Part shown: one piece after another, positions 1 through 64,000 of the stretch
Position numbering within the stretch: position 1 is the first letter of the stretch
Layout of the letters: each line of letters begins with the position of its first letter
Assembly: GCF_022267315.1 (NCBI RefSeq)
Contig: NZ_JAIKLE010000030.1
Span: 16,372 to 80,371 of the forward strand
DNA length: 64,000 bases
Direction of reading: 5' to 3'
DNA from: Maribellus maritimus
GTDB taxonomy: Bacteria > Bacteroidota > Bacteroidia > Bacteroidales > Prolixibacteraceae
Notes under the pieces: generated by a model
The model's database searches: none
Told to the model about the DNA's origin: nothing
What the model saw: only the letters and a program-made list of their open reading frames with translations
Translations under genes and position numbers: made by a program

Positions 1-198
1 AAAATATAAATTTGAATCTCATATTAATTAGTCGGGCATAAAATAAGATATATTGGCCTTATGATGCGTTTTTTCTTACCGTGTTAGATGGCTAAAAGAA
101 TAACAACGGCTAATTTAATGAACATGGAAAAAGACATTTCCTGATTCGTTTAGCACAAACAAAACAATTATGTTGTATTTCACCGGGTTCTTTTTGAA

Positions 199-1632
199 AT
201 GAATAATTATAATGAGATGAAAATTAAAATAGGACTTTTGGGTATTGGTCTTAATACCTACTGGAACCAGTTTGATGGATTGCTGGATAATCTTCTAAAC
301 TATCAAAAACAAATAAAAAATAAGATCGAAGACTCAGAAGTAGAGGTTGTTGATGAGGGGATGGTTGATAGCCCGGAAAAGGCTCGTTCTGCCTCTGAGT
401 TTCTGCAAACACAAAATATTGAGGTTGTGTTTCTCTATGTTTCAACTTACGCGTTATCATCAACCGTTCTGCCGATAGCTCAAAGAGTAAAAGTTCCGGT
501 GGTGATTTTGAATCTTCAGCCCGTTCCCCGGTTAGATTATGAAGCTTTTAACCGTTTAGGAGATCGGGGTAAAATGACAGGTGTTTGGTTAGAACACTGT
601 CAGGCTTGCTCGGTTCCTGAAATCGCATCGGTATTTAACCGAGCAGGTATTTCTTATAATCTGGTAACCGGTTATCTGAATGATGATGAAGCCTGGAATG
701 AAATAAAAGGATGGCTAGAGGCGGCTAAAGTTGCTACTGCTTTACGCAATAACCGCTTAGGGATATTGGGCCACTATTACAACGGAATGCTCGATGTTTA
801 TACCGACATTACAAAACAGTCTGCTGTATTTGGCACCCACATGGAGCTAATAGAAATGTGCGAACTAAAGAAATACCGAGATTTGGTTAGTACTGATGAG
901 GTAGCAAAGAAAATTGAAGAATTCAACGAAACTTTTGATGTTTCCGAGGAATGTGAAGTTGCAGAAATCGAACGTGCTGCAAAAACATCTGTTGCACTCG
1001 ATAAGTTGGTTGAATCCCGCAATTTGGGAGCCATGGCGTATTATTACGAAGGAGAAGATGGTAATGAATACGAAAATATTGTCACCTCGGTAATTGCAGG
1101 AAATACTTTGCTTACCGGGAAAAACATCCCGGTTGCGGGCGAGTGTGAGGTGAAAAACGCTCAAGCCATGAAAATAATGGCAGAATTTGGGGCAGGAGGC
1201 TCTTTTTCTGAATTTTATCTGATGGATTTTGAAGACGATGTTGTTTACCTTGGTCACGATGGTCCGGCTCACCCGTTAATTTCAGAGGAAAAAGTAAAAC
1301 TTGTTCCGCTGCCCATATATCACGGAAAACCCGGCAAAGGCTTATCCATTCAGATGAATGTTAAAAATGGCCCGGTAACCCTGCTTTCTGTCGTGGAAGG
1401 CAAAGACGAAGTTTTTCTGTTATGTGCAGAGGCCCAGGCGGAGGAAGGACCAATTTTGCAAATTGGCAATACCAATAGTCGCTATCGTTTTTCTATAGGC
1501 GCAAAAGAATTTATGAATCAATGGTCTGTGCAAGGGCCGGCACATCATTGTGCAATTGGCGTCGGACATATTGCTGATAAGATTGAAAAGCTTGGCCGGT
1601 TATTAAAGATTAACGTCGTTCAAATTTGCTAA
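199..1632 (+). CDS. L-arabinose/L-fucose isomerase family protein
   Basis: Cytoplasmic sugar isomerase-like protein of 477 residues with no signal peptide. The N-terminal Rossmann-like half (about residues 7-180) and the C-terminal half resemble the AraA/FucI superfamily. GECE (314-317) sits where AraA carries its metal-binding glutamate, and HDGPAH (353-358) and the His pair at 449-450 fit the metal-ligand histidines. It is diverged from true AraA, so the substrate (arabinose, fucose or another deoxy or branched sugar) cannot be told. Met7 (217) is an equally good start because the family fold begins there. It lies 89 bp upstream of the CE15 esterase gene and probably shares its transcript, which suggests use of a sugar released from a glycan. 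Confidence 0.8.
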   Translation: MNNYNEMKIKIGLLGIGLNTYWNQFDGLLDNLLNYQKQIKNKIEDSEVEVVDEGMVDSPEKARSASEFLQTQNIEVVFLYVSTYALSSTVLPIAQRVKVPVVILNLQPVPRLDYEAFNRLGDRGKMTGVWLEHCQACSVPEIASVFNRAGISYNLVTGYLNDDEAWNEIKGWLEAAKVATALRNNRLGILGHYYNGMLDVYTDITKQSAVFGTHMELIEMCELKKYRDLVSTDEVAKKIEEFNETFDVSEECEVAEIERAAKTSVALDKLVESRNLGAMAYYYEGEDGNEYENIVTSVIAGNTLLTGKNIPVAGECEVKNAQAMKIMAEFGAGGSFSEFYLMDFEDDVVYLGHDGPAHPLISEEKVKLVPLPIYHGKPGKGLSIQMNVKNGPVTLLSVVEGKDEVFLLCAEAQAEEGPILQIGNTNSRYRFSIGAKEFMNQWSVQGPAHHCAIGVGHIADKIEKLGRLLKINVVQIC

Positions 1633-1721
1633 ATGTTAATGAGAAGCAAAATATAAATCGATGATAATCAGGATTTAATTAGCTGATTAAGTTTCAAAAT
1701 GAAAACTAAACAAAATAAATT

Positions 1722-3983
1722 ATGAATAATTTTCTGAAAATTTTCGCATCCTTTTTTTTGATTGGCATCCTTTTTTTTCAATCAAAATCACAAGAGGTTT
1801 TTCCTGATTTTCCTCCGGAAGATGTTACCCGTGAAATGGATTTTAATCAAATGCTCCTTCAAATGGGAATAACATTGCCGGAACTTCCTCCAAGGAAAGA
1901 CGACCCGAATTTGCCCAAAGGTGCAGTCCCGTCAAATCCCAACAATCCGGATGGTAGCTGGTCATACAACGGGCACAATCTTAATCGTTCGGCATGGGGC
2001 TTATGGGATAATTACGATGATACTTCCGAAGGTTTTTTCCCGGGAAGAGATTCTTTCAGGGTAGGGAAATATACTCCAATTTCGTTGTTAAGAATGAATA
2101 GCGGTGAAGAAATTACTTCTGCAAAAGAATGGTGGGAAAAGAAGAGGCCGGAAATTGCTCATGACCTCCAAAGTAGCCTTTACGGATTCTTCCCGCCGGA
2201 AGAAAAATTACCATCGGTTAAATTTTATGTGGTGAAAACAACCGGAGGAAAAGGAAATACGGAATATATTCAGAAAGAACTTACCGGGGAAATTGATATT
2301 TCGCAATATCCTGAAGTTCGGGATAAACCGGTTATAACAGCTACACTTCGAACTCCGGCAACCGCTACAGGCCCGGTTCCGGTAATGATTGTTTTTGGCG
2401 GATTTGGAAATTCAACTGAACAATACTGGAACATTGTTGCTCCGCATGGATGGGGAGTGTGTACATTTAGTCCGAATACGGTTCAGCCCGACAATGGCGC
2501 TGGATTAACAAGCTATTTAATTGGCCTGGTAAATAAAGGAAACTGGCGAAAACCTGATGACTGGGGAGCCATTGGAGCCTGGGCCTGGGGAATTAGCCGG
2601 TTGATTGATTACCTGGAAACCGACCCAACAGTGAATAGCAAAGCAATTGGGCTTACCGGTCATTCGCGATACGGAAAAGGAACATTATACGCTACCGCTT
2701 TTGAACCGCGTATCGCAATTGCCTTTCCAAGTGATGCCGGTAGTTTGGGGACAAAAATGAACAGGCGACACTGGGGGCAGGATTTGGAGAATTCGGGCAC
2801 CCCATCGGAATACCACTGGATGGCTGGTAACTTTTTGCAGTGGTGCGGCGAACTGATTCCGGGGCAATATCTTCCGCGGAAGATAGAAGAGTGTCCGGTT
2901 GATGCGCATTCACTTATAGCGATGTGTGCATCTCGCCCCGTTTTTGTAAATGGAGGAAATCAAAGTTTGTGGTCGGATCCTTATGGAATATATTTAGCTG
3001 CTGCCGCCGCCAGTCCTGCCTATGAACTGCTGGGTAAAAAAGGACTGGTGATGAACGATGACAAACCACAAGTGGATGTTGGTTATATTGGAGGCACGTT
3101 GGGATACCGTTATCATGACGGCGGACACACTGACGCACCGGATTGGCCTGCTTTTTTTGAATTTGCATCAAAATTTATAGATGCTACCGAATTATCTTCC
3201 TCTGCTGATGTGGTTTTGCTTGCTTCTGAAGGAGGAAAATCAACTGAACTTAATATCCAATCCAATAAAAAGTGGAAAATAAAGAAGGATGCAGACTGGG
3301 TGGTTTTGAACAAAAAATCTGCATCAGGAAATGCTTTTGTGGAAATTTCTGCAAAGCAAAATCAAACCGGAAAAGGGCGGTCTGCACACCTTGAAATTGA
3401 AGCACAAGGTAAAAAGGTAGCTGTGTTAGTTAGTCAGGCATCAGGAAATAGTGAGGTTGAGATTTCAAAAAAAGATTTAAGTCTGTCTGGTTTTAGAGAA
3501 AGTTCTGAATCATTTGAAATTACTTCACAAACAGCCTGGAAAATTTCTGCTTCGGAAGATTGGGTAGCGACCGATCCCACAGCAGGAATTAACAACGATG
3601 AGGTTGTTGTAACGGTTTCACCAAACCTGACTGTTGAAAAACGATCGGCTGTCCTGACTATTTCATCTCCTTCATTTGAAGATCAAATAATAAGTATTAC
3701 TCAGGATGAAGGAGAACCAGTGTTACAAATTTGGGGCAGTCCATCGGTTAAAGTTGGAGCAAAGGAATCAGACGCGTCCTTGTTTGTAATTACAAATACA
3801 ACATGTACAGTAGAAAGCCCTGTCGGTTGGGTTTCGGGCGAAGTTAACACGGGCGGTAGGTTTAGTCGACTAAACCTGAAGATAAAAGAAAATACGACCG
3901 GCGAACCGCGACTGGCAAAGATTGCTTTAAAGGCCCCAAATATCGACCCTGTGTACATAGAGGTTTTTCAGGAAAAAAAATAA
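1722..3983 (+). CDS. CE15 glucuronoyl-esterase-like protein with BACON repeats
   Basis: Secreted protein of 753 residues. A hydrophobic signal peptide covers about residues 1-22. The alpha/beta-hydrolase core (about 110-490) carries the nucleophile motif GHSRYGKG (313-320, Ser315), typical of carbohydrate esterase family 15, and a C-terminal catalytic-type His in YHDGGHTD (464-471). CE15 enzymes cut ester bonds between 4-O-methyl-glucuronate of glycans and lignin or other alcohols. From about residue 492 to the end come three beta-sandwich units with the W-V/DWV pattern of BACON domains, which often bind carbohydrate or mucin or act as spacers in Bacteroidota. The family normally ends near residue 490, so the BACON tail is an addition. 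Confidence 0.85.
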   Translation: MNNFLKIFASFFLIGILFFQSKSQEVFPDFPPEDVTREMDFNQMLLQMGITLPELPPRKDDPNLPKGAVPSNPNNPDGSWSYNGHNLNRSAWGLWDNYDDTSEGFFPGRDSFRVGKYTPISLLRMNSGEEITSAKEWWEKKRPEIAHDLQSSLYGFFPPEEKLPSVKFYVVKTTGGKGNTEYIQKELTGEIDISQYPEVRDKPVITATLRTPATATGPVPVMIVFGGFGNSTEQYWNIVAPHGWGVCTFSPNTVQPDNGAGLTSYLIGLVNKGNWRKPDDWGAIGAWAWGISRLIDYLETDPTVNSKAIGLTGHSRYGKGTLYATAFEPRIAIAFPSDAGSLGTKMNRRHWGQDLENSGTPSEYHWMAGNFLQWCGELIPGQYLPRKIEECPVDAHSLIAMCASRPVFVNGGNQSLWSDPYGIYLAAAAASPAYELLGKKGLVMNDDKPQVDVGYIGGTLGYRYHDGGHTDAPDWPAFFEFASKFIDATELSSSADVVLLASEGGKSTELNIQSNKKWKIKKDADWVVLNKKSASGNAFVEISAKQNQTGKGRSAHLEIEAQGKKVAVLVSQASGNSEVEISKKDLSLSGFRESSESFEITSQTAWKISASEDWVATDPTAGINNDEVVVTVSPNLTVEKRSAVLTISSPSFEDQIISITQDEGEPVLQIWGSPSVKVGAKESDASLFVITNTTCTVESPVGWVSGEVNTGGRFSRLNLKIKENTTGEPRLAKIALKAPNIDPVYIEVFQEKK

Positions 3984-4272
3984 TGCAGGGTATGTGGTAC
4001 AAAAAACGAATACTTGGCTGGGGGCATTTAGGACTATTCTGGTTTGTTTTTGAAACAAACTCAATAGTAAGTAAATACTCATCTGATATTATTTTTACAG
4101 AACATGTGTGATTAATTCCCGTATCCTCAAAGCTATAGTTTTAGGCGCTAATGAAAGATCCATTACAAAAACAAACTCGTATAAAATTAAATTTTTACTC
4201 GTTCCTGTTGGACTTTTGATGTTGTAAATTTATTATATCTCTTGAATAAATAGATTTAAGAAAACAAGATAA

Positions 4273-5178
4273 TTACTTAACCTTAACAGGTTCAACTACA
4301 TATCCCAAATCTTGCAATTGATTTATTAAACTGCATTTAAACATTAAGTGGCTTAACCCAACTACAATGAAACAGTTACTTTCTTGTAAGTGTTCTTTTA
4401 TTTCGTTAAGCCATTTATTGTTTCTATCCGCTAATATTAAATTATTTTGACAAGGTTGATCAAGTCTAAAATCAAATTCCATTTTTTTGTACCATTCAAT
4501 CTCGGCGCAGCCATTGGTGTCTTTGGATTTGATTCTATAGATGACACTTGAAAGCCTTTTTTTATGAATTCTTCCCGGCATTCCTTCAATGTCCTTATTT
4601 ATGAGCTCTATTTGTGCTTCTGTTGTTTCCAGTCCAATTTGTTTTATGTTCAACTGCTCAGCTATGGAACCAATATAATTATCTAATGACTGGTGTGTAC
4701 CGTTGGCATTATTTGATAAGCAGACTTGTTCTTTGAAGTACCTGTTTAAGAAAACATACATTTCAGCGGGTGTCATCTTGTTAAAATCTGTTGGGCTTGT
4801 AGCAAACATATTTTTTATATATGCCAGATCGTCCTTATTCAAATATTTATTCCATTTTGTTATATCTGTCCGCTTGTTTATGATGTCTTCGGCTAAATGC
4901 CCCGGGATGTTTAAATTTTCCTTTATCAATAAATCACTGGCAGCCAGACATTGATTTGCATTTTTCAAAGCGTCAAAAAAAGGTTTTCCAAAAGCGTGAT
5001 GTGTCCCGAAGATATAAGATATTTTTTGGTTTTTGGCTGAAGTAATCTTAAACAATACCGTATTAAAATCCGATGTGCCTTTCTTCGTATTTTCCTTTCC
5101 AATGACCAAACAAGTGCTAAAAAGAAAAACAAATAAAAATGTTAATCTCAATTTCCTTTTCATTTTGTGTACTTCCAA
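4273..5178 (-). CDS. TraB/GumN family protein
   Basis: Secreted or periplasmic protein of 301 residues with an N-terminal signal segment (about 10-27). It shows the TraB/GumN (Tiki-like) pattern: an early FGTHHAFGK motif (about 58-66), LETTEAQ in the middle and a late GLSHLMF motif. Related proteins are putative metalloproteases and their role in bacteria is mostly unknown. It stands alone between converging neighbours and its job here is not evident. Met6 is an alternative start that puts the signal peptide closer to the N-terminus. Confidence 0.8.
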   Translation of the reverse strand: MEVHKMKRKLRLTFLFVFLFSTCLVIGKENTKKGTSDFNTVLFKITSAKNQKISYIFGTHHAFGKPFFDALKNANQCLAASDLLIKENLNIPGHLAEDIINKRTDITKWNKYLNKDDLAYIKNMFATSPTDFNKMTPAEMYVFLNRYFKEQVCLSNNANGTHQSLDNYIGSIAEQLNIKQIGLETTEAQIELINKDIEGMPGRIHKKRLSSVIYRIKSKDTNGCAEIEWYKKMEFDFRLDQPCQNNLILADRNNKWLNEIKEHLQESNCFIVVGLSHLMFKCSLINQLQDLGYVVEPVKVK

Positions 5179-5230
5179 TTACATGACTATTCTTCGTTTC
5201 AAGACCCAATATACAAACCTATCGACTTTT

Positions 5231-6094
5231 TCACTCAACTATAGTTTCTATTGTCTTAACAGACGAAACAGCAAAAAAGCCGTAGGCCCCATTGGAAATA
5301 TTCCCGGGTACATCAGCCGGGATGCTACCAACAACACCAACTCCGCGCCATTCGGTTTCCGACATCATTGCTCTTACAAAATGATAGTAGGTATCGCTCA
5401 TGGAATAGAAATATTCAGTAAAAGTTGAGCCTTTTAAAATCCCATTATGATTGTGTTCTCCATATATCAGCAAAGCAGCCGGCTCTACAGCATCGTGAAT
5501 AAAATAGGTTGTATCTAAAACAGTAAAGTTGTTTTCCGAGATACGCCTGGTATACCAATCTGGTGCCTGCCAGCCGGATGGATAATACGCTGATGCGTCT
5601 TCAGGGATTTCGTATACCATTCTGTAGTTGTATGGTTCGGCAGATCCAAAATTACCTCGCAAAGTAAACATGTAGAAATCATCGTTAAACTCTGAAATGG
5701 CATATTCAATTGGCTGAATAACCGGAGCAGCTACCATGGAATCAGATGCATAATAATCCGCTCCATCAACCTGAATATGTAAAGTATATCTTTTTCCGAC
5801 TTCACCTTTTATAGTATCATCTGTCGCGTAAACTCCTGGTTCCTTTTCTGTTAATTCAAAGATTGTTGTTCCATCGGTTATGCTTATCCCTGCACCGGAG
5901 ACCATCTCAGGATTTTTACTGCCCACCACAGGTAAGGTTCTGCTTAATTTAACAATATGCTCCTGCTCAACATCGGTTAATAATCCCTCAACAACCAAAC
6001 TGTTGCTAGATGTTTCTGCGCCTTCCCATTCAATTTCATTTATACATGAAATTTGGGTAAGTATCAATATGAAAATATATAATATTCTTTTCAT
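5231..6094 (-). CDS. DUF4249 family lipoprotein
   Basis: Outer-membrane-associated lipoprotein of 287 residues. The N-terminus ends in a lipobox with Cys17 (LTQISC), and the body shows the DUF4249 pattern (EGLLTD near the start, beta-rich, conserved C-terminal AYGFFAVSS). DUF4249 genes follow TonB-dependent receptors in Bacteroidota and their proteins may act as receptor partners like SusD, but their function is not proven. The start lies 4 bp after the stop of the TonB receptor gene, so both are in one operon with the FecR and sigma genes. Confidence 0.88.
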   Translation of the reverse strand: MKRILYIFILILTQISCINEIEWEGAETSSNSLVVEGLLTDVEQEHIVKLSRTLPVVGSKNPEMVSGAGISITDGTTIFELTEKEPGVYATDDTIKGEVGKRYTLHIQVDGADYYASDSMVAAPVIQPIEYAISEFNDDFYMFTLRGNFGSAEPYNYRMVYEIPEDASAYYPSGWQAPDWYTRRISENNFTVLDTTYFIHDAVEPAALLIYGEHNHNGILKGSTFTEYFYSMSDTYYHFVRAMMSETEWRGVGVVGSIPADVPGNISNGAYGFFAVSSVKTIETIVE

Positions 6095-6098
6095 CCAA

Positions 6099-8711
6099 TT
6101 AAAATTTAAAATTATACGTTACACTTGGAAATACCGAGAACAGGGAAAATTTCTGATAGGCAATTTTATTGGGGTCTTCCACTACATTAACGTCCTGCAT
6201 TTTTGGCCCTACAAAAACTGTAAGGGGATTTAAGCGTCCGTAGGCATTGTAAAGTGAGAATACCCAGCTGCCTTCCCGATTTCGATTGGGTTTTTCCTTG
6301 TTCTTCAGCGTAAATGCAAAATCCAGCCGGTGATAATCCGGAATACGGTCGCTATTCTTTTTGCCATATACCGGAACAATGTAATCGTTATAAACAAATG
6401 TTTCCACAGGCAGGGTTGTTGCGTAACCGCTACTGTAAACCCAGTTTGCAGAAAACGAACTACGTTTGGAAAGTTGCCAGGCGCCACTAACGTTAATCCG
6501 ATGTGGTTGATCGTGTGCCGCAGGATACCGGTCACCATCATTTATTTCTGGAATTTTATAAAACACTCGAGAATAAGAATAAGAAACTGCCCCGGTTAAC
6601 TTTCCTGTATTTTTTTCCAATGATACTTCTAAACCGTACGCTTCACCTTTCCCTGGCTTTAGCAATTTTTCAACATTGCGGTTCATAATCAACAATGAAT
6701 GGTCGGCAAAATCAAGCTGATTATTGAGTTTTCGGTAATAAACTTCGCTGGTAAAACGATATTTGTTTTGGGCAAACTTTAAAAACCAGCCCATACTGAA
6801 ATTATCGCTGGAAGCAGGTGCAATATTGTTATTGGTTGGATACCAAACATCGAGTACACTAAATGATGTTGCAGAATTTGAAAGCAGGTGTAAATATTGC
6901 AATGTGCGGGTGTAGTTAAATTTAAGAGAAGAATTTCTCCCTGTCAGGTAGCTTAATCCCAACCGCGGCTCCAGTCCAAACTTGTTTGTTACAATACCTG
7001 AATTATATTGTTTTGAGGTCGATACATTTCCATTAAAACTTAATTCTTCATAAGGCGATAACAGGTTGTACTGGTTTAATCTAACCCCATAACTCATTGT
7101 AAGCTTCTGCCCTACCTTTTGCTCATTCGAAACATAAATGCTGTTTAGGTTGGTTTTGGCCTGTGGCACTTCCTGAAAAACCGAATTTTCATCAATGGGC
7201 CTTCCCGGATTTATGTCTTTAAATGAAGACTCGGTCCCGAATTTTATCGTATTCAGCGCATTTGGGTACCACGTAAAATCTACTTTTGCTTTTAAATCAG
7301 AAACGCCGGCTTCCCAATTCACCGGATTTGTTGCCCTGGGAAAATCTATTTCATAATTGTAGTTGCTGTAAATCAGTGTGCTATTCAAAAAAAGACGGCT
7401 GTTAAAAATATGATTCCAGCGCAAAGTACCAGTTGCATTTCCCCAAAAAATATGGTAGTTAAGCGGAGTAATTTTTATCGCATCTTTACCGAAATAACCG
7501 GAAAGGAATATCCTGTTTTTATCATTGAATTTATAATTGGTTTTCAGGTTATAATCATAAAAATAAAGTTTTGATTTTCGGGTGTATTCATCTGCAGAAA
7601 GCCTGAATGATAAATCAGCGTAAGTCCGCCTTCCTGTTATTAAAAATGAGGATTTGTTTTTTACCAGCGGGCCCTCCAGCATCAACCTGCTCGAAACAGT
7701 GCCTATTCCACCGGAAACTGAGAACCGTTCCATATTCCCTTCTTTCATTTGTATATCCAGTACAGAAGAAAGACGGCTGCCATAATTGGCGGGGAAATCG
7801 TTTCGGTAGAATGTTAAACTGTTAATTGCATCGGGATTAAAAACCGAAAAGAATCCCATCAGATGTGAAGGATTGTAAACGGTTGCCTCATCGAGTAAAA
7901 TCAGGTTTTGTCCGGCAGATCCCCCGCGTACGTTAAAGTTGGTTGCTCCTTCGCCTTTGGTTGATACACCGGGTAACAGTTGTATTGTTTTCATTAAATC
8001 GGCTTCGCCTGCAAGTGTTGGCACTTCTTTAATATCGAGGGTAGATAAGCGTTTGGTATTCATATTCACCGACCTCAAAGCCTGGGTATTATCCTCTGCC
8101 TTTACCTCAATTTCATTTATGGCAATGCTTTCTTCTTCCAGTTTTATATCAAGTGTTTGGTCATCAGCATTGGGTATCGTTATGTTTTTTGTTTTAAATC
8201 CGATGCTGCTAACCTGAATCTGCGTTTCGGAGTTATTTAATGTGAAAGAGTAAAACCCATAGGCATTTGTTGCTGTTCCTTTGTATGTTTTGGGGACTAC
8301 TACTGTTGCGCCAATAATTGCTTCACCGGTTTTTTGGCTGGTAATATATCCGCTGATCGAGTAGTTACTTATCTTTTCGGTTTGCGAAGAATCGGTTATT
8401 TTCTTTTTTATGATTATGGAATGATTTTCAACCTCAATGGCAAACCTGTTTTCGGGAAATGCTTTTTTTAGCAACTGATTTAATTCAATTTTGGCAGTTG
8501 GCAGTTTAACCTCCCTTTTTAGCTCAATATCAACAGTTTTATATATGAAAGAGTAATGCGTTTGGTTCTGAACCGTTTGAATTATTTCCTCAATACTCCT
8601 GGTTGAATTTTCAAATCTTATTTCAATGCTGTCGGTTTGGGCGTGCACCTTTGCCGACAAGTGGAAAAGAAATAAGAGCAACATTGTTTTCAAGTAATCT
8701 GTTTTCATCAT
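6099..8711 (-). CDS. TonB-dependent receptor with STN domain (FecA-like)
   Basis: Outer-membrane transporter of 870 residues. After a signal peptide (1-24) come an STN secretin/TonB N-terminal domain (about 27-85), a carboxypeptidase-D-like beta-sandwich (about 102-190), a plug domain (about 215-320, with NFNVRGGSAGQNLILLDEA) and a beta barrel ending in a terminal aromatic residue. The STN domain is the signal-transfer part that contacts a FecR anti-sigma factor, and the fecR and sigma genes lie just upstream. The receptor therefore probably reports ligand binding to its own sigma factor. The ligand is unknown. There is no SusD partner here; the DUF4249 lipoprotein takes that position. Confidence 0.9.
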   Translation of the reverse strand: MMKTDYLKTMLLLFLFHLSAKVHAQTDSIEIRFENSTRSIEEIIQTVQNQTHYSFIYKTVDIELKREVKLPTAKIELNQLLKKAFPENRFAIEVENHSIIIKKKITDSSQTEKISNYSISGYITSQKTGEAIIGATVVVPKTYKGTATNAYGFYSFTLNNSETQIQVSSIGFKTKNITIPNADDQTLDIKLEEESIAINEIEVKAEDNTQALRSVNMNTKRLSTLDIKEVPTLAGEADLMKTIQLLPGVSTKGEGATNFNVRGGSAGQNLILLDEATVYNPSHLMGFFSVFNPDAINSLTFYRNDFPANYGSRLSSVLDIQMKEGNMERFSVSGGIGTVSSRLMLEGPLVKNKSSFLITGRRTYADLSFRLSADEYTRKSKLYFYDYNLKTNYKFNDKNRIFLSGYFGKDAIKITPLNYHIFWGNATGTLRWNHIFNSRLFLNSTLIYSNYNYEIDFPRATNPVNWEAGVSDLKAKVDFTWYPNALNTIKFGTESSFKDINPGRPIDENSVFQEVPQAKTNLNSIYVSNEQKVGQKLTMSYGVRLNQYNLLSPYEELSFNGNVSTSKQYNSGIVTNKFGLEPRLGLSYLTGRNSSLKFNYTRTLQYLHLLSNSATSFSVLDVWYPTNNNIAPASSDNFSMGWFLKFAQNKYRFTSEVYYRKLNNQLDFADHSLLIMNRNVEKLLKPGKGEAYGLEVSLEKNTGKLTGAVSYSYSRVFYKIPEINDGDRYPAAHDQPHRINVSGAWQLSKRSSFSANWVYSSGYATTLPVETFVYNDYIVPVYGKKNSDRIPDYHRLDFAFTLKNKEKPNRNREGSWVFSLYNAYGRLNPLTVFVGPKMQDVNVVEDPNKIAYQKFSLFSVFPSVTYNFKF

Positions 8712-8733
8712 TGTTTAATTGTTTTCGTGACTT

Positions 8734-9708
8734 TCAATTGTTTTCGTCCGGACTTTTATTCTTAATTGTTTCTGTTTTAATTGTAATATAACGGTTGTTT
8801 ATGCTGTAACTGAATTCAAGTGTTTTGCTTAATACCTGAAATATTTCATCAATACTTTCACCCGATGTAAACTGCCCGGTTACTTTTTCGTCGGTAATTT
8901 CTCCCGATAGCTGAATTTTATACAGGAATTTTTTCTCCAATAGCTCGCAAACGCTGCCGAATGAAACACCGCTAAACTGTAACTTTGTCTTTGTGTCATC
9001 AAATTGTTCGTTTACAACAGACTTATTCTGTGTGTTGTAGGCTATTTCCTGTCCAGGTTGAAGAATTATGGTATCTGTTTCACTCAGGAACCTGACTTTC
9101 CCTTCGTATAATTTTACTTCAATTTTAGCTCCTGCTTTTACATTAAATGAAGTTCCCAATACCTGAACCTGTGACTGGTTTAAACCAAGCATAAAAATAT
9201 GCTGAGGGTCTTTGCTAATACTGAAAAATGCTTCTCCTTCAAGATGAGCTTCCCGGTTAAACCTTTTATTTACTGTTAATTTTGCCCCCGGTTGCAAATA
9301 CACTATGGAGGAGTCAGGCAATTTTACAGCCGGATTAATTTCAGCATATTCGTAAGTAATTGTAGCCGGTTTTGTGAAAAAGTAAATGAAATATCCGGCA
9401 GCTATAATCAACAGAATAGAAGCGGCAATTTTTAATGAATTTGATGCGAGAAAACGAACCTTGTTTTTAGGCTTTTGTTTGTCAGAAAGCACTTTAAATT
9501 CTTCCCACTTCTGTTGAACGTTAATTGACTGGTACCATTCGTAGGAATCAGCAGTCTCAAAACTTTTTTTAAATTTTTCAAAATACAGTTTGTGTTCGTT
9601 GCCTTGCCCTATCCATTCTTCTACCTGCCTTATTTCGGTTTCACTTGCAGTGCTATTTAAATACTCAAATAACTGACGGTCGTTAATATTTAATCTGTTT
9701 TTATTCAT
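8734..9708 (-). CDS. FecR family anti-sigma factor
   Basis: Inner-membrane anti-sigma factor of 324 residues. A cytoplasmic N-terminal part (about 1-88) precedes one transmembrane segment (about 91-112). The periplasmic FecR beta-domain (about 117-215, with LPDSSIVYLQPGAKL and the GEAFFSI motif) follows, and then the DUF4974 C-terminal domain (about 245-315). It should hold the upstream ECF sigma factor inactive until the TonB receptor passes a signal through its STN domain. It lies 58 bp after the sigma gene and 22 bp before the receptor gene. Confidence 0.92.
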   Translation of the reverse strand: MNKNRLNINDRQLFEYLNSTASETEIRQVEEWIGQGNEHKLYFEKFKKSFETADSYEWYQSINVQQKWEEFKVLSDKQKPKNKVRFLASNSLKIAASILLIIAAGYFIYFFTKPATITYEYAEINPAVKLPDSSIVYLQPGAKLTVNKRFNREAHLEGEAFFSISKDPQHIFMLGLNQSQVQVLGTSFNVKAGAKIEVKLYEGKVRFLSETDTIILQPGQEIAYNTQNKSVVNEQFDDTKTKLQFSGVSFGSVCELLEKKFLYKIQLSGEITDEKVTGQFTSGESIDEIFQVLSKTLEFSYSINNRYITIKTETIKNKSPDENN

Positions 9709-9766
9709 GTTTTCAATTATTAGTCGGATTAATGACGGGTACTACTTACCCGAAAATTGATTTTTT

Positions 9767-10291
9767 TTAGAAAAAAGTAAATAAAAGTTGAAGCAGGTGG
9801 TCTTTCAGAGCTGTTTTTAATCGCTTTAAAGCTTTGAAAATGTGTGCTTCCACCGTACGAACGGAAATGTTATACTCAGCAGCAATTTCTTTGTTCGATT
9901 TTCCTTCATACCGGCTTTTCACAAAAACAACTCTACACTGTTCAGGGAGTTCATCAACAACTTCATAAATGGTTTTTTCCAGTTCGGTGCTGTCAAAGAG
10001 GTTTTCCATGTGAGCAACGTTTTCGGTTGCTGTCAGCGATTCAAAATATTTGTTCTGCGACTTTTCCTTTTTTATCACATCAATACTTTTGTAATAAACC
10101 GCTTTTTTTAAATAAGCGTACACATCTCCCTGAATGGTTTTTGTTTCAATGTGTTCATAGAAATCAAGAAAAACCTGCTGAACCACATCTTCAGCTTCAT
10201 CCCTGTTATTTAAACAACGGAAGGAAACCAGACAAAGCGCTTTGAAGTATTTGTTGTAGATTTCCTGAAATTCAGATTCAGTAATTTTCAT
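9767..10291 (-). CDS. FecI-type ECF RNA polymerase sigma factor
   Basis: Cytoplasmic sigma-70 family factor of 174 residues with region 2 (about 10-75, NRDEAEDVVQQVFLDFYEH) and region 4 (about 115-165, ELPEQCRVVFVKSRYEGKSNKEIA and the helix-turn-helix NISVRTVEAHIFKALKRLK). It heads the minus-strand operon sigma-FecR-TonB receptor-DUF4249. It is likely released by the FecR protein when the receptor binds its ligand. An 802-bp stretch without an intact gene separates it from the next gene upstream. Confidence 0.93.
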   Translation of the reverse strand: MKITESEFQEIYNKYFKALCLVSFRCLNNRDEAEDVVQQVFLDFYEHIETKTIQGDVYAYLKKAVYYKSIDVIKKEKSQNKYFESLTATENVAHMENLFDSTELEKTIYEVVDELPEQCRVVFVKSRYEGKSNKEIAAEYNISVRTVEAHIFKALKRLKTALKDHLLQLLFTFF

Positions 10292-11093
10292 TTTTTCTGT
10301 TTAAATGTAAATGAGAGTATTGTTGTATATGTATAAGAGTATATGTATTTGTTACTTGGAAAATTGAGTTTGCAGCTCAGAAGGAGAAACAGATTCAGTA
10401 AGAAAGGGTAGGGGATACGAACAAAAGGCGGAGACTTTATCATTTTGATAATGTTTCCACTTTTATGAACCTATTCGGAAAAATATTGAACTTCTTGTTT
10501 CAAGATTACGATGGCGTATTGAGGCCCATACACAAAAAAGAAAAATAAAAAAGGAGTTTAAAAAGCAAAAAGAACGACAATCTCTCATTGCTTTTTTGTG
10601 TAATTATATTTTAACTTTTAAAACAAATCATTTACGGTATATTATCCTTAATTGTGTTCGTAAATGGCAGAAACAATTTTATTAAACCTCTTTTACAAGC
10701 ACCTTTTGTTTTCATGTTAAACCATTTTGGTTGATTATCAGGTCTTTTGTTTCGATGCTGCTTCACATCCAAGGTAGTTTAGAGGCATTTTTCCTGTCAC
10801 CTGTAAGTGTATTACTATAAAGGAAATATTTCCTCGTAAAGTTTTATAATTTTCTGCTTGTCACTATCAACGAAACCTGCAGCTCTCTGGCTCATTTCAT
10901 ACCAGAGCATTTTATTTCTCTCAGATCAACCTTCGGCAGAAACGTAAATGATTGCACAGGCTGCATTTCTTACTTTAAAAAAACAAGCCTTGGATAAAGA
11001 AAGAGAGTTATTTTTATTTGGCTTTACATTCTTATTTCGTTGTTTTTGCCCCCAAAAGCTTTTAGCTTCTGTTCTAAAGTATTCTTGATTATT
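10292..11093. other. Intergenic stretch with a possible gene remnant
   Basis: No full gene is visible in 802 bp. On the minus strand, 10815 to about 10925 reads as a 36-codon open segment ending at TAG, containing WYEMSQRAAGF and DSDKQKIIKLYEEIF. This looks like the C-terminus of a soluble enzyme and not random translation, but I cannot name the family. It has no start region, so it is best seen as a decayed gene end. The rest is AT-rich and should hold the promoter of the sigma gene. Confidence 0.35.
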
Positions 11094-12911
11094 TTATTCT
11101 TGATGTTTGCCGGTTTCGCGTTCTTCCCAGCCGCTTTTTCCTTCATCGATATAAATTTCCTGAACCGACTTGGAAACACGGTTGTCCACTTCTTCCACTA
11201 AATGAATTTTTAAAGGGTGAGTCAATCGTTTTTTCCAATCTAAAACAGGTTGGTAAGGCTCTTCTCCGTCTTTTGTTTCGAAAACAAGGTAAGCCCATTT
11301 TTCAGTAAAGAAATTACCTTTCATGGCCGGGACCATTTGTTGCATATTCGATGAAAGGAATGGCAGAGACAGCGCACGGGCCCAATAAATCCATGGACCT
11401 CCGGTGATGTACATGTATGGATTTAACAAGCGTTCACGCGATTCGATGCCGGTGTTGGCGTATGACAACTGAATTCCTGCGAAACCGATGTGTGTGTCTT
11501 TGTTGTAAAATGAGATCCATGGAACGTCGTCTTCCATTTTAAGGTCAGTCAGGTCAGGCATATCGGTAACATCGTATGTAATAACTTTGTTTCTTACAGC
11601 GTCGAACCAGGCGGCGTGTGTCATCAATTCTCGTTTAAAAACCACCTCACCATTTCGTAAGGCAATGCAGTTGATGGTTTCGTTGATGCGCATATTGGTT
11701 GTTGTGATAATGTATGGAACATCCGGATGAAATTCATATCGAACCGATGCGTCAACTTCGGGAATGTCGCGCAGGTTATCCCATAATTCGGCTACAGTAA
11801 CCACTGGTCCTGAAATGAGATTAATATTTTTTGGAGGGTTCCAGTCGGCAGTATGTGTCCATGGGCGTGGGGGAGAATAAATTCCGGGATTCCAGTGAAC
11901 AGCGCCGTTGGTTTCCATACGGTGAAACAATGGAAAATCAGGACGATCTTTTAACATAAGTTGATCGAGGTGCCCCGAATTATTGTGCAAAGAAACCGTC
12001 AAAGCTCCATTGTCTATACTAATTCCGGGCATTTCACCCTGAACTTTCAAATTAGAATTATAAACTTTCGTCAGCGCTTTATCATTGTTGTAGTAAATTA
12101 AATACACTTTACTTGTATTTGCCGGAACATCGGCCAGGAATGCTACGCGAGCGCTAAGTGTAGGAAACCAAAGTGGCACCGCATGTGTCGGATTTCCATT
12201 TTCATCTGGTGCCATATCATCTTCTTCGGTGTATTTTTGTAAATCATAAACCTGACAAGGCACTTCTTTAACCGCATGGATTTTCGAATCGAACTCTACT
12301 ACCCGAACCTCTCGTTTTAAATCAAAAGCCTCATCCGGATAAAATGCAACAACCGCCTCCACAGCTTCTGATTTTCTGTCAATTCCGGCAGTTTCGCTTA
12401 ACACCACCGACTTGTAATTTTTCCAAGCTGTATCAAAAATTTTGGCGTCGTTGGGCGAAGTAAGTGTTACTGTCTGTGATAGAAACTTATCATCAGAAGA
12501 ATTTTCAACGCCTTCCTTCATTCTTACCGTTAGTTTTATGTTGTATTTTTTTCCGGGTTCCCACTTTACCCATCCAACTACATTCGGATTTTTGTAAAGG
12601 GTGGCGTCGTGAGATAATCCATATCCCGACGGCGGACGATGAGACAGTGGCGGATATTCTTTTTCAATTACATCTTTTTCGCGATACAAATCAGTGCTTC
12701 TCAAAACTTTCCCGTTTACTTCTGCCTCTACTTCAATTATCGAAGCTTCAGGCAATTCCAGCTCAGCAAAAAAATGATAAAACGGAATTGCCGGACAAGG
12801 ATAGTCGAGGTTTATACTTTTTATTGAAAGCTGTGCCTCTTCCTTTTTTGCCTGGCTGCCCATGGCAAATAGTACAAAAGCAAGAATTAAAAAAGATATC
12901 TTTTGTTTCAT
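11094..12911 (-). CDS. Secreted protein of unknown family in the polysaccharide locus
   Basis: Protein of 605 residues with a signal peptide (1-21). I do not recognise the family with confidence. The body is beta-rich with many Trp, His and Asp residues (for example WFPTLSARVAFL, WNPGIYSPPRPWTHTADWNPPKN and MYITGGPWIYWARAL), which is the look of a galactose-mutarotase-like or polysaccharide-lyase-like sandwich fold. It is the last gene of a minus-strand run of glycan enzymes, 43 bp after the 900-residue protein. It is most likely a periplasmic or surface enzyme or glycan-binding protein. Confidence 0.6.
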   Translation of the reverse strand: MKQKISFLILAFVLFAMGSQAKKEEAQLSIKSINLDYPCPAIPFYHFFAELELPEASIIEVEAEVNGKVLRSTDLYREKDVIEKEYPPLSHRPPSGYGLSHDATLYKNPNVVGWVKWEPGKKYNIKLTVRMKEGVENSSDDKFLSQTVTLTSPNDAKIFDTAWKNYKSVVLSETAGIDRKSEAVEAVVAFYPDEAFDLKREVRVVEFDSKIHAVKEVPCQVYDLQKYTEEDDMAPDENGNPTHAVPLWFPTLSARVAFLADVPANTSKVYLIYYNNDKALTKVYNSNLKVQGEMPGISIDNGALTVSLHNNSGHLDQLMLKDRPDFPLFHRMETNGAVHWNPGIYSPPRPWTHTADWNPPKNINLISGPVVTVAELWDNLRDIPEVDASVRYEFHPDVPYIITTTNMRINETINCIALRNGEVVFKRELMTHAAWFDAVRNKVITYDVTDMPDLTDLKMEDDVPWISFYNKDTHIGFAGIQLSYANTGIESRERLLNPYMYITGGPWIYWARALSLPFLSSNMQQMVPAMKGNFFTEKWAYLVFETKDGEEPYQPVLDWKKRLTHPLKIHLVEEVDNRVSKSVQEIYIDEGKSGWEERETGKHQE

Positions 12912-12954
12912 CGTATGGTGTTTTTTTAAATAATTCTAAACAAATTCTTAAAAG

Positions 12955-15657
12955 TTATTCGACGTTTATTTTTGATTTTGTTATCAGATTTCTCTCACGC
13001 AACGCTTCTACGCCTTTTTCCCAATTTCCTTCATCTGCCCACATATAATATGAAAAGTACATCGCATTTTTCTTAATGATTCTTATCCAGGGTTGAAATT
13101 CAACATAATAGTGACGTGTACTTGAGTTCCGCGGATGATTCATCCACATGTGCAAAAAATCGGGCTGATCAACAGGAAAAGCGCCAACAAAGAATACGTT
13201 TTCATTTTCATCTCTTCCGGCTTGCCAGCCTTCTGTTAGGGTGAAAATCTGTCCGTAATATTCGTCCATTCTCATCCTGTATTTCAACAAACCTTTCACA
13301 TCGGGAACCATAAACACATCAACAGTATCGTGCGCAGCTCCCAACGCCAAAATAGGCTGCGGCCCGAACATGTCAGTTTCTTTATTGGTAAAATTAAGTT
13401 TGAATTTCACTTCAAGAAGAGGTGAATCGCCATAAAGTGTAAATATTTTTTCGATTTGGTTTCCATAAAAATCGGAAGTCATTTTGACACTCACGCTCGT
13501 ACCTCCACTTTTCAGGATCTCAGCATCAAAAACTTTATGTGTTTCCATGCTGGGCTGCCCCAGAAAATCTTCAAATCCGCCAAACGGATAATAATGCCGT
13601 TCGCGGAAAGGCTGATTTTCATTTGCCGGTTTTTCCGGCCATGATTTAAAAAGTACATTGTCGTCTTTACTTTTTACGATGTATTCAATAACACGCGCTC
13701 CGATTGTGAGCAGTGTCACCTTAACTTTGTCGTTTTCCATCTGGTATTCATCCACGCCATCACCGTTCAAATCAACAGTTGTTAATGTGGATTGTCCTTG
13801 TGCTTTTTCAACGCCCAGCTGCGTTTCTGAAGAACAATCAAGTGCCGTTGTAACAAGCTTGTAATTTCCTGCCTTGATTTTTATATCAAACACCAACTCT
13901 TTGTATGTATCGGGCGCAACTTCACATTGCTGAATTTTTTCAAAAACAGCTTTCCCGGGTTTGTCTGTTTTGAAAACCTGCACTTTTACAGGAAAAGAAG
14001 ATTCTTTTGTGAAATTGTGAACCGATACCGGATATTGCACAACCGGCGTTTGTCCGTACAACAATTGAGGTACAGAAATAGCAGGTGGCAAATCCAGCAT
14101 GGTCACAGTCGATTTCTTCTTCCCATCCCAAACAAAATCAATCCCAATAGGATTTGTTTTTCCCATAGCTTCTTTTTCAATGGAAACAGGGAAACGCACT
14201 TCTTTTTGACTGTTGGCAGGTAGGGAAATTGCTTTCCCGTTTTCTGCCAATTTCAAAGCTGAAGGCAACGAAAGCGACAAATTACCGGTAATGGCTTTAT
14301 TTGAGTAGTTGGTTAAGGTTATTTTTACTTCTGAGCCATTCGTCTCGGTATAAATATCTATATAATCTCCAAAATAATCTTCAAGGAAAATGCGGTCAAG
14401 TTCGAGTACTTGCATCGCTTGTCTGAAATAGTCTCCACCAATGATTTTTCCTTGTGGAAGAACAGCTACTTCTCGGCGTTCTTTTATTGCTTTTATTATG
14501 GATTTTTTATTTACATAAGCACCTTTTGGAAGAAACAACACCATTGAAGACGTTGCTCCACCAGAAAAGGATGAAGTAAGATTTACAAAAGGAAGCTCCT
14601 GGTTATCCAGTTGTTTTTTATTTCCTTCGTTTACAATGTAGCCGTCATACACATCGTGTTCGTCAGCTTTATTGTCAAATACCTGGCGGAAAATATATCC
14701 GTTTTTCTTTTTAACAAAATCTACATATCCTTGTTGTTTTATGTCTTGTTCCTGAAGTCCGTCCCAATTATCGCAGCCAAAAACGAAATTTCGTTGTCCA
14801 TATCCCGGCGCATAAGAACCAGCTTCAACAAAAGCCGGATTTCCAATTTCATCCATCCACGACTGGTATTTTTCCAGCGCGCGGAACTCGTTGTAACCGC
14901 TAAAAACAAACCAGGAATTTCCTTCATTTAATCCCCGGGAAATAACATCAATCGGATGCACAAAATCAGTAGTAACAGACATGTACAATGTTTCAATTCC
15001 CATCCAGCCTTTTCTGAAATCGTAGGTTCTTACTATTTCACGAATATTTTTAATAACGGATTCCAATTTTTCGAACGCCTCTGTATCGGACGAAATCACT
15101 GCAAATATTTTTCGCTGTCCGCTTTCCAACCGGAAAACATCAGTTGGATGCCAGTCGTTCGATTTAAACTGGTGTGCAGTTAGATCTTTCTTCCAGCTGT
15201 TAATGTCGCCGGCAAGAGACAATAATTTTTTACCAACTTCAGAATGGGGCGAAGCAAAAACAAGTACATCATTACTTTTCAGAGTTGTTTCCATTTCGTT
15301 GAGCGATGGCTCTTTTACTGTTTTTGTATCCGAAGAAAGCAATTCATTAATAAATCCTTCCTGCAAATTCAAGCCTATGATTCCCAACTCTTCAGCAATG
15401 TCAATTTTGCTTTGTTTAATTGAAAGGTTTACGTCACGAACAGTCATTTTGAATAAGTTCCCATATCGGAAAGTATTCAGATAAGTATCACTCCAGTGTG
15501 TGGTGTAGCCATTATTATGAATCTCTGTTTTTACGGGAACCCGTTCTTCATTTTTTGAAATAGGAGGATGAAAACTATTCAGCTTTTGTGCGTTACTTAT
15601 CCCTACTCCCTGAAATAATAACGAAATCAATAAAATAACGAAATAATTAGATTTCAT
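12955..15657 (-). CDS. Large secreted protein of unknown family
   Basis: Protein of 900 residues with a signal peptide (1-23). The N-terminal 400 residues look mixed alpha/beta (FVFGCDNWDGLQEQD, GGDYFRQAMQVLELD). A middle part (about 430-640) resembles two immunoglobulin-like sandwiches. The C-terminal part (about 650-895) starts with a DLNGDGVDEYQMEN Ca-binding-like loop followed by a mutarotase-like sandwich (RHYYPFGGFEDF, YYVEFQPWIRI). No catalytic motif is recognisable. Its place between a CBM9-like gene and the 605-residue protein indicates a role in glycan breakdown. Confidence 0.6.
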   Translation of the reverse strand: MKSNYFVILLISLLFQGVGISNAQKLNSFHPPISKNEERVPVKTEIHNNGYTTHWSDTYLNTFRYGNLFKMTVRDVNLSIKQSKIDIAEELGIIGLNLQEGFINELLSSDTKTVKEPSLNEMETTLKSNDVLVFASPHSEVGKKLLSLAGDINSWKKDLTAHQFKSNDWHPTDVFRLESGQRKIFAVISSDTEAFEKLESVIKNIREIVRTYDFRKGWMGIETLYMSVTTDFVHPIDVISRGLNEGNSWFVFSGYNEFRALEKYQSWMDEIGNPAFVEAGSYAPGYGQRNFVFGCDNWDGLQEQDIKQQGYVDFVKKKNGYIFRQVFDNKADEHDVYDGYIVNEGNKKQLDNQELPFVNLTSSFSGGATSSMVLFLPKGAYVNKKSIIKAIKERREVAVLPQGKIIGGDYFRQAMQVLELDRIFLEDYFGDYIDIYTETNGSEVKITLTNYSNKAITGNLSLSLPSALKLAENGKAISLPANSQKEVRFPVSIEKEAMGKTNPIGIDFVWDGKKKSTVTMLDLPPAISVPQLLYGQTPVVQYPVSVHNFTKESSFPVKVQVFKTDKPGKAVFEKIQQCEVAPDTYKELVFDIKIKAGNYKLVTTALDCSSETQLGVEKAQGQSTLTTVDLNGDGVDEYQMENDKVKVTLLTIGARVIEYIVKSKDDNVLFKSWPEKPANENQPFRERHYYPFGGFEDFLGQPSMETHKVFDAEILKSGGTSVSVKMTSDFYGNQIEKIFTLYGDSPLLEVKFKLNFTNKETDMFGPQPILALGAAHDTVDVFMVPDVKGLLKYRMRMDEYYGQIFTLTEGWQAGRDENENVFFVGAFPVDQPDFLHMWMNHPRNSSTRHYYVEFQPWIRIIKKNAMYFSYYMWADEGNWEKGVEALRERNLITKSKINVE

Positions 15658-15684
15658 ATTTGGTAAATATGTTTGTTTATTGCT

Positions 15685-16854
15685 CTAATGGTTAATACTT
15701 TTTTCAGAATTTATTTTTGGTTTTTTTCTTTGCTTTAATTTGGCTGTTTCATTTAACGATAATATTTCATCCCCGTAATTTAGTTCCACAGTAAATTGTG
15801 TTGGTGTTGCCCACATTCGGATAGAAGTTTTGCTTCCATCCGAGACTTCTGTAGCTATCTGCTCCGGCACCGAAATTTCCTCCAGTGAAGCAGCATATTT
15901 CCCAACCTTTTTTTTGTAATCTTTTTGTTTGTAGAAAACCCACCATAAATACTTTTTCAAATTTTCGATTGCCGAAACTTCGAACTTCACTTTTCCTTCG
16001 CCAGCTTTTGTTTCCGAAAATTGCATCAGCCCCCAGCGTTCAGGATAGTGCATACTTATTAATCCTTGAGGACTCCAGGTCCAGTAATTTGTTTTTACTC
16101 TGTCAGGATATTCTTTCTGGTCGGCAGCATTTCCGCCTTCCCATTCCACACGCATCAAATTCACTTTCCAAATTTCTTTATCCTGTGGAATTTTAACAGC
16201 ATCGGCGCTACGCAAATCGGCAAAGGGAATTTTCATTTCAACAGTCCAACTCTTGTCCTTGTCGGTTGGAGTATTGACTGTCCCTTTTGCCATAACTGCA
16301 CTTTGAAATCCCGGGGAATTCCATGTAAACAGAGCCATTCCTCCGTCGCGATAAGATTTTGTTAAGAATAAGTCGAACAGAGTATTGAGTACATTTACTT
16401 CATATTCAAAATAATTGTGCGTATCGCCATCGGGGTCAATAAAAATTTCAAAAACATTTTCGTTGAACAATAATTCATCACGTTTTGTTATTTTGCCCTG
16501 AAGATTAGGTTCTTCAAGCTTCGCAAAAACATAGATATTCTCATTGTCCCATAACAATTTCACGTCAGTTTGTAAAAACGGTTCCGGCCATTCATTTCCT
16601 CTGATGTCGCCAAAGTCACTCAATCTTTCAATTTTACTCCAGTCAGTCTCTTTTGCAATCCCATCAATTGTCATTTTCGAGTCGGTTTTATAGATGGTGT
16701 ATGTGGAAACCGGTGTCAGCAAACTGGCATATTTCTCAAAATCTGGTTTCTGCGCAAACGAAACCTGCAGAAGGAAAAACGTCAGCAACAAAAAGAAACT
16801 TCCTTTCTTTCGCAATCCATTTTTTATATTTTGTTCAAGCTGCATTTCATTCAA
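15685..16854 (-). CDS. CBM9-like carbohydrate-binding protein
   Basis: Secreted protein of 389 residues with a signal peptide (about 15-34). Residues about 60-265 match the family 9 carbohydrate-binding-like sandwich: MTIDGIAKETDWSKIE at the start, KLLWDNENIYVFAKLEE, ENVFEIFIDPDGD, and WTVEMKIPF with an ending WKVNLMRVEW. CBM9-like domains bind the ends of polysaccharides, and in this subfamily stand-alone copies are common next to glycoside hydrolases. The last 120 residues are a Lys-rich extension without a recognised domain. The stop codon is 27 bp before the next gene and the start is 3 bp after the SGNH gene, so it is cotranscribed. Confidence 0.82.
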   Translation of the reverse strand: MNEMQLEQNIKNGLRKKGSFFLLLTFFLLQVSFAQKPDFEKYASLLTPVSTYTIYKTDSKMTIDGIAKETDWSKIERLSDFGDIRGNEWPEPFLQTDVKLLWDNENIYVFAKLEEPNLQGKITKRDELLFNENVFEIFIDPDGDTHNYFEYEVNVLNTLFDLFLTKSYRDGGMALFTWNSPGFQSAVMAKGTVNTPTDKDKSWTVEMKIPFADLRSADAVKIPQDKEIWKVNLMRVEWEGGNAADQKEYPDRVKTNYWTWSPQGLISMHYPERWGLMQFSETKAGEGKVKFEVSAIENLKKYLWWVFYKQKDYKKKVGKYAASLEEISVPEQIATEVSDGSKTSIRMWATPTQFTVELNYGDEILSLNETAKLKQRKKPKINSEKSINH

Positions 16855-16857
16855 TCT

Positions 16858-18189
16858 TTAGCGTAAGCCCTCTCCCACAATAAGGATATTCCCCAAAAAA
16901 TAATTGTAGTTTTTATATTCTGATTCATTCTTCATGAATGCTTCCGGAGCTCTTTTCGACAATATTTTTTCTTTATCGAACTCATCATCAATAACCTCAA
17001 TTTCCACAGTATGCACCGTATCTTTCAACTGTTTTTCAAGAATCACATTGTTAATCCGGTAATAGGAACAATAAGCATCAAAACGTTGAATTTCGCGTTC
17101 CTTTCCATCGATGGTTACTTTTATTTTCCCTGAACCGGGCCCAATTACATCATATAAACCAACAGCAGTTCCCTTAAATTTGAAACTGAGTTTTGCGCCC
17201 GTTTTTCCTTCGTAAATCTGAGGTAAAAATTTTTCAAATTTATCAGCCAACTCGTCTCCATTTTTCAGCAATTCCCAATCGCCTGTTTTCCTGGCATCGA
17301 CAACCGAATAACATTGTGCATTTTCCCAATTGTCGTTTAAAAAAGGGTTTGTCAATTTATGGCTGCCAACTTTTCCAAATGCTTCCATTTCCTCCAAATA
17401 TTTTACGATAACAGAAGCATATATAGGATGGCCTGATTCTGACAAGGGATGGGTATGATCTTTTGTAAACACAATTATATTATCGTTTTCCGATGGATCT
17501 GCGGTAAAAACAAGTTTCCCTTCTTCGCGAAGCTGAACTACTTTTTTCCCCGCCAGAATACTCGGAATATCATAATAATCTGCCAGCTTTTCCATGGCCA
17601 GGATCGTTGAAGACAATTCTCCTCTGAGAAATTCTTTGCACTGATCGTCAACCATCGTGTAAATAAAACAGATATCGGTAGTTGAATTGGCCTGCCATGT
17701 TTTCCGGATAATTCCTTCCATTGTACGCAAAACGTCGTCCGGTTTTTGGCTTTTATCGTTTACTGCAAATTCTACAAAAAGAAGATCCGGTTTGTATTGT
17801 AAAACGTCGTGCTCAACCCGGAAAACTCCGAGATTTGAGCCTGTTCCTCCGATAGCAGCAGCAGTTTCCAGAAATATTGTTTCTGGGTAGTGTACCCTTA
17901 GCCAATTATAGGTAAGTGTTCGCCAACCTTCTTTCGCTTCAGTAATACTTCCTCCGAGGTAGGCAACGTTTACTTTTCTCGATGTTTCTATTTTTTGATA
18001 AAAATTCGGAAGACCGCCACGTTTATGAAATTCTTTTAACTGCTCAAAAGCTATATTTTTTTTCTTTTCTGCTTTCGATAGCTCATCCGCAAAAACATTT
18101 GGTTTTAGCAAAAAGAATAAAAATATTAATATGAATATTTTTTGAATGTAACTTTTCATTTTATCACTTTCTGAATGTAAAATTCCCAA
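16858..18189 (-). CDS. SGNH/GDSL-type esterase
   Basis: Secreted hydrolase of 443 residues. All four SGNH blocks are visible: LGGSIT (Ser81), GGTGSNLG, VEFAVND and the late DHTHPLSESGH with the catalytic His. Such proteins in glycan loci are often acetylesterases that remove O-acetyl groups. The C-terminal 150 residues (about 290-440) form a beta-rich domain of the kind that joins SGNH modules to glycans. Met11 (18159) is the better start because the signal peptide begins directly after it. The gene is 177 bp from the GH31 gene upstream and 3 bp from the CBM9-like gene downstream. Confidence 0.87.
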   Translation of the reverse strand: MGILHSESDKMKSYIQKIFILIFLFFLLKPNVFADELSKAEKKKNIAFEQLKEFHKRGGLPNFYQKIETSRKVNVAYLGGSITEAKEGWRTLTYNWLRVHYPETIFLETAAAIGGTGSNLGVFRVEHDVLQYKPDLLFVEFAVNDKSQKPDDVLRTMEGIIRKTWQANSTTDICFIYTMVDDQCKEFLRGELSSTILAMEKLADYYDIPSILAGKKVVQLREEGKLVFTADPSENDNIIVFTKDHTHPLSESGHPIYASVIVKYLEEMEAFGKVGSHKLTNPFLNDNWENAQCYSVVDARKTGDWELLKNGDELADKFEKFLPQIYEGKTGAKLSFKFKGTAVGLYDVIGPGSGKIKVTIDGKEREIQRFDAYCSYYRINNVILEKQLKDTVHTVEIEVIDDEFDKEKILSKRAPEAFMKNESEYKNYNYFLGNILIVGEGLR

Positions 18190-18366
18190 TTTCGAAATTT
18201 GTACTACTCGCTTTATTTAATTCTTGCTCCTGAAATTCGATACAAACCATAAGAGAAAAAAAACAAAAACGGGGACAGTCCAATTTATTTTTTATTCAGC
18301 CACCAGATGAGTGGGATTTTTTGTCTCGGTTTTTTTCCTCAAGTTACAGCACTTCAGGAGTTCCTT

Positions 18367-20697
18367 TTATAATAAAGAAATACTTAATTTTTTTTCTTCT
18401 TCGTTTGTTATTCCGCTAACTGACAGTACTTTTGTTTCCGAATCATATTCCCAGTTTGTAATTGTAGTTCCGTTAATTTTTACATCAGCAGGTTTCGGGA
18501 TAATATTGAAATGTATAAAATATTTTCGGTCTTTAACTCTTCCCTGATAGTCGCCTTCAGTTGTATGAAGTGTAAAACTAATTTGAGATTCATTGGCTGC
18601 ACAGGTCATTTTTGTTGTTGCGATTTCTCCTTTTTCGTATCCAAAACCTTCGCCTTCATCCTCAATTAAAGTGAAATTGCTTTCTTTGTATGGATATACC
18701 TGCACAGTCATGGTATCGATTGGTTTCTGTCCAACATAATCAACATACGGCCATTCCGGAATAATTGCGCCGGCCTTAATAAACAAGCCACCTCCTTTAT
18801 CTTCCGGAATTTCAAGTTTTATTTCCTGCTTCCCTTTAAACTCTTTGTGTGACCAGTAATCTATCCATTTTCCTTCGGGCAGATACACTTTATCAGTAAA
18901 TGCGGTTACCAGCAAATTTTCGCCAAACATGTATTGATTCATATTGTCCTGCAAAGCCTTGTCTTTTGGATAACACAGCGGCATGGGTCGCATAATCGGC
19001 ACCGAAGTTTGATTACTTACATGTGCATACGTATAAATGTAGGGCATCAAACGATAGCGAAGGTTTGCATAATACCGGAATGTTTTTTCCATTTTTCCTA
19101 AAAACCAGGGGTAGCGAATATCCCACCAACTGTTTACCTGTGCCCAGCCTACAAGAAAGCCAAAGTGAATACCGTCTTTTGAGAAAACCCCCATGTCGCA
19201 GGTAACATTCGATTGGGCGGTCATTGCGTGGTTCAACATCGAAACCATGGCTCTTTGCCCGCCACCTTCGTCGCCCGCCCAGGTTGCCGCGTAATGTTGC
19301 AAACCTGCGTAACCGGTACAGAAATACATCATCGGCCGTTTATTCATGTAATCTTTCCAACCATCGTAAACCTGGCGCTGGTACATGGGCTGAAAAAGGT
19401 TGTGCATTTCAGCGTCGCTCATTCCGTTTCCATAAAACCAATCGGGATGTTCATTGATAATATAAGCCGGATCCTGCTTAAAACAGCTGACTCCATCATT
19501 AATCAATAACTTAAAATGGTCGAACCAAGGCTGGTCAACAATGGTATTTTTATTAAAAAAGCGGGCTTCGTGTGCACCGGCATCAAAATTACTTTCATCG
19601 AAAGCTGGCGTAAATCCATCCTCTTTTTTCTGGTACAATTCCGGGAATTCTTTTGCAGCCACGCGTTCTGCTTCATAAGTAATGTCGTACTCACAAAGTG
19701 TCCATACACTCAATCCAAAACCAATTCTATTCAACGCTCCCGGAAATGTAACCGCGCCCATATATTTATTTCTGAATTTTTCGCCAAACCAAGCCGGAAG
19801 AAAAAATTTATCCGGATCCCAATTAATTTCAACGGTCGGGTCATAGTAGTGTTCCATCCAGCCGGGTTCCAGGCCGAGAAAATCACAGGGAACTTTTTCT
19901 TCGCGGAATCTCGAGGCATGTTCCAGCAATTCAAACTGGTTTACTTCGCGGTTTTCAATATACATTAACCCATAAGCTTTCTGAGGTAAAATTCTTGGTG
20001 AACCGGTAATTTCAGTGTATTGTTTCAGCAAATCTTTATAATCGTTGCCTACCATGATATAAATATCAAAATTGCCGCCGTTTCCCCATATTTTCATTTC
20101 ATCGGGATTACTTTTTCCAATGTCGTAGTAATGCTTAAATGTAGTATTTATGAACAAAGCCCAACCGTTGCTGCTCATCAAAAAAGGAGCTGGGGCATAA
20201 GCCTGTCCGTATGAAACCCACGAACGCATTTGGTGTCCCCGGTGTTGGATGTGTTCTCGATCGGTATCTCCCAAACCGTAAAACAGTTCATCTTTTTGAA
20301 GATCGAATTCAGCCCCAAAACCTCCGCCAAGTACCTCTTTTGCCGGATAACCACCAGCCATTAATAATTTGTCATCATTATCGGATACAGAGAAATGGCC
20401 GTTTTTGGGGTCAACCGTCAATTTCCCTTTTTGAGTTACAAAAAGCAGTTTGCCTCCTTTTTTCTCCGTCTTCAGTGTGCTGTTTTTGGGCCATTCGTAT
20501 TTCACAATGCCATATTTCTCCATTGAAGAAATGGGAAAACTATCAATAATATTTACCTGCAACCTGAATATTTGCTCACTCAGGCAGCTCACTTTCAAAA
20601 AATTTCCATTGTAGAGTTGTACTGTTTTACTTATGGATTGAGAAAAGGAAATTCCCGATACCAAAAGAAAACAGAAAAGAATAAATCTTTTTTTCAT
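18367..20697 (-). CDS. Glycoside hydrolase family 31 enzyme
   Basis: Secreted alpha-glycosidase of 776 residues with signal peptide 1-19. The N-terminal sandwich (about 22-225) has the GH31 pattern YGLGDTDREHIQHRG. The barrel begins with QKAYGLMYIENR (239-250). The catalytic nucleophile is Asp409 in CFKQDP, and the acid/base is Asp476 in WAGDEGG. The beta4 region differs from classic alpha-glucosidases (CDFLGLEPGWMEHYYDP), so the substrate may be an alpha-xylosyl, alpha-galactosyl or sulfoquinovosyl-type sugar. The gene is 21 bp downstream of the GH116 gene in the same operon. Confidence 0.92.
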   Translation of the reverse strand: MKKRFILFCFLLVSGISFSQSISKTVQLYNGNFLKVSCLSEQIFRLQVNIIDSFPISSMEKYGIVKYEWPKNSTLKTEKKGGKLLFVTQKGKLTVDPKNGHFSVSDNDDKLLMAGGYPAKEVLGGGFGAEFDLQKDELFYGLGDTDREHIQHRGHQMRSWVSYGQAYAPAPFLMSSNGWALFINTTFKHYYDIGKSNPDEMKIWGNGGNFDIYIMVGNDYKDLLKQYTEITGSPRILPQKAYGLMYIENREVNQFELLEHASRFREEKVPCDFLGLEPGWMEHYYDPTVEINWDPDKFFLPAWFGEKFRNKYMGAVTFPGALNRIGFGLSVWTLCEYDITYEAERVAAKEFPELYQKKEDGFTPAFDESNFDAGAHEARFFNKNTIVDQPWFDHFKLLINDGVSCFKQDPAYIINEHPDWFYGNGMSDAEMHNLFQPMYQRQVYDGWKDYMNKRPMMYFCTGYAGLQHYAATWAGDEGGGQRAMVSMLNHAMTAQSNVTCDMGVFSKDGIHFGFLVGWAQVNSWWDIRYPWFLGKMEKTFRYYANLRYRLMPYIYTYAHVSNQTSVPIMRPMPLCYPKDKALQDNMNQYMFGENLLVTAFTDKVYLPEGKWIDYWSHKEFKGKQEIKLEIPEDKGGGLFIKAGAIIPEWPYVDYVGQKPIDTMTVQVYPYKESNFTLIEDEGEGFGYEKGEIATTKMTCAANESQISFTLHTTEGDYQGRVKDRKYFIHFNIIPKPADVKINGTTITNWEYDSETKVLSVSGITNEEEKKLSISLL

Positions 20698-20718
20698 AAG
20701 TTTTTATGTTCAAACGTT

Positions 20719-23253
20719 TTACTTGTTTATTTGAATTGTTTTACTTTTTCCTTCCTGAATAAGCGCTTTGAATTTTTGGATTTTTGAACCGCCCATTGAA
20801 ATTCCGGCTAAATCCAATTTTCCATTCAAAACATTTAAGGTGATATCTTTATCGCTAACCCGGCAAGTTCCCCAGGCATATCCGTTACTCCAGAAATAGT
20901 TTCCGGGTTTGGAAGTGAATGCAATTGTTTTATCAATGGCTGAATAGTGAAATCCGGACAAAGCCAAAACGGCCGACCAGCTTGCCATTGCGCGCGCATA
21001 ATGATGTCCGCATTCAATCTCGTCAAAAGGATTGAGTTTTAAACCGTCGTAACGCGCGCGTATATTTTGAATTACCTGAAGTCCCTCCTTTTCCATTCCT
21101 TCGTAGAGCATTCCTGTTGCAGCCGTGTATTCAAAGCCAGTCATAACTTCCGAAAAGTATGGAAACGGAACCTTGGGTCGTCCTTTCGGCCAACTGGCCA
21201 TCAACAATGCTTCTGCATCGCCAAGCGCGAAAGAACGCATGTTGTTGAAATGGTCAGTCATCGTTTCCTTGTAATTGTATTTCAAAATGCTTTTCAGCGT
21301 AGTTTTCACGCGATCTGTAGGCGCCAGATATCCAAGTCCACAAATATGCGACATGTACTGGCCTACCAACTGATCCACCAGGCAACCTTTTGCCAGCTGG
21401 TATTTTGGCATATTCGGAGCAGAATAGTCGGTAATCACTTCTTTGGTTTTCAGAGCTAAAACCTGATGTTCGTAATATTCTCCATTGAACAAATTCCGGT
21501 CAGTCCACGCTGCTCCCGATTCATAAATACGCTCACACTTTTTTTGAAAACTTTTGTCACCCATGGCTTGTGCCATTTCTGAAGCAGCTTTTAAAGCGCC
21601 CAGATACCAAAATTGCATTTGTGGATTAGGCCCCGAATAATTTACATCCATAGTATTATGCTGACTGCCCTCCATAACGCCATCGGCATTTGCATCCCAA
21701 CCATCCTCAATCCAGGCATATTTCAATGCCAATTTTACATTTGGCCAGGATTTTTGCAAAAATTCAGAATTTCCGGACAGCTGCCAGTCGCGGTACATTT
21801 TCATAATAGTTCCCATTTGGCCGTCGGCAGCGGCTCCGCCACTTTGCGCTTTTATTAGCGGCAAACCCGCTCGGAAAGACATTTTTCCATTGCCTGCTGT
21901 GGCATAATTAAATTCCACATCGCGCATGGTTTCTGATAACTCTCCAAATAAAAAAGGAGTGGTCTGTTCATAATTCCAAACATGGGTGCAAGTTCCCGCA
22001 CAAGAGCCAGTTCTGTCCATGCAACCTTCCCAGCCCATTAAATGTCCGTCAGCAATTCGAAAAACCGTTTGCGAACGCAGTGTGCTCAAATTAAATAAGG
22101 CAGCTTCTTTTACAACTTCAGGTAAATCAGAATTCAGAAAGGCATTTACAAATTGAATTGTCTTTTTTTCCAATATTTCCAGGCGGGGTTGTGTTTTCTG
22201 AATAACATCCCAGGCATCTTTGTACTGCGTAGTGTAATAATTCCCAATTACTTCTTCCGACCACGCTTTTCGGTTTGGAAAATGCCAGGTGAGATAAAAC
22301 TGAAAAACTTTTTCACCTCCCGAAGGAATAGTTTGTTGTATTGACAGGGAAGCCATCGGGTCGTCATCTGCCTGTTCATCTTTTTCAACTAAAATGCCAT
22401 TTTTGCTAAAATCATCCCAAAAATCGAGAACTGCATTGCTCCAATCATTTTTCACAGAAGAAGTTCGATAAGAAACTTCCCCCTGAGTATCTGTTGTTAA
22501 AGCCATTGTTCCCCATGCCGGATCGTCCTCACTTATTTCTCCCGGCATAAAATAAATGCCACGCAAATTACTTTCTGAACGAAATTCATTTTTATTATTT
22601 TTGGCTCCTACATACACATTGTCTCCTTTCCAGTCGTTTCTATAATTTGAACCGTCTTTCCCAATAAAATTTCGGATTGAACCACAAACAGAAACTTTGA
22701 TTGATTTGTTTGATTTATTATGCACAACATAGCGCAAAACGGCAATTGGAATTCCACTGTCGTCAGCATTTGTCGGAATAAGCGGATTAAAAACTTTCAT
22801 TTTTACATCCACTGGTAAATTTTTGTCGGATAAGTTTACGCAACCAAAAGGATATGCAGCGTCAAAAGTCGCCGTTTCAAAACGCGGAATTCCATGATGA
22901 TCAGCCGGTCGGCCTTCCATGTGTTCATATTCCGAATTCAAAAGCGGCCCCATTAATCCACGGGTAACCTTCTTTTTACCATCGTTCATATATATAGAAA
23001 AGAATGGAGCATCGTTTCCCGGAACTACTGTGCTAAAACCTTTCGCGGGTCGGTTCATTATTTCCCAATCAACCAGCTGCCCACGACCATTTACCGAAAC
23101 GGTTCCTGTCCCGATTCCACCAATTGGCAAAGCTATTTTTGCAATATGGTTTTCATCGTAATGTTTTAATACCGGCCAGTCTGAAGCAATGACCGGTATT
23201 GATAAACTAATTACGATAAACACAAGTTGAAGTCCAATAATTTGTTTATTCAT
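20719..23253 (-). CDS. Glycoside hydrolase family 116 (GBA2-like)
   Basis: Secreted protein of 844 residues with a signal peptide (1-23). The N-terminal beta-sandwich starts with ALPIGGIGTGTVSVNGRG (41-58), diagnostic for GH116. The (alpha/alpha)6 barrel contains CTHVWNYEQ (422-430), giving the nucleophile Glu429, and HNTMDV (532-537), giving the acid/base Asp536. GH116 enzymes are retaining beta-glucosidases, beta-xylosidases or beta-N-acetylglucosaminidases. A bacterial secreted copy beside GH31 and GH29 fits removal of terminal beta-linked sugars from a branched glycan. Confidence 0.92.
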   Translation of the reverse strand: MNKQIIGLQLVFIVISLSIPVIASDWPVLKHYDENHIAKIALPIGGIGTGTVSVNGRGQLVDWEIMNRPAKGFSTVVPGNDAPFFSIYMNDGKKKVTRGLMGPLLNSEYEHMEGRPADHHGIPRFETATFDAAYPFGCVNLSDKNLPVDVKMKVFNPLIPTNADDSGIPIAVLRYVVHNKSNKSIKVSVCGSIRNFIGKDGSNYRNDWKGDNVYVGAKNNKNEFRSESNLRGIYFMPGEISEDDPAWGTMALTTDTQGEVSYRTSSVKNDWSNAVLDFWDDFSKNGILVEKDEQADDDPMASLSIQQTIPSGGEKVFQFYLTWHFPNRKAWSEEVIGNYYTTQYKDAWDVIQKTQPRLEILEKKTIQFVNAFLNSDLPEVVKEAALFNLSTLRSQTVFRIADGHLMGWEGCMDRTGSCAGTCTHVWNYEQTTPFLFGELSETMRDVEFNYATAGNGKMSFRAGLPLIKAQSGGAAADGQMGTIMKMYRDWQLSGNSEFLQKSWPNVKLALKYAWIEDGWDANADGVMEGSQHNTMDVNYSGPNPQMQFWYLGALKAASEMAQAMGDKSFQKKCERIYESGAAWTDRNLFNGEYYEHQVLALKTKEVITDYSAPNMPKYQLAKGCLVDQLVGQYMSHICGLGYLAPTDRVKTTLKSILKYNYKETMTDHFNNMRSFALGDAEALLMASWPKGRPKVPFPYFSEVMTGFEYTAATGMLYEGMEKEGLQVIQNIRARYDGLKLNPFDEIECGHHYARAMASWSAVLALSGFHYSAIDKTIAFTSKPGNYFWSNGYAWGTCRVSDKDITLNVLNGKLDLAGISMGGSKIQKFKALIQEGKSKTIQINK

Positions 23254-23273
23254 TTTTAGTTGGTTTAAGCTTT

Positions 23274-23759
23274 CTATTTTTCCTCATAATGCATTGAAAA
23301 TCTTTTTGGATACACATCCCTGTTTTTCGTTCCCATACAAATTCCCCGATTTACTTCACTGGTATCAGCATCGAAACTTATAGAAGGGCGATACAATCCG
23401 GGCGCAGCATGCAAATAAGGTGGAAGATTCTTTTTTACTATTGAAAAGTTAACACCATCTTCCCGGAAGTTAAACGATGAATTTATACTTGCCAGTGCGG
23501 CAACTCCGCCATTAATATTCCAGATAAGAACTTCGTGGCTTCTGTCTAAAATCGGCTTTTCGTATTTTTTGTACGGTCCTTCGGGAGAATCGGCAACAGC
23601 CAAACCAATTGCTGTTACACCTTTGTATTCAAACCAAACACTGTCGATTGATTTCTTTTCGGGAGAATCAACCACCGTTTTTTGTCTCTTTTCCCCGCAA
23701 GAAAAAGAGATAAAGACGATGGTTATTAAAACTAGTTGGTTTAAATCTAATCCTATCAT
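23274..23759 (-). pseudogene. GH117/GH43-like propeller lipoprotein, internally deleted remnant
   Basis: An open frame of 161 codons that joins an intact lipoprotein signal (FISFSC, Cys21) almost directly to the last propeller part of a GH117/GH43-like family: TAIGLAVADSPEGPYKKYE, then LIWNINGGVAAL and YRPSISFD. Full-length relatives have about 380 residues, with several propeller blades and the catalytic acids between these two parts. About 200 residues seem to be missing in frame, so catalytic activity is unlikely. It lies 20 bp upstream of the GH116 gene, so keeping the frame may protect translation of the operon. The family call rests on memory of this motif order. Confidence 0.6.
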
Positions 23760-24107
23760 TTAATATTTTTCTTTTCAGGCAGCCTACATTTACAAAAGAA
23801 CAAAAAACACGAAATTGGGACACCGCTGAGAACTTTATTAAATTATTTCTGGAAAAATCAAACTCATGAAATCGTGTAACTGTCTGTAGAGTAGTGTTGT
23901 GTGGTATGGGGTGTGCTTTTGAGTTTTTATTCTCCCGCCCGATAATTTTCGGGGGTTTTCTGTTAAATTATATTTTAATAATGCCCAGTATCTATACAAG
24001 CTATGAGCTTTATTCTTTTCTTTTAACCATTCTCTACATGCATTGAAATTGTCAAAAGTAACAGGTTAAAAATAAAGTTTGGATATTGTTTTTCTGTTAT
24101 GCTGCCT
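23760..24107. other. Intergenic stretch, no gene seen
   Basis: 348 bp between the GH29 gene and the truncated propeller gene. I see no coding segment. A short imperfect hairpin (CCCGATAATTTTCGGG, about 23938-23953) followed by a T-rich run could weaken transcription, but it is too short to call a terminator. Confidence 0.4.
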
Positions 24108-25865
24108 CTATCTAATCCTAAAAACCAAAGCAATATTGTATTCCGTTTCTTCAGGACAAATAATTTCCAGCCCGTCGTTAGTTTGTTCCCACTCCAAGGG
24201 CGAATCACATCCCAGCAATGAAACTTCAGCGATGGGATTCTCAAATAACTCGGCTTCTTTTCCCAACGATTTTATTGTCAATTTCTCCCCGGCTTCAGGC
24301 ACGATCATACAAAAAGCATAGAGCGAATTATTTTTGCCGACCGTAAAACGAAAATCTCTGGAATTAAATGTAAAATCGGCATGTTTCTGTGCAAAATTTC
24401 CACGCGGTACCACTTTTATTTGCCCGTTAATTGTATCGCCTTCGCCAAATTTTTTCCAGGCTTTACTTCCATAAACTGCTTCTCCATTTCGTTTCATCCA
24501 GTCTCCAATATTTTTAAGCATTTGCTGGCTGCCTTTATCCAGCGAACCATCGGGCAACAACGAAACACAAAGCGCAAAAGCCCCGTCGCGGGAAATATTT
24601 TCAACCAAATAACGAATTACAGAACCTGCATCGTAGGTAAAATTGGGTCCGTAAAACCAGTCCCCCATTGCCACTTCGGCGAACCAGGGTTGGTCTGTTT
24701 TTATATTTTGGGGAACACTACCTTCTTGTGTACTCACAATTCCACTTCTTGGCGGGCTAAATTTCACAACAGAAAAAGTGTTTACCTCTCCCCGCTTTGC
24801 GAGCGTCCGGTTATAATAATCGGCAATTACACGTTGCATGGCGTCACATTTGAAGCCCGTTCCCGACTTCAAGCCGGAAAAGGGCTGAGTTGAATTTCCA
24901 TCGGTGTAAATAAAATCAGGATCATAGTTTTCAACCACATCCATAATTCGTAAAGCCCACCATGTGGCATACCATTTTGCATATTCCAAATGCCGGGTAA
25001 AAATTCCTTTTGCAGGAGCGAACTCCACATCCAAACCTTTATATTCATTCAAGTTAATTGTGTAAAGCAGCCGAGGATCGTATCCTTCCCACCACTTTCC
25101 TTTTCCATCTTCCAGCGTAAGATTTGCATCGTAAGGAATACCGGCTTTCGGTGCAGTTTTGTCGCTTCCAAACGCAGGTTGGTACCACCACCACGTATAT
25201 TCATGATGAAAAGTAACGCCGTAGCGCATCCCCTCTTTTCGTGCAGCAACAGTCCACTCCTTCAGCAAATCGCGATGCGGCCCTAAATTGACCACATTCC
25301 ATGGTTGGTATTTCGAATTCCAGTTATCGAAATTATCGTGGTGAACACCCTGTAACAATAAAAAACGAGCGCCCGCATCATGATAAATTTTGGTCAAAGA
25401 AGCCGGATCTAGTTTAGCCGGATTCCAATCGCGCAAAATATCTTTGTAACCGGTTTCAGAAGGATGGCCAAAATCACGCAAATGATTTTCATAATGATTT
25501 TTAAAACGGCCATTCTGCATATACAAACGTTTCGCATACCAATCGCCACTTTGCCCGGCCGACTGTGCACCGAAATGGACCCAAATTCCGAATTTTGCCT
25601 CCCGCAACCAATCCGGTGCTCCCGGGTAATTTTCCGCAATCGATTCCCAGGTTGGGTGGAAAGGCCCCTCGGCGATAGGGAAATCCATTTTTACTTCGGG
25701 AAAATCATCGGGATTTCCCATTTCTACAGAGTTTGCCGGAAGCGGTTCGGGAATCTCTGGCATTGGAGGCAATTCTGGTAACGAGGATTTATTTTTCTGA
25801 CACGAATAATTCAATATTAAAATAAACAGAACCGGAATAAATGCTTTAGATAGTTGTAATTTCAT
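24108..25865 (-). CDS. Glycoside hydrolase family 29 alpha-L-fucosidase-like lipoprotein
   Basis: Surface or periplasmic lipoprotein of 585 residues; the lipobox Cys is residue 22 (LNYSC). The GH29 barrel starts with WLREAKFGIWVHFGA (86-100) and includes VHHDNFDNW (174-182) and FHHEYTWWW (219-227). Asp322 in IYTDGN is the expected nucleophile. GH29 enzymes remove terminal alpha-L-fucose. A C-terminal sandwich (about 480-585) follows. Its neighbours are a sulfatase and a sialidase-like protein, consistent with a sulfated fucose-containing glycan. Confidence 0.9.
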   Translation of the reverse strand: MKLQLSKAFIPVLFILILNYSCQKNKSSLPELPPMPEIPEPLPANSVEMGNPDDFPEVKMDFPIAEGPFHPTWESIAENYPGAPDWLREAKFGIWVHFGAQSAGQSGDWYAKRLYMQNGRFKNHYENHLRDFGHPSETGYKDILRDWNPAKLDPASLTKIYHDAGARFLLLQGVHHDNFDNWNSKYQPWNVVNLGPHRDLLKEWTVAARKEGMRYGVTFHHEYTWWWYQPAFGSDKTAPKAGIPYDANLTLEDGKGKWWEGYDPRLLYTINLNEYKGLDVEFAPAKGIFTRHLEYAKWYATWWALRIMDVVENYDPDFIYTDGNSTQPFSGLKSGTGFKCDAMQRVIADYYNRTLAKRGEVNTFSVVKFSPPRSGIVSTQEGSVPQNIKTDQPWFAEVAMGDWFYGPNFTYDAGSVIRYLVENISRDGAFALCVSLLPDGSLDKGSQQMLKNIGDWMKRNGEAVYGSKAWKKFGEGDTINGQIKVVPRGNFAQKHADFTFNSRDFRFTVGKNNSLYAFCMIVPEAGEKLTIKSLGKEAELFENPIAEVSLLGCDSPLEWEQTNDGLEIICPEETEYNIALVFRIR

Positions 25866-25941
25866 ATTAAAAGGATTAGGTTAATTACACAAACACAAGG
25901 GAATATATAATTTACGCCAAAAACTAAAACAACAATTTTTT

Positions 25942-27477
25942 TTAAATTTCATCGGGCCAGGGAACCGGCTCTCCCGATTCTTTGAATAACGGGCGCAGGG
26001 CGTCCATTTCTCTTAAATGCCGGCTTAACTTTACTGCAAGCTCTTCCACTTTTTCAGGATTATTTACTACCAGATTATTTTTTTCTCCAATGTCTTCAGC
26101 TAAATTAAATAACTCAAAATGCTGATCTTTGTACCAATAAATCAATTTCCAGTCGCCACTTCGAATTGTACTTGTAGTTCCAATACCAGGGCCACTTGCG
26201 CCCCACTTATTAGGGAAATGCCAGTATAAATCACGACCATCAGCAGTTGTTCCTTTCTGTTTCAGCATCGGAACAAAACTTTGGCCATCTACGACTTGTT
26301 TCGTTTGGTATCCACTAACACCTGCTATTTCGAGTATTGACGGGAAAAAATCTTCTATAATCAAATAATCGTTACAGACCGAACCAGCTTCGACTGTTCC
26401 CGGCCATTTTACAATCATTGGCTCCCGGATACCGCCTTCGTAAGCCGATCCCTTGCCGCTGTTCAGAGGTTTATTATGTGTATTAGGTGTTCCTCCCCTG
26501 CCATGTGCACTTAGTCCTCCATTATCCGACATGAACAGGATTATTGTATTTTCAGCAAGCCCTTTTTCATCCAGGTGATCCATTAAATCCCCCAGACTTT
26601 TGTCCATTCCTTCCACCATCGAAGCATAACGAGCCTCGGGTTCTTCAAGTCCCATTTCTTTATATTTCTGATAAAAAGGATTGTGAGGTTCGAGCGGGAC
26701 ATGCACTGCATAATGTGCCATGTAAAGATAAAAAGGTTTGCCGGCAGCAATTGCTGAATCCATAGCAGCTTCAGCTTCAATCGTCAATGCTTCCGTTACA
26801 TTTATATCTTTTCCGTGATATTTTTCCAGTCCGGGAATATCCCAGATAGTTCCTCCATTTCGCCAGGCCGCGCTAAAATTATGTATTCCCAAATAACTCC
26901 CTGGTCCTCCGGCACAATGACCTCCAATATTTACATCAAAACCGAGATTTAAAGGATTGGCACCGGGAGTATCTTTCGCTCCCCAATGCGCTTTTCCACA
27001 ATGAATTGTAAAATATCCATTTTGTTGAAGAATAGTGGGAAGCGTTGTTACTTCAGTACTTCTTTCTATGCCTCCAACTGGCTGAATTCCATTCACATTC
27101 CATTTCGGAAATACCAGGACATCATCTTCGTTGTCAGTTGTTTGATTTTTATATAAAGTCCAGTTGGTTACCCGGTGGCGGGCAGCATTCATTCCACTCA
27201 TAATACTGCAACGCGTTGGAGAACAAACACAACTCGCATAAGCCTGGGTGAATTTCATCCCATCGGCAGCCAACCGATCCATGTTTGGAGTATGAAATTT
27301 TTTATTGAGAGGTGTCTCTTCTTTCCAAAAAGGAACCGATGTGTCCTGCCACCCCATGTCATCAACCAGAAAAAAAATGATATTAGGTTGTTTTTCTTTG
27401 TTGCTATCGGAACATGCAGTCATTCCAAATACTACGATAAACAATGCGCAACAAATTTTTATAAAGTGAAATTTCAT
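25942..27477 (-). CDS. Type I (S1) sulfatase, lipoprotein
   Basis: Lipoprotein of 511 residues (lipobox Cys22 in GMTAC). The alkaline-phosphatase-like fold starts with IIFFLVDDMGWQD (33-45, metal-binding Asp39 and Asp40). The sulfatase signature CSPTRCSIMSG begins at Cys85, the residue converted to formylglycine by an anaerobic or FGE-type maturase. MSDNGG in the middle supplies further metal ligands. It removes sulfate esters from a glycan, and the exact substrate cannot be read from sequence. A decayed copy of its C-terminal part lies at 28742-29038. It is in operon order with the GH29 gene (76 bp). Confidence 0.93.
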   Translation of the reverse strand: MKFHFIKICCALFIVVFGMTACSDSNKEKQPNIIFFLVDDMGWQDTSVPFWKEETPLNKKFHTPNMDRLAADGMKFTQAYASCVCSPTRCSIMSGMNAARHRVTNWTLYKNQTTDNEDDVLVFPKWNVNGIQPVGGIERSTEVTTLPTILQQNGYFTIHCGKAHWGAKDTPGANPLNLGFDVNIGGHCAGGPGSYLGIHNFSAAWRNGGTIWDIPGLEKYHGKDINVTEALTIEAEAAMDSAIAAGKPFYLYMAHYAVHVPLEPHNPFYQKYKEMGLEEPEARYASMVEGMDKSLGDLMDHLDEKGLAENTIILFMSDNGGLSAHGRGGTPNTHNKPLNSGKGSAYEGGIREPMIVKWPGTVEAGSVCNDYLIIEDFFPSILEIAGVSGYQTKQVVDGQSFVPMLKQKGTTADGRDLYWHFPNKWGASGPGIGTTSTIRSGDWKLIYWYKDQHFELFNLAEDIGEKNNLVVNNPEKVEELAVKLSRHLREMDALRPLFKESGEPVPWPDEI

Positions 27478-27527
27478 TGTATAGGTTTATTTTAGTTTGA
27501 TTATTTCAAACCTCAAATTTTTGCAAC

Positions 27528-28727
27528 TTACTCCAGTTTTCCAAACATAATTCGTTTTTTTCCATTTTCAATATCACCTTGCGTTACAGAAAGCCAAATA
27601 CTTCCATTGTATTCATGGAAAGTTGGGTACTGAAATGATTTATCCGTTTTAAAACTATATTTTCGCTCCCAGTTTTTGCCGTCTCTTGAAACATCTACAT
27701 TAAACAAACAACGAGGAATTTCTTTTCCGTCAATCTGCGATTTCTCCTGCCATCCTAAATAATAAATACCGTTAAATTTATTAAATGTAGGCTTCGCATT
27801 GATTCCATTAACCACAAAATCAAAACGGTTGCTAAAATCCCAGCTTTTGCCATCTTTACTTTCCTGAAAAAGATAGTTGGTTCCGTCCCACTGTTGTCCA
27901 TCATTTCGGCAAATAGCCATCCAGGTTCCGTCGGGCAAACGATTAACCGATGACTCACTTAGCGCAAATTTTTTCGAATCTTTATAATATCCTAAAAGCT
28001 CAACAGTATCCAAAGTCGCGTTCATTTTTGCCAAGCCATTTTGTTTTGCCATAAAATTATTAACAGCAACATACGTTTCTCCGTCAAAATTTTTGAACGA
28101 GTCGAAAAGATAAAATCCCGCAGTTGGTTTTATGGTTGAATCTTCGCAGAAATACTGAGGTTGCATATCAAATACACCTTCGTCGGTTTTAAACTTCATT
28201 CGATAAATCCGGTCAATAAATGCTTCCTTTTCAACATCAAAATCCAGATACCAAATTTGCGACTGCCTTATTTCCGGTTGTTCAGACGCAAAAAAGCAAC
28301 GCAATGTTTTTGTATCTTTTTGAATGATTCGCGGAACAAAGCAAGCTCCCTCCGGCAATATATCATTTTCAAAAATTTGATTTCCCCTGGAAACTGGAAT
28401 GATTTTCTGAACATGTAAGGTTTTTAAATCGATAACAGACAATGTGTTGTAAACAAATGGCCAGTAGGGTGATTCACCGGGCATTGAATCGTTTACCATT
28501 GTAATGATGTATGCCTTGTTATCAAAACAAACAAATTCTGCATCGTGTGCGCCTTTTACCTGCGGTGCTGTAACTTTTACGAGGCCATCCATTACTTTAT
28601 CTCCTGCAGAATAAGAATCCCAGTTCTCAGGAAGAATCTTTTTAACACTTACGGAGTGTGAACACGAAATCAATAAACTAAACAGTAGTGCTGGTATAAT
28701 ATTTCTCATAGTCCATAATATTTTCAA
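27528..28727 (-). CDS. Sialidase-like beta-propeller lipoprotein
   Basis: Lipoprotein of 399 residues with an SC lipobox at about Cys22. The body has propeller repeats with Asp-box-like turns: SKDGKSWDF and SRDGKNWERK. Similar proteins are annotated as sialidase-like or exo-alpha-sialidase fold, but I cannot find the arginine triad and FRIP motif of true sialidases, so it may act on another sugar. It is the first gene of the minus-strand enzyme run. Met7 is an alternative start close to the signal peptide. Confidence 0.65.
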   Translation of the reverse strand: MKILWTMRNIIPALLFSLLISCSHSVSVKKILPENWDSYSAGDKVMDGLVKVTAPQVKGAHDAEFVCFDNKAYIITMVNDSMPGESPYWPFVYNTLSVIDLKTLHVQKIIPVSRGNQIFENDILPEGACFVPRIIQKDTKTLRCFFASEQPEIRQSQIWYLDFDVEKEAFIDRIYRMKFKTDEGVFDMQPQYFCEDSTIKPTAGFYLFDSFKNFDGETYVAVNNFMAKQNGLAKMNATLDTVELLGYYKDSKKFALSESSVNRLPDGTWMAICRNDGQQWDGTNYLFQESKDGKSWDFSNRFDFVVNGINAKPTFNKFNGIYYLGWQEKSQIDGKEIPRCLFNVDVSRDGKNWERKYSFKTDKSFQYPTFHEYNGSIWLSVTQGDIENGKKRIMFGKLE

Positions 28728-28741
28728 AGTCTTTGTAATAG

Positions 28742-29038
28742 TTAAATTTCATCATCTTTAAATAATTTGCCTAAATGCCGGCCTAATTTTATCGCAAGCT
28801 CTTCCACTTTTTCAGGATTCCTTTCTACCATGTTATTTTTTCCGCCAATATCTTCGGCTACATTAAATAATGCAAAAAGTTGATCTTTGTACCAATAAAT
28901 TAATTTCCAGTCGCCACTTCGAATTGTACTTGTAGTTCCAATGCCAGGGCCACTTGCTCCCCACTTATTAAGGAAATGCCATTATAAACTACGACCATCA
29001 GCAGTTGTTCCTTCCTGTTTCAGCATCGGAACAAAACT
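28742..29038 (-). pseudogene. Sulfatase C-terminal remnant, duplicate of the gene at 25942-27477
   Basis: The minus strand reads as the last roughly 98 codons of a sulfatase nearly identical to the intact one: NKWGASGPGIG, then STIRSGDWKLIYWYKDQ, then EKVEELAIKLGRHL, ending in a TAA at 28742-28744. A TAT-to-TAA change puts an in-frame stop where the intact gene reads DLYWHF, and the copy stops abruptly at 29038. The DNA match is visibly high over about 270 bp. About 40 bp near the 3' end are missing compared with the intact gene. This is a dead duplicate left by a past tandem duplication or deletion. Confidence 0.9.
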
Positions 29039-29296
29039 AAAAAATATAGACAGATGATTGTTATTTTCGCTGGGCGCTTAACAGGCAGTTTATTTTATCC
29101 GACAAAAAAATTGAATAAATTGTATTGTTTCTGTTTTTTTAAAATACAATAGAGAAACACTCCTGATAAATATTTTTCTATAGCTTATAAGCGTCACAAA
29201 CTATATTGCGTAATTCGTGAACAAATTGATGCTTCGGGCCGAAATAATGAAATGATCAATAAAAATATTATTTTTGCGCCAGCCTAACTGAACTAA
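29039..29296. promoter_or_regulatory. Upstream region of the plus-strand PUL operon
   Basis: 258 bp between the sulfatase remnant and the sigma gene. It is AT-rich without coding potential and must hold the promoter of the sigma-FecR-SusC-SusD operon. A segment near 29264-29275 (ATTATTTTTGCG) resembles the TAnnTTTG minus-7 box, but no clear minus-33 TTG at the right spacing was fixed. Confidence 0.35.
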
Positions 29297-29896
29297 ATGG
29301 GGGAAAAAAGCAACAATGATTTTTTTCTGTGGAGACGATTAAAAGCAGGTGACACAGAAGCATTTAACGAACTTTACAATCGTTATGCTGATATTTTATT
29401 CTCATTCGGACAATTGTATTCCAAGGATAAAGAAACCGTAAAAGACTGTATTCATGATCTTTTTTTTGAACTATACAAATACCGGAAAAACTTGTCTGAT
29501 ACCAACAATATAAAGAATTATCTATTTCTTTCTTTAAGAAGAAAAATCCAGACATCGAAGAATGTTAAGTTATCGCTGATTTATTCTGACAACATAACTG
29601 AATCAGAGAATAAATCGAACATATCTTTCCCCGACATTCATGACGGTGATGAAAACCTTGAAAGGCTTAAAATTGAGATTGCTCAACTTCCAGATCGACA
29701 AAAAGAAGCTTTAATATTAAGATTTCATTCTGAATTGTCTTATAATGATATCGCTGAAATAATGGACATATCCGTTGAATCAGTACGAAAAAATATCTAT
29801 CGCTCAGTAAAAACCCTACGGACCAAGCTGTCATCAGTAAATGATAAAAAATCAATAATTTTATTGCTATTTAAAATACTAATTGACAACACATAA
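29297..29896 (+). CDS. ECF sigma factor of the PUL
   Basis: Cytoplasmic sigma-70 family factor of 199 residues. Region 2 lies at about 22-90 (FNELYNRYADILFSFGQL) and region 4 at about 130-185 (LPDRQKEALILRFHSELSYNDIAEIMDISVESVRKNIYRS, a full helix-turn-helix). It is followed 101 bp later by a FecR gene and then by SusC/SusD genes, the standard cis-regulatory set by which a PUL senses its glycan. It is more distant from the other sigma factor at 9.8-10.3 kb, so the two circuits are probably separate. Confidence 0.93.
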   Translation: MGEKSNNDFFLWRRLKAGDTEAFNELYNRYADILFSFGQLYSKDKETVKDCIHDLFFELYKYRKNLSDTNNIKNYLFLSLRRKIQTSKNVKLSLIYSDNITESENKSNISFPDIHDGDENLERLKIEIAQLPDRQKEALILRFHSELSYNDIAEIMDISVESVRKNIYRSVKTLRTKLSSVNDKKSIILLLFKILIDNT

Positions 29897-29997
29897 CAAA
29901 TAAATGGCTTTTTCGTGCCAAATTTTTTCAATTTTTTTGAAGGACAGTGTCCATATTTCCTTCTTTTACTTCTTATAGTAATTAGTAAAAAGAAAAA

Positions 29998-31155
29998 ATG
30001 AGAAAAAAGCTTGAAGGGAAACTTGCAGAAGAAATCCTGACAAATGACGATTTGCAGGAAAAATTCGAAAAACTTAACAAAGATGATTCTCATATAAAGA
30101 ATGAGAACCTCAAATCAACACAAATTATCTATAATTCTATCCGGGGATTTGTTCAAAAACTGGATAAGAAAGAAAAAAGATTACTTGGCCAGCAGATTTC
30201 TAATTCGATTTCGAGACATAAAAAGCAACGACTTTGGGCTTGGGTTAGTTCCTCTGCCGCTGTATTTATTCTGGTGTTTGGTGTTTATATGTTTGAACAA
30301 CAGAGAGATAAAGATATTATTGAGTTTGCTAACAATATTACAGCTCAACCGAAAGATGATAACACACGAATAATTATAAACGGAAAAGAGGAGATTGAGA
30401 TAGAAAGTAAAGAATCGAAAATTGAATACCTGGCTTCGGGGACAGAAATTAAAATTGATACCGATAAAAAGGTTGAACAAGTAATCGAAAAAGAAGAAAT
30501 TGTTTACAATACGATAATTGTTCCATACGGTAAAAGGACGCAAATTACCTTGTCCGACAGCAGTACTATTTGGTTGAATTCTGGTTCGAAACTTATTTAT
30601 CCGGCAGGTTTCAAAGGCTCAAAAAGAGAAGTTTATCTTGAAGGTGAAGGTGTTTTCGAGGTTTCCAAAAATGAAAAAAAGCCATTTTATGTAATTACCC
30701 GCGATGTCGAAATAAAGGTATTGGGTACCGTTTTTAACATAAGCGCCTATGACGATGATAATTTCTCAAGTACTGTTCTTGAAAGTGGGTCGGTTGAATT
30801 AAAATACAAATCAAACACCTTATTAAAACAATCAAAAATTACAATGGTTCCCGGGACGATGGCTGTGTATTTCACCGAATCGAAAGATATCGTACAAAAA
30901 GAAGTTGATACCCGCAATTATACTTGCTGGAAAGAAGGATACATTATTTTGCACAATGAATCGATGCTGGAAATTACAAAACGACTATCAAGATACTATA
31001 ATGTCTCCATTGTTTTGGAAAATGAGTCGTTAAAAGCAAAAACATTCTCGGGCCGACTGGATTTAAAAAATTCCGCTGATATAGTACTTCAAATCATTGC
31101 CGAAACATCTAATTTTAAAATAACCAGCAACGAAAACGAAATAATAATAAACTAA
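29998..31155 (+). CDS. FecR family anti-sigma factor of the PUL
   Basis: Membrane anti-sigma factor of 385 residues. The cytoplasmic N-terminus (1-75) is followed by a transmembrane helix (about 77-97, WVSSSAAVFILVFGVYMF), a periplasmic linker, the FecR domain (about 170-275; LSDSSTIWLNSGSKLIYPAGF and GEGVFEV) and a DUF4974 domain (about 310-385). It should restrain the sigma factor encoded upstream and be contacted by the STN domain of the downstream SusC-like transporter. Confidence 0.92.
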   Translation: MRKKLEGKLAEEILTNDDLQEKFEKLNKDDSHIKNENLKSTQIIYNSIRGFVQKLDKKEKRLLGQQISNSISRHKKQRLWAWVSSSAAVFILVFGVYMFEQQRDKDIIEFANNITAQPKDDNTRIIINGKEEIEIESKESKIEYLASGTEIKIDTDKKVEQVIEKEEIVYNTIIVPYGKRTQITLSDSSTIWLNSGSKLIYPAGFKGSKREVYLEGEGVFEVSKNEKKPFYVITRDVEIKVLGTVFNISAYDDDNFSSTVLESGSVELKYKSNTLLKQSKITMVPGTMAVYFTESKDIVQKEVDTRNYTCWKEGYIILHNESMLEITKRLSRYYNVSIVLENESLKAKTFSGRLDLKNSADIVLQIIAETSNFKITSNENEIIIN

Positions 31156-31264
31156 ACAGTAAATAATGATAGACTAATAAAAAACCGGGAGATGCTCCCA
31201 ACATCGCCCGGTGAGATTTTAAATAACGTTGCATTAGCAACATTACTAACAAAAATTCAAATTT

Positions 31265-34200
31265 ATGAAAAAAAAGAACAATTATGAATCTTGTTCTCTG
31301 CTAACTGAGTATTGGATTCGAGCTTTGAAGATTATGAAAATTAGCGTTTTTCTTTTACTGATCAGTATTACAAGTGTTTATGCAAGTAGCACCTACTCAC
31401 AAAGCACTAAACTTACTGCAAGTTTAAAAAATGCAACCATCGAACAAGTTTTTGATTTAATTCAATCACAAAGTGAATTTATCATTTTTTACCGCGACGA
31501 TCAGGTCAATGTCAAGAAGGAAGTTTCAGTAGATGTTAAAGAATCTACCGTTGACCGAATTCTCGACCAGGCTTTGGAAAATACAAACCTGGAATACAAG
31601 ATTTACGATCGCCAAATTGTAATTATTCCGGGTAGGGAAATAGAAAGAGCTGAAGTGATTTTAGATGACCTGAAAGCAGAGCAAAGAACAAAAAAAGTTA
31701 CAGGTAAAGTTTTGGACACCGATGGAAATCCCATCCCGGGAGTTTCAGTTTTGGTAAAAGGAACTACCATCGGAACAGTTACTGATATTAATGGTATCTA
31801 CTCTTTAAATGTTGAAGAAGACTCAGAAACACTCCAATTCTCTTTCGTTGGTATGATATCAATTGAGAAACCTTTGGCCGGAACCAACGAAATTAACGTA
31901 ACCATGGAGTCGGATGCACAAGATGTAGAGGAAGTAGTTGTCACAGCTTTGGGGATTCAACGTAATAAAAAAGCCCTGACTTACGCTTCGCAACAGGTTA
32001 CGGGAGACGAAATGATGAAGTCAAGAGATATTAACTTCATGAATAGTTTGAGTGGAAAAACTGCTGGTATGGAAATTCGTAAAAGCACATCTGGTGCCGG
32101 AGGTGCTACCCGGACAGTTTTGCGTGGAGCTAAATCAGTCAGTTCATTAAGCAGCCCGCTGTATGTAATAGATGGAGTACCAATTGCGAATAATAAACCG
32201 AGTGGTGCCGTATCAATATGGGGCGGCGCCGATGAAGGGGATGGTATTTCTCAAATCAATCCGGATGATATCGAAAGCATCAGTGTTTTAAAAGGAGCAA
32301 CAGCAGCCATTCTTTATGGTAGCCAGGGTGCAAATGGTGTAATTATCATAAATACTAAAAGTGGAAAAGAAGGAAGAACAACTGTTTCGTTTAGTTCAAG
32401 TGCCACTTTCGAACAAGTGAATCAGTTACCGGATTTTCAGTATCGTTATGGTGCCGAAAACGGAGCATTCGAAAGTTGGTCTTATACAAAAGGAAATTAT
32501 GCTGATAACTATATTGAAGATTTTTTTGAAACAGGGCATAATCTGGTGAATTCGTTGTCGGTAAGTGGTGGAAATAAGAAATCAACATCTTATTTTTCAT
32601 ATAGTAATACAAGTTCTGCCGGAGTTATTCCCAATAACAGTTACAACAAACATAATTTGTCTTTTAAACAAACATTAAAATTATTAGATGATAAAATTAC
32701 CATCACTTCTAATATCATGTTAACCCAAGAAAGAACAAAGAACCGAAACAGGGCAGGATACTATCTTAATCCAATGATCAGTTTGTATTTGTTCCCTCGC
32801 AGCGGAGCGACACCTCTTGCCGATCAATCTTTAGGTGCTCAGAGTATGGATTACTATAAAGAAAACTATTCTTATTACAGAAGTGATAGAAACATTACCT
32901 GGCAAAATTGGTTTGTAGAAGGTGACCATTTTCAGTCGAATCCATATTGGCTTGTTAATAAACAACCAAAAGAAGATTTAACAAAACGTTTTATCGGTAA
33001 CATTAGTTTAGAATACCAAGTAATAAAAGATTTAAAGTTACAGGTTAGGGGAAGTTACGATTATTCTGCCAGAAGATTTGAGCAAAAATTCTATGCCGGA
33101 GGTAACTCCGTAAATGTTTCCAGTACTGGTACCTGGTATTATAAAAAATACGATACTGATATATTTTATACTGATGCACTCTTAACTTACAAAAAGCAAA
33201 TTGGCGATTTTGATTTTACAGGCATTTTAGGTGTAGCTCATAATGAATCAATAAGTGATGGCATAAGCACAAATAACGGAACAGTTAAGCTGATGTATGC
33301 CAATGAATTTTATATGCAGAACTTACCTACAAATGTTATGGTCAGTTCAACAGGTAGTGCTCGTATTATACAAGAAGGTGTTTTTGGGAACTTCGATATA
33401 GGTTACAAGAATATGCTTTTCCTTAATTTATCAGGACGTAACGACTGGTCATCAACTTTAGCAGGCACGGGCAATGAGTCCTATTTCTATCCATCAGTAG
33501 GTTTAACAGGGGTAATCTCGGAAATGGCTGATTTGCCTTCGTTTATCAGTTTTGCCAAAGTAAGAGGTTCTGGTTCAACCATCAATAATTCGGTTGGTTA
33601 TGGTGTGGTTACCGCAAATCACTCCATTAGTAATGCGAATGGAACTATTTCCAGAAATACCCGCTTGCCTTTTACCACTGCCAGACCAGAAAAGATAACT
33701 ACTTACGAACTTGGCGCTGATTTGCGTTTTTTAGACAACAGACTGGCTCTCGATTTTACATATTATGATATTACAAGCAAAAATATGTCTTTGTCAAGAG
33801 CTTACGAGACAGATGAAGGCTCAATTTATACGTCAGAATATTTTAATGCAGGTGAGATTACGAATAAAGGGGTTGAAATCACGTTAAATGCAACTCCAGT
33901 TCAAAGCAAAAACTTCTCATGGAATACTTCTCTTAACTACTCAAAAAACAAAAATAAAGTGGTTTCTCTTTATCCTGACGATGATACAAAATACGCCAGT
34001 TTTGGTTCAAACGAAGGTTATTACGCAATGACATATAAGGGAGGATCAATTGGAGATGCTTATGCTATCAAATTTAAAAGAGATGACGAAGGTCGAATTT
34101 TATTAGATGAAGATACCCATGCGCCACTAAGAACAGATACCTGGGAATATGTGGGAAAACTTGAGCCCAAATTTAGTTTAGGTTGGAGTAATAGTTTTAA

Positions 34201-34690
34201 CTACAAACAATTTTCACTGGGCTTTTTGGTTAATGCAAAAGTTGGTGGCAAATGTTTTAGCGTAACGCAAATGATAATGGACGGCTATGGAGTAAGCGAA
34301 GTTACTGCCGCCGCCCGCGACAGAGGTTATGTTAAAATTAACGGTATAACAGAAACATCAGGAACAGTTGTAACAGAAGTTGATCCGGAAACTTATTATA
34401 CAGCAGTTGGTAACCGTTACGGTATAGCAGAAAATTATGTGTACGATCGTACCAATATTCGTTTAACTCAGCTCTCTCTTACTTATAATTTTGATGTTAG
34501 GAATCTCGGGCTTCCTGTTGAAAAAGCATCATTATCATTTGTAGGACAAGACTTATTCTTCTTCTATAAAGATGCGCCATACGATCCTGAATTAACAATG
34601 GGTGCCGGTAGTTTAAGTGTTCAGTCTGTTGATGCTTTTGCTACTCCCGGAGCCAGAACATTTGGTTTTAATTTAAATGTTACATTCTAA
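31265..34690 (+). CDS. SusC-like TonB-dependent glycan transporter
   Basis: Outer-membrane transporter of 1141 residues. Signal segment about 22-45; STN domain about 50-120; carboxypeptidase-like domain about 140-220 (VTGKVLDTDGNPIPGVSVL); TonB plug about 225-350 (QINPDDIESISVLKGATAAILYG, then GANGVIIINTKSG); barrel to the C-terminus. It imports oligosaccharides captured by the SusD-like lipoprotein encoded 18 bp downstream. The STN domain fits direct signalling to the FecR/sigma pair upstream. Met24 is another possible start at the signal peptide. Confidence 0.95.
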   Translation: MKKKNNYESCSLLTEYWIRALKIMKISVFLLLISITSVYASSTYSQSTKLTASLKNATIEQVFDLIQSQSEFIIFYRDDQVNVKKEVSVDVKESTVDRILDQALENTNLEYKIYDRQIVIIPGREIERAEVILDDLKAEQRTKKVTGKVLDTDGNPIPGVSVLVKGTTIGTVTDINGIYSLNVEEDSETLQFSFVGMISIEKPLAGTNEINVTMESDAQDVEEVVVTALGIQRNKKALTYASQQVTGDEMMKSRDINFMNSLSGKTAGMEIRKSTSGAGGATRTVLRGAKSVSSLSSPLYVIDGVPIANNKPSGAVSIWGGADEGDGISQINPDDIESISVLKGATAAILYGSQGANGVIIINTKSGKEGRTTVSFSSSATFEQVNQLPDFQYRYGAENGAFESWSYTKGNYADNYIEDFFETGHNLVNSLSVSGGNKKSTSYFSYSNTSSAGVIPNNSYNKHNLSFKQTLKLLDDKITITSNIMLTQERTKNRNRAGYYLNPMISLYLFPRSGATPLADQSLGAQSMDYYKENYSYYRSDRNITWQNWFVEGDHFQSNPYWLVNKQPKEDLTKRFIGNISLEYQVIKDLKLQVRGSYDYSARRFEQKFYAGGNSVNVSSTGTWYYKKYDTDIFYTDALLTYKKQIGDFDFTGILGVAHNESISDGISTNNGTVKLMYANEFYMQNLPTNVMVSSTGSARIIQEGVFGNFDIGYKNMLFLNLSGRNDWSSTLAGTGNESYFYPSVGLTGVISEMADLPSFISFAKVRGSGSTINNSVGYGVVTANHSISNANGTISRNTRLPFTTARPEKITTYELGADLRFLDNRLALDFTYYDITSKNMSLSRAYETDEGSIYTSEYFNAGEITNKGVEITLNATPVQSKNFSWNTSLNYSKNKNKVVSLYPDDDTKYASFGSNEGYYAMTYKGGSIGDAYAIKFKRDDEGRILLDEDTHAPLRTDTWEYVGKLEPKFSLGWSNSFNYKQFSLGFLVNAKVGGKCFSVTQMIMDGYGVSEVTAAARDRGYVKINGITETSGTVVTEVDPETYYTAVGNRYGIAENYVYDRTNIRLTQLSLTYNFDVRNLGLPVEKASLSFVGQDLFFFYKDAPYDPELTMGAGSLSVQSVDAFATPGARTFGFNLNVTF

Positions 34691-34708
34691 ACCTTAATAT
34701 TTAATATC

Positions 34709-36283
34709 ATGAAAAATATACTATATATATTTATTGCTACTCTCTTGTTTACTGCATGTACCGATGGGTGGGAAGATTTGAACGAGAATCCACTTCAGCT
34801 TACAGAAAGTGATTTGACCATCGATTATAATAACATTGGTTCATTCTATTCTTCTATGTTCTATCAAATTTTCGCACATCAGACTTCTGAAAACCTAGTT
34901 TCGGAAGAATATAGTATGCATCTGTCAACTCCAACTATTTTTAACGGAGGATTAAATAATACAACATATTATATTACTTACAATAATGATTACTGGGGAG
35001 GTATTTATAGCAGGATTATGTCTCCTGCAGAGCAAGTTAAACTTATTGCGAAAGAAGCAGGAAATTATCCTGTTTTTGTTCAATGGGCAAACCTGGTTAA
35101 AGTTATGGGTATGTCGAAATTAACAACTTACTATGGTCCGCTTATTTATTCACAATATGGGGGTACAGGGGAATACGATAGTGAAGAAGATCTTTATGGC
35201 TACTTTTTTGAAGATTTAGATTCGGTACAAGCTGTTTTTGAAGTCAATGAAGACTATGAAGGGTTAACTAATTTTGATAAAATCTATGGTGGAGATATGC
35301 TTAAGTGGCAGAAATTTGTTAATTCTTTGCGCTTGCGTTTAGCTATTCGTGTTTCTAATGTTGCCCCAGAGCTTGCAAAAACAGAAGGACAAAAGGCAAT
35401 TAATCATTCTGCAGGTTTAATCACTTCTGCTGATGACGATTGTTATATCTTTCTAAATGGCAACGAAATATATACAACAATAATAAGTAATGATTGGGGG
35501 GATACCCGTATGTCGGCAGCTATGGAATCATTCCTTGTTGGGTTTAAAGATCCACGTATCTCCAAGTTCTTTGATGAAACAACATATGATGCAGCAATGT
35601 ATGCTGACCATCCTGATTATCCGTATAAAGGAGTGCTTAATGGTGCATACAAAACTGCAAAAACTGATCATACTGATTGTTCTGCAGTAAGTACCGACCT
35701 TGAAAGTTGGACTCGCAGACCGTATTTAACATCATCGGAAGTTTATTTTGACCTTGCAGAAGCTGCTTTACGTGGTTGGTCGGGTGCGGGTGATGCCCGT
35801 GAAAATTATGAAAAAGGTATTGCGGCTTCTTTTACACAATGGGGGGCTTCAGGAGCTGAAGCCTATATTGCTGATAATACAAATACTCCTATAGATTATG
35901 TTGATCTTTTCTATGAAAATATAACGTATAACAATTTTGAAGCGACTACAGATATTACTGTTGCCTGGGATGAAGGTGCTAGTAATGAAACAAAACTGGA
36001 AAAAATTATTACTCAAAAATGGATTGCTTCATTTTCTAATCCCAACGAGCCATGGGCCGACTTCAGAAGGACAGGATATCCGAAATTGCCTCATATCTAC
36101 GATAACCAAAGCGTTTCAACCTGGGGGGTTGTTGCTGATGATGAATGGATCAGGCGTATGACATTTGCTGTAAGTCAGAGAAATAATAATGCTGAAGGTA
36201 TAGCCGCGGCGGCAGCGACTATGAAAGGTGATGACTTAATTACAACCCGTTTGTGGTTTGATACAGGCGGATCCAATTTTTAA
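34709..36283 (+). CDS. SusD-like outer-membrane lipoprotein (SusD-like_2 type)
   Basis: Lipoprotein of 524 residues with lipobox Cys17 (LLFTAC) followed by WEDLNENP, the usual N-terminus of the SusD/RagB group that binds glycans at the cell surface. The all-helical TPR-like body carries KVMGMSKLTTYYGPL and the late PYLTSSEVYFDLAEAALRGW typical of the second SusD family. It closes over the SusC-like barrel as a lid. It is the last gene of the operon and is followed by a strong terminator. Confidence 0.93.
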   Translation: MKNILYIFIATLLFTACTDGWEDLNENPLQLTESDLTIDYNNIGSFYSSMFYQIFAHQTSENLVSEEYSMHLSTPTIFNGGLNNTTYYITYNNDYWGGIYSRIMSPAEQVKLIAKEAGNYPVFVQWANLVKVMGMSKLTTYYGPLIYSQYGGTGEYDSEEDLYGYFFEDLDSVQAVFEVNEDYEGLTNFDKIYGGDMLKWQKFVNSLRLRLAIRVSNVAPELAKTEGQKAINHSAGLITSADDDCYIFLNGNEIYTTIISNDWGDTRMSAAMESFLVGFKDPRISKFFDETTYDAAMYADHPDYPYKGVLNGAYKTAKTDHTDCSAVSTDLESWTRRPYLTSSEVYFDLAEAALRGWSGAGDARENYEKGIAASFTQWGASGAEAYIADNTNTPIDYVDLFYENITYNNFEATTDITVAWDEGASNETKLEKIITQKWIASFSNPNEPWADFRRTGYPKLPHIYDNQSVSTWGVVADDEWIRRMTFAVSQRNNNAEGIAAAAATMKGDDLITTRLWFDTGGSNF

Positions 36284-36306
36284 GGATTTTATCCTTTGTT
36301 TAGTTT

Positions 36307-36336
36307 AAAAGGCTGCCATTTTTTTGGCAGCCTTTT
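36307..36336 (+). terminator. Rho-independent terminator after SusD
   Basis: A perfect 12-bp inverted repeat (AAAAGGCTGCCA at 36307-36318 with TGGCAGCCTTTT at 36325-36336) with a six-T loop, followed by more T. It starts 24 bp after the susD stop and ends the sigma-FecR-SusC-SusD transcript. Confidence 0.93.
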
Positions 36337-36526
36337 TTATCAAAATATCTTTCAATCCAATAATATCCAGAATGTTCATCATATTCTCCAAATATTCATC
36401 GGTTTATTAAAAACGGAGACATTTATTGAGCATGATCTTTCCCAACCTTGAGATTTTATTATAAAAGTGTTGCAGGTAATATGATGAATAAAAAAGTTTT
36501 TATCATTTGATATTCCGATTGATGGG

Positions 36527-37192
36527 CTATGTTTTTCGCAACTTTTCGATGTTAGTACTTAAAATTGCATCAAGGTTTTGTTCAATTTTTTCCACCTCCC
36601 AATTCCACCATTTTATTGTAAGAAGCGTTTTTATATCCTTTTCGGGGAATCGTTTTTTTAAAGTTTTTGCCGGATTTCCGCCAACAATTGTATAAGGCTC
36701 TACATCATTCACAACTACCGAACGTGCCCCAATAATTGCACCGTCGCCAATAGTTACACCCGGCATAATAATGGCCTCCATCCCAATCCATACATCGTTC
36801 CCTATCATGGTATCTCCCTTTTTACCGGGAAACTTAAACATTGCTTCAATTTCTTCCGGCGTGGTTTCCGGTGTCATCATAAAATTGTTGAATGGAAATG
36901 TTGAAAATCCGTTCATGTTATGATTTGCTGAACTTGTAATTATCCGCACTCCATGGGCAATTTGGCAGAATTTCCCGATAATTAACTTTTCCGGACTGGG
37001 AGGGAATAAATATGGGGCCAAAAATGAAGCATAATCTTCCAATACCTCGAAATGCCCGAAATAACTATAATCACCGATTTCAATTCGGGGATGATCGACT
37101 ACCTGGTTCAAATACACCACCGTTTTTATTTCAGTGCCATCAGGCAGAACCATTGGATATTTTTTTGTTGGGTTAAGTAATGTTGTTTTCAT
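36527..37192 (-). CDS. CatB/Vat-like xenobiotic O-acetyltransferase
   Basis: Cytoplasmic acetyltransferase of 221 residues with left-handed beta-helix hexapeptide repeats ([45 protein letters not shown]). The loop with [15 protein letters not shown] contains the catalytic His of the CatB/Vat family, which acetylates chloramphenicol or streptogramin A using acetyl-CoA. Many chromosomal members have no proven drug target, so resistance should not be assumed. It follows the serine hydrolase gene by 12 bp on the same strand. Confidence 0.88.
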
Positions 37193-37204
37193 ATGTATTT
37201 ATTA

Positions 37205-38557
37205 TCATAATTTACTGGTAAGTTTTCTCAATTTACTTTCTGAATTTTCACGCCAATGGCAATCCGGTTTGTTACATAACTCCAATGCTTTTTGGAAACT
37301 TTTTATGGCATTTGTGTTTTGTTGATAGTTAAAATAAGCATCACCAAGTGAGTCCCAAAGATTTCCATCATCCGGGAATAATTGAACATTCAGTTTTAAC
37401 AATTCTAACCCCCATCCTGTTTTATTTTCCTTAGCACGCATTTTAAATCCTAAGCGGTTAAAAAGTGCTTTATCATTTAATTTACCATTGAGCTTTTCTT
37501 CCAGATAAGGAACTAATTTTTTGGCGTTCTCCGGAGTGTTGGTTTGCGTATAATCGTAAACAAGTTCATAACTTAATTTCGAAACAGGTTTCGGTTTATA
37601 ATCCAGATTGAAAACCATACGGCCAATTTCCCAGGCAACGTTTTCAGAATCGGGATTGAGAATTGTGTTCGATAAAACAATCACAACAACATTATCTTCA
37701 ACAAACCTTATAAAATTGGCAAAGTAGATTCCATTACTTCCGTTGTGTGTTATTATTTTGGTTCCCCTGCTGGTGTGGGAAATTGCCCAACCATATCCAT
37801 AGAAAGAAGTTCCATCTTCGTTTTCAGGAGTAAAAGGACTTTCAAGCATTTTTCTCGACTCCGCATCTAAAACTGAATTAGCTTCTAAAGCTAAGTGCCA
37901 TTTATAAAGATCTTCGACTGTCGATTGAATATCGCCTTTCCCTATGCTGTACCAGTGGTTTTCTGTTTTGGGGAGGTGTTCCCGAGTTGTCCCCCAGTCT
38001 TTCCAGCTTGCTTCAGAGATATCGAAGTAGTAACCATGAGCAAGTTGTTTGCTTTTATAATTTGTGTGTTTGTATCCGCTGTTCTGTAATCCGGCTGGCC
38101 TCCATAAATTTTCAGTTAAAAAAGTTTCATAATCTTGCCCGGATACTTTTTCAATGATGGCTGCCAACATAATGTAATTGGTATTGGCATAACGGTGTTT
38201 ACTTCCGGGAGGAGTTAACAGTTTCGAATCAAAAAAATCTTTCAGGAACTGGTCTTTTGTAGCTTCGTCGTACCTGAAACCTCCTGTTCCTGGTGAAATA
38301 CCCGATGTATGTGTTAATAGCTGGTGAACAGTTATTTCTTTTTTATTTTCAGCAACTTCCGGGAAAAACTTAATCAGATTATCTGATGTATTGATTTTTG
38401 CCTGCTCAACTAATTTTATAATTGCGCTTGCGGTAAACTGTTTGGTTACCGAGCCAATATTAGAAACGCTTGAGGCGGTAATTGGAATCTCTTTCTCTCT
38501 ATCAGCCCATCCAAATCCTTCCGATAAAACAATGTTTCCTTTTACCGCCACCAACAC
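37205..38557 (-). CDS. Serine hydrolase (class C beta-lactamase-like), main reading frame
   Basis: Penicillin-binding-protein/class C beta-lactamase-fold hydrolase; the open frame has 450 residues. The SxxK motif SVTK (36-39) contains the nucleophile Ser36. HQLLTHTSGI, the YANTNY motif and a late THNGS motif fit the family. A TPR-like helix pair (LWDSLGDAYFNYQQNTNAIKSFQKALELC) ends the protein. The true start is upstream at 38711, but the 5' part is out of frame because of a 9-A run (38664-38672), so as read the protein lacks its lipoprotein signal. See the separate entry for the 5' part. Confidence 0.85.
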   Translation of the reverse strand: MLVAVKGNIVLSEGFGWADREKEIPITASSVSNIGSVTKQFTASAIIKLVEQAKINTSDNLIKFFPEVAENKKEITVHQLLTHTSGISPGTGGFRYDEATKDQFLKDFFDSKLLTPPGSKHRYANTNYIMLAAIIEKVSGQDYETFLTENLWRPAGLQNSGYKHTNYKSKQLAHGYYFDISEASWKDWGTTREHLPKTENHWYSIGKGDIQSTVEDLYKWHLALEANSVLDAESRKMLESPFTPENEDGTSFYGYGWAISHTSRGTKIITHNGSNGIYFANFIRFVEDNVVVIVLSNTILNPDSENVAWEIGRMVFNLDYKPKPVSKLSYELVYDYTQTNTPENAKKLVPYLEEKLNGKLNDKALFNRLGFKMRAKENKTGWGLELLKLNVQLFPDDGNLWDSLGDAYFNYQQNTNAIKSFQKALELCNKPDCHWRENSESKLRKLTSKL

Positions 38558-38711
38558 CGATGCAGAATATCCATTTTCAACACTTCTGTTCAGATAGGTT
38601 TCTATCCGGGATTTCAGGCTGTCGTTGTTGATTTTTGATTCTGCTTTCGCCGGATCGCAGCCTAAAAAAAAATGCTAAAAAATAAATTACGATAAACATT
38701 ATATTTTTCAT
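38558..38711 (-). pseudogene. Out-of-frame 5' part of the serine hydrolase gene
   Basis: From ATG at 38711 the minus strand encodes MKNIMFIVIYFLAFFF. If one base of the homopolymer at 38664-38672 is skipped, it continues as LGCDPAKAESKINNDSLK and joins the main frame just before SVLVAVKGN. With eight bases the result is a perfect lipoprotein signal with an LGC lipobox. With the nine present, the frame is lost. This is either a homopolymer sequencing error, a young mutation, or slippage-based on/off control. Confidence 0.85.
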
Positions 38712-38796
38712 GACTTTATTATTTAATTCATGTTTTAAAATAAATTATTTGTATTGTATTGGTATTGAGTTGGTTGTGTGATTTTTTGATATGGTT

Positions 38797-39291
38797 TCAA
38801 GTGGAATAAAACTCACGGACACATGCGATTACCAGTAATAAAAAAGTAATTGTTGAGCTTATTGTTCGAATAAGGTTAAGACGGTTCCATTTGCTTTCAA
38901 AGCTCTTTCGGAATTCATCCATTTGTTCTGGTGTCATCGACTCTATTTGTAATGCTTCAAGTGCATTGTTCAAAGGGACGTTGCCTCCAATAGTTACTCC
39001 CATAATTCCAACAAAATAGAGAATGGTGGCAAAAATAACATACCAAAACTGGTTACTAATTGAAGTCTGGTATGACAAATAACTTAACAAAGGCAGCAAT
39101 ATCACCAAGCCGAAAAAGACAACAAAAAACAAGGGATTTATAATTGCCCTGTTCATCGACTGAAATGCCCGGAGGTAACTGACATTATTAATTTTAGCTA
39201 GTCCTGGAGTGACAGAAATTGACCATGAATAAAACAATCCGGCCATTAGACCTGAAAATATTATCGTTATAATTAAAATAGTTGTATTCAT
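38797..39291 (-). CDS. DUF1772 / anthrone-oxygenase-like membrane protein
   Basis: Inner-membrane protein of 164 residues with four hydrophobic helices (about 3-25, 50-72, 80-102, 140-160). The pattern GLMAGLFYSWSISVTPGL near the N-terminus and GGNVPLNNAL in the middle is that of the DUF1772 (anthrone oxygenase-like) family. It is the last gene of an operon with a DUF5367-like protein and an NmrA-like reductase. The biochemical role in Bacteroidota is unknown. Confidence 0.85.
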   Translation of the reverse strand: MNTTILIITIIFSGLMAGLFYSWSISVTPGLAKINNVSYLRAFQSMNRAIINPLFFVVFFGLVILLPLLSYLSYQTSISNQFWYVIFATILYFVGIMGVTIGGNVPLNNALEALQIESMTPEQMDEFRKSFESKWNRLNLIRTISSTITFLLLVIACVREFYST

Positions 39292-39294
39292 TTT

Positions 39295-39735
39295 TTATTC
39301 TAATAAACGTTTTGTTGAATCATTGCATTCATTGCTATACCTGACTTGTTTTACCACCTTTAATTTCCAGTATGTGGCAACAACAGCCACATATACAAAA
39401 CCAATTAGCCAGAAACCTGGATCTCCAAAGAATGCGAGATGATTTCCACCATTTGGAATAATGAAAACAGGAACGGTGATGACTGCATCGAGTACAATCG
39501 CACTCGAAAACAGGACACTTCCTAATACAAATCCGTGAGTACTATTTCCTCTGTGATAGTATAGGTAAGCTCCTATGTAAGCAGCCGGAATAATAGCTGC
39601 CATAAGCACAATATTGGCCTGGAGATCAGAATCCTCCATGATTGGTACAAAATATGACCCAACAAATGCAAGGATCCCAAGGGCATAAACGACCAGTGAA
39701 CTAATTATTGCATGTTTTAAATTTAGATTTTTCAT
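39295..39735 (-). CDS. DUF5367-like membrane protein
   Basis: Inner-membrane protein of 146 residues with four predicted helices (about 8-30, 42-60, 68-92, 105-128). It resembles DUF5367 proteins, which have no known function. It ends 3 bp before the DUF1772 gene and starts 87 bp after the NmrA-like gene, so the three are probably made together under the AraC-type regulator at 43-44 kb. Confidence 0.6.
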   Translation of the reverse strand: MKNLNLKHAIISSLVVYALGILAFVGSYFVPIMEDSDLQANIVLMAAIIPAAYIGAYLYYHRGNSTHGFVLGSVLFSSAIVLDAVITVPVFIIPNGGNHLAFFGDPGFWLIGFVYVAVVATYWKLKVVKQVRYSNECNDSTKRLLE

Positions 39736-39822
39736 TTGTTTAAAATTTTGAATGAATTAAAAATAGTAAGTAAGAAGTATTGCCTTATTCAGCCTGCTAC
39801 CACTTACTCATCGTCATAATCT

Positions 39823-40662
39823 TTAACGAACAGGTACATCCTGATTCCAAACACCTGTTGTCAGTGTTTTTGCAACATAATCCCTGAAATCCATAGCCTC
39901 TCTTCCCAGTACCTTTTGCACATCATGTGATACCTCCTGATTGTCTGGGTTTCCTAAAACTTCTTCGAACAGATAGCCAAACAACCAGACATACGAATCA
40001 GGTAATCCGGCTGCTTTCATTCCATCTTTGAATTCTTCTATAGAAATGGGCTGATAATTAATTTCCTTTCCTATTTCAGCAGCTATTGTTTCTACCGCTT
40101 CCCTGAAAGTCATTTTCCTTGGCCCGGTAACGGTTACGGTTTCTCCGTTGTAGGAATCATCCACAAGTACTTTGGCTACTACTTCAGCAATGTCATCTGC
40201 ATCTACAAAAGGGATTTCTGCCCCGGGCATTGGAAGTGCGACATTTCCCGATATTACAAAGTCAAGAAAAGCACCTTCGCTAAAATTTTGGTTGAACCAG
40301 GAAGCTCTCACTATTGTATAGTTCAGTCCTGAATCCGCAACAATCTGTTCACAGGCTTCGGCTTCTTTCTCTCCTTTCCCGGAAAGTAATACCACTTTTT
40401 CCAGGCCTGCCTTTAAAGCCTTTTCAGTAAGTATATTTATAGCTTCTCTTGAGCCTGGGACGGCCAAATCAGGATAGTATACGATGTAGGCTCTGTCCAT
40501 ATCTTTTAAAACAGCATCATAGGTATCTGGATCTTCCCAGTCAAATGCCGGGTTTGTCTTTCGACCAGCAATCCTTACGTTGTGTCCCGATTTTGATAAG
40601 TTCTCTGAAACTCGGCGACCGGTTTTACCAGTTCCGCCGATAACTAAAAAATTGTCTTTCAT
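39823..40662 (-). CDS. NmrA-like NAD(P)-binding protein
   Basis: Cytoplasmic atypical short-chain dehydrogenase of 279 residues. The dinucleotide-binding motif GGTGKTGRR is at 9-17. IVRASWFNQNF and DADDIAEVVAKVL fit the NmrA / NAD(P)H-azoreductase-like group, which act as redox sensors or quinone reductases. The classic YxxxK catalytic pair is not evident, as usual for this group. It lies 25 bp after the leucine-rich lipoprotein gene. Confidence 0.87.
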   Translation of the reverse strand: MKDNFLVIGGTGKTGRRVSENLSKSGHNVRIAGRKTNPAFDWEDPDTYDAVLKDMDRAYIVYYPDLAVPGSREAINILTEKALKAGLEKVVLLSGKGEKEAEACEQIVADSGLNYTIVRASWFNQNFSEGAFLDFVISGNVALPMPGAEIPFVDADDIAEVVAKVLVDDSYNGETVTVTGPRKMTFREAVETIAAEIGKEINYQPISIEEFKDGMKAAGLPDSYVWLFGYLFEEVLGNPDNQEVSHDVQKVLGREAMDFRDYVAKTLTTGVWNQDVPVR

Positions 40663-40687
40663 TGTTTAATTGTTTTTAAATTTATTA

Positions 40688-41692
40688 CTAGTTACAATTC
40701 GAACTCAATTTCTGATATTCCGAAAGTGAAACGGTAGGAATCTGCTGGTCATCATTGATATGAATGCAGGTTAAACTGGGATTGCGATCCACCCTGAGAT
40801 CCACAAGATTTTGATTGCTGCTTACACTGAGCTCCGACAGTGAATTACCCGATATGTACAGATGGCTTAAATTATCGTTTTGAACAAGGTCGATGGTTTG
40901 CAAAAGATTATCGGAAAGCAACAGTGTTTCTAATAAGGGGTACGTACCGAGATTTACAGAAGGAAGCTTGTTGCTGGTTAAAATGATACTTTTTAGCTGA
41001 TCTGCATTTTCAATTTCAACGAATTTTAAATGATTATGACTGGCGAGCAATACTTCAATGGTTTCACTTTTGAATGAAAGTGAGTCCAGAAGATTCCAGG
41101 ACAGGTCAATTTTTATTAGGCTCTCCAACTTTGACAGCCCCTGAATGGAATGGAGCTCATTTGCCCGGAGCAGCACCGTATCCAATTGGGTATTGTGGCT
41201 CAAATCAATTTCTTCCATCAGATGACCTGAAGCAGACAAATAGGTGAGGTTGGTGAATCCTTCAATACCTGTTAAGTCTTCAATGTACATGTCTGAAGCA
41301 GAAGGGTTTAGGTCTAAATGAGTTACTCCCAGAGCATCTGTTTTCGAAATTTTTTGATTGACGACTCCATCTGAATCTATATTTTGCTCAATCAGTATGG
41401 ATTCAAATTGATTGTCCGGAATGTATACGAAATCATTGATGGGGTCTGTGTGTTCATCATCTTTAGTACAGGAAGCAATAACAAGAATGAGTGTAATCAA
41501 GCTGAACAGGATGAGTACATTTCTTAAAAATCTGGAGCCATCAGTAAAATCCGATTTCAATTTCCTTTCAATTTTCCATTGCTTATCTCTTTTTCTTGTT
41601 GTTACGATTCGGATATAATGTCTTTGTCGTTTCAGTACTGAACTGCTACTTATTCTACCAGTATTTTCGCTTGCTAAAATATTATCTCTCAT
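40688..41692 (-). CDS. Leucine-rich-repeat lipoprotein
   Basis: Protein of 334 residues. A hydrophobic helix ending in a lipobox (IASC, about residue 75) is followed by about nine leucine-rich units of 20-22 residues (for example LTYLSASGHLMEEIDLSHN and LETLLLSDNLLQTIDLVQN). It is probably held at the outer membrane and used for protein binding. The open frame adds about 55 charged residues before the signal. This is long for a lipoprotein, so a non-ATG start nearer residue 55 is possible. It is the first gene of the operon behind an AraC-type operator. Confidence 0.7.
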   Translation of the reverse strand: MRDNILASENTGRISSSSVLKRQRHYIRIVTTRKRDKQWKIERKLKSDFTDGSRFLRNVLILFSLITLILVIASCTKDDEHTDPINDFVYIPDNQFESILIEQNIDSDGVVNQKISKTDALGVTHLDLNPSASDMYIEDLTGIEGFTNLTYLSASGHLMEEIDLSHNTQLDTVLLRANELHSIQGLSKLESLIKIDLSWNLLDSLSFKSETIEVLLASHNHLKFVEIENADQLKSIILTSNKLPSVNLGTYPLLETLLLSDNLLQTIDLVQNDNLSHLYISGNSLSELSVSSNQNLVDLRVDRNPSLTCIHINDDQQIPTVSLSEYQKLSSNCN

Positions 41693-41710
41693 TTTGAATT
41701 GAATTTTACT

Positions 41711-41876
41711 TCGTATTTATTCACAAAGCAAAATTAAGTTTGGAAGGAGATAATTGCTTGACCCTTAATGCCAATCTTTTGACACTTTGAGCCAGATAGA
41801 TTTTTTATTGGATTTTACGAAATTCTGTTGGAGACTGATTTGTCCGGTTTTTGAAAGAACGGCTGAATGCACTTTG
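41711..41876 (-). repeat. Duplicated AraC-gene 3' end plus promoter/operator (copy A)
   Basis: About 165 bp closely matching 42911-43074 (copy B, offset about 1.2 kb). The part at 41805-41878 still reads on the minus strand as the last 24 codons of the AraC regulator (QSAFSRSFKNRTNQSPTEF, stop at 41805-41807) with no upstream gene body, so it is a gene remnant. The rest is the noncoding stretch with a TAnnTTTG box (TAATTTTG, complement of 41729-41736) that faces the leucine-rich lipoprotein gene. Confidence 0.88.
41756..41788 (-). promoter_or_regulatory. Putative AraC-type operator before the LRR/NmrA operon
   Basis: The complement reads GTGTCAAAAGATTGGC, then TTAA, then GGTCAAGC, with two GTCAA half-sites. 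It is kept in both copies of the repeat while the surrounding bases differ. It ends about 20 bp upstream of the TAATTTTG minus-7 box and no TTG minus-33 box is present, as expected for a promoter that needs an activator. This is inference from conservation and spacing. Confidence 0.5.
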
Positions 41877-41912
41877 ATTCTTCTTCAAACCGTAACATTG
41901 ATAGTAAATGTT

Positions 41913-42842
41913 TTATTCTGTTTTAGCATTGAAGAGTACATCAGCGTTTACCCAATAAACTTCTCCTTTTTCAACACCTGCCCAGCCTTTCTTTTCAGAG
42001 GGATTATATCTTCTGGAGTAGATAGAATATTTTCCGTCAGAAGACATATAAGGGCAATAATAACGCCAGCCGGTTTCATAGTTTAATGGTATTTCTTTCG
42101 GTTTTGTCCATTCACTCTTATCATTAAAGGTTATTTGAAATTTACCTTGTCCATTCGTAATGGCAAACCGCTCATCTGGTGAAACATAAGTTATTGGTTC
42201 TTTTTTCTCTGTCTTTGTGTTAATGATAACAGGAGTTTCAAATTTTCCATTTCCTAAATATTGTGCACGATAGGTGTTCATTCCGCCTTCATCACTTGGT
42301 CTGTTTGAACGAAAATATAAACTCCCATCTGCTGTTACAACAGGATAGGTTTCTAGATATTCTGTAGAAACTGAGAAATCCACTTTCGAGGCTAATTCCC
42401 ATTTTCCGTCCACTTTTTCACTTTTATAAATATCAGGCGGTATTGTGTAAAGTTCTTCCCGGGTTACATCATTTTTATAAACCTTTGGGTCAACACCAAG
42501 AAAATACATTGTCTTTCCATCTTTGGTAATTGTAGGGTCACAGGCAACTGAAACCAAGACATTATCATCGTACATTTTAATGGGTTTAATGTCAGACCAT
42601 TTTCCATTAATCAATTCAGAATGGTGAATAACAAAACTGTTGTCCACAATTCTTGAAAAGAACATTTCTGTATTGCCATAATTAAAAACGACATTAAGTT
42701 CAATACTGTCCGTATTAACAATTGATGGTGCAAATAATTCCGGGATTATAGATGGCGGCTCCTGATCGAAATATGAAACTGTATTGTTTTTACAACTAAA
42801 AATTGCTGCAATGATTAAGAAAATCGATAAAAATTTATACAT
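41913..42842 (-). CDS. PD40/WD40-like propeller lipoprotein
   Basis: Lipoprotein of 309 residues; lipobox Cys17 (AAIFSC). The body contains TolB-like propeller blades with the PD40 pattern: DPTITKDGKTMYFLG, PVVTADGSLYFRSNR, TYVSPDERFAI and PYMSSDGKYSIYSRR. Such proteins usually bind peptides or cell-wall partners in the periplasm. The gene sits between the two copies of the AraC tail repeat and has its own copy of the operator, so it is probably controlled by the AraC regulator as well. Confidence 0.8.
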   Translation of the reverse strand: MYKFLSIFLIIAAIFSCKNNTVSYFDQEPPSIIPELFAPSIVNTDSIELNVVFNYGNTEMFFSRIVDNSFVIHHSELINGKWSDIKPIKMYDDNVLVSVACDPTITKDGKTMYFLGVDPKVYKNDVTREELYTIPPDIYKSEKVDGKWELASKVDFSVSTEYLETYPVVTADGSLYFRSNRPSDEGGMNTYRAQYLGNGKFETPVIINTKTEKKEPITYVSPDERFAITNGQGKFQITFNDKSEWTKPKEIPLNYETGWRYYCPYMSSDGKYSIYSRRYNPSEKKGWAGVEKGEVYWVNADVLFNAKTE

Positions 42843-42910
42843 ATCTTTTAAAATATTTGCTAATGGTCTCGGCTATCATTAGCCGGGGATTTTAACTCTG
42901 ACCTTTTCTT

Positions 42911-43074
42911 ACGTAATTATTCACAAAGCAAAATTAAGTTGGGAAGGAGACTTATGCTTGACCTTTAAAGCCAATCTTTTGACACTTTGCGCCAGAAGTG
43001 TTTTATTGGATTTTACGAAATTCTACAGGGGACTGATTTGTCCAGTTTTTGAAGGCACGACTAAAGGCACTTTG
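42911..43074 (-). repeat. AraC-gene 3' end plus promoter/operator (copy B)
   Basis: The intact partner of the repeat at 41711-41876. It covers the last 24 codons of the AraC gene and the noncoding region that faces the PD40 gene. The shared operator-like block is at 42955-42988 and the TAATTTTG box is at the complement of 42929-42936. Two operators for one regulator, one before each of two transcription units, is the simplest reading. Confidence 0.85.
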
Positions 43075-43992
43075 TTCTGAAAAACCAGCTTCAAAGGCAA
43101 TCTCAGCAATACTTCTTTCTGAGTTTTTGAGAAGATCTTTTGAAACTTCTTCCTGTATTCTTTTAATCAGGTCTCTAAAAGTAAGGCTATTTTCAGATAA
43201 GCGGCGGGTAAGCGTCCGCCTGCTCATACCCATTATTTGTCCTATCTGCTCAACACCCGGGATTCCGCTTGGGAGAGCATCTTTAATCAGATTTTCAACA
43301 TCATTAACTATTTTATTTGCACTTAATTCAATGCCTTTTGTTTCTTCTTCAACTCTTTCAACCAGGAACCGATTAATGCTTTCATCAGCTTTTGCGGTCC
43401 GCATTTCCAGATCTTCTTTTTTGTATGCAATGTAGTTTTGTGGTTGGTTAAACAGAATGGGACAGTTGAAAGCCTTTGTATAGTCGTCAAGTTTTACCGG
43501 AGGAGCATGTTTAAATGAAACTTCAACAGGAGAAATGTCGGATTCCGTCATCGCCCGAAGCACAACAACTGTAGCAGATAATGTAGCCTCGTTGGATAAT
43601 TCCATACCCCGGCGGTGAGCCTCGCGGTTTAAGAAAATACGGGATATTTCCACATCTTTTTCAACCATAAAGAAATAGGTATTTGATAACAACTTAAAAT
43701 ACCGTTCACTTCGTTCAAAAATCTCGCCAGCCCACGAACAGGTTTTCCAGGATAATCCTAAAACTCCATAATCTTCTATTTTCATTTGTTGACCGATTCT
43801 CACCGAAAATCCGGGTCCTAATTTTTCATCTAATTTTTCGTGCAGTTTAAAAAAGTGATTTGCCGGAACAACCTGAATTTTATCGACAGCATCAATTGGA
43901 GTTGGTAAATCGTTGAAGTCATCGAGAGTCATGCCTTCATTTAAAGCATGATTTATCATTTTACGATATAGATGTATTGATATGTATTTCAT
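43003..43992 (-). CDS. AraC family transcriptional regulator
   Basis: Cytoplasmic regulator of 329 residues. The N-terminal half (about 15-200) is the AraC-type 'arabinose-binding' sensor (DUF-like, OruR/ArgR group). The C-terminal 90 residues form two helix-turn-helix motifs (GQIMGMSRRTLTRRL and SIAEIAFEAGFSEQSAFSRAFK), ending in the usual SPVEFRK. It lies upstream of PD40, LRR, NmrA, DUF5367 and DUF1772 genes on the same strand. Operator-like repeats before two of these units suggest it activates them in answer to an unknown small molecule. Confidence 0.92.
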   Translation of the reverse strand: MKYISIHLYRKMINHALNEGMTLDDFNDLPTPIDAVDKIQVVPANHFFKLHEKLDEKLGPGFSVRIGQQMKIEDYGVLGLSWKTCSWAGEIFERSERYFKLLSNTYFFMVEKDVEISRIFLNREAHRRGMELSNEATLSATVVVLRAMTESDISPVEVSFKHAPPVKLDDYTKAFNCPILFNQPQNYIAYKKEDLEMRTAKADESINRFLVERVEEETKGIELSANKIVNDVENLIKDALPSGIPGVEQIGQIMGMSRRTLTRRLSENSLTFRDLIKRIQEEVSKDLLKNSERSIAEIAFEAGFSEQSAFSRAFKNWTNQSPVEFRKIQ

Positions 43993-44620
43993 TTGGAAAC
44001 AAGAAGCAATACAGAACCTGTAAATAATTCAGGAATTTTAAACAAAACCTTACAATTTTAAATACCCCTTTTAAGCATTACGGAAACAACACTTTCCGGA
44101 CAATTATAATTCCGCCTAAAAGGCTGAAAGTGTTTATGAACAAGTTTCCATTTCATTGTTATTGTAACACTGAAAATGATATATAGTTTAGTTATGCATT
44201 AATGACCCATTACCAATAATGGCTTATTATATTCAACTTAAAATTAGTTCCTGTTTTTTACAGATTTTATTCCAAGGCGTGAAAAGATAACTAAGTACTT
44301 TTGGTTATTTTATTAAATAAGGTGAGTTCGGGATAATTATTGATGAGGAGACGAATATTTTGAAGGGGCTGCAGGGGAATATTATAAAGGAGAAGCATAG
44401 TCGGTAAAGTTGATAAATTAATGATCCTACTAAAGAATTAATTAAAAAGCACCAGAGGTATGAAGACAAATAATACCTCTGTAAAGCTAAATTGGCCAAG
44501 TGAACCCAACCGGAAAAATGTCGAACTTTTTGTCGGAGGATTTTAACTCGGTTTTGAAGTTTCTATACGCAAAAAAAACAGAAGAAACACAAGTGATAGT
44601 GACCTGTCACTGTTCTTTTT
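43993..44620. other. Intergenic stretch holding repeat R1
   Basis: 628 bp between the AraC and SnoaL genes. I see no gene; a 64-codon open frame at 44305-44499 has no start context or protein-like composition. The only structure is repeat R1 (44431-44558), listed separately. Confidence 0.5.
44431..44558 (-). repeat. Repeat R1: tRNA-3'-end-like relic with terminator hairpin
   Basis: About 125 bp, around 88% identical by eye to R2 (46333-46457). It contains a hairpin (CAGAGGTAT / ATACCTCTG around a short loop, 44453-44482) and then a block reading CAAGTGAACCCAACCGG followed by TCGAACTTTTT. The second block resembles the T-arm and acceptor 3' strand of a tRNA read on the minus strand, as seen better in R3. 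It lies 60 bp past the 3' end of the SnoaL gene. Confidence 0.7.
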
Positions 44621-44944
44621 TTAGACTGTAATTTTCAACGACTCTATTTGCTCGTCAGCAATTTGAAAATGGTAATGTAACACAACAGGGCTCCCTTCAA
44701 AATTGCCTGAAACTTCTGCCAATAAAACACTTTCCGTTTCGTTTGCCGCAAAATTAATCGGTTTCTTTACCGATTTGTATTTTTCGTTTGCATCGGCAAT
44801 CCAATTTTGGATCTCTGTTCTGCCTTTGTAGGTGTTCCCTTCGTCGAAAACGATTGCTGTTTCAGAAAAACAGTTTGCATAAGCATTACTGTCGTAATTG
44901 TTTTGAGCCTCGACTAAATCGGCTACTACTTTTGGTAAGTTCAT
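44621..44944 (-). CDS. SnoaL-like / nuclear transport factor 2 family protein
   Basis: Small cytoplasmic protein of 107 residues with the NTF2-like cone fold: helical start (VVADLVEAQNNYDSNAYANCFSETAIVFDEGNTYKGRTEI) and four beta strands. Members bind small hydrophobic molecules or act as isomerases and cyclases, and no specific reaction can be named. It is 21 bp downstream of the SDR gene and probably shares its promoter and HxlR control. Confidence 0.85.
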   Translation of the reverse strand: MNLPKVVADLVEAQNNYDSNAYANCFSETAIVFDEGNTYKGRTEIQNWIADANEKYKSVKKPINFAANETESVLLAEVSGNFEGSPVVLHYHFQIADEQIESLKITV

Positions 44945-44965
44945 TGTTCTTATATTTTTAAGTTA

Positions 44966-45760
44966 TTAAATAGTGGGAATGGTACCACCGTCGATTGTAA
45001 ATTCTGTTCCTGTTAAATAGTTGGCTCGTGGAGAAACCAGGAACCCAACCAATTCTGCTACATCTTCGGGGTGTGCAGGTCTGCCAATTGGAATTCCTCC
45101 CAATGCCTCCATGATACTTTGTGTTGCTTGTTCAATTGTTGTATTTGAACTCTCGGCAATACGTTCCGTCATTCGGGTTGCAGAAGTTGTCATAATCCAA
45201 CCGGGTGAAACCGTTAAAACTCTTACTCCTTTTGGTGAAACTTCTTTTGATAAACCTTTACTGTAATTGATTAAACCTGCTTTTGCTGCGGCGTACGGCA
45301 AGGTGCTGTTATGAAGAGGCAATTTCCCTTGAATAGATGCAATGTGAATGATTACGCCACTTCTTCGTTTTATCATTTGTGGTAAAAATCCTCTATCCAG
45401 ACGAACGGGTGCCAATAAATTGGTTTGAATGGTCTGTTCCCAATCTTGGTCACTCAAAACTGCAAAACCACCGCTCTGCGTTTCTGAACCACCCAAATTA
45501 TTTACCAGAATATCCACCCTTCCGAATTTTCCCAATACTTCTGAAACCACCTTTTGTGTTTCTGAGGGTTTGCATAAATCTGCAGAAATAAAATGCAGTT
45601 TTTTATTGGTTTCTTTCGGTACATTCCTGGCTGTAATTATAACAATTGCACCTGCATTTGACAATCTTTCAGCAATGGCTTTTCCTGTTCCTTTGGTACC
45701 GCCTGTTACCAAAGCAATCTTACCTGATAATTCGTCGTTGAAATTAAATACTTGTTCCAT
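44966..45760 (-). CDS. SDR family oxidoreductase
   Basis: Classical short-chain dehydrogenase. I chose the start at 45760 (Met24 of a longer open frame that reaches 45829) because the family begins about 15 residues before the TGGTKGTGKA nucleotide-binding motif, and the longer frame would run into the HxlR promoter. NNLG, the catalytic Ser in HIASIQG and YAAAK (Tyr and Lys) are all present, and the C-terminus has LTGTEFTIDGG. It reduces or oxidises an unknown small molecule with NAD(P). It is divergently arranged with the hxlR-type gene, a common layout for regulated SDR genes. Confidence 0.9.
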   Translation of the reverse strand: MEQVFNFNDELSGKIALVTGGTKGTGKAIAERLSNAGAIVIITARNVPKETNKKLHFISADLCKPSETQKVVSEVLGKFGRVDILVNNLGGSETQSGGFAVLSDQDWEQTIQTNLLAPVRLDRGFLPQMIKRRSGVIIHIASIQGKLPLHNSTLPYAAAKAGLINYSKGLSKEVSPKGVRVLTVSPGWIMTTSATRMTERIAESSNTTIEQATQSIMEALGGIPIGRPAHPEDVAELVGFLVSPRANYLTGTEFTIDGGTIPTI

Positions 45761-45843
45761 TTGTTTATGCTTTGATGCAAAAATGAGAAGTATGTCTGAT
45801 TGAAACAAGTACGGAAAATCGAATTGCATAGGGATAAATTTTT

Positions 45844-45880
45844 CCCCTATTGTGCATTTTTGAACATTGGGGTAACTTTG
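45844..45880 (+). promoter_or_regulatory. Promoter and putative operator of the HxlR-type gene
   Basis: TTG at 45850-45852 and TAACTTTG at 45873-45880 are separated by 20 bp, matching the Bacteroidota minus-33/minus-7 promoter. An inverted repeat CCCCtATTGT (45844-45853) / ACATTGGGG (45864-45872) overlaps it, as expected for an operator of a dimeric HxlR protein. The ATG at 45885 is only 4 bp beyond the minus-7 box, so the mRNA would be leaderless or nearly so. Confidence 0.65.
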
Positions 45881-45884
45881 TAAA

Positions 45885-46244
45885 ATGTATGAAAGAAAGA
45901 TTCCGTTAAACCTTAATTGTGGTTTAGATTTAATTGGTGAAGTGCTTTACGGCAAATGGAAAATCCGTTTGCTGTGGTTCATCAACGAAGGACACAAACG
46001 TCCAAGCGAACTGCAACGTAAAATTCCTGATGCTTCCCGAAGGGTTTTGAATATTCAACTAAAAGAATTGGAAGCCCACGAATTGATTACAAAGAAGATT
46101 TATCCTGTAGTGCCACCAAAGGTGGAATATAGCCTTACAGATTTTGGAAGAACATTAATTCCGGTCATTTCTGCATTAGGAAATTGGGGGGATGAACATG
46201 AAGAACGGTTAAGAAACATCATCCTAAAATCTTCACAAAATTAG
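45885..46244 (+). CDS. HxlR family transcriptional regulator
   Basis: Cytoplasmic winged-helix regulator of 119 residues with the family start YERKIP...CGLDLIGEVLYGKWK (Cys16 is the conserved N-terminal cysteine), the recognition region SELQRKIPDASRRVLNIQLKELE and the wing YSLTDFGRTLIP. HxlR proteins often sense electrophiles or quinones through the cysteine and control divergent oxidoreductase genes, here the SDR/SnoaL pair. Confidence 0.93.
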   Translation: MYERKIPLNLNCGLDLIGEVLYGKWKIRLLWFINEGHKRPSELQRKIPDASRRVLNIQLKELEAHELITKKIYPVVPPKVEYSLTDFGRTLIPVISALGNWGDEHEERLRNIILKSSQN

Positions 46245-46332
46245 TGGTGGTTTATTGATGATTTAAATCATTGATAAATCTGTTTGTCGGAATTTGTGCT
46301 TATAAATAAGGTATTTAGTTGTTGAATCTTTT

Positions 46333-46457
46333 AATGAATTAATTATAAAACAACAGAGGTATGAAGACAAACCATACCTCTGTAAAGCCAAATTGACCAA
46401 GTGAGCCCAACCGGAAAATGTCGAACTTTTTGATCGAAGATTTTAATGCTATTTTGA
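46333..46457 (-). repeat. Repeat R2: tRNA-3'-end-like relic with terminator hairpin
   Basis: Second copy of the R1/R2/R3 element. Hairpin ACAGAGGTATG / CATACCTCTGT (46353-46383), then CAAGTGAGCCCAACCGG and TCGAACTTTTT. It lies between the HxlR gene and the 3' end of hipA, about 1.9 kb from both R1 and R3. Confidence 0.75.
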
Positions 46458-46508
46458 ATCATGTGCAAACTGAAAACCGAAAGAAAGCTTTGAAATTATA
46501 AGGAGCCC

Positions 46509-47744
46509 TCAATTAGATTTTCCAATTTTGTTTAGTGCCAATTGTATGCTTTCTGTTGTTTCTGAACTGATATCAAATTCTTTCGCAATATCTTTCCAAT
46601 CTGCAATCGCACTTCTGACTTCATCGATTATTTCTTTGCCATCGTTTAAACCAAAATGATTGGCTAGTTTTAAAAGGTGTTCTACACCCGGTTTTTGACT
46701 CTCGCCAGCTATCATGGTACTGTGAAATCCGAATGATGAATAGGAAAACGTGAGGTCGTATGCAGGTGCGAATTGCCATATTCCTTTGGCGTTCATTAAA
46801 AAAGAAAAGTTCTTGCTGTGATCATCGTGATTATGGCTAAAAACATTGAAAGCTGCCAAACGAAATATCTTCCGATACGCATTCACATGTTTTTCTAGTC
46901 GAAAAGCACAATCCATAAGATGTCCATAGTCCATTGTACTGGCCCTGAAGTTATCGTGCATTAAACCGGAAGCTGTATGAACATGAAGCCTTTTGTTATT
47001 TTTCCTATCGAATCGCTTAGTTCCAAAGTAAAACCTCCCGGATTTTCCTTTAAAGAGCTTACAATCATTCATCTCTATACCTGCTTTTAATGCCATTTTA
47101 TGATACGCGTATTCAATTTTTGCAATTTCAGGATTATCTATTGAGGATGCAAACTTTATGATCCAGTCTTCAAAACCGTTTGGTGTTTCTTCTTCTCCAT
47201 GAATTATTTCCTCAGAATTAGGATTGTAAGCCACAAATATCTTTGGTCTGGCACCACCAGAAGAGCCACCAAGTATAAATAGCTCTTCAATTATTTCAGA
47301 ACTGGTTCCTTGTAAAATCTGGGACACTTCATTTGCAATGGAGTCCAATTCAATTTCTGATAAAAGTTCTGAATCAGATTCAAATTCAGGTTGGTAAACA
47401 AGAGCTCCCATTCCTCCGTTGCCAACAAAGGCTAATCGGTCGAGCGGAGTAATTCTGGATGTATTTATTCCTTTTGAACTTAAAGTTCTGTCAAGAAGCA
47501 GGCGGCCCCAACCATCGGGTAACGAATCATTGAAAACTCCAAATAATCCATCAAAAGGTTCTTTTGGGCAAGTATTAATTTCTGTATTAAAGGGAAGTCT
47601 TATAGGAGATAGATTTAATCCGGTTGATTTGAAATCGGAGTTATAGCGGAAGTAAATCTTTTGCTCAGAAATAATTAATTCACCAACTTCGTATTTCTGC
47701 CCTTCAATATAAAGTGAAACAAATAGTTTTTCGATGGCTTTCAT
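46509..47744 (-). CDS. hipA: HipA-type toxin kinase
   Basis: Cytoplasmic serine/threonine kinase-type toxin of 411 residues. HipA N-terminal domain about 8-105 (FDGLFGVFNDSLPDGWGR), then the Gly-rich loop LGGSSGGARPK (158-168) and the HipA C-terminal kinase core. The catalytic HNHDDHSKN (304-312, base Asp308) and the metal-binding DLT (330-332) are intact. HipA kinases phosphorylate tRNA synthetases and cause growth arrest. The start is 5 bp after the hipB-like stop. The motif set is complete, so it is probably active. Confidence 0.9.
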   Translation of the reverse strand: MKAIEKLFVSLYIEGQKYEVGELIISEQKIYFRYNSDFKSTGLNLSPIRLPFNTEINTCPKEPFDGLFGVFNDSLPDGWGRLLLDRTLSSKGINTSRITPLDRLAFVGNGGMGALVYQPEFESDSELLSEIELDSIANEVSQILQGTSSEIIEELFILGGSSGGARPKIFVAYNPNSEEIIHGEEETPNGFEDWIIKFASSIDNPEIAKIEYAYHKMALKAGIEMNDCKLFKGKSGRFYFGTKRFDRKNNKRLHVHTASGLMHDNFRASTMDYGHLMDCAFRLEKHVNAYRKIFRLAAFNVFSHNHDDHSKNFSFLMNAKGIWQFAPAYDLTFSYSSFGFHSTMIAGESQKPGVEHLLKLANHFGLNDGKEIIDEVRSAIADWKDIAKEFDISSETTESIQLALNKIGKSN

Positions 47745-47749
47745 AATAC

Positions 47750-48052
47750 TTATTTATTGGTAAAAAGCTGTTCAACCTTGTTGAGGTCGTCATCGGTTTG
47801 AAAAATCGAATCAAAGTCTTTAAGTCGTCCTATTAGATTAGCAAGTTTTAGAAGTGCTTCCAGAGATATCTTTCCCGTATTTTCAAAACGCTTTAAACTG
47901 CCTAAAGAAACACCTGAGCGCTCAGCCATTTCTTTTCGAGAAAGGTGAAGTTTTTTTCGTAATAACCGATGTCTTTGTGCTAAACTTTTACTTATTTCTG
48001 CCGGAGTTGGTTCTAGTGAGTACATTTTTTGAATGGTTAAAATATTAACCAA
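47750..48052 (-). CDS. hipB: HipB-type antitoxin with helix-turn-helix domain
   Basis: DNA-binding protein of 100 residues with an XRE/Cro-type helix-turn-helix (about 22-75: HRLLRKKLHLSRKEMAERSGVSLGSLKRFE). It lies directly upstream of hipA and should bind both the toxin and the operon promoter. The start at 48052 gives a somewhat long N-terminus; Met11 (48022) is also possible. Confidence 0.85.
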   Translation of the reverse strand: MVNILTIQKMYSLEPTPAEISKSLAQRHRLLRKKLHLSRKEMAERSGVSLGSLKRFENTGKISLEALLKLANLIGRLKDFDSIFQTDDDLNKVEQLFTNK

Positions 48053-48772
48053 ATATAGTAAAATTGGATCAAAATGGCTAATATATTGACCGCAATATAT
48101 ATGAGAGATACATCTGTTTCAATTAACTTAAACTAGTGAGTTGTGCCTTTTCAAACGTCAAATAAAACTTGAAAAATACCTGAATTAATAAGTTAAAAGG
48201 AAATTAAATATTGCAGAATAGGGCTTAATAAAGATTCATAAAAAAACAAAAGGGTATGAAAACAAATCATACCCTTTTGAAGACAAGTGATCCCACCGGG
48301 ATTCGAACTTAATCTCGTATCACCGTGTCTTTCAGTATTTTATAAAGCACTTAAATCAATTGGTCTCGATTTAGTCCCTTTCTTTGATTATCAGTATATT
48401 ATGTGTTAAATATACACAAATTATATGAAAGTGACTTGTAAGGAACGGTTTTTTGTTAAAATACTAATTTTGAATTTTGAGACTAAATATAATAATGAAA
48501 TGATTACTCCAACTATTCTTCATGCTGCTATTTTCAATATTTGTTATTTGTGAACCCCAAAAAATAACTGCCCTTCTAAAACAATCCTTTTTATAATATT
48601 CTATCTGTACTTTCAATATGGTTCTATATAAACAACTGGAATGCAAAGATAACTTAAGCATATACTATGGAATTTTGGGCATAAATTTTATGCTTAATGA
48701 AAAAAGCAAATTGCCATATTAACAAAAGAGCAGAAATTATTCGTATATTTGAGCGAATAAATTCATTTTATT
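48053..48772. other. Intergenic stretch holding repeat R3 and two divergent promoters
   Basis: 720 bp with no gene. It holds the promoter side of hipB, repeat R3 (48240-48340) and, at the far end, the promoter of the Xre-type antitoxin gene. The inverted-repeat-like ATGGCTAATATATTGACCGCAATATAT at 48074-48100, read in parts, may belong to the hipB operator, but this is uncertain. Confidence 0.35.
48240..48340 (-). repeat. Repeat R3: tRNA 3'-end relic with terminator
   Basis: The clearest of three related elements. On the minus strand a T-arm-like GTTCGAATCCCGG and an acceptor-like TGGGATCACTT are followed by a hairpin (AAAAGGGTATG / CATACCCTTTT, complement of 48249-48279) and a run of T. This is the layout of a tRNA gene end with its terminator. 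The rest of the tRNA is not recognisable, so it is a relic. Such tRNA ends are frequent attachment sites for integrating elements. Confidence 0.7.
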
Positions 48773-49159
48773 ATGAGTGCACTGGAGATTTCAGAAAAAG
48801 ATTTTTTGATTGGTGCCAGGAATGGCATTCAGAAATCCAGGCTTTTGTCAATTGCGCGGGAGTCAGGTTTAACATTGAAGGAGCTGAGTTCGTATCTAAG
48901 AATTTCTACTCGATCAATCCAGGAAAAGGAGCCATCACAACTGATTGCCCCCGGGCCGTCAGAAAGGGCATTGTATATAGCGAAACTATTTAGAAAGGGG
49001 ATCGATATCTTTGGTAGCCGGGATAAATTTTATAACTGGTTGAATTCAGAAAGTGTGGCTATGGGTGGCGAAAAACCAGTTTCCTACCTGGACACTTTTT
49101 CCGGTATACAATTGGTCATGGATGAGTTAAATGCAATTGAATATGGATTTTCTGCCTGA
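48773..49159 (+). CDS. Xre/MbcA/ParS-type antitoxin (DUF2384)
   Basis: Antitoxin of 128 residues. The N-terminal helix-turn-helix-like part is about 20-60 (SIARESGLTLKELSSYLRIS). The C-terminal DUF2384 domain is about 65-125 (ALYIAKLFRKGIDIFGSRDKFYNWLNS, with ...PVSYLDTFSG). These proteins neutralise RES-domain toxins by covering the active site, and they repress the operon. Its stop overlaps the toxin start (TGATG at 49157-49161), indicating translational coupling. Confidence 0.9.
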   Translation: MSALEISEKDFLIGARNGIQKSRLLSIARESGLTLKELSSYLRISTRSIQEKEPSQLIAPGPSERALYIAKLFRKGIDIFGSRDKFYNWLNSESVAMGGEKPVSYLDTFSGIQLVMDELNAIEYGFSA

Positions 49160-49623
49160 TGTTTGTATACAGGATTGCCCATAAGGAACATTCAGCGCTT
49201 GATGGGGTAGGAGGGGTGTATGGTACTGGAAGATGGCACAGAAAAGGCAGTTTGATTATTTATACGTCCGAACATGCATCCCTGGCTGCGTGGGAAAAAC
49301 TTGTTCATATAACAAGTTTAGAGAATCTTCCCAATAATTTGTTGCTAATAAAAATTGAAATCCCAGAGAACATAGAAGCTTATACAGTTCCCAAAGAAGT
49401 TCTTGTAAAAGGATGGGATGGATTTCCTTTTACGTCTGAAACAATTAATTATGGCACTTCCTTTTTACGTGAAAGAAAATACTTAGCCCTTAAAGTCCCT
49501 TCTGTCGTTATTCCTGAGGAGTATAATATTATTTTAAATCCACTCCACCTGAATTTCCGATCTTGTAAAATCGTCAGCAAAGTTCCGTTTATATTTGATA
49601 AACGTATCTCACAAAATGGTTGA
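49159..49623 (+). CDS. RES-domain NAD+-degrading toxin
   Basis: Toxin of 154 residues with the RES family motifs: an early YRI with an Arg, GRWHRKG (Arg), YTSEHASLAAWEKL (Tyr, Ser and Glu region) and the late NPLHLNFRS. RES toxins of the MbcT/Res type are ADP-ribosyl-transferase-like enzymes that break down NAD+ with phosphate or transfer ADP-ribose. Paired with the overlapping DUF2384 antitoxin. Together with HipBA it forms a stretch of addiction modules just before the integrase. Confidence 0.9.
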   Translation: MFVYRIAHKEHSALDGVGGVYGTGRWHRKGSLIIYTSEHASLAAWEKLVHITSLENLPNNLLLIKIEIPENIEAYTVPKEVLVKGWDGFPFTSETINYGTSFLRERKYLALKVPSVVIPEEYNIILNPLHLNFRSCKIVSKVPFIFDKRISQNG

Positions 49624-50372
49624 TAATTTAGTATAATTATAAGGTAGTTGATAATATTTCATTTTCAGTCTATTCTGAGTTTTTAGGTTAAGTGTAATAC
49701 GATTGACGGATAAATTCATCGTTGGTTGGTTTGTAATAATTTTGCCTTTTCCAATCGCCCCTAATACTTTTGTTGTATAAAAACTGCGGTAAGTTAACCT
49801 GATGATTGCGGTACAATCTGTAAATTCCTTTGATTTTTTGTTTTTCTTCATCACTGATATAATTATTCTTCTGGGAATCATTTAAGGTATTGTTCTTTAC
49901 CTAGAGGAAGATAAAATTCATTCCTTTGTTGATTTTATTGAGGCATATTTAGTCCAGCTAACATAATTACAAAAAGAGTTTCAGACACTGGAAATACCTA
50001 ACATGGCTTTTGGCCTTGTAAACCTAAATATGGAATCGTTTCATTACTATAAAGATTTCCAAAAGATTGCTTCGAAATGGAATGAAACAGAAGATAATGC
50101 CTGATTAGTGACACTGATGATTTTTTAGGAGTGTTAAAATGGCAATATTACTTTTTATATGATTCGTTTTAGTACATGACTGATTTATATAACTGACCTT
50201 TACCACTATTGACTTTTCTGAAAACGGACATCTCACGTATTCCAAAAAAATAATACAAAAAACACCTAAATATCAATAAAAGAGGAAGATGAAAAAATAT
50301 TGATATTCATTTGAATGTTGTTTCAAAAAATGAAAGCTTAACTGAAAAATTAAAACACTGCGGCTTCGGGTA
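49624..50372. other. Intergenic stretch with small gene remnants
   Basis: 749 bp without an intact gene. The minus strand at 49688 to about 49900 has a clean roughly 70-codon frame without a start (SDEEKQKIKGIYRLYRNHQ and RGDWKRQNYYKPTNDEFI), which looks like the end of a broken protein. The plus strand at 50003-50104 has a 33-codon frame (MAFGLVNLNMESFHYYKDF) that may be the end of another. I cannot name either family. Together they mark a breakpoint between the toxin-antitoxin module and the integrase. Confidence 0.4.
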
Positions 50373-51539
50373 TTGCTTTTTATTAAAAGATTGTTAATTT
50401 TAGTATCAAAATCAGGACCATTGAACGCACTGCCCAACATAACACTTAAAAAAGGATTTCACAGAGAGCAAAATGTAATACGTGTTGAATTCCCGTATAA
50501 TGTGCAGATTAAGGACTTGTTACGTGCCGGCACACCTGCGCGGTGGAGCCGTACAATGGGGTGCTGGTACATAAACGAAAAAGATTTCGACCTGAACAAG
50601 TTTTACCTTCAGTTTAACCCCCTGACGTATATTAATTATTCAGAGCTAAACAAAAACCAGCAAAAATCTTTTAACCCACAAAAAAAAGGACAAAATAAAC
50701 TTCGGATTGAATTGCCCCCTGGTTACCTGGAGATACTTGAACAAAAAAGACGTAGCCCGAATACAATAAAAATTTACACCAGCTATTTTAAAGATTTTGT
50801 CCGTTATTTTAACAACCGGGATTTAGAGCAAATAAATAAAGAGGAAATTAATAGTTATATTCTAAAATTAATAAGAGAGCAGAAAATTTCTCCGAGTCAG
50901 CAAAATCAAAGAATAAACGCGATTAAATTCTATTATGAACAGGTGGTTGGAAGGGAGAAACAATGCTATGATATTCAGAGGCCGGCAAAAGAAAGAAAGT
51001 TGCCTGACGTATTGAGCAAAAATGAAATTAAGGAAATGATAAACGCAACAAAATACCTTAAACACAAGGCGCTGATTTCGCTTATTTATTCATGCGGATT
51101 AAGACGGAGCGAAGCAATTAATTTAATATTGAGCGATATAGATTCAAAAAGAATGCTGGTTAAGATAAGGGGAGGAAAGGGGAAAAAAGATCGTTATGTT
51201 CCGCTGGCAAAAGGTACACTGGATGGGTTGCGCGTTTATTATAAAAATGATAATCCTGTAAAATGGTTGTTTGAAGGAGAGAAAAAAGGGGAGAAATACA
51301 GCGAAGCAAGTGTTTATAATGTGATTAAAAAAGCGGCACGAAAGGCAGAAATAAAAAAAAGAGTTTATCCTCATATTTTGCGTCACAGTTTTGCCACCCA
51401 TCATTTGGAACAAGGAACTGATTTAAGGATAATTCAGGAATTACTTGGACATTCCAGTTCAGAAACAACGGAAATATACACTCATGTATCACAAACCAGT
51501 TTCTCAGAATTAAAAAATCCGATTGATGATCTTTTTTAA
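50373..51539 (+). CDS. Tyrosine recombinase of an integron-like cassette array
   Basis: Tyrosine site-specific recombinase of about 388 residues. An extra N-terminal domain (about 22-85; VIRVEFPYN, ARWSRTMGCWYI) precedes a core-binding SAM-like domain (about 113-200) and the catalytic domain (about 208-388). The active-site residues are all present: Arg244, Lys269, His334, Arg337, His360 and nucleophile Tyr369 (EIYTHV). The C-terminus PIDDLF resembles the SPLDxL ending of Xer/IntI proteins. The 40 or so extra residues that mark true IntI integrases between the Lys and HxxR patches are absent. No ATG is in frame near the 5' end: TTG at 50373 or TTG at 50421 could be used. A cassette array begins directly downstream. 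Confidence 0.88.
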   Translation: MLFIKRLLILVSKSGPLNALPNITLKKGFHREQNVIRVEFPYNVQIKDLLRAGTPARWSRTMGCWYINEKDFDLNKFYLQFNPLTYINYSELNKNQQKSFNPQKKGQNKLRIELPPGYLEILEQKRRSPNTIKIYTSYFKDFVRYFNNRDLEQINKEEINSYILKLIREQKISPSQQNQRINAIKFYYEQVVGREKQCYDIQRPAKERKLPDVLSKNEIKEMINATKYLKHKALISLIYSCGLRRSEAINLILSDIDSKRMLVKIRGGKGKKDRYVPLAKGTLDGLRVYYKNDNPVKWLFEGEKKGEKYSEASVYNVIKKAARKAEIKKRVYPHILRHSFATHHLEQGTDLRIIQELLGHSSSETTEIYTHVSQTSFSELKNPIDDLF

Positions 51540-51605
51540 TTTTAAAAATGAAGAGCGTAAATATATTATGGTGTATTGCCGGAATATAATGAACAAAATC
51601 CAAAA

Positions 51606-51651
51606 CTATAACCGAAATATAATTAACGGTCATTATATTACTTCGTTATAG
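51606..51651 (+). other. Putative attI-like recombination site (short hairpin)
   Basis: A 46-bp imperfect palindrome 67 bp after the integrase stop. CTATAAC (51606-51612) pairs with GTTATAG (51645-51651). CGAAATATAAT pairs with ATTATATTACTTCG, leaving extra bases on the right arm and an 8-base loop. The right end CG|TTATAG is the left boundary of the first cassette (51646). It looks like a miniature attC; canonical attI sites are not palindromic. Confidence 0.6.
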
Positions 51652-51684
51652 CCAATTTAAACAGAGCCTCATAGCAAAGAACGT

Positions 51685-52299
51685 ATGAGTAAAAAAACAT
51701 TAATATGGATTTGTGTAATATGGATAATTATTACTCTTTTGAATTACTACATTGTTCCATATTTCATTCTTGCTTTCGAGTGGATATTTATGACTGTTTT
51801 TTTGTTAATTATGACAATAATCCAAATTGTAAAATTAATTAAGGAAAGACATCAAATAAAAAAACAAAGATTTTATAGTCTTCTTGTTATCACAAGTCTT
51901 TTTATTCTAACTTTTTATAGAGATGTACCTAATCGGACAATTGAGAAAATAGACTGGATTATTCTTTTAAATAAACGAGTTAAAATTGTAGAACAAGTCA
52001 AAAATAATACATTAAAACCAGGCAAAGGAAAAAGTGGACAGATATGCGAATTGCCTTTTGAGTTTCCAATTGTTTCTAATGGTGGGAATGACATTGTATT
52101 TTATAAAAATAGGACAGATAGTACTTTGACAGTAAAATTCTGGGTTTTTAGAAATTTTTTTGATTCGCCATCGACATATTTTGTTTATACCGAGGATTCT
52201 GAAGAAAAAAAACAAATTGAAAATCTGATAGAAAAACATCCTAAATCGAACTGGAAAATAAAAGACAATTGGTATCGAGTTTATAGAATAGGATTTTAA
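51685..52299 (+). CDS. Cassette 1: small membrane protein of unknown function
   Basis: Protein of 204 residues with two or three N-terminal transmembrane helices (about 5-25, 27-50 and 65-75) and a soluble C-terminal part (about 85-204) that contains DWIILLNKRVKIVEQ and WKIKDNWYRVYRIGF. No family recognised. It is the only gene of the first cassette (51646-52440), the position of highest expression and most recent insertion in a typical integron. Confidence 0.7.
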   Translation: MSKKTLIWICVIWIIITLLNYYIVPYFILAFEWIFMTVFLLIMTIIQIVKLIKERHQIKKQRFYSLLVITSLFILTFYRDVPNRTIEKIDWIILLNKRVKIVEQVKNNTLKPGKGKSGQICELPFEFPIVSNGGNDIVFYKNRTDSTLTVKFWVFRNFFDSPSTYFVYTEDSEEKKQIENLIEKHPKSNWKIKDNWYRVYRIGF

Positions 52300-52311
52300 A
52301 AAATAAAAACT

Positions 52312-52448
52312 GGCTATAACATTTTGTAAATTGCATTGCGGCATTCGGTGCAGGTTGTCGCCCCGGATTCACGCCTGATTGTCTTCGTCCTGCGGACGGA
52401 CAATCACCCGCAATCCGCAACGACAACTTACAATTTTCCGTTACCAAA
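52312..52448 (+). other. attC site of cassette 1
   Basis: R'' GGCTATAAC (52312-52320), complementary to the cassette start GTTATAGCC (51645-51653); R' starts at G52440|T52441. Inner arms: TTGTAA-ATTG-CATTGCGG on the left against CCGCAACGACAACTTACAA on the right, with one unpaired extra base on the right arm. The terminal structure contains a hairpin GATTGTC / GACAATC with inner CGTCC / GGACG. Length about 135 bp. Confidence 0.85.
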
Positions 52449-52526
52449 CAGTTTAAAAAAGCGCAAATCGTGAAACATAAGACAAAAACCATATTATCTC
52501 TTGCGCTTTTGAAGAGTAAAAACCGA

Positions 52527-52600
52527 TTTGGTAACAAACTGTATATTTCATGGCTATTCGGTTTTTCAATGACAAGACAGTGGTAATGTTTTAAATTTTT
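52527..52600 (+). other. Left arm of a split attC (cassette 2)
   Basis: R'' TTTGGTAAC (52527-52535), complementary to the cassette start GTTACCAAA (52440-52448), then AAACTGTATATTTCATGGC, the usual left-arm pattern. The matching right arm is not nearby but at 54936-54957. The arm ends in GTTTTAAATTTTT (52588-52600), whose exact inverted copy is at 54879-54891. The 2.3 kb between them lies inside the attC loop. Inside the short body of the cassette, AAAAGCGCAA (52457-52466) and TTGCGCTTTT (52501-52510) form another inverted repeat. Confidence 0.75.
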
Positions 52601-52684
52601 GGCCGACGCGCGTCGGTTTTTGCAAAACCGTTGAGGAGGGGTTAACAAGAAATAGAAAAGCATAAATAGATTAAACTAAATCAA

Positions 52685-53236
52685 ATGAATAAACTAATTA
52701 TTTTTCTCGTATTCGCCGTTTTATTTGCATCATGTTCAAAAGATGAACCTGAACCCAAATTACTCAACCAGTTTACCATTGATGGAGAAGTGTATGAAAT
52801 AGCAGGTGTATATAATTACTGTGGATACCAATATTCTGCAGGCAAAAAATTATATTCCACCACGCTGATGATTTCTGATGTTGTTATGTCAGACACTCCA
52901 AGCTACCTATTCAAAGACATTGCCAGCGGAGATTATAACATAGAAGGTGCAAGTATTATCCTGATTACAGAACTTGTTGGAGAGGTTGAAACTTACAACG
53001 AGATATGGGATTTTACCGATAACATGGTATCAACATTTATAGCATCTGACGTTTCGATAAACTTGAATTTTAATGATGGAGGATATAGTTCAATTACCAA
53101 ATTAAATAGTTTAATAAACAATGGCGTTTATCATGATTCAGAATATGAAATCAAATTCACCGGAAAGACGACCGATGGTAGAACTATTGAGTGTTATTAT
53201 TTGGGTGGGCAAGGTACTAGTGTCACTGAGAAATAA
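52685..53236 (+). CDS. Small lipoprotein of unknown function
   Basis: Lipoprotein of 183 residues; lipobox Cys17 (LFASC) followed by SKDEPEPK, the acidic outer-membrane sorting-like start common in Bacteroidota. The rest is beta-rich (FTIDGEVYEIAGVYNYCGYQY) and ends in a hydrophilic tail. No enzymatic motif recognised. First gene of the insert in the split attC. Confidence 0.75.
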   Translation: MNKLIIFLVFAVLFASCSKDEPEPKLLNQFTIDGEVYEIAGVYNYCGYQYSAGKKLYSTTLMISDVVMSDTPSYLFKDIASGDYNIEGASIILITELVGEVETYNEIWDFTDNMVSTFIASDVSINLNFNDGGYSSITKLNSLINNGVYHDSEYEIKFTGKTTDGRTIECYYLGGQGTSVTEK

Positions 53237-53317
53237 AAATAACTCATTTAAATATGGGGGTATATAGTGATTCGATAAATTTTTCAAAAATTGATTCATT
53301 GTTAAATAATTTAAAAT

Positions 53318-53806
53318 ATGAAAAAATTAATTTTTATCCTCGTGCTTTTCCCACTGCTTACAATGGGACAAAAAAAATTCGACCGCTATATTGACAGTCA
53401 GATTAAGGCAGGTGTCGATTCTATACAATTACAAATTTCGGCGACAAATTATTGCTTACATCAATTCTATAAAGAAAAAATGATTAGTTATTCTGCTCAA
53501 GTAGCCGGACTTGCCGCTGTATTTTATGGCACAAGCGATGGAATTAACGGCACAAATGATGCTTTCAGGACATATCAAGACTTATTATCATCAAAGCCTT
53601 CAACCGGACTAGAAAACTATTTTATTAAGTTAAGGAGAGCAGAAAGAGAATATTATGATTTGGTTGACCGTAATGATTTAATAGTAAAAATCGGCTCTGC
53701 TGTAGCCGCGACTGGTGTAGTTTTAAATATCGTTGCCCATCGATGGTTAAAAAAATCATACATCCTACCTGCCGAGCATGGAATAGGAGTAATGATAAAA
53801 TTCTAA
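53318..53806 (+). CDS. Small secreted or membrane protein, unknown
   Basis: Protein of 162 residues with signal peptide 1-17 (LFPLLTMGQ), a central Gly/Ala-rich helix (about 62-80, SAQVAGLAAVFYGTSDG) and a second hydrophobic helix (about 128-145, IVKIGSAVAATGVVLNIVA). It resembles small two-helix envelope proteins but belongs to no family I know. It forms a probable operon with the next two genes. Confidence 0.65.
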   Translation: MKKLIFILVLFPLLTMGQKKFDRYIDSQIKAGVDSIQLQISATNYCLHQFYKEKMISYSAQVAGLAAVFYGTSDGINGTNDAFRTYQDLLSSKPSTGLENYFIKLRRAEREYYDLVDRNDLIVKIGSAVAATGVVLNIVAHRWLKKSYILPAEHGIGVMIKF

Positions 53807-53845
53807 TCAATTTGTACATGATTAAAACAATATAAAACTATCAAT

Positions 53846-54349
53846 ATGCAAGACGAACAATCATTTAAAGAAGCTCAAGAACTATTTGATACAATAAACG
53901 AATTTATTGAAACTCTCGAAGAATCATCTGATAGTAAAAATCAAATTAATGGCATATTGTCTCTATTAAAAACAATCGTTGAGTTATTAAGGTCAAATGA
54001 CGAAACAAAATTTCACCAGAGTAAATTGTTGGACAATCATTCTGAGATGCTAAATTATGCTCAAAATACTGCTCAAATTCTAGACGACTCTTTAAAAGCT
54101 CAAGTGAAAATATTTAGTGAATATGATGACAAAATTTCCAAATTAGCAAAAATGGTTTCTGGTATTGCATCAAATTCTGCAAAATTGGGTGAGCAAGTAA
54201 AAGAACTTGCTGAAAACACAGCAAAGATTCCTGCAATCAACATTGACAATTTACTCAATACATTAAACGAACACGCTGATGAGATTAATGTAAATACGGC
54301 ATCAATTAAAAAAATAAAAGATAAACTGAACTTGGAATATGGACATTGA
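53846..54349 (+). CDS. Coiled-coil protein, unknown
   Basis: Soluble, acidic protein of 167 residues that is almost entirely helical with heptad-like repeats (FDTINEFIETLEESSDSKNQ; LAKMVSGIASNSAKLGEQVKELAENTAKI), the look of a long coiled coil similar to methyl-accepting or tape-measure helices. No catalytic motif. Its 3' end overlaps the next gene by 11 bp, so the two proteins are probably made in a fixed ratio and interact. Confidence 0.7.
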   Translation: MQDEQSFKEAQELFDTINEFIETLEESSDSKNQINGILSLLKTIVELLRSNDETKFHQSKLLDNHSEMLNYAQNTAQILDDSLKAQVKIFSEYDDKISKLAKMVSGIASNSAKLGEQVKELAENTAKIPAINIDNLLNTLNEHADEINVNTASIKKIKDKLNLEYGH

Positions 54350-54770
54350 CAAGAATATAGATGATATATTTAAAAATATTTGTGAAAGACCAAATTTAAG
54401 CATGGATCTGGATTTCTTAATGTACTATAAACGAAACAGGAGATTTTTTGATTTAATGACAAAGCCTCCTTTCGAATTAATTGAGATTACACCGGACAAA
54501 ATAATAAGATTTACAAAAATTGGCAGACAAGTAAAAAAAGAAGGTGGATGGCTGATACATTTAAACAATGAAGAGCGTAATGAAATTGAAGATAAAGCAA
54601 TAAATAAAAGAATATCTGAATTGACAATAGAAAATTTAGAATTACAGAATAAACAACTTAAAAACAAAATTTTATATGCAATTATTGGTGGAGCAATTGG
54701 TTTCTTACTTGCTAACTGGAAAGATATTTTAGTAATGCTTCAAGCAATAGATAAGTCAAGCATCCAATAG
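54339..54770 (+). CDS. Tail-anchored coiled-coil membrane protein, unknown
   Basis: Protein of 143 residues. The N-terminal 80 residues are soluble, with a compact alpha/beta look (FELIEITPDKIIRFTKIGRQVKKEGGWLIHL). A coiled coil follows (about 85-112, ERNEIEDKAINKRISELTIEN) and then one transmembrane helix near the C-terminus (about 113-130, ILYAIIGGAIGFLLANW). It overlaps the previous coiled-coil gene by 11 bp. Probably the membrane partner of that protein. Confidence 0.7.
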   Translation: MDIDKNIDDIFKNICERPNLSMDLDFLMYYKRNRRFFDLMTKPPFELIEITPDKIIRFTKIGRQVKKEGGWLIHLNNEERNEIEDKAINKRISELTIENLELQNKQLKNKILYAIIGGAIGFLLANWKDILVMLQAIDKSSIQ

Positions 54771-54878
54771 TCATGTATTTAATGGCAAACAAAATTTTGT
54801 ATAATATTTTTTTAAACTGATTCATTGTCAAATAAACTATAGTGATTAATAAAAAAATGGAAAGAAAATCCCTCCCTA

Positions 54879-54965
54879 AAAAATTTAAAACGGCAACGGC
54901 AGTTCTTCGTAGCACCGGGGAAGGATATTCGACGCCACGAAAACATACAGGTGACCGTTAGCGCC
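54879..54965 (+). other. Right arm of the split attC; boundary of cassette 3
   Basis: The arm GCCACGAAAACATACAGG followed by TGACCG|TTAGCGCC pairs with the left arm at 52527-52555: CTGTAT-ATTT-CATGGC against its complement, with the same extra base as in the other sites. AAAAATTTAAAAC (54879-54891) is the inverted copy of 52588-52600. The junction 54957|54958 starts cassette 3. Confidence 0.75.
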
Positions 54966-54971
54966 AATGCT

Positions 54972-55883
54972 ATGAGAACACTACGATACATATTAACTCT
55001 TGTTTTGATAACAAATATCTTGATTCTAAATGGACAGGATAAATGTGAATGCTGTACTTATTACTCCATTGAGAATGAGGATTTATATGAATACTTTTTT
55101 AATTCTGATTTCATAAAAGCGAACCTGATAAAACAGGCAATTGTTTACACCACAGAGACTAATGAACAAAATTCATTTAGATTCCAACATGCGAAGTTTT
55201 TGTTTGATTCTAATGGAAATATTTCTGCTCGATACGATTATAATCAAAACGGAAAACCACATATGATTAAAGAGTATTTCAGAGATGATTCGGGCATGAT
55301 TATTAAAACTTCAAAATCTTACTTAAAAGAGGATGAGTCCAAAACCAATTCATGGAGTCCAACAATTATTGATTACTTTTATAATCAAGCTGGATTGCTT
55401 ATAAAAATTAAGGAGAGGGATAATAAAGGCAATGTTATTTCTGATTCTTTAAGTGAGTATACAACATATAATTACGATTCAAAAGGGAGAATGATTAAAG
55501 AATATAGATATGCCAATTATAGCGGAAGTATTTACATATATGAGCAAGATATAGATTACCCCTCTGATAAAGAATCAATAGGGATTACTAAAAACAATGG
55601 CAATGACTGGTTAAAAACATCATCTCGATTTGATAGTAAAGCAAGATTGATACAACAAACCGATTACGATTTTCCTGATAATGAAATAGTGTGGGATAAA
55701 GAATATATTTTCTTAAACGATAGATTGACAGAACAGATAAGTAAAAGAGGAAATGGATTCACAGAATGTCCAGACAATGATGAATTTACTGAGGATTATT
55801 TTTATAATTACTTTGGATTATTAGAAAAGATAAATCATAAGTTTGATAGAGTAACTTGTGAAATGATAATAGAATATGAATAA
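54972..55883 (+). CDS. Cassette 3: secreted YD/RHS-like repeat protein
   Basis: Secreted protein of 303 residues with signal peptide about 1-22 (RYILTLVLITNILILNGQ), a Cys-rich start (DKCECCTYYS) and several units like FDSNGNISARYDYNQNG and YNYDSKGRMIKEYRY that resemble the YD/WG repeats of RHS-type or toxin-related surface proteins. A GTG at 54951 gives a longer frame, but it lies before the recombination point (54957|54958). The ATG at 54972 is the start that belongs to the cassette. Function unknown. Confidence 0.75.
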   Translation: MRTLRYILTLVLITNILILNGQDKCECCTYYSIENEDLYEYFFNSDFIKANLIKQAIVYTTETNEQNSFRFQHAKFLFDSNGNISARYDYNQNGKPHMIKEYFRDDSGMIIKTSKSYLKEDESKTNSWSPTIIDYFYNQAGLLIKIKERDNKGNVISDSLSEYTTYNYDSKGRMIKEYRYANYSGSIYIYEQDIDYPSDKESIGITKNNGNDWLKTSSRFDSKARLIQQTDYDFPDNEIVWDKEYIFLNDRLTEQISKRGNGFTECPDNDEFTEDYFYNYFGLLEKINHKFDRVTCEMIIEYE

Positions 55884-55889
55884 AGCACA

Positions 55890-56028
55890 GGCGCTAACAA
55901 GCGGTCATAAAACATTGCGCGGATAGTGCTGTATTTAAACGAAATAACATTTAATCAGCGGTTTAGCGAGTTGATAAGTTGGTGCTTTGAAGTGCGCAAC
56001 GATTTTATACCGCAGGCCGTTAACGCAA
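55890..56028 (+). other. attC site of cassette 3
   Basis: R'' GGCGCTAAC (55890-55898), complementary to the cassette start GTTAGCGCC (54957-54965). Left arm GCGGTCATAAAACATTGCGC; right arm GCGCAACGATTTTATACCGC followed by AGGCCG|TTAACGC (junction 56019|56020). The inner part (GTGCTG near 55926, GTGCTTTGAAGTGC near 55983) is similar to that of the site at 63784, so these two belong to one subgroup. Confidence 0.88.
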
Positions 56029-56055
56029 ATTTTAAAAAACACTGACTAAACAAAT

Positions 56056-58236
56056 ATGAACGTAAAAACTGCATTATTTAAACTAGCTTTTTTTGAACCA
56101 AATCTCAGTGATGAAAAAGACAATCAAATACTTGACTATTTAGTTCTTGAGTGTATTACAGCTCACAGCCCAATGTTGGAGTGCAATTCTGCTGAAGTTG
56201 CAAAATATATCAAGACTACATTTTCAATAGAATTCGAAGAAGCCGAAATTCTGAGTTCGGCAGAGAGGTTACAAGAAAAAGAAAACATCATAATTATTGA
56301 ATCTGCTAAAAAATATGTCTCTCCCAGATTCAAATTAATGAAAGCAGATTCAGATATTAATCAAAACAAAATAGTCGAACTTGAGGAAAGGGTTTTTGGT
56401 GATTGGTCAGACTATCTGATTAAAAAATATGAAAAATTTGTTACAGAATCCAATGTTGAAAAGCTAGTTCAGTCCTTTCAGACTTTTTTATCAAAGATGC
56501 TTGTATTGCATGGAAAAGAATCAGTTGCAACTTTATATCCTGATAATCCTAAAACACAAAAATGGTTGGATAAAATTAATGGTGAAATCATAAAAGAATT
56601 ACCAAAATTAGGAAAAGAGCTTGATATAATTCAACAAATAGAAATTCCACTATTTTTCAAAAGCGACGAAAAAAACCGAAAAGACTATTTAAATAATTTA
56701 TTTAATGCTAGCTTCTTATGGCATCTAATTCAAATTGATGATGCATGTACGGAGTATTTTAAAAAAACCATTGAAGGTCAAATTCTTGTACTTGACAATA
56801 ACATACTATTTAGTTTGATTGGTCTTCATGGCACGGAACTTTTAAACGCAGTTCATAATTTAATGAATTATGCGACTGAACTTGGTTATGAATTGATTGT
56901 AACAACAAAAACACTTGATGAATTTTATAATTCGATTCAAAAAAACACAGAAAAAGCTCTCAAGTCGCCACTTTATTCAAAAGAAATTGCTCTTGCGGCA
57001 ATAGATGTGCTAGAGACAAACACATTTCTTGTTTCTTATTGGAAAGAGTTTATAAACAATGGACTAGCGATTGAAGAATTTGCTCTTGAAAAATCCCACA
57101 TAAATAATATCCTTAAAGGTTATGGGATAAAATTAACTGAACAATTTAGGGAGGAGATTGAAAAATCCGAGGAACTTAAAGACGAAGAAAGCTTATTAAG
57201 AGAATCATGTAGTACTGGTAATTTCAGTCAATCCGTAATAGAACATGATGCTTTTCACAGAATCTTTATCAAAAAACTTCGAAACGGATTTAAATACAAA
57301 TTCTCTGAAGCAAAAGCTTGGTTTCTAACTCATGATTCAAAACTTCCGACTTATGCGCATCATGCTTTAAAAGGAAGGCGAGCTTTACCATTTTGTATTT
57401 CCACAAATGAGTGGATGCAAGTAAACAGACCATTCTTAAAAAGAAATAATTCAGAATATGAAAAATCTTTTCAAGTATTAGTTACGCAACCATTTTTAAG
57501 GACTGCTCTTTCTAATTTTAAGGTCGACAAAGTAAAAGAGAAGTTATTATCAAAGCTGAATAGATATAATAACATGGATACTCAGTTAGCTTTTGACCTA
57601 ACCACTGATGTACATTTTCTTTATTCATTATCTAAAGAAAAAAATGATGAAAAAGTTGAAGAGAAAATAGATAACGCCATTCTTGAGATAAATCAAAACC
57701 TCCGAGATGAAAACAAGGATGTCTATGAAATACTTGAAAAACAAGAAATTGAAAACCAAGAAAAAATCAATAATTTAAATGTTGACTTGGAAAAAATAAG
57801 GTCTGAATTAACCGAAAAAGAAGAATTGCATAACAATCTTTTAGCAGAATTATCAAAGTTGAAAGGCTCACTGGATAATATGAGCCAAAAAATTGATAAA
57901 AGAGATGAAGAAATCACAACTTCTAAAAAGGAACTAGATGATAAAAATAAAGAAATAGAAACTATTTCAAAGACAGCAAGAACTCAAAAGGCAATAATAA
58001 TCTGGGGATTATTTGCAGTCCTTTTAATTTCTGGTTCCTTAATAATCTGGTTCATGGAAAAATTATTTGACTGGCAATGGTTTACAGTCCATTCTTATAA
58101 CTTAGCAATGAAAATTATATTAAATATAGAACTTGTTCTGATTACACTAAATATTCCATTATCCAAACATTGGGTAATTTGGATTAGTGCAATTGGAGCA
58201 TTTTTAATTGCTTTTTTAACATTTGCTTTTGGATAA
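56056..58236 (+). CDS. Cassette 4: membrane-anchored PIN-like nuclease candidate
   Basis: Protein of 726 residues. The N-terminal 100 residues look like a winged-helix or helical domain. A PIN-like fold (about 240-455) is suggested by four spaced acids: Asp247 in LVLDNN, Glu289 in TLDEF, Asp398 in EHDAF and Asp427 in FLTHDSK, the order and spacing context of PIN RNases. A long coiled coil (about 545-660) and two C-terminal transmembrane helices (about 664-688 and 706-724) follow. A nuclease on a membrane stalk in a mobile cassette suggests phage defence or toxin activity, but this is inference. No antitoxin gene is next to it. Confidence 0.7.
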   Translation: MNVKTALFKLAFFEPNLSDEKDNQILDYLVLECITAHSPMLECNSAEVAKYIKTTFSIEFEEAEILSSAERLQEKENIIIIESAKKYVSPRFKLMKADSDINQNKIVELEERVFGDWSDYLIKKYEKFVTESNVEKLVQSFQTFLSKMLVLHGKESVATLYPDNPKTQKWLDKINGEIIKELPKLGKELDIIQQIEIPLFFKSDEKNRKDYLNNLFNASFLWHLIQIDDACTEYFKKTIEGQILVLDNNILFSLIGLHGTELLNAVHNLMNYATELGYELIVTTKTLDEFYNSIQKNTEKALKSPLYSKEIALAAIDVLETNTFLVSYWKEFINNGLAIEEFALEKSHINNILKGYGIKLTEQFREEIEKSEELKDEESLLRESCSTGNFSQSVIEHDAFHRIFIKKLRNGFKYKFSEAKAWFLTHDSKLPTYAHHALKGRRALPFCISTNEWMQVNRPFLKRNNSEYEKSFQVLVTQPFLRTALSNFKVDKVKEKLLSKLNRYNNMDTQLAFDLTTDVHFLYSLSKEKNDEKVEEKIDNAILEINQNLRDENKDVYEILEKQEIENQEKINNLNVDLEKIRSELTEKEELHNNLLAELSKLKGSLDNMSQKIDKRDEEITTSKKELDDKNKEIETISKTARTQKAIIIWGLFAVLLISGSLIIWFMEKLFDWQWFTVHSYNLAMKIILNIELVLITLNIPLSKHWVIWISAIGAFLIAFLTFAFG

Positions 58237-58241
58237 AAAAC

Positions 58242-58379
58242 TTGCGTTAACACGTGGTATAAGGCATGGCTGGGTTTGTGTGGATTCGACAAGTCGAATC
58301 TCGTCCCAACTTCAGTTTCGGTCGGACTGGTCAGACTCTCGTCTGACCGCCACGACCTCATACCACCACCGTTATGCAC
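58242..58379 (+). other. attC site of cassette 4
   Basis: R'' TTGCGTTAAC (58242-58251), complementary to the cassette start GTTAACGCAA (56019-56028). Left arm GTGGTATAAGGCATGGC; right arm GCCACGACCTCATACCAC followed by CACCG|TTATGCAC (junction 58371|58372). The terminal structure holds two perfect hairpins: GATTCGAC / GTCGAATC and GGTCAGAC / GTCTGACC. Confidence 0.9.
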
Positions 58380-58398
58380 AAGCATAAACAAAAAACAA

Positions 58399-58452
58399 TT
58401 AATGACGAAATTAAAAATTTATTCAATTTTTCGTCATTAAGATATATCTTTG
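58399..58452 (+). promoter_or_regulatory. Promoter and palindromic operator of the AAA ATPase gene
   Basis: Perfect 12-bp inverted repeat TTAATGACGAAA (58399-58410) / TTTCGTCATTAA (58429-58440), followed by the minus-7 box TATCTTTG (58445-58452), with the ATG at 58465. The spacing places the right half over the promoter, as for an autorepressor, and leaves a 5' leader of only a few bases. No TTG minus-33 box is seen at the normal distance. Confidence 0.65.
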
Positions 58453-58464
58453 CATTAAAAAAGT

Positions 58465-59667
58465 ATGATACAAAGAGAAACATATTTAAGCAAATTAAGG
58501 CAACTCAAAGACCAAAATTTAATAAAAGTCATTACAGGGATTCGACGTTGTGGAAAATCAACTCTTCTTGAAGCATTTAAAAATGAACTTTTATCAAGCG
58601 GTATCTCTCCCAGAAATATTGTGTTCCTCAACTTTGAAGAAAGAGAAAATTTAAACTTTACTGATTGGACTGCGCTATATGATGAAATTATAAAAAATGT
58701 AAGTAACGACGAGAAATATTATATTTTTTTAGATGAAGTTCAATTAATCAATGATTTTGAAAAGCTAATAAACAGCCTGTATACTAAAAAGAATATAGAT
58801 TTATATGTTACAGGTTCAAATGCTTATTTGCTTTCAAGCGAGTTAGCTACGCTTTTGACAGGTAGATATATTGCAATAAATATTCAACCCTATTCATTTA
58901 AAGAATATATTCTGGCAAACAACGATGATAAAAACACCGACCGTTTATTTCGCAAATACATTAATGACAGCAGTTTTCCTGAAGCGGTAACACTTTCTCA
59001 AAATAATCAAGATTTAGTAAACGACTATCTGCAATCTATTTATGATACAGTTATTATAAAAGATATTGCGCAGAGGAATAAACTTAGAAATATTCATAAT
59101 TTACAACGGATTATTAGCTTCCTATTTGATTCTGTTGGTTCTTATGTTTCACCAACAAATATTGCCACAGAACTGAATAAAAATTCACAAAAAAGCATAT
59201 CTCATAATACGATTATAAAATATTTGGATTTCCTTACTCAATCGTATATTCTATACGCAGCACCACGTTATGACATAAAAGGAAAGGAGTTGCTTTCGAC
59301 AAACGAGAAATATTACATTGTCGATTTAGGATTGAGAAACATTACAGCAACTAATAAGTATGATACTGATTTAGGTCATAAACTTGAAAATGTCGTCTAT
59401 TTCGAACTATTTAGACGTGGAGGAAAAGTGTACGTAGGAAAGCACAATGACAAAGAGATTGATTTTGTAGTTCAAAAGCCAAATAATGAAAGAGAATATT
59501 ATCAGGTTGCCTACACAGTTAATGACGAAAAAACATTTAAACGAGAAATTTCGGCATTTAAAAACATCAAAGACAATTATCCTAAGTATTTATTGACACT
59601 TGATTTTGACAATACAAACATAGAAGGCATCCAAAAACTAAACGTAATTGATTGGTTACTAAAATAA
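58465..59667 (+). CDS. Cassette 5: AAA ATPase with DUF4143 domain
   Basis: Protein of 400 residues. AAA_14 domain about 5-190 with Walker A GIRRCGKST (25-33), Walker B YIFLDE (86-91) and sensor VTGSNAYLLS. A winged-helix part follows (about 210-260), then the DUF4143 C-terminal domain (about 240-370), which has a nuclease-like core (EIDFVVQKPNNEREYYQVAY). This group is very common in anaerobes and archaea and its role is unproven. The cassette brings its own promoter and operator. Confidence 0.92.
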   Translation: MIQRETYLSKLRQLKDQNLIKVITGIRRCGKSTLLEAFKNELLSSGISPRNIVFLNFEERENLNFTDWTALYDEIIKNVSNDEKYYIFLDEVQLINDFEKLINSLYTKKNIDLYVTGSNAYLLSSELATLLTGRYIAINIQPYSFKEYILANNDDKNTDRLFRKYINDSSFPEAVTLSQNNQDLVNDYLQSIYDTVIIKDIAQRNKLRNIHNLQRIISFLFDSVGSYVSPTNIATELNKNSQKSISHNTIIKYLDFLTQSYILYAAPRYDIKGKELLSTNEKYYIVDLGLRNITATNKYDTDLGHKLENVVYFELFRRGGKVYVGKHNDKEIDFVVQKPNNEREYYQVAYTVNDEKTFKREISAFKNIKDNYPKYLLTLDFDNTNIEGIQKLNVIDWLLK

Positions 59668-59690
59668 AACAAAAAGGAAAACAAATGCCA

Positions 59691-59826
59691 GTGCATAACA
59701 AGGTACATATTGCAGGGCTGGTTCGGTGGTACGCCAACTGCGGATTCTCGTTTCGCAGTTCCGTGTCCTTCGGACAGGAACGCTCTTCGAAATCCGCCCC
59801 GACAACATGTACCAACCGTTGTATGC
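59691..59826 (+). other. attC site of cassette 5
   Basis: R'' GTGCATAAC (59691-59699), complementary to the cassette start GTTATGCAC (58371-58379). Left arm GGTACATATTGCAGGGC; right arm GCCCCGACAACATGTACC followed by AACCG|TTGTATGC (junction 59818|59819). Inner hairpin TTCCGTGTCC / GGACAGGAA around TTC. It shows the common pattern of one extra right-arm base and an A/G mismatch next to it. Confidence 0.9.
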
Positions 59827-60097
59827 AAGTGTAAAAAGACAAAACTCGATGCTTTGAAATAAAAGATTAATTAATAGAAAGAAAAATTTATTGATTTGGT
59901 GCTTCGTAAAAAGGTCAGTGCATATTGAGGGTAATTTATTTTGTTTTTTCTCTCCCCCCCACAAAGACAAAAGAAACCCAACCGCACAAAACAACACATT
60001 TGCAAACCGCTGCAAGCCAGCCCTGCAATCCAAAGTTTGCAAAAGAGTTGTTTTTTTGCCTGCGCTACATTAGCTTAATCATTGTACATTTACATTT
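59827..60097. other. 5' region of the metal cassette with a degenerate repeat
   Basis: 271 bp between the attC site and the fur-type gene. The stretch 59957-60050 has a CCCACAAAGACAAAAG block and TTTGCAAACCGCTGCAAGCC ... AAAGTTTGCAAA. Related blocks (CCCACAAAAACAAAAT; CTTGCCAAAGAGCTTACAAA) appear after the last gene of the cassette at about 63560-63690, so the three-gene module is flanked by weak repeats. Confidence 0.4.
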
Positions 60098-60508
60098 ATG
60101 AAAGGTAAAACAGATAAAAAATTAGAACAAAAGAATATCAAACCAACCGCTATGCGCCAATTGGTTTACGAGATTTTAGAAAAACAAAAGAAAGCATTAA
60201 GCCTTTATGAAATAGAACAGCAGTTTGACAATGTTGAAAGGTCAACTATATTTCGTACGCTCAAGACGTTTCAGGACAACTACCTTATTCACAGCATTGA
60301 CGATGGTACGGGAGCGGTAAAATATGCCTTGTGCGATGATGATTGTACCTGCAAACCCGATGACCTTCATATTCATTTTTTATGCAATAAATGCGGTCAA
60401 ACTCACTGTATGAAAGACATGCCAGTTCCAAAGATGGATTTAGCAGAAGGCTTCTCGTTTGAAAATGCCAATTTTGTGGTAAAAGGAATTTGCCCTAATT
60501 GCCGATAA
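60098..60508 (+). CDS. Cassette 6: Fur family metal-responsive regulator
   Basis: Cytoplasmic repressor of 136 residues with the Fur winged helix (about 15-80, TAMRQLVYEILEKQKKALSLYEIEQQ, RSTIFRTLKTF) and a dimerisation domain that has DLHIHFLCNKCGQTHC and a final CPNC. The two Cys pairs form the structural zinc site. A Zur- or Fur-type role is likely because the next genes encode a TonB receptor and a metal transporter. The imperfect palindrome TTGCAATACTGTTGCA (60512-60527) before the receptor gene may be its operator. Confidence 0.9.
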   Translation: MKGKTDKKLEQKNIKPTAMRQLVYEILEKQKKALSLYEIEQQFDNVERSTIFRTLKTFQDNYLIHSIDDGTGAVKYALCDDDCTCKPDDLHIHFLCNKCGQTHCMKDMPVPKMDLAEGFSFENANFVVKGICPNCR

Positions 60509-60511
60509 AAC

Positions 60512-60527
60512 TTTGCAATACTGTTGC
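60512..60527 (+). promoter_or_regulatory. Possible Fur/Zur-type operator
   Basis: TTGCAATACTGTTGCA lies directly after the fur-type gene and 48 bp before the TonB receptor start. Two TTGCA half-sites with AT-rich centres recall Zur-type boxes in other bacteria. Only one site is seen and the symmetry is imperfect, so this is tentative. Confidence 0.35.
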
Positions 60528-60574
60528 ACTTACTCATTCAGTAGTTTTGTTACATAATTTTTAAAAGTTATGCT

Positions 60575-62758
60575 ATGAAACAAACATTCACTATTCTATT
60601 ACTTCTTTTTTCAACAGGTTTATTATTCGCACAAAACAAAATAACTTTTGAGGTAAAAGAAGAATCTGGCGAATCCTTAATTGGAGCAAGTGTAATTATT
60701 GAAGGAACGACGACAGGTACAATTACAAATAATGAGGGTTTTGCAAGATTGGAGAATTTACCCAATGGCGAAATAGAGTTTGTAATTTCTTTTGTCGGCT
60801 TTGAAGAAAAGGAAATTACTCTATCTTTTCCAGATGACAACAACAAAACGATTGAAGTTGAGCTGGAAGAAGGAGAAGAACTTGAAGAAGTTGTAATTGC
60901 AGCAACAAGGTCTTCCCGAACAATTCAGGATATTCCAACAAGAATTGAAGCAATTACAGGCGAAGAATTAGGCGAAAAAGCAGCTATGAACTCAACAAAT
61001 ATTGGCATGCTTTTAAGAGAAACCACAGGTGTGCATATGCAGCAAACCTCACTTAGTTCTGGAAATATGAGTATTCGCATTCAGGGTTTGGATGGTCGAT
61101 ACACACAAATATTAAAAGATGGAATGCCACTTTATGGTGGTTTCGCCGGTGGGTTATCTATTATGCAAATACCACCGCTTGACTTAAAGCAAGTTGAGCT
61201 AATTAAAGGGAGTAATTCTACTTTGTACGGTGGTGGAGCAATTGCAGGTTTGGTAAACCTTGTAACCATACGACCAGAAGAGGAAGCAAAGCTTGATGTT
61301 ATGCTAAATCAAACAAGTGCTTTGGGTACAACTGGCAATTTGTTTTATGCGCAGAAATACGGAAAAGTTGGTCTTTCAGTTTATGGCTCAGCTAATAATC
61401 AAATCGCATTCGACCCCGACGAAGATGGTTTTTCAAATATGCCCAAAGCGCAAACTTTTAGTCTAAATCCAAAATTCTACTACTACTTCAATCCTAACAC
61501 TGAATTAAGTTTAGGGTTAAACACTACCATCGATAATAGAACGGGTGGAGACATGGAAGTGATAAAGGGAAACACAAGTACTGAACATATTTTTTCCGAA
61601 GAAAATAAATCGGAACGTTATGCTACGCAATTAAGTTTTCGGAATACAACCGATGACAGAACATTCTCTTTTAAAAATAGTGTTTCCTATTTTGACAGAA
61701 AACTAAGTATTCCAGACTACCGATTCAGTGGAAATCAATTATCCAGTTTTACCGAAGCCATATACAATTTGCATAAAAACGATAATACAGAATGGCAATT
61801 GGGATTAAACCATTATCTCGAACAGTTTACAGAGACAGACGCTGACTCATATTCTGCAAGAGATTATACACATAACACCTTTGGTGGCTTTATTCAAAAC
61901 ACTACCGATTTTAGTAAAAAACTTGGGTTAGAAACTGGCTTACGAACCGACTACAATGCTGACTATGGGACATTTGTGCTGCCACGTTTTTCATTGTTAT
62001 TTAAACCTAACAATAAATTAAGTTCACGACTTGGCGGTGCTATGGGTTACAAGCTTCCTACAATTTTCACCGAAGATGCTGAGAGAATTTATTATCGGGA
62101 TATTCAACCATTATCAAAAGACCTGGTAGATGCAGAAACTTCAATAGGAGGAAATTTCGATATAAATTACAAAACCGCATTGGGCGATGAAATGACTTTC
62201 TCAATCAACCAACTCTTCTTTTTGACTCAGCTAAAAAATGCATTGGTTTTACGGGAAGACGAAACAATGGGCATGGCTTATTTTGAAAGCGCTGATGGTA
62301 ACATTTTAAGTTCAGGCTTTGAAACCAATATAAAACTAACATACGACGATTTTAAACTCTATTTAAACTACGCCTTTGTTAATACTGAATTACAATACGA
62401 TAATATCAATAACCAGAAACCACTTACACCAAAGCACAATGCGGGTGCAGTATTATTCTATGAAATTGAAGAAAAATGGTCTGCTGGATATGAGGTTTAT
62501 TACACTGGGAAACAGTTCGATAATTTATACAATCAAAAAACAGATTATTGGACAATGGGAATAATGATTATGCGACATTGGGAACGTTTATCTTTATTCG
62601 TGAATTTCGAGAACTTTACAAACGTTATGCAATCTGATTTTGAACCTTTGGTTTTGCCGCCAACAAATAATCCTACTTTCCCTGATATTTGGGCACCGGC
62701 TGATGGATTTGTATTTAATGGAGGAATAAAACTTAGATTATCAGGCGACAATGATTAA
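60575..62758 (+). CDS. Cassette 6: TonB-dependent receptor (metal-type)
   Basis: Outer-membrane receptor of 727 residues. Signal peptide 1-19; carboxypeptidase-like domain about 22-100 (ESGESLIGASVIIEGTTTG); plug about 110-225 (MSIRIQGLDGRYTQILKDGMPLYGG and STLYGGGAIAGLVN); 22-strand barrel to the C-terminus. There is no STN domain and no SusD partner, so it is of the siderophore/metal type. It lies 66 bp after the Fur gene and overlaps the CDF gene by 8 bp, so it probably takes up a metal or metal complex under Fur control. Confidence 0.92.
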   Translation: MKQTFTILLLLFSTGLLFAQNKITFEVKEESGESLIGASVIIEGTTTGTITNNEGFARLENLPNGEIEFVISFVGFEEKEITLSFPDDNNKTIEVELEEGEELEEVVIAATRSSRTIQDIPTRIEAITGEELGEKAAMNSTNIGMLLRETTGVHMQQTSLSSGNMSIRIQGLDGRYTQILKDGMPLYGGFAGGLSIMQIPPLDLKQVELIKGSNSTLYGGGAIAGLVNLVTIRPEEEAKLDVMLNQTSALGTTGNLFYAQKYGKVGLSVYGSANNQIAFDPDEDGFSNMPKAQTFSLNPKFYYYFNPNTELSLGLNTTIDNRTGGDMEVIKGNTSTEHIFSEENKSERYATQLSFRNTTDDRTFSFKNSVSYFDRKLSIPDYRFSGNQLSSFTEAIYNLHKNDNTEWQLGLNHYLEQFTETDADSYSARDYTHNTFGGFIQNTTDFSKKLGLETGLRTDYNADYGTFVLPRFSLLFKPNNKLSSRLGGAMGYKLPTIFTEDAERIYYRDIQPLSKDLVDAETSIGGNFDINYKTALGDEMTFSINQLFFLTQLKNALVLREDETMGMAYFESADGNILSSGFETNIKLTYDDFKLYLNYAFVNTELQYDNINNQKPLTPKHNAGAVLFYEIEEKWSAGYEVYYTGKQFDNLYNQKTDYWTMGIMIMRHWERLSLFVNFENFTNVMQSDFEPLVLPPTNNPTFPDIWAPADGFVFNGGIKLRLSGDND

Positions 62759-63548
62759 ATCAGAATACCACATATCGAAAATGGATTGTCCATCCGAAGA
62801 AAACATGATTCGTATGAAGTTGGATGGAATAGAGGTTATCAGGAAATTGGAATTCGATATTGAAAATCGCAATCTTACTGTTTTTCATTCTCGGGAAGAT
62901 GAAGAAATATTATCGCGTCTGGAATCATTAAACTTTGGAGCAAAACATACATATTCAAGTTCTATTGATGAAAAGGAAGTAACAATAGAAAGTTCCGATG
63001 TACAATCAAAACTGTTATGGACGATACTCATAATTAATTTTGGATTTTTCATAATTGAAATGACTACAGGACTTATTTCAAAGTCAATGGGTTTGGTGGC
63101 AGATTCTTTAGACATGTTAGCTGATTCTTTTGTATATGGATTAAGTCTTTGGGCAGTTGGTTCAACAGTTCTGAGAAAAAAGAAAGTTGCACGTTGGAGT
63201 GGTTATTTTCAATTATCCTTAGCCTTTTTAGGTATTATAGAAGTGGTAAGACGATTTATAGGTTCTGAAGAAATGCCAGACTACAGAATTATGATTGGAG
63301 TTTCAGTTTTAGCATTAACTGCCAATGCCATCTGTTTGTACCTACTCCAGAAATCGAAAAGTAAAGAAGCACACATGAAAGCCAGTATGATTTTTACTTC
63401 CAACGATGTAATAATAAATTCAGGAGTTATTTTAGCTGGTGTATTGGTGTTGCTGACCCAATCAAAATATCCTGATTTGATTGTTGGTTCTATTGTTTTT
63501 TTGATTGTATCTCAGGGTGCATTTAGAATATTGAAACTTGGGAAATGA
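62751..63548 (+). CDS. Cassette 6: cation diffusion facilitator with HMA-like domain
   Basis: Inner-membrane transporter of 265 residues. The N-terminal HMA-like metal-binding domain (about 3-70) has MDCPSEE, a CxxE in place of the usual CxxC. The CDF membrane part (about 80-265) has SLDMLADS (112-119) and SNDVIINSGV in the second metal site, with five or six helices. CDF proteins export Zn, Fe, Co or Mn. The late cytoplasmic CDF domain is absent, as in short members. The 8-bp overlap with the receptor gene (ATG inside its 3' end) indicates coupling. Confidence 0.88.
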   Translation: MIKSEYHISKMDCPSEENMIRMKLDGIEVIRKLEFDIENRNLTVFHSREDEEILSRLESLNFGAKHTYSSSIDEKEVTIESSDVQSKLLWTILIINFGFFIIEMTTGLISKSMGLVADSLDMLADSFVYGLSLWAVGSTVLRKKKVARWSGYFQLSLAFLGIIEVVRRFIGSEEMPDYRIMIGVSVLALTANAICLYLLQKSKSKEAHMKASMIFTSNDVIINSGVILAGVLVLLTQSKYPDLIVGSIVFLIVSQGAFRILKLGK

Positions 63549-63783
63549 TAGCCATCCCTTTTTGTAAGCACATTGTCAAGTCGCACGAGCCACTCTAAAC
63601 CTAAACTTGCCAAAGAGCTTACAAAGCCAACCCTAATTACCGCCTTTAAGGGCGGTTTGGGGATTTACCCACCCACAAAAACAAAATAAATTTGTACTCC
63701 GAATCAACGTCTGTGCAGATTGATAAGAAAACTGTTAAATTTGTTAAAACTTGAGACGGATTGACTTTGAAGGATAAACACCA
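63549..63783. other. 3' region of the metal cassette with a hairpin
   Basis: No gene. A hairpin ACCGCC / GGCGGT (63639-63644 / 63651-63656) followed by TTTGGGGATTT could end the operon, though its T-run is weak. A degenerate repeat related to 59957-60050 lies at about 63560-63690. Confidence 0.4.
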
Positions 63784-63917
63784 GCATACAACAAAGTGTA
63801 TAAATCATTGGGCGGTTTGTGCTGATTTCAAGTGTGTTACATTTAATAAACTGCGTAGCGGTTTGACAGGAAAGTGCTTCGAAATGCCCAACGCTTCATA
63901 CACCAACCGTTAGGTGC
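63784..63917 (+). other. attC site of cassette 6
   Basis: R'' GCATACAAC (63784-63792), complementary to the cassette start GTTGTATGC (59818-59826), 4 kb away. Left arm GTGTATAAATCATTGGGC; right arm GCCCAACGCTTCATACAC followed by CAACCG|TTAGGTGC (junction 63909|63910). Its terminal structure (GTGCTGATTTCAAGTG ... AAAGTGCTTCGAAATG) is related to that of the site at 55890. Confidence 0.88.
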
Positions 63918-63935
63918 AATTTTAAATGAGAACAA

Positions 63936-64000
63936 ATGCCAGATTGGGATAAAATAATATCAGAACATACAAATAAGGAACTTGATGAAATACTTCTGGA
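63936..64000 (+). CDS. Cassette 7: start of an unknown gene, cut by the window end
   Basis: ATG at 63936, 26 bp past the cassette boundary, opens a frame MPDWDKIISEHTNKELDEIL that runs off the window. The distance from the boundary is like that of the other cassette genes. Too short for identification. An earlier ATG at 63926 gives only eight codons. Confidence 0.5.
   Translation, partial: MPDWDKIISEHTNKELDEILL

Follow-up and report, generated by a model that had tools for sequence, protein, structure and literature searches.

An integron-like cassette array behind a tyrosine recombinase without the IntI insert in Maribellus maritimus

Can a tyrosine recombinase without the insert of integron integrases move the gene cassettes that lie 3' of it? 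This question is raised by a window of 64,000 nt, the whole stretch analysed here, from Maribellus maritimus (GCF_022267315.1, NZ_JAIKLE010000030.1, positions 16,372-80,371, forward strand), in which a tyrosine recombinase gene is followed by six complete cassettes and then by the first part of a seventh. A sequence-only reading had described the locus as an integron-like array. This description stands for the cassette logic, the circle-closing ends and the attC-type fold, all of which recur across the phylum; it has to be corrected for the recombinase, which is not a standard IntI. Our main reading, to which we assign a probability of roughly 0.85, is that this recombinase cuts and joins the attC-ended cassettes as an integron integrase would.

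Cassette boundaries and attC sites

The seven junctions claimed earlier are all present, at 51645, 52440, 54957, 56019, 58371, 59818 and 63909; we number each junction by the G of GTT, which places them one base below the earlier numbers. The form CCG|TT, attributed to every junction, is found at six of them, whereas the first, beside the recombinase, is TCG|TT. Likewise, the seven cassettes amount to six complete ones and a start (63909..64000), truncated where both the window and the contig end. In each of the six complete cassettes the R'' box is indeed complementary to the start of its own cassette, over 10, 9, 9, 10, 9 and 9 bases, and in five of the six it lies 125-129 bp from the next junction. 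To gauge chance, a detector was set to require CCGTT, own ends matching at 9/9 and a second CCGTT 60-160 bp beyond. In the window it gave six matches, exclusively on the + strand; four are true cassettes, one joins the R'' box of a split cassette to a decoy CCGTT at 52630, and the last is a chance pair of 7.1 kb. Cassette 1 was missed because it starts with TCGTT. Whole-window shuffles gave 41 such matches per 100 shuffles on both strands, with a maximum of three in any one.

All features of the array are on the + strand. The attI-like region (51540..51645) ends in the first junction G|TT, at 51645 and 106 bp past the recombinase stop, and its head, GTTATAGCCA, is complementary to the R'' box of the first attC. 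Cassette 1 (51645..52439; attC 52312..52448, from R'' to the next core) encodes a 204-aa protein with no family match and, judged by eye, a hydrophobic start. Cassette 2 (52440..54956) has GTTACCAAA as its head and TTTGGTAAC as its R'' box. Its attC has its left arm from 52527 and its right arm at about 54915-54965; the insertion of ~2.3 kb between the arms, with four small ORFs, splits the site, which explains the distance of 2430 bp between this R'' box and the next junction. Across the insertion, the L arm CTGTAT and the inner arm TGGC still pair, with the usual spacings of 3/6 and 6/7. A candidate right arm at 52630 was rejected as a decoy, since its pairing with the left half is absent. 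The proteins of cassette 3 (54957..56018; attC 55890..56027; 304 aa) and cassette 4 (56019..58370; attC 58243..58379; 726 aa) gave weak matches below the cut-offs, to RHS repeats for the former and, among others, to SMC-type proteins for the latter. Cassette 5 (58371..59817; attC 59691..59826) carries an AAA_14/DUF4143 ATPase (PF13173, PF13635) that matches the PADLOC candidate phage-defence family PDC-S01 (PDLC04787, E 7.5e-151). Cassette 6 (59818..63908; attC 63784..63917) carries a FUR-family regulator (PF01475), a TonB-dependent receptor (PF07715/PF00593) and a cation-efflux protein (PF01545).

The fold of these sites was described by a covariance model, R1, built from 16 sites that match it by construction: five from the window (attC 1, 3, 4, 5 and 6), five from locus L034, three from L036, one from L015 and two from L016. 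The attC-type fold expected by the sequence-only reading is scored by R1 both across the window and in other genomes; the best match in the genome is attC 6, with 123.3 bits, and the split attC of cassette 2 was not found by this model. Paired R and L boxes and the G|TT core are present in the 16 sites. In this set, whose R stem had been selected for pairing while the L and inner stems had not, 96.2% of the 319 pair cells are paired; changes are two-sided in 86 cases and one-sided (wobble) in none, as expected for a DNA palindrome. Of 274 distinct sites, which were all detected by a model that includes the L helix, 259 have such a helix of at least 5 bp. The R stem extends over 9 bp, is followed by a mismatch at position 11 in 133/133 fully matching pairs and then by about three more matches; we know of no standard attC site with such an element outside its R stem. 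When attC 6 was folded in its circle form as single-stranded DNA, the z-score was -2.36 for the bottom strand and -1.89 for the top strand, so that its predicted fold is only modestly better than that of shuffles. Two of the six closed-circle sites folded gave z above -2 (-1.9, and -0.8 for a site built with the decoy right arm).

The circle-closing ends extend beyond the window. A full match of the six variable bases of the cassette's own ends was found in 55 of 75 consecutive-site cassettes of the phylum arrays (14 of 143 sites, whose ends are not AAC/GTT, being dropped) and in 78 of 106 cassettes of the genus arrays (best 150 of 212 matches), against 1.2-2.0% expected for random pairing. 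The control comparison of R'' with the head of the next cassette matched in 3/129. In our main reading, the recombinase would bind the folded strand of the attC hairpin, in which an R stem of 9 bp is followed by a 3/5-6 spacer, an L stem of 6 bp, a loop of ~6/7 and an inner stem; strand exchange would take place between the G and the TT of the core, and excised cassettes would close into circles via their complementary ends.

The recombinase and its relation to IntI

The recombinase gene (50421..51539, + strand) encodes 372 aa if translation starts at TTG 50421, as suggested by two homologues of 372 aa that are 95-96% identical; the ORF list starts at TTG 50373, and our analyses used the frame 50424-51536 (371 aa). 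An N-terminal domain of ~80 aa precedes the core-binding and catalytic domains (PF00589, PF13495; AF2 model with a mean pLDDT of 83.4). The predicted catalytic tyrosine is Y352 in the 371-aa frame. With 232.7 bits, the protein exceeds the cut-off of 220 for NF040815 (XerA_Arch), whose title, 'site-specific tyrosine recombinase/integron integrase', leaves the function unspecified; a second copy in the genome, scored without its last residues, reaches 219. The integron integrase family TIGR02249 (205.5, cut-off 265) and the XerC/XerD families TIGR02225 (203.8, cut-off 329.6) and TIGR02224 (198.6, cut-off 335.15) stay below their cut-offs.

About 40 residues are absent from the protein at the place of the IntI-specific insert: 27 aa separate the matched stretches, against 69 aa in IntI4 (2a3v). 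We take the missing stretch to be where the IntI-specific additional domain I2 lies, near patch III. In 88 related recombinases ('new rows') the spacing of the two catalytic patches could be read, and it is 58-61 aa in all but two of them, in 86 rows (55 and 63 in the other two; unreadable in 5 of 93; 58 for row L168 when measured from its true patch), whereas it is 100 aa in 11/11 IntI rows. On its sequence, then, the window recombinase is not a standard integron integrase.

Like the IntI integrons (class 1, the Vibrio superintegron), the locus has head-to-tail cassettes, attC sites with R and L stems and a G|TT core, a putative attI-like entry point, own-end complementarity and large arrays. 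It differs from them in a recombinase that lacks the insert, has an extra N-terminal domain of ~80 aa and is oriented in the direction of the array, and in sites with the 9-bp R stem, the fixed mismatch and the further matches described above. In Treponema, intI is transcribed toward attI, in the direction of the cassettes, according to PMC3607928; the gene direction is thus alike, but the enzyme there is IntI.

The new recombinases group with IntI, apart from Xer, in unrooted trees of 104 rows (support 100/99) and 70 rows (100/100), and the XerC/XerD of Bacteroidota form a separate group in the former (100/99). Rows without a readable H-x-x-R motif were left out of the 104-row tree, into which 11 of 12 IntI and 9 of 18 Xer loci entered together with two Xer rows of the window genome and three further rows; the 70-row tree contains 48 new rows, partly drawn at random, two long-branch rows being left out. 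In the latter IntI is placed inside the new rows, joined with six of them (98/95). As L155 is the only one of these six with sites, the nearest neighbours of IntI are mostly array-less. A constraint of the new rows to one clade was not rejected (p-AU 0.375), so a secondary loss of the insert may have occurred. These trees are in line with the view that there is no separate family and that the locus is an ordinary IntI integron in which the integrase of this lineage has merely diverged or shed its insert. We nevertheless consider this view unlikely, given the two classes of patch spacing and the occurrence of the short spacing in both gene orientations and across many host families.

Distribution, polarity and the attI-like head

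Further attC sites past the 64-kb window had been named as support for an integron, and the covariance search finds 61 sites in the 7.3 Mb genome. Some of them stand singly on large contigs. Sites occur in at least 159 of 295 genomes of the class; searches over 40 genomes scored few site candidates per genome (11 or 81), and the counts are lower bounds. At E<=1e-55 for the recombinase and E<=1e-6 for the site, 108 of the 295 genomes have both, 29 the recombinase only (of 137 that bear it), 51 the site only (of 159 that bear it) and 107 neither, kinship being uncorrected and site counts being lower bounds. The same pairing of recombinase and site recurs across the phylum, and this recurrence points to a likely second, largely overlooked gene-capture system. 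According to a 2022 survey (PMC9024848), Bacteroidetes had at first yielded only integrases without cassettes and then one complete integron, in Salinibacter. The earlier statement that few complete integrons are reported from this phylum agrees with that survey; our count of site-bearing genomes changes this census. A literature search, with most subscription journals outside its coverage, gave no recognisable account of such a system.

The position of the sites follows the recombinase gene. Around 79 related recombinases, 143 sites were found: 122 downstream on the same strand, 19 upstream on the opposite strand, 2 upstream on the same strand and 0 downstream on the opposite strand. Downstream sites are present in 26 of 35 neighbourhoods whose recombinase has the N-terminal domain and in 20 of 44 without it; in three of the nine site-less neighbourhoods with the domain, the sequence extends 8.5-9.4 kb downstream. 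With the same model and threshold, zero sites were found in 20 XerC/XerD neighbourhoods (386 kb), and the XerD and XerC-type genes of the window genome have no attC nearby.

A head that matches one of the first R'' boxes at 8/9 or better lies 92-108 bp past the end of the recombinase match in 7/7 genus arrays. Such a head precedes the first attC found in 50 of 51 phylum loci; 33 of these 50 heads are 50-150 bp past the gene, 29 of the 33 at 9/9. New cassettes would enter at this attI-like core, ~100 bp past the recombinase gene.

These data also bear on whether the adjoining recombinase could be a bystander, the arrays having been built by a canonical IntI that has since been lost or acts in trans. 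Canonical IntI is common elsewhere, exceeding its cut-off in 84 of 296 genomes of the GTDB phylum, and the 51 class genomes with sites and no recombinase match at E<=1e-55 fit such a history. However, canonical IntI is present in 1 of 295 class genomes, far fewer than bear sites, and a search of the window genome did not detect it; moreover, site polarity tracks the recombinase gene in the 79 neighbourhoods and the matching head is ~100 bp from its end in the 7 genus arrays. We therefore regard this explanation as very unlikely.

rAID clusters and probable traces of cassette movement

Gut Bacteroidales carry rAID (recombinase-associated acquired interbacterial defence) clusters, reportedly described by Ross et al. 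2019. In rAID-type plasmid loci of Bacteroides ovatus and Parabacteroides distasonis, the recombinases are 47-48% identical to ours over 95-99% of the query and the genes are co-oriented, some being annotated as immunity proteins. The window array has the same layout, with conserved motifs between co-oriented genes that follow a related tyrosine recombinase, and the own-end rule holds in 10 of 12 intervals of the B. ovatus locus. The array could then be a rAID island that stores immunity genes and does not serve gene capture in general. This possibility, already weakened by cargo and site length, is in our opinion highly improbable. The 11 window cassette proteins scanned gave no match to an immunity family; they include metal transport functions and the candidate phage-defence ATPase, and most belong to no family at all. 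The rAID sites are ~54 nt long and end in CCATTA, whereas those of the window span 125-129 bp and end in CCGTT, and a search of both rAID loci with R1 was negative at E<=0.01. The second rAID locus (L273) gave no distinct own-end signal: two of nine intervals matched at 7 or 8 of 8, a rate not above that of the control (9/72), because the boundary pattern used caught spurious places; one spurious boundary also occurred in L272.

The link between rAID and attC logic is drawn in the present analysis; in the main text of PMC12247911 on rAID, the word 'integron' is absent. We lean towards a wider view in which Bacteroidota harbour a second integron lineage, an I2-less clade or grade beside IntI that has lost the I2 helix or never possessed it and would move cassettes via structured attC sites, perhaps reading the fold by its N-terminal domain, with gut rAID as a short-site branch. 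The gut immunity-gene clusters would thereby gain a likely mechanism of gene capture. The I2 helix is considered to have enabled integron integrases to use folded single strands, and PMC7790495 describes the evolutionary route as impossible to settle, an ancestor being missing. A large I2-less group beside IntI that is linked to sites of the same kind opens this question to testing; if this grade is older than IntI, it would represent the missing pre-I2 state of integron evolution.

Probable traces of movement were found at the level of single cassettes. In four genomes a single cassette is present twice, in copies that are 100% identical over 855-1516 bp and have all edges within 6 bp of junctions. 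Overall, 23 of 57 repeat edges lie within 12 bp of a junction, against 1.9% at random, and 34 of 57, including most copies of genome G307, lie further from any known junction. A stretch common to G301 and G304 (1518 bp, 96.2%) has its edges 315-3015 bp from any junction. G303 and G312 share stretches that are 97.2% (1096 bp) and 93.6% (1139 bp) identical, whereas their recombinase genes align over only 248 nt (68%); cassettes are thus far more alike between the two species than the adjoining recombinase genes. That the sites are ordinary repeated palindromes, such as terminators or small transposon remnants lying between genes by chance, is scarcely credible, for palindromic, intergenic, repeated and at times solitary as they are, the start of each cassette is matched by the distal box of that cassette but not by that of its neighbour, the stems covary without wobble steps, the sites are polar and absent around XerC/XerD, and whole-cassette copies end at junctions. 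Finally, the longest ORF is on the array strand in 86 of 93 closed cassettes of the genus arrays.

An integron-like system and the fold of its sites

On the evidence of its sequence, the system of the window works like an integron; the chemistry behind it is inferred from that sequence. It is a variant apart from the integrons with the canonical integrase IntI, since its recombinase lacks the one protein feature defining integron integrases. The sequence-only reading had proposed that, downstream of the tyrosine recombinase (50421..51539, plus strand), co-oriented cassettes begin with a head of 9-10 bases complementary to the R'' box, the distal box of their own attC-type site. This own-end rule holds in all six complete cassettes, both read from the sequence and computed. 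The same reading had counted seven cassettes; six are indeed complete, and the seventh is broken off by the contig end. R'' precedes the next junction by 129, 129, 129, 127 and 125 bp in five of the six, and by 2430 bp in the cassette at 52440-54956, because the attC of this cassette is split: its left arm lies at 52527 and its right arm close to 54957, and the two still pair at the spacings seen elsewhere. A decoy right arm checked in this cassette does not pair with the left arm. Approximately 2.3 kb with four small ORFs lie within the loop of this split attC (about 52565-54912). Directly upstream of the recombinase and outside the array, a RES-domain toxin is paired with an Xre/MbcA/ParS-type antitoxin (48773-49623).

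We aligned 16 sites, which come from the window, from two further arrays in its genome and from two loci related to it. In the closed-circle form, standard pairs fill 96.2% of the 319 pair cells, and the pair changes are two-sided in 86 cases and one-sided in none; control structures shifted by 1-3 columns reach 25-40% pairing. The R stem was chosen for pairing; the L and inner stems covary like it, although they were not so chosen. The pair changes include no wobble changes, which speaks for a palindrome acting as DNA rather than RNA. Among 274 distinct sites found with R1, the covariance model built from 16 sites, the modal site has a spacer of 3 after AAC and of 5-6 before GTT, an L stem of 6 bp, a loop of 6/7 or 6/6 and an inner stem. 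The cassette-specific code occupies head positions 4-9. At position 11, 180 of 181 heads carry an A, and all 133 fully matching head/R'' pairs have a mismatch there; matching resumes at positions 12-14, in 73-88%. An outer element of this kind is not known to us from standard attC sites.

Cassettes as units and their linkage to the recombinase

In arrays of the phylum, 55 of 75 consecutive pairs of a head and the next R'' agree across the full set of six variable bases, versus 1.2-1.8% at random, and the wrong pairing of R'' with the head of the next cassette matches in 3/129. In the genus, the full six-base match is found in 78/106 cassettes (71/81 for those <2.5 kb). The longest ORF of 93 closed cassettes lies on the array strand in 86 and on the other strand in 2; the remaining 5 contain no ORF that reaches 60 aa. 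Four genomes (G303, G298, G304 and G312) each carry two copies of one cassette that are 100% identical across 855-1516 bp, and all four edges of such a pair lie ≤6 bp from the junctions. Of the 57 edges of all repeats together, 23 fall ≤12 bp from a junction, versus 1.9% at random. G303 and G312 also have stretches in common (97.2% and 93.6% identical), one of which begins at a junction in both genomes, whereas the alignment of their recombinase genes extends to just 248 nt, at 68%. Against mobility by cutting at junctions, most repeats in G307 and one stretch common to G301 and G304 end away from junctions.

We screened the neighbourhoods of 79 recombinase matches from other genomes (∼9.4 kb per side unless the contig ended sooner; 1.28 Mb in total) and found 143 R1 sites at E<=0.01. 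By placement, 122 are downstream on the strand of the gene and none downstream on the opposite strand; of those upstream, 19 are on the opposite strand and 2 on that of the gene. There are therefore two layouts, a common one with the 3' end of the gene toward the array and a divergent one at 8 loci. The divergent, classical-looking layouts occur in G182, G175, G236, G196, G066, G100, G046 and G038; their recombinases are without N-terminal match, the query match beginning only at residue 62 or later, and the 6 that are readable are all without the IntI insert. When the N-terminal domain was counted as present for matches starting at residue 32 or earlier, downstream sites accompanied 26/35 recombinases with the domain versus 20/44 without it. 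Six of the nine site-less recombinases with the domain have <3.6 kb of downstream sequence, and the other three show no site across 8.5-9.4 kb. In a XerC/XerD control, R1 at the same threshold found 0 sites in 20 neighbourhoods (386 kb) of ten of these genomes.

The recombinase and its position relative to IntI

The catalytic core of the recombinase matches the structures of XerA and IntI4. Of 88 readable sequences of the window's kind, 86 have 58-61 aa between the GKGxKDR patch and the HxLRH box, versus 100 aa in 11/11 canonical IntI sequences, so that the former are missing ∼40 residues, at the place of the IntI-specific helix. In unrooted trees, Xer stands apart (100/99 in one, 100/100 in the other) and IntI forms one clade. 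With a long archaeal sequence included, the sequences of the window's kind are sister to IntI (86/70); without it, IntI lies among six of them, mostly array-less (98/95), and a single clade of these sequences is not rejected (p-AU 0.375). Judged from these trees, they may be the sister of IntI or a grade that gave rise to it. According to PMC8138268, the insertion is incompletely conserved in an 'integron-like' subgroup, and such proteins may therefore already sit within that set.

The N-terminal domain (50421-50660) has a confident predicted fold (mean pLDDT 88.6), whose resemblances are weak leads only, to XPB damage-recognition and HARP domains. Such domains bind damaged or branched DNA, which would suit a hairpin reader, and reading the fold of the sites could fall to this domain of the recombinase.

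Spread in the Bacteroidota and plasmid relatives

The genome of the window has 61 R1 sites at E<=1e-3, many on short contigs. Its contig C180 carries a second recombinase (54% identical) with five complete cassettes of its own, and contig C178 (L036) the N-terminal piece of a third ahead of another array. A decayed copy with stops lies at G000:C22:135804-136619. Within the genus, sites at E<=1e-4 occur in 23 of 24 other genomes and the recombinase at E<=1e-75 in 15 of 24; in the phylum sample, sites at E<=1e-6 occur in 119/296 genomes and the recombinase at E<=1e-60 in 72/296. Among 295 genomes of the class, 137 have the recombinase (E<=1e-55), 159 the sites (E<=1e-6) and 108 both (odds ratio 7.8 and p 4e-16 by Fisher's test, without correction for kinship). 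Canonical IntI was found in 1/295 class genomes, and exceeds the cut-off in 84/296 genomes of the wider GTDB phylum. In 51 class genomes, sites are present and no recombinase matches at the threshold; these may have arrays in decay, recombinases too divergent to be caught or cassettes that were inserted at other places. The contigs of 16 near-full-length relatives (L011-L026) end ≤400 bp past the recombinase in 7 and ≤1 kb in 11. As they end so soon, assemblers seem to break at arrays and so hide them.

Related recombinases are also found in plasmid records of B. ovatus, P. distasonis, Chryseobacterium, Persicobacter and others. The genes following those of B. ovatus and P. distasonis include annotated T6SS-type immunity proteins. 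Both loci fit the description of recombinase-associated acquired interbacterial defence (rAID) clusters in PMC12247911, with a recombinase, short genes that share one orientation and conserved motifs between them; the word 'integron' is absent from the main text of that paper. The B. ovatus intergenic repeat (L272, plasmid NZ_CP081918.1) is ∼54 nt long and ends in CCATTA. Own-end matches of at least 7/8 occur in 10 of its 12 intervals, versus 7 of 132 mismatched pairings in the control, and the two failing intervals both touch one spurious boundary. The P. distasonis locus gave 2/9 intervals versus 9/72 in its control, with a boundary pattern that caught spurious places. Because the short repeats of L272 keep the own-end rule, rAID is likely a short-site branch of the window's system. 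A Chryseobacterium plasmid locus (L271, NZ_CP041688.1) carries an array with attC sites, whose annotated genes include an IS110 transposase and a group II intron protein.
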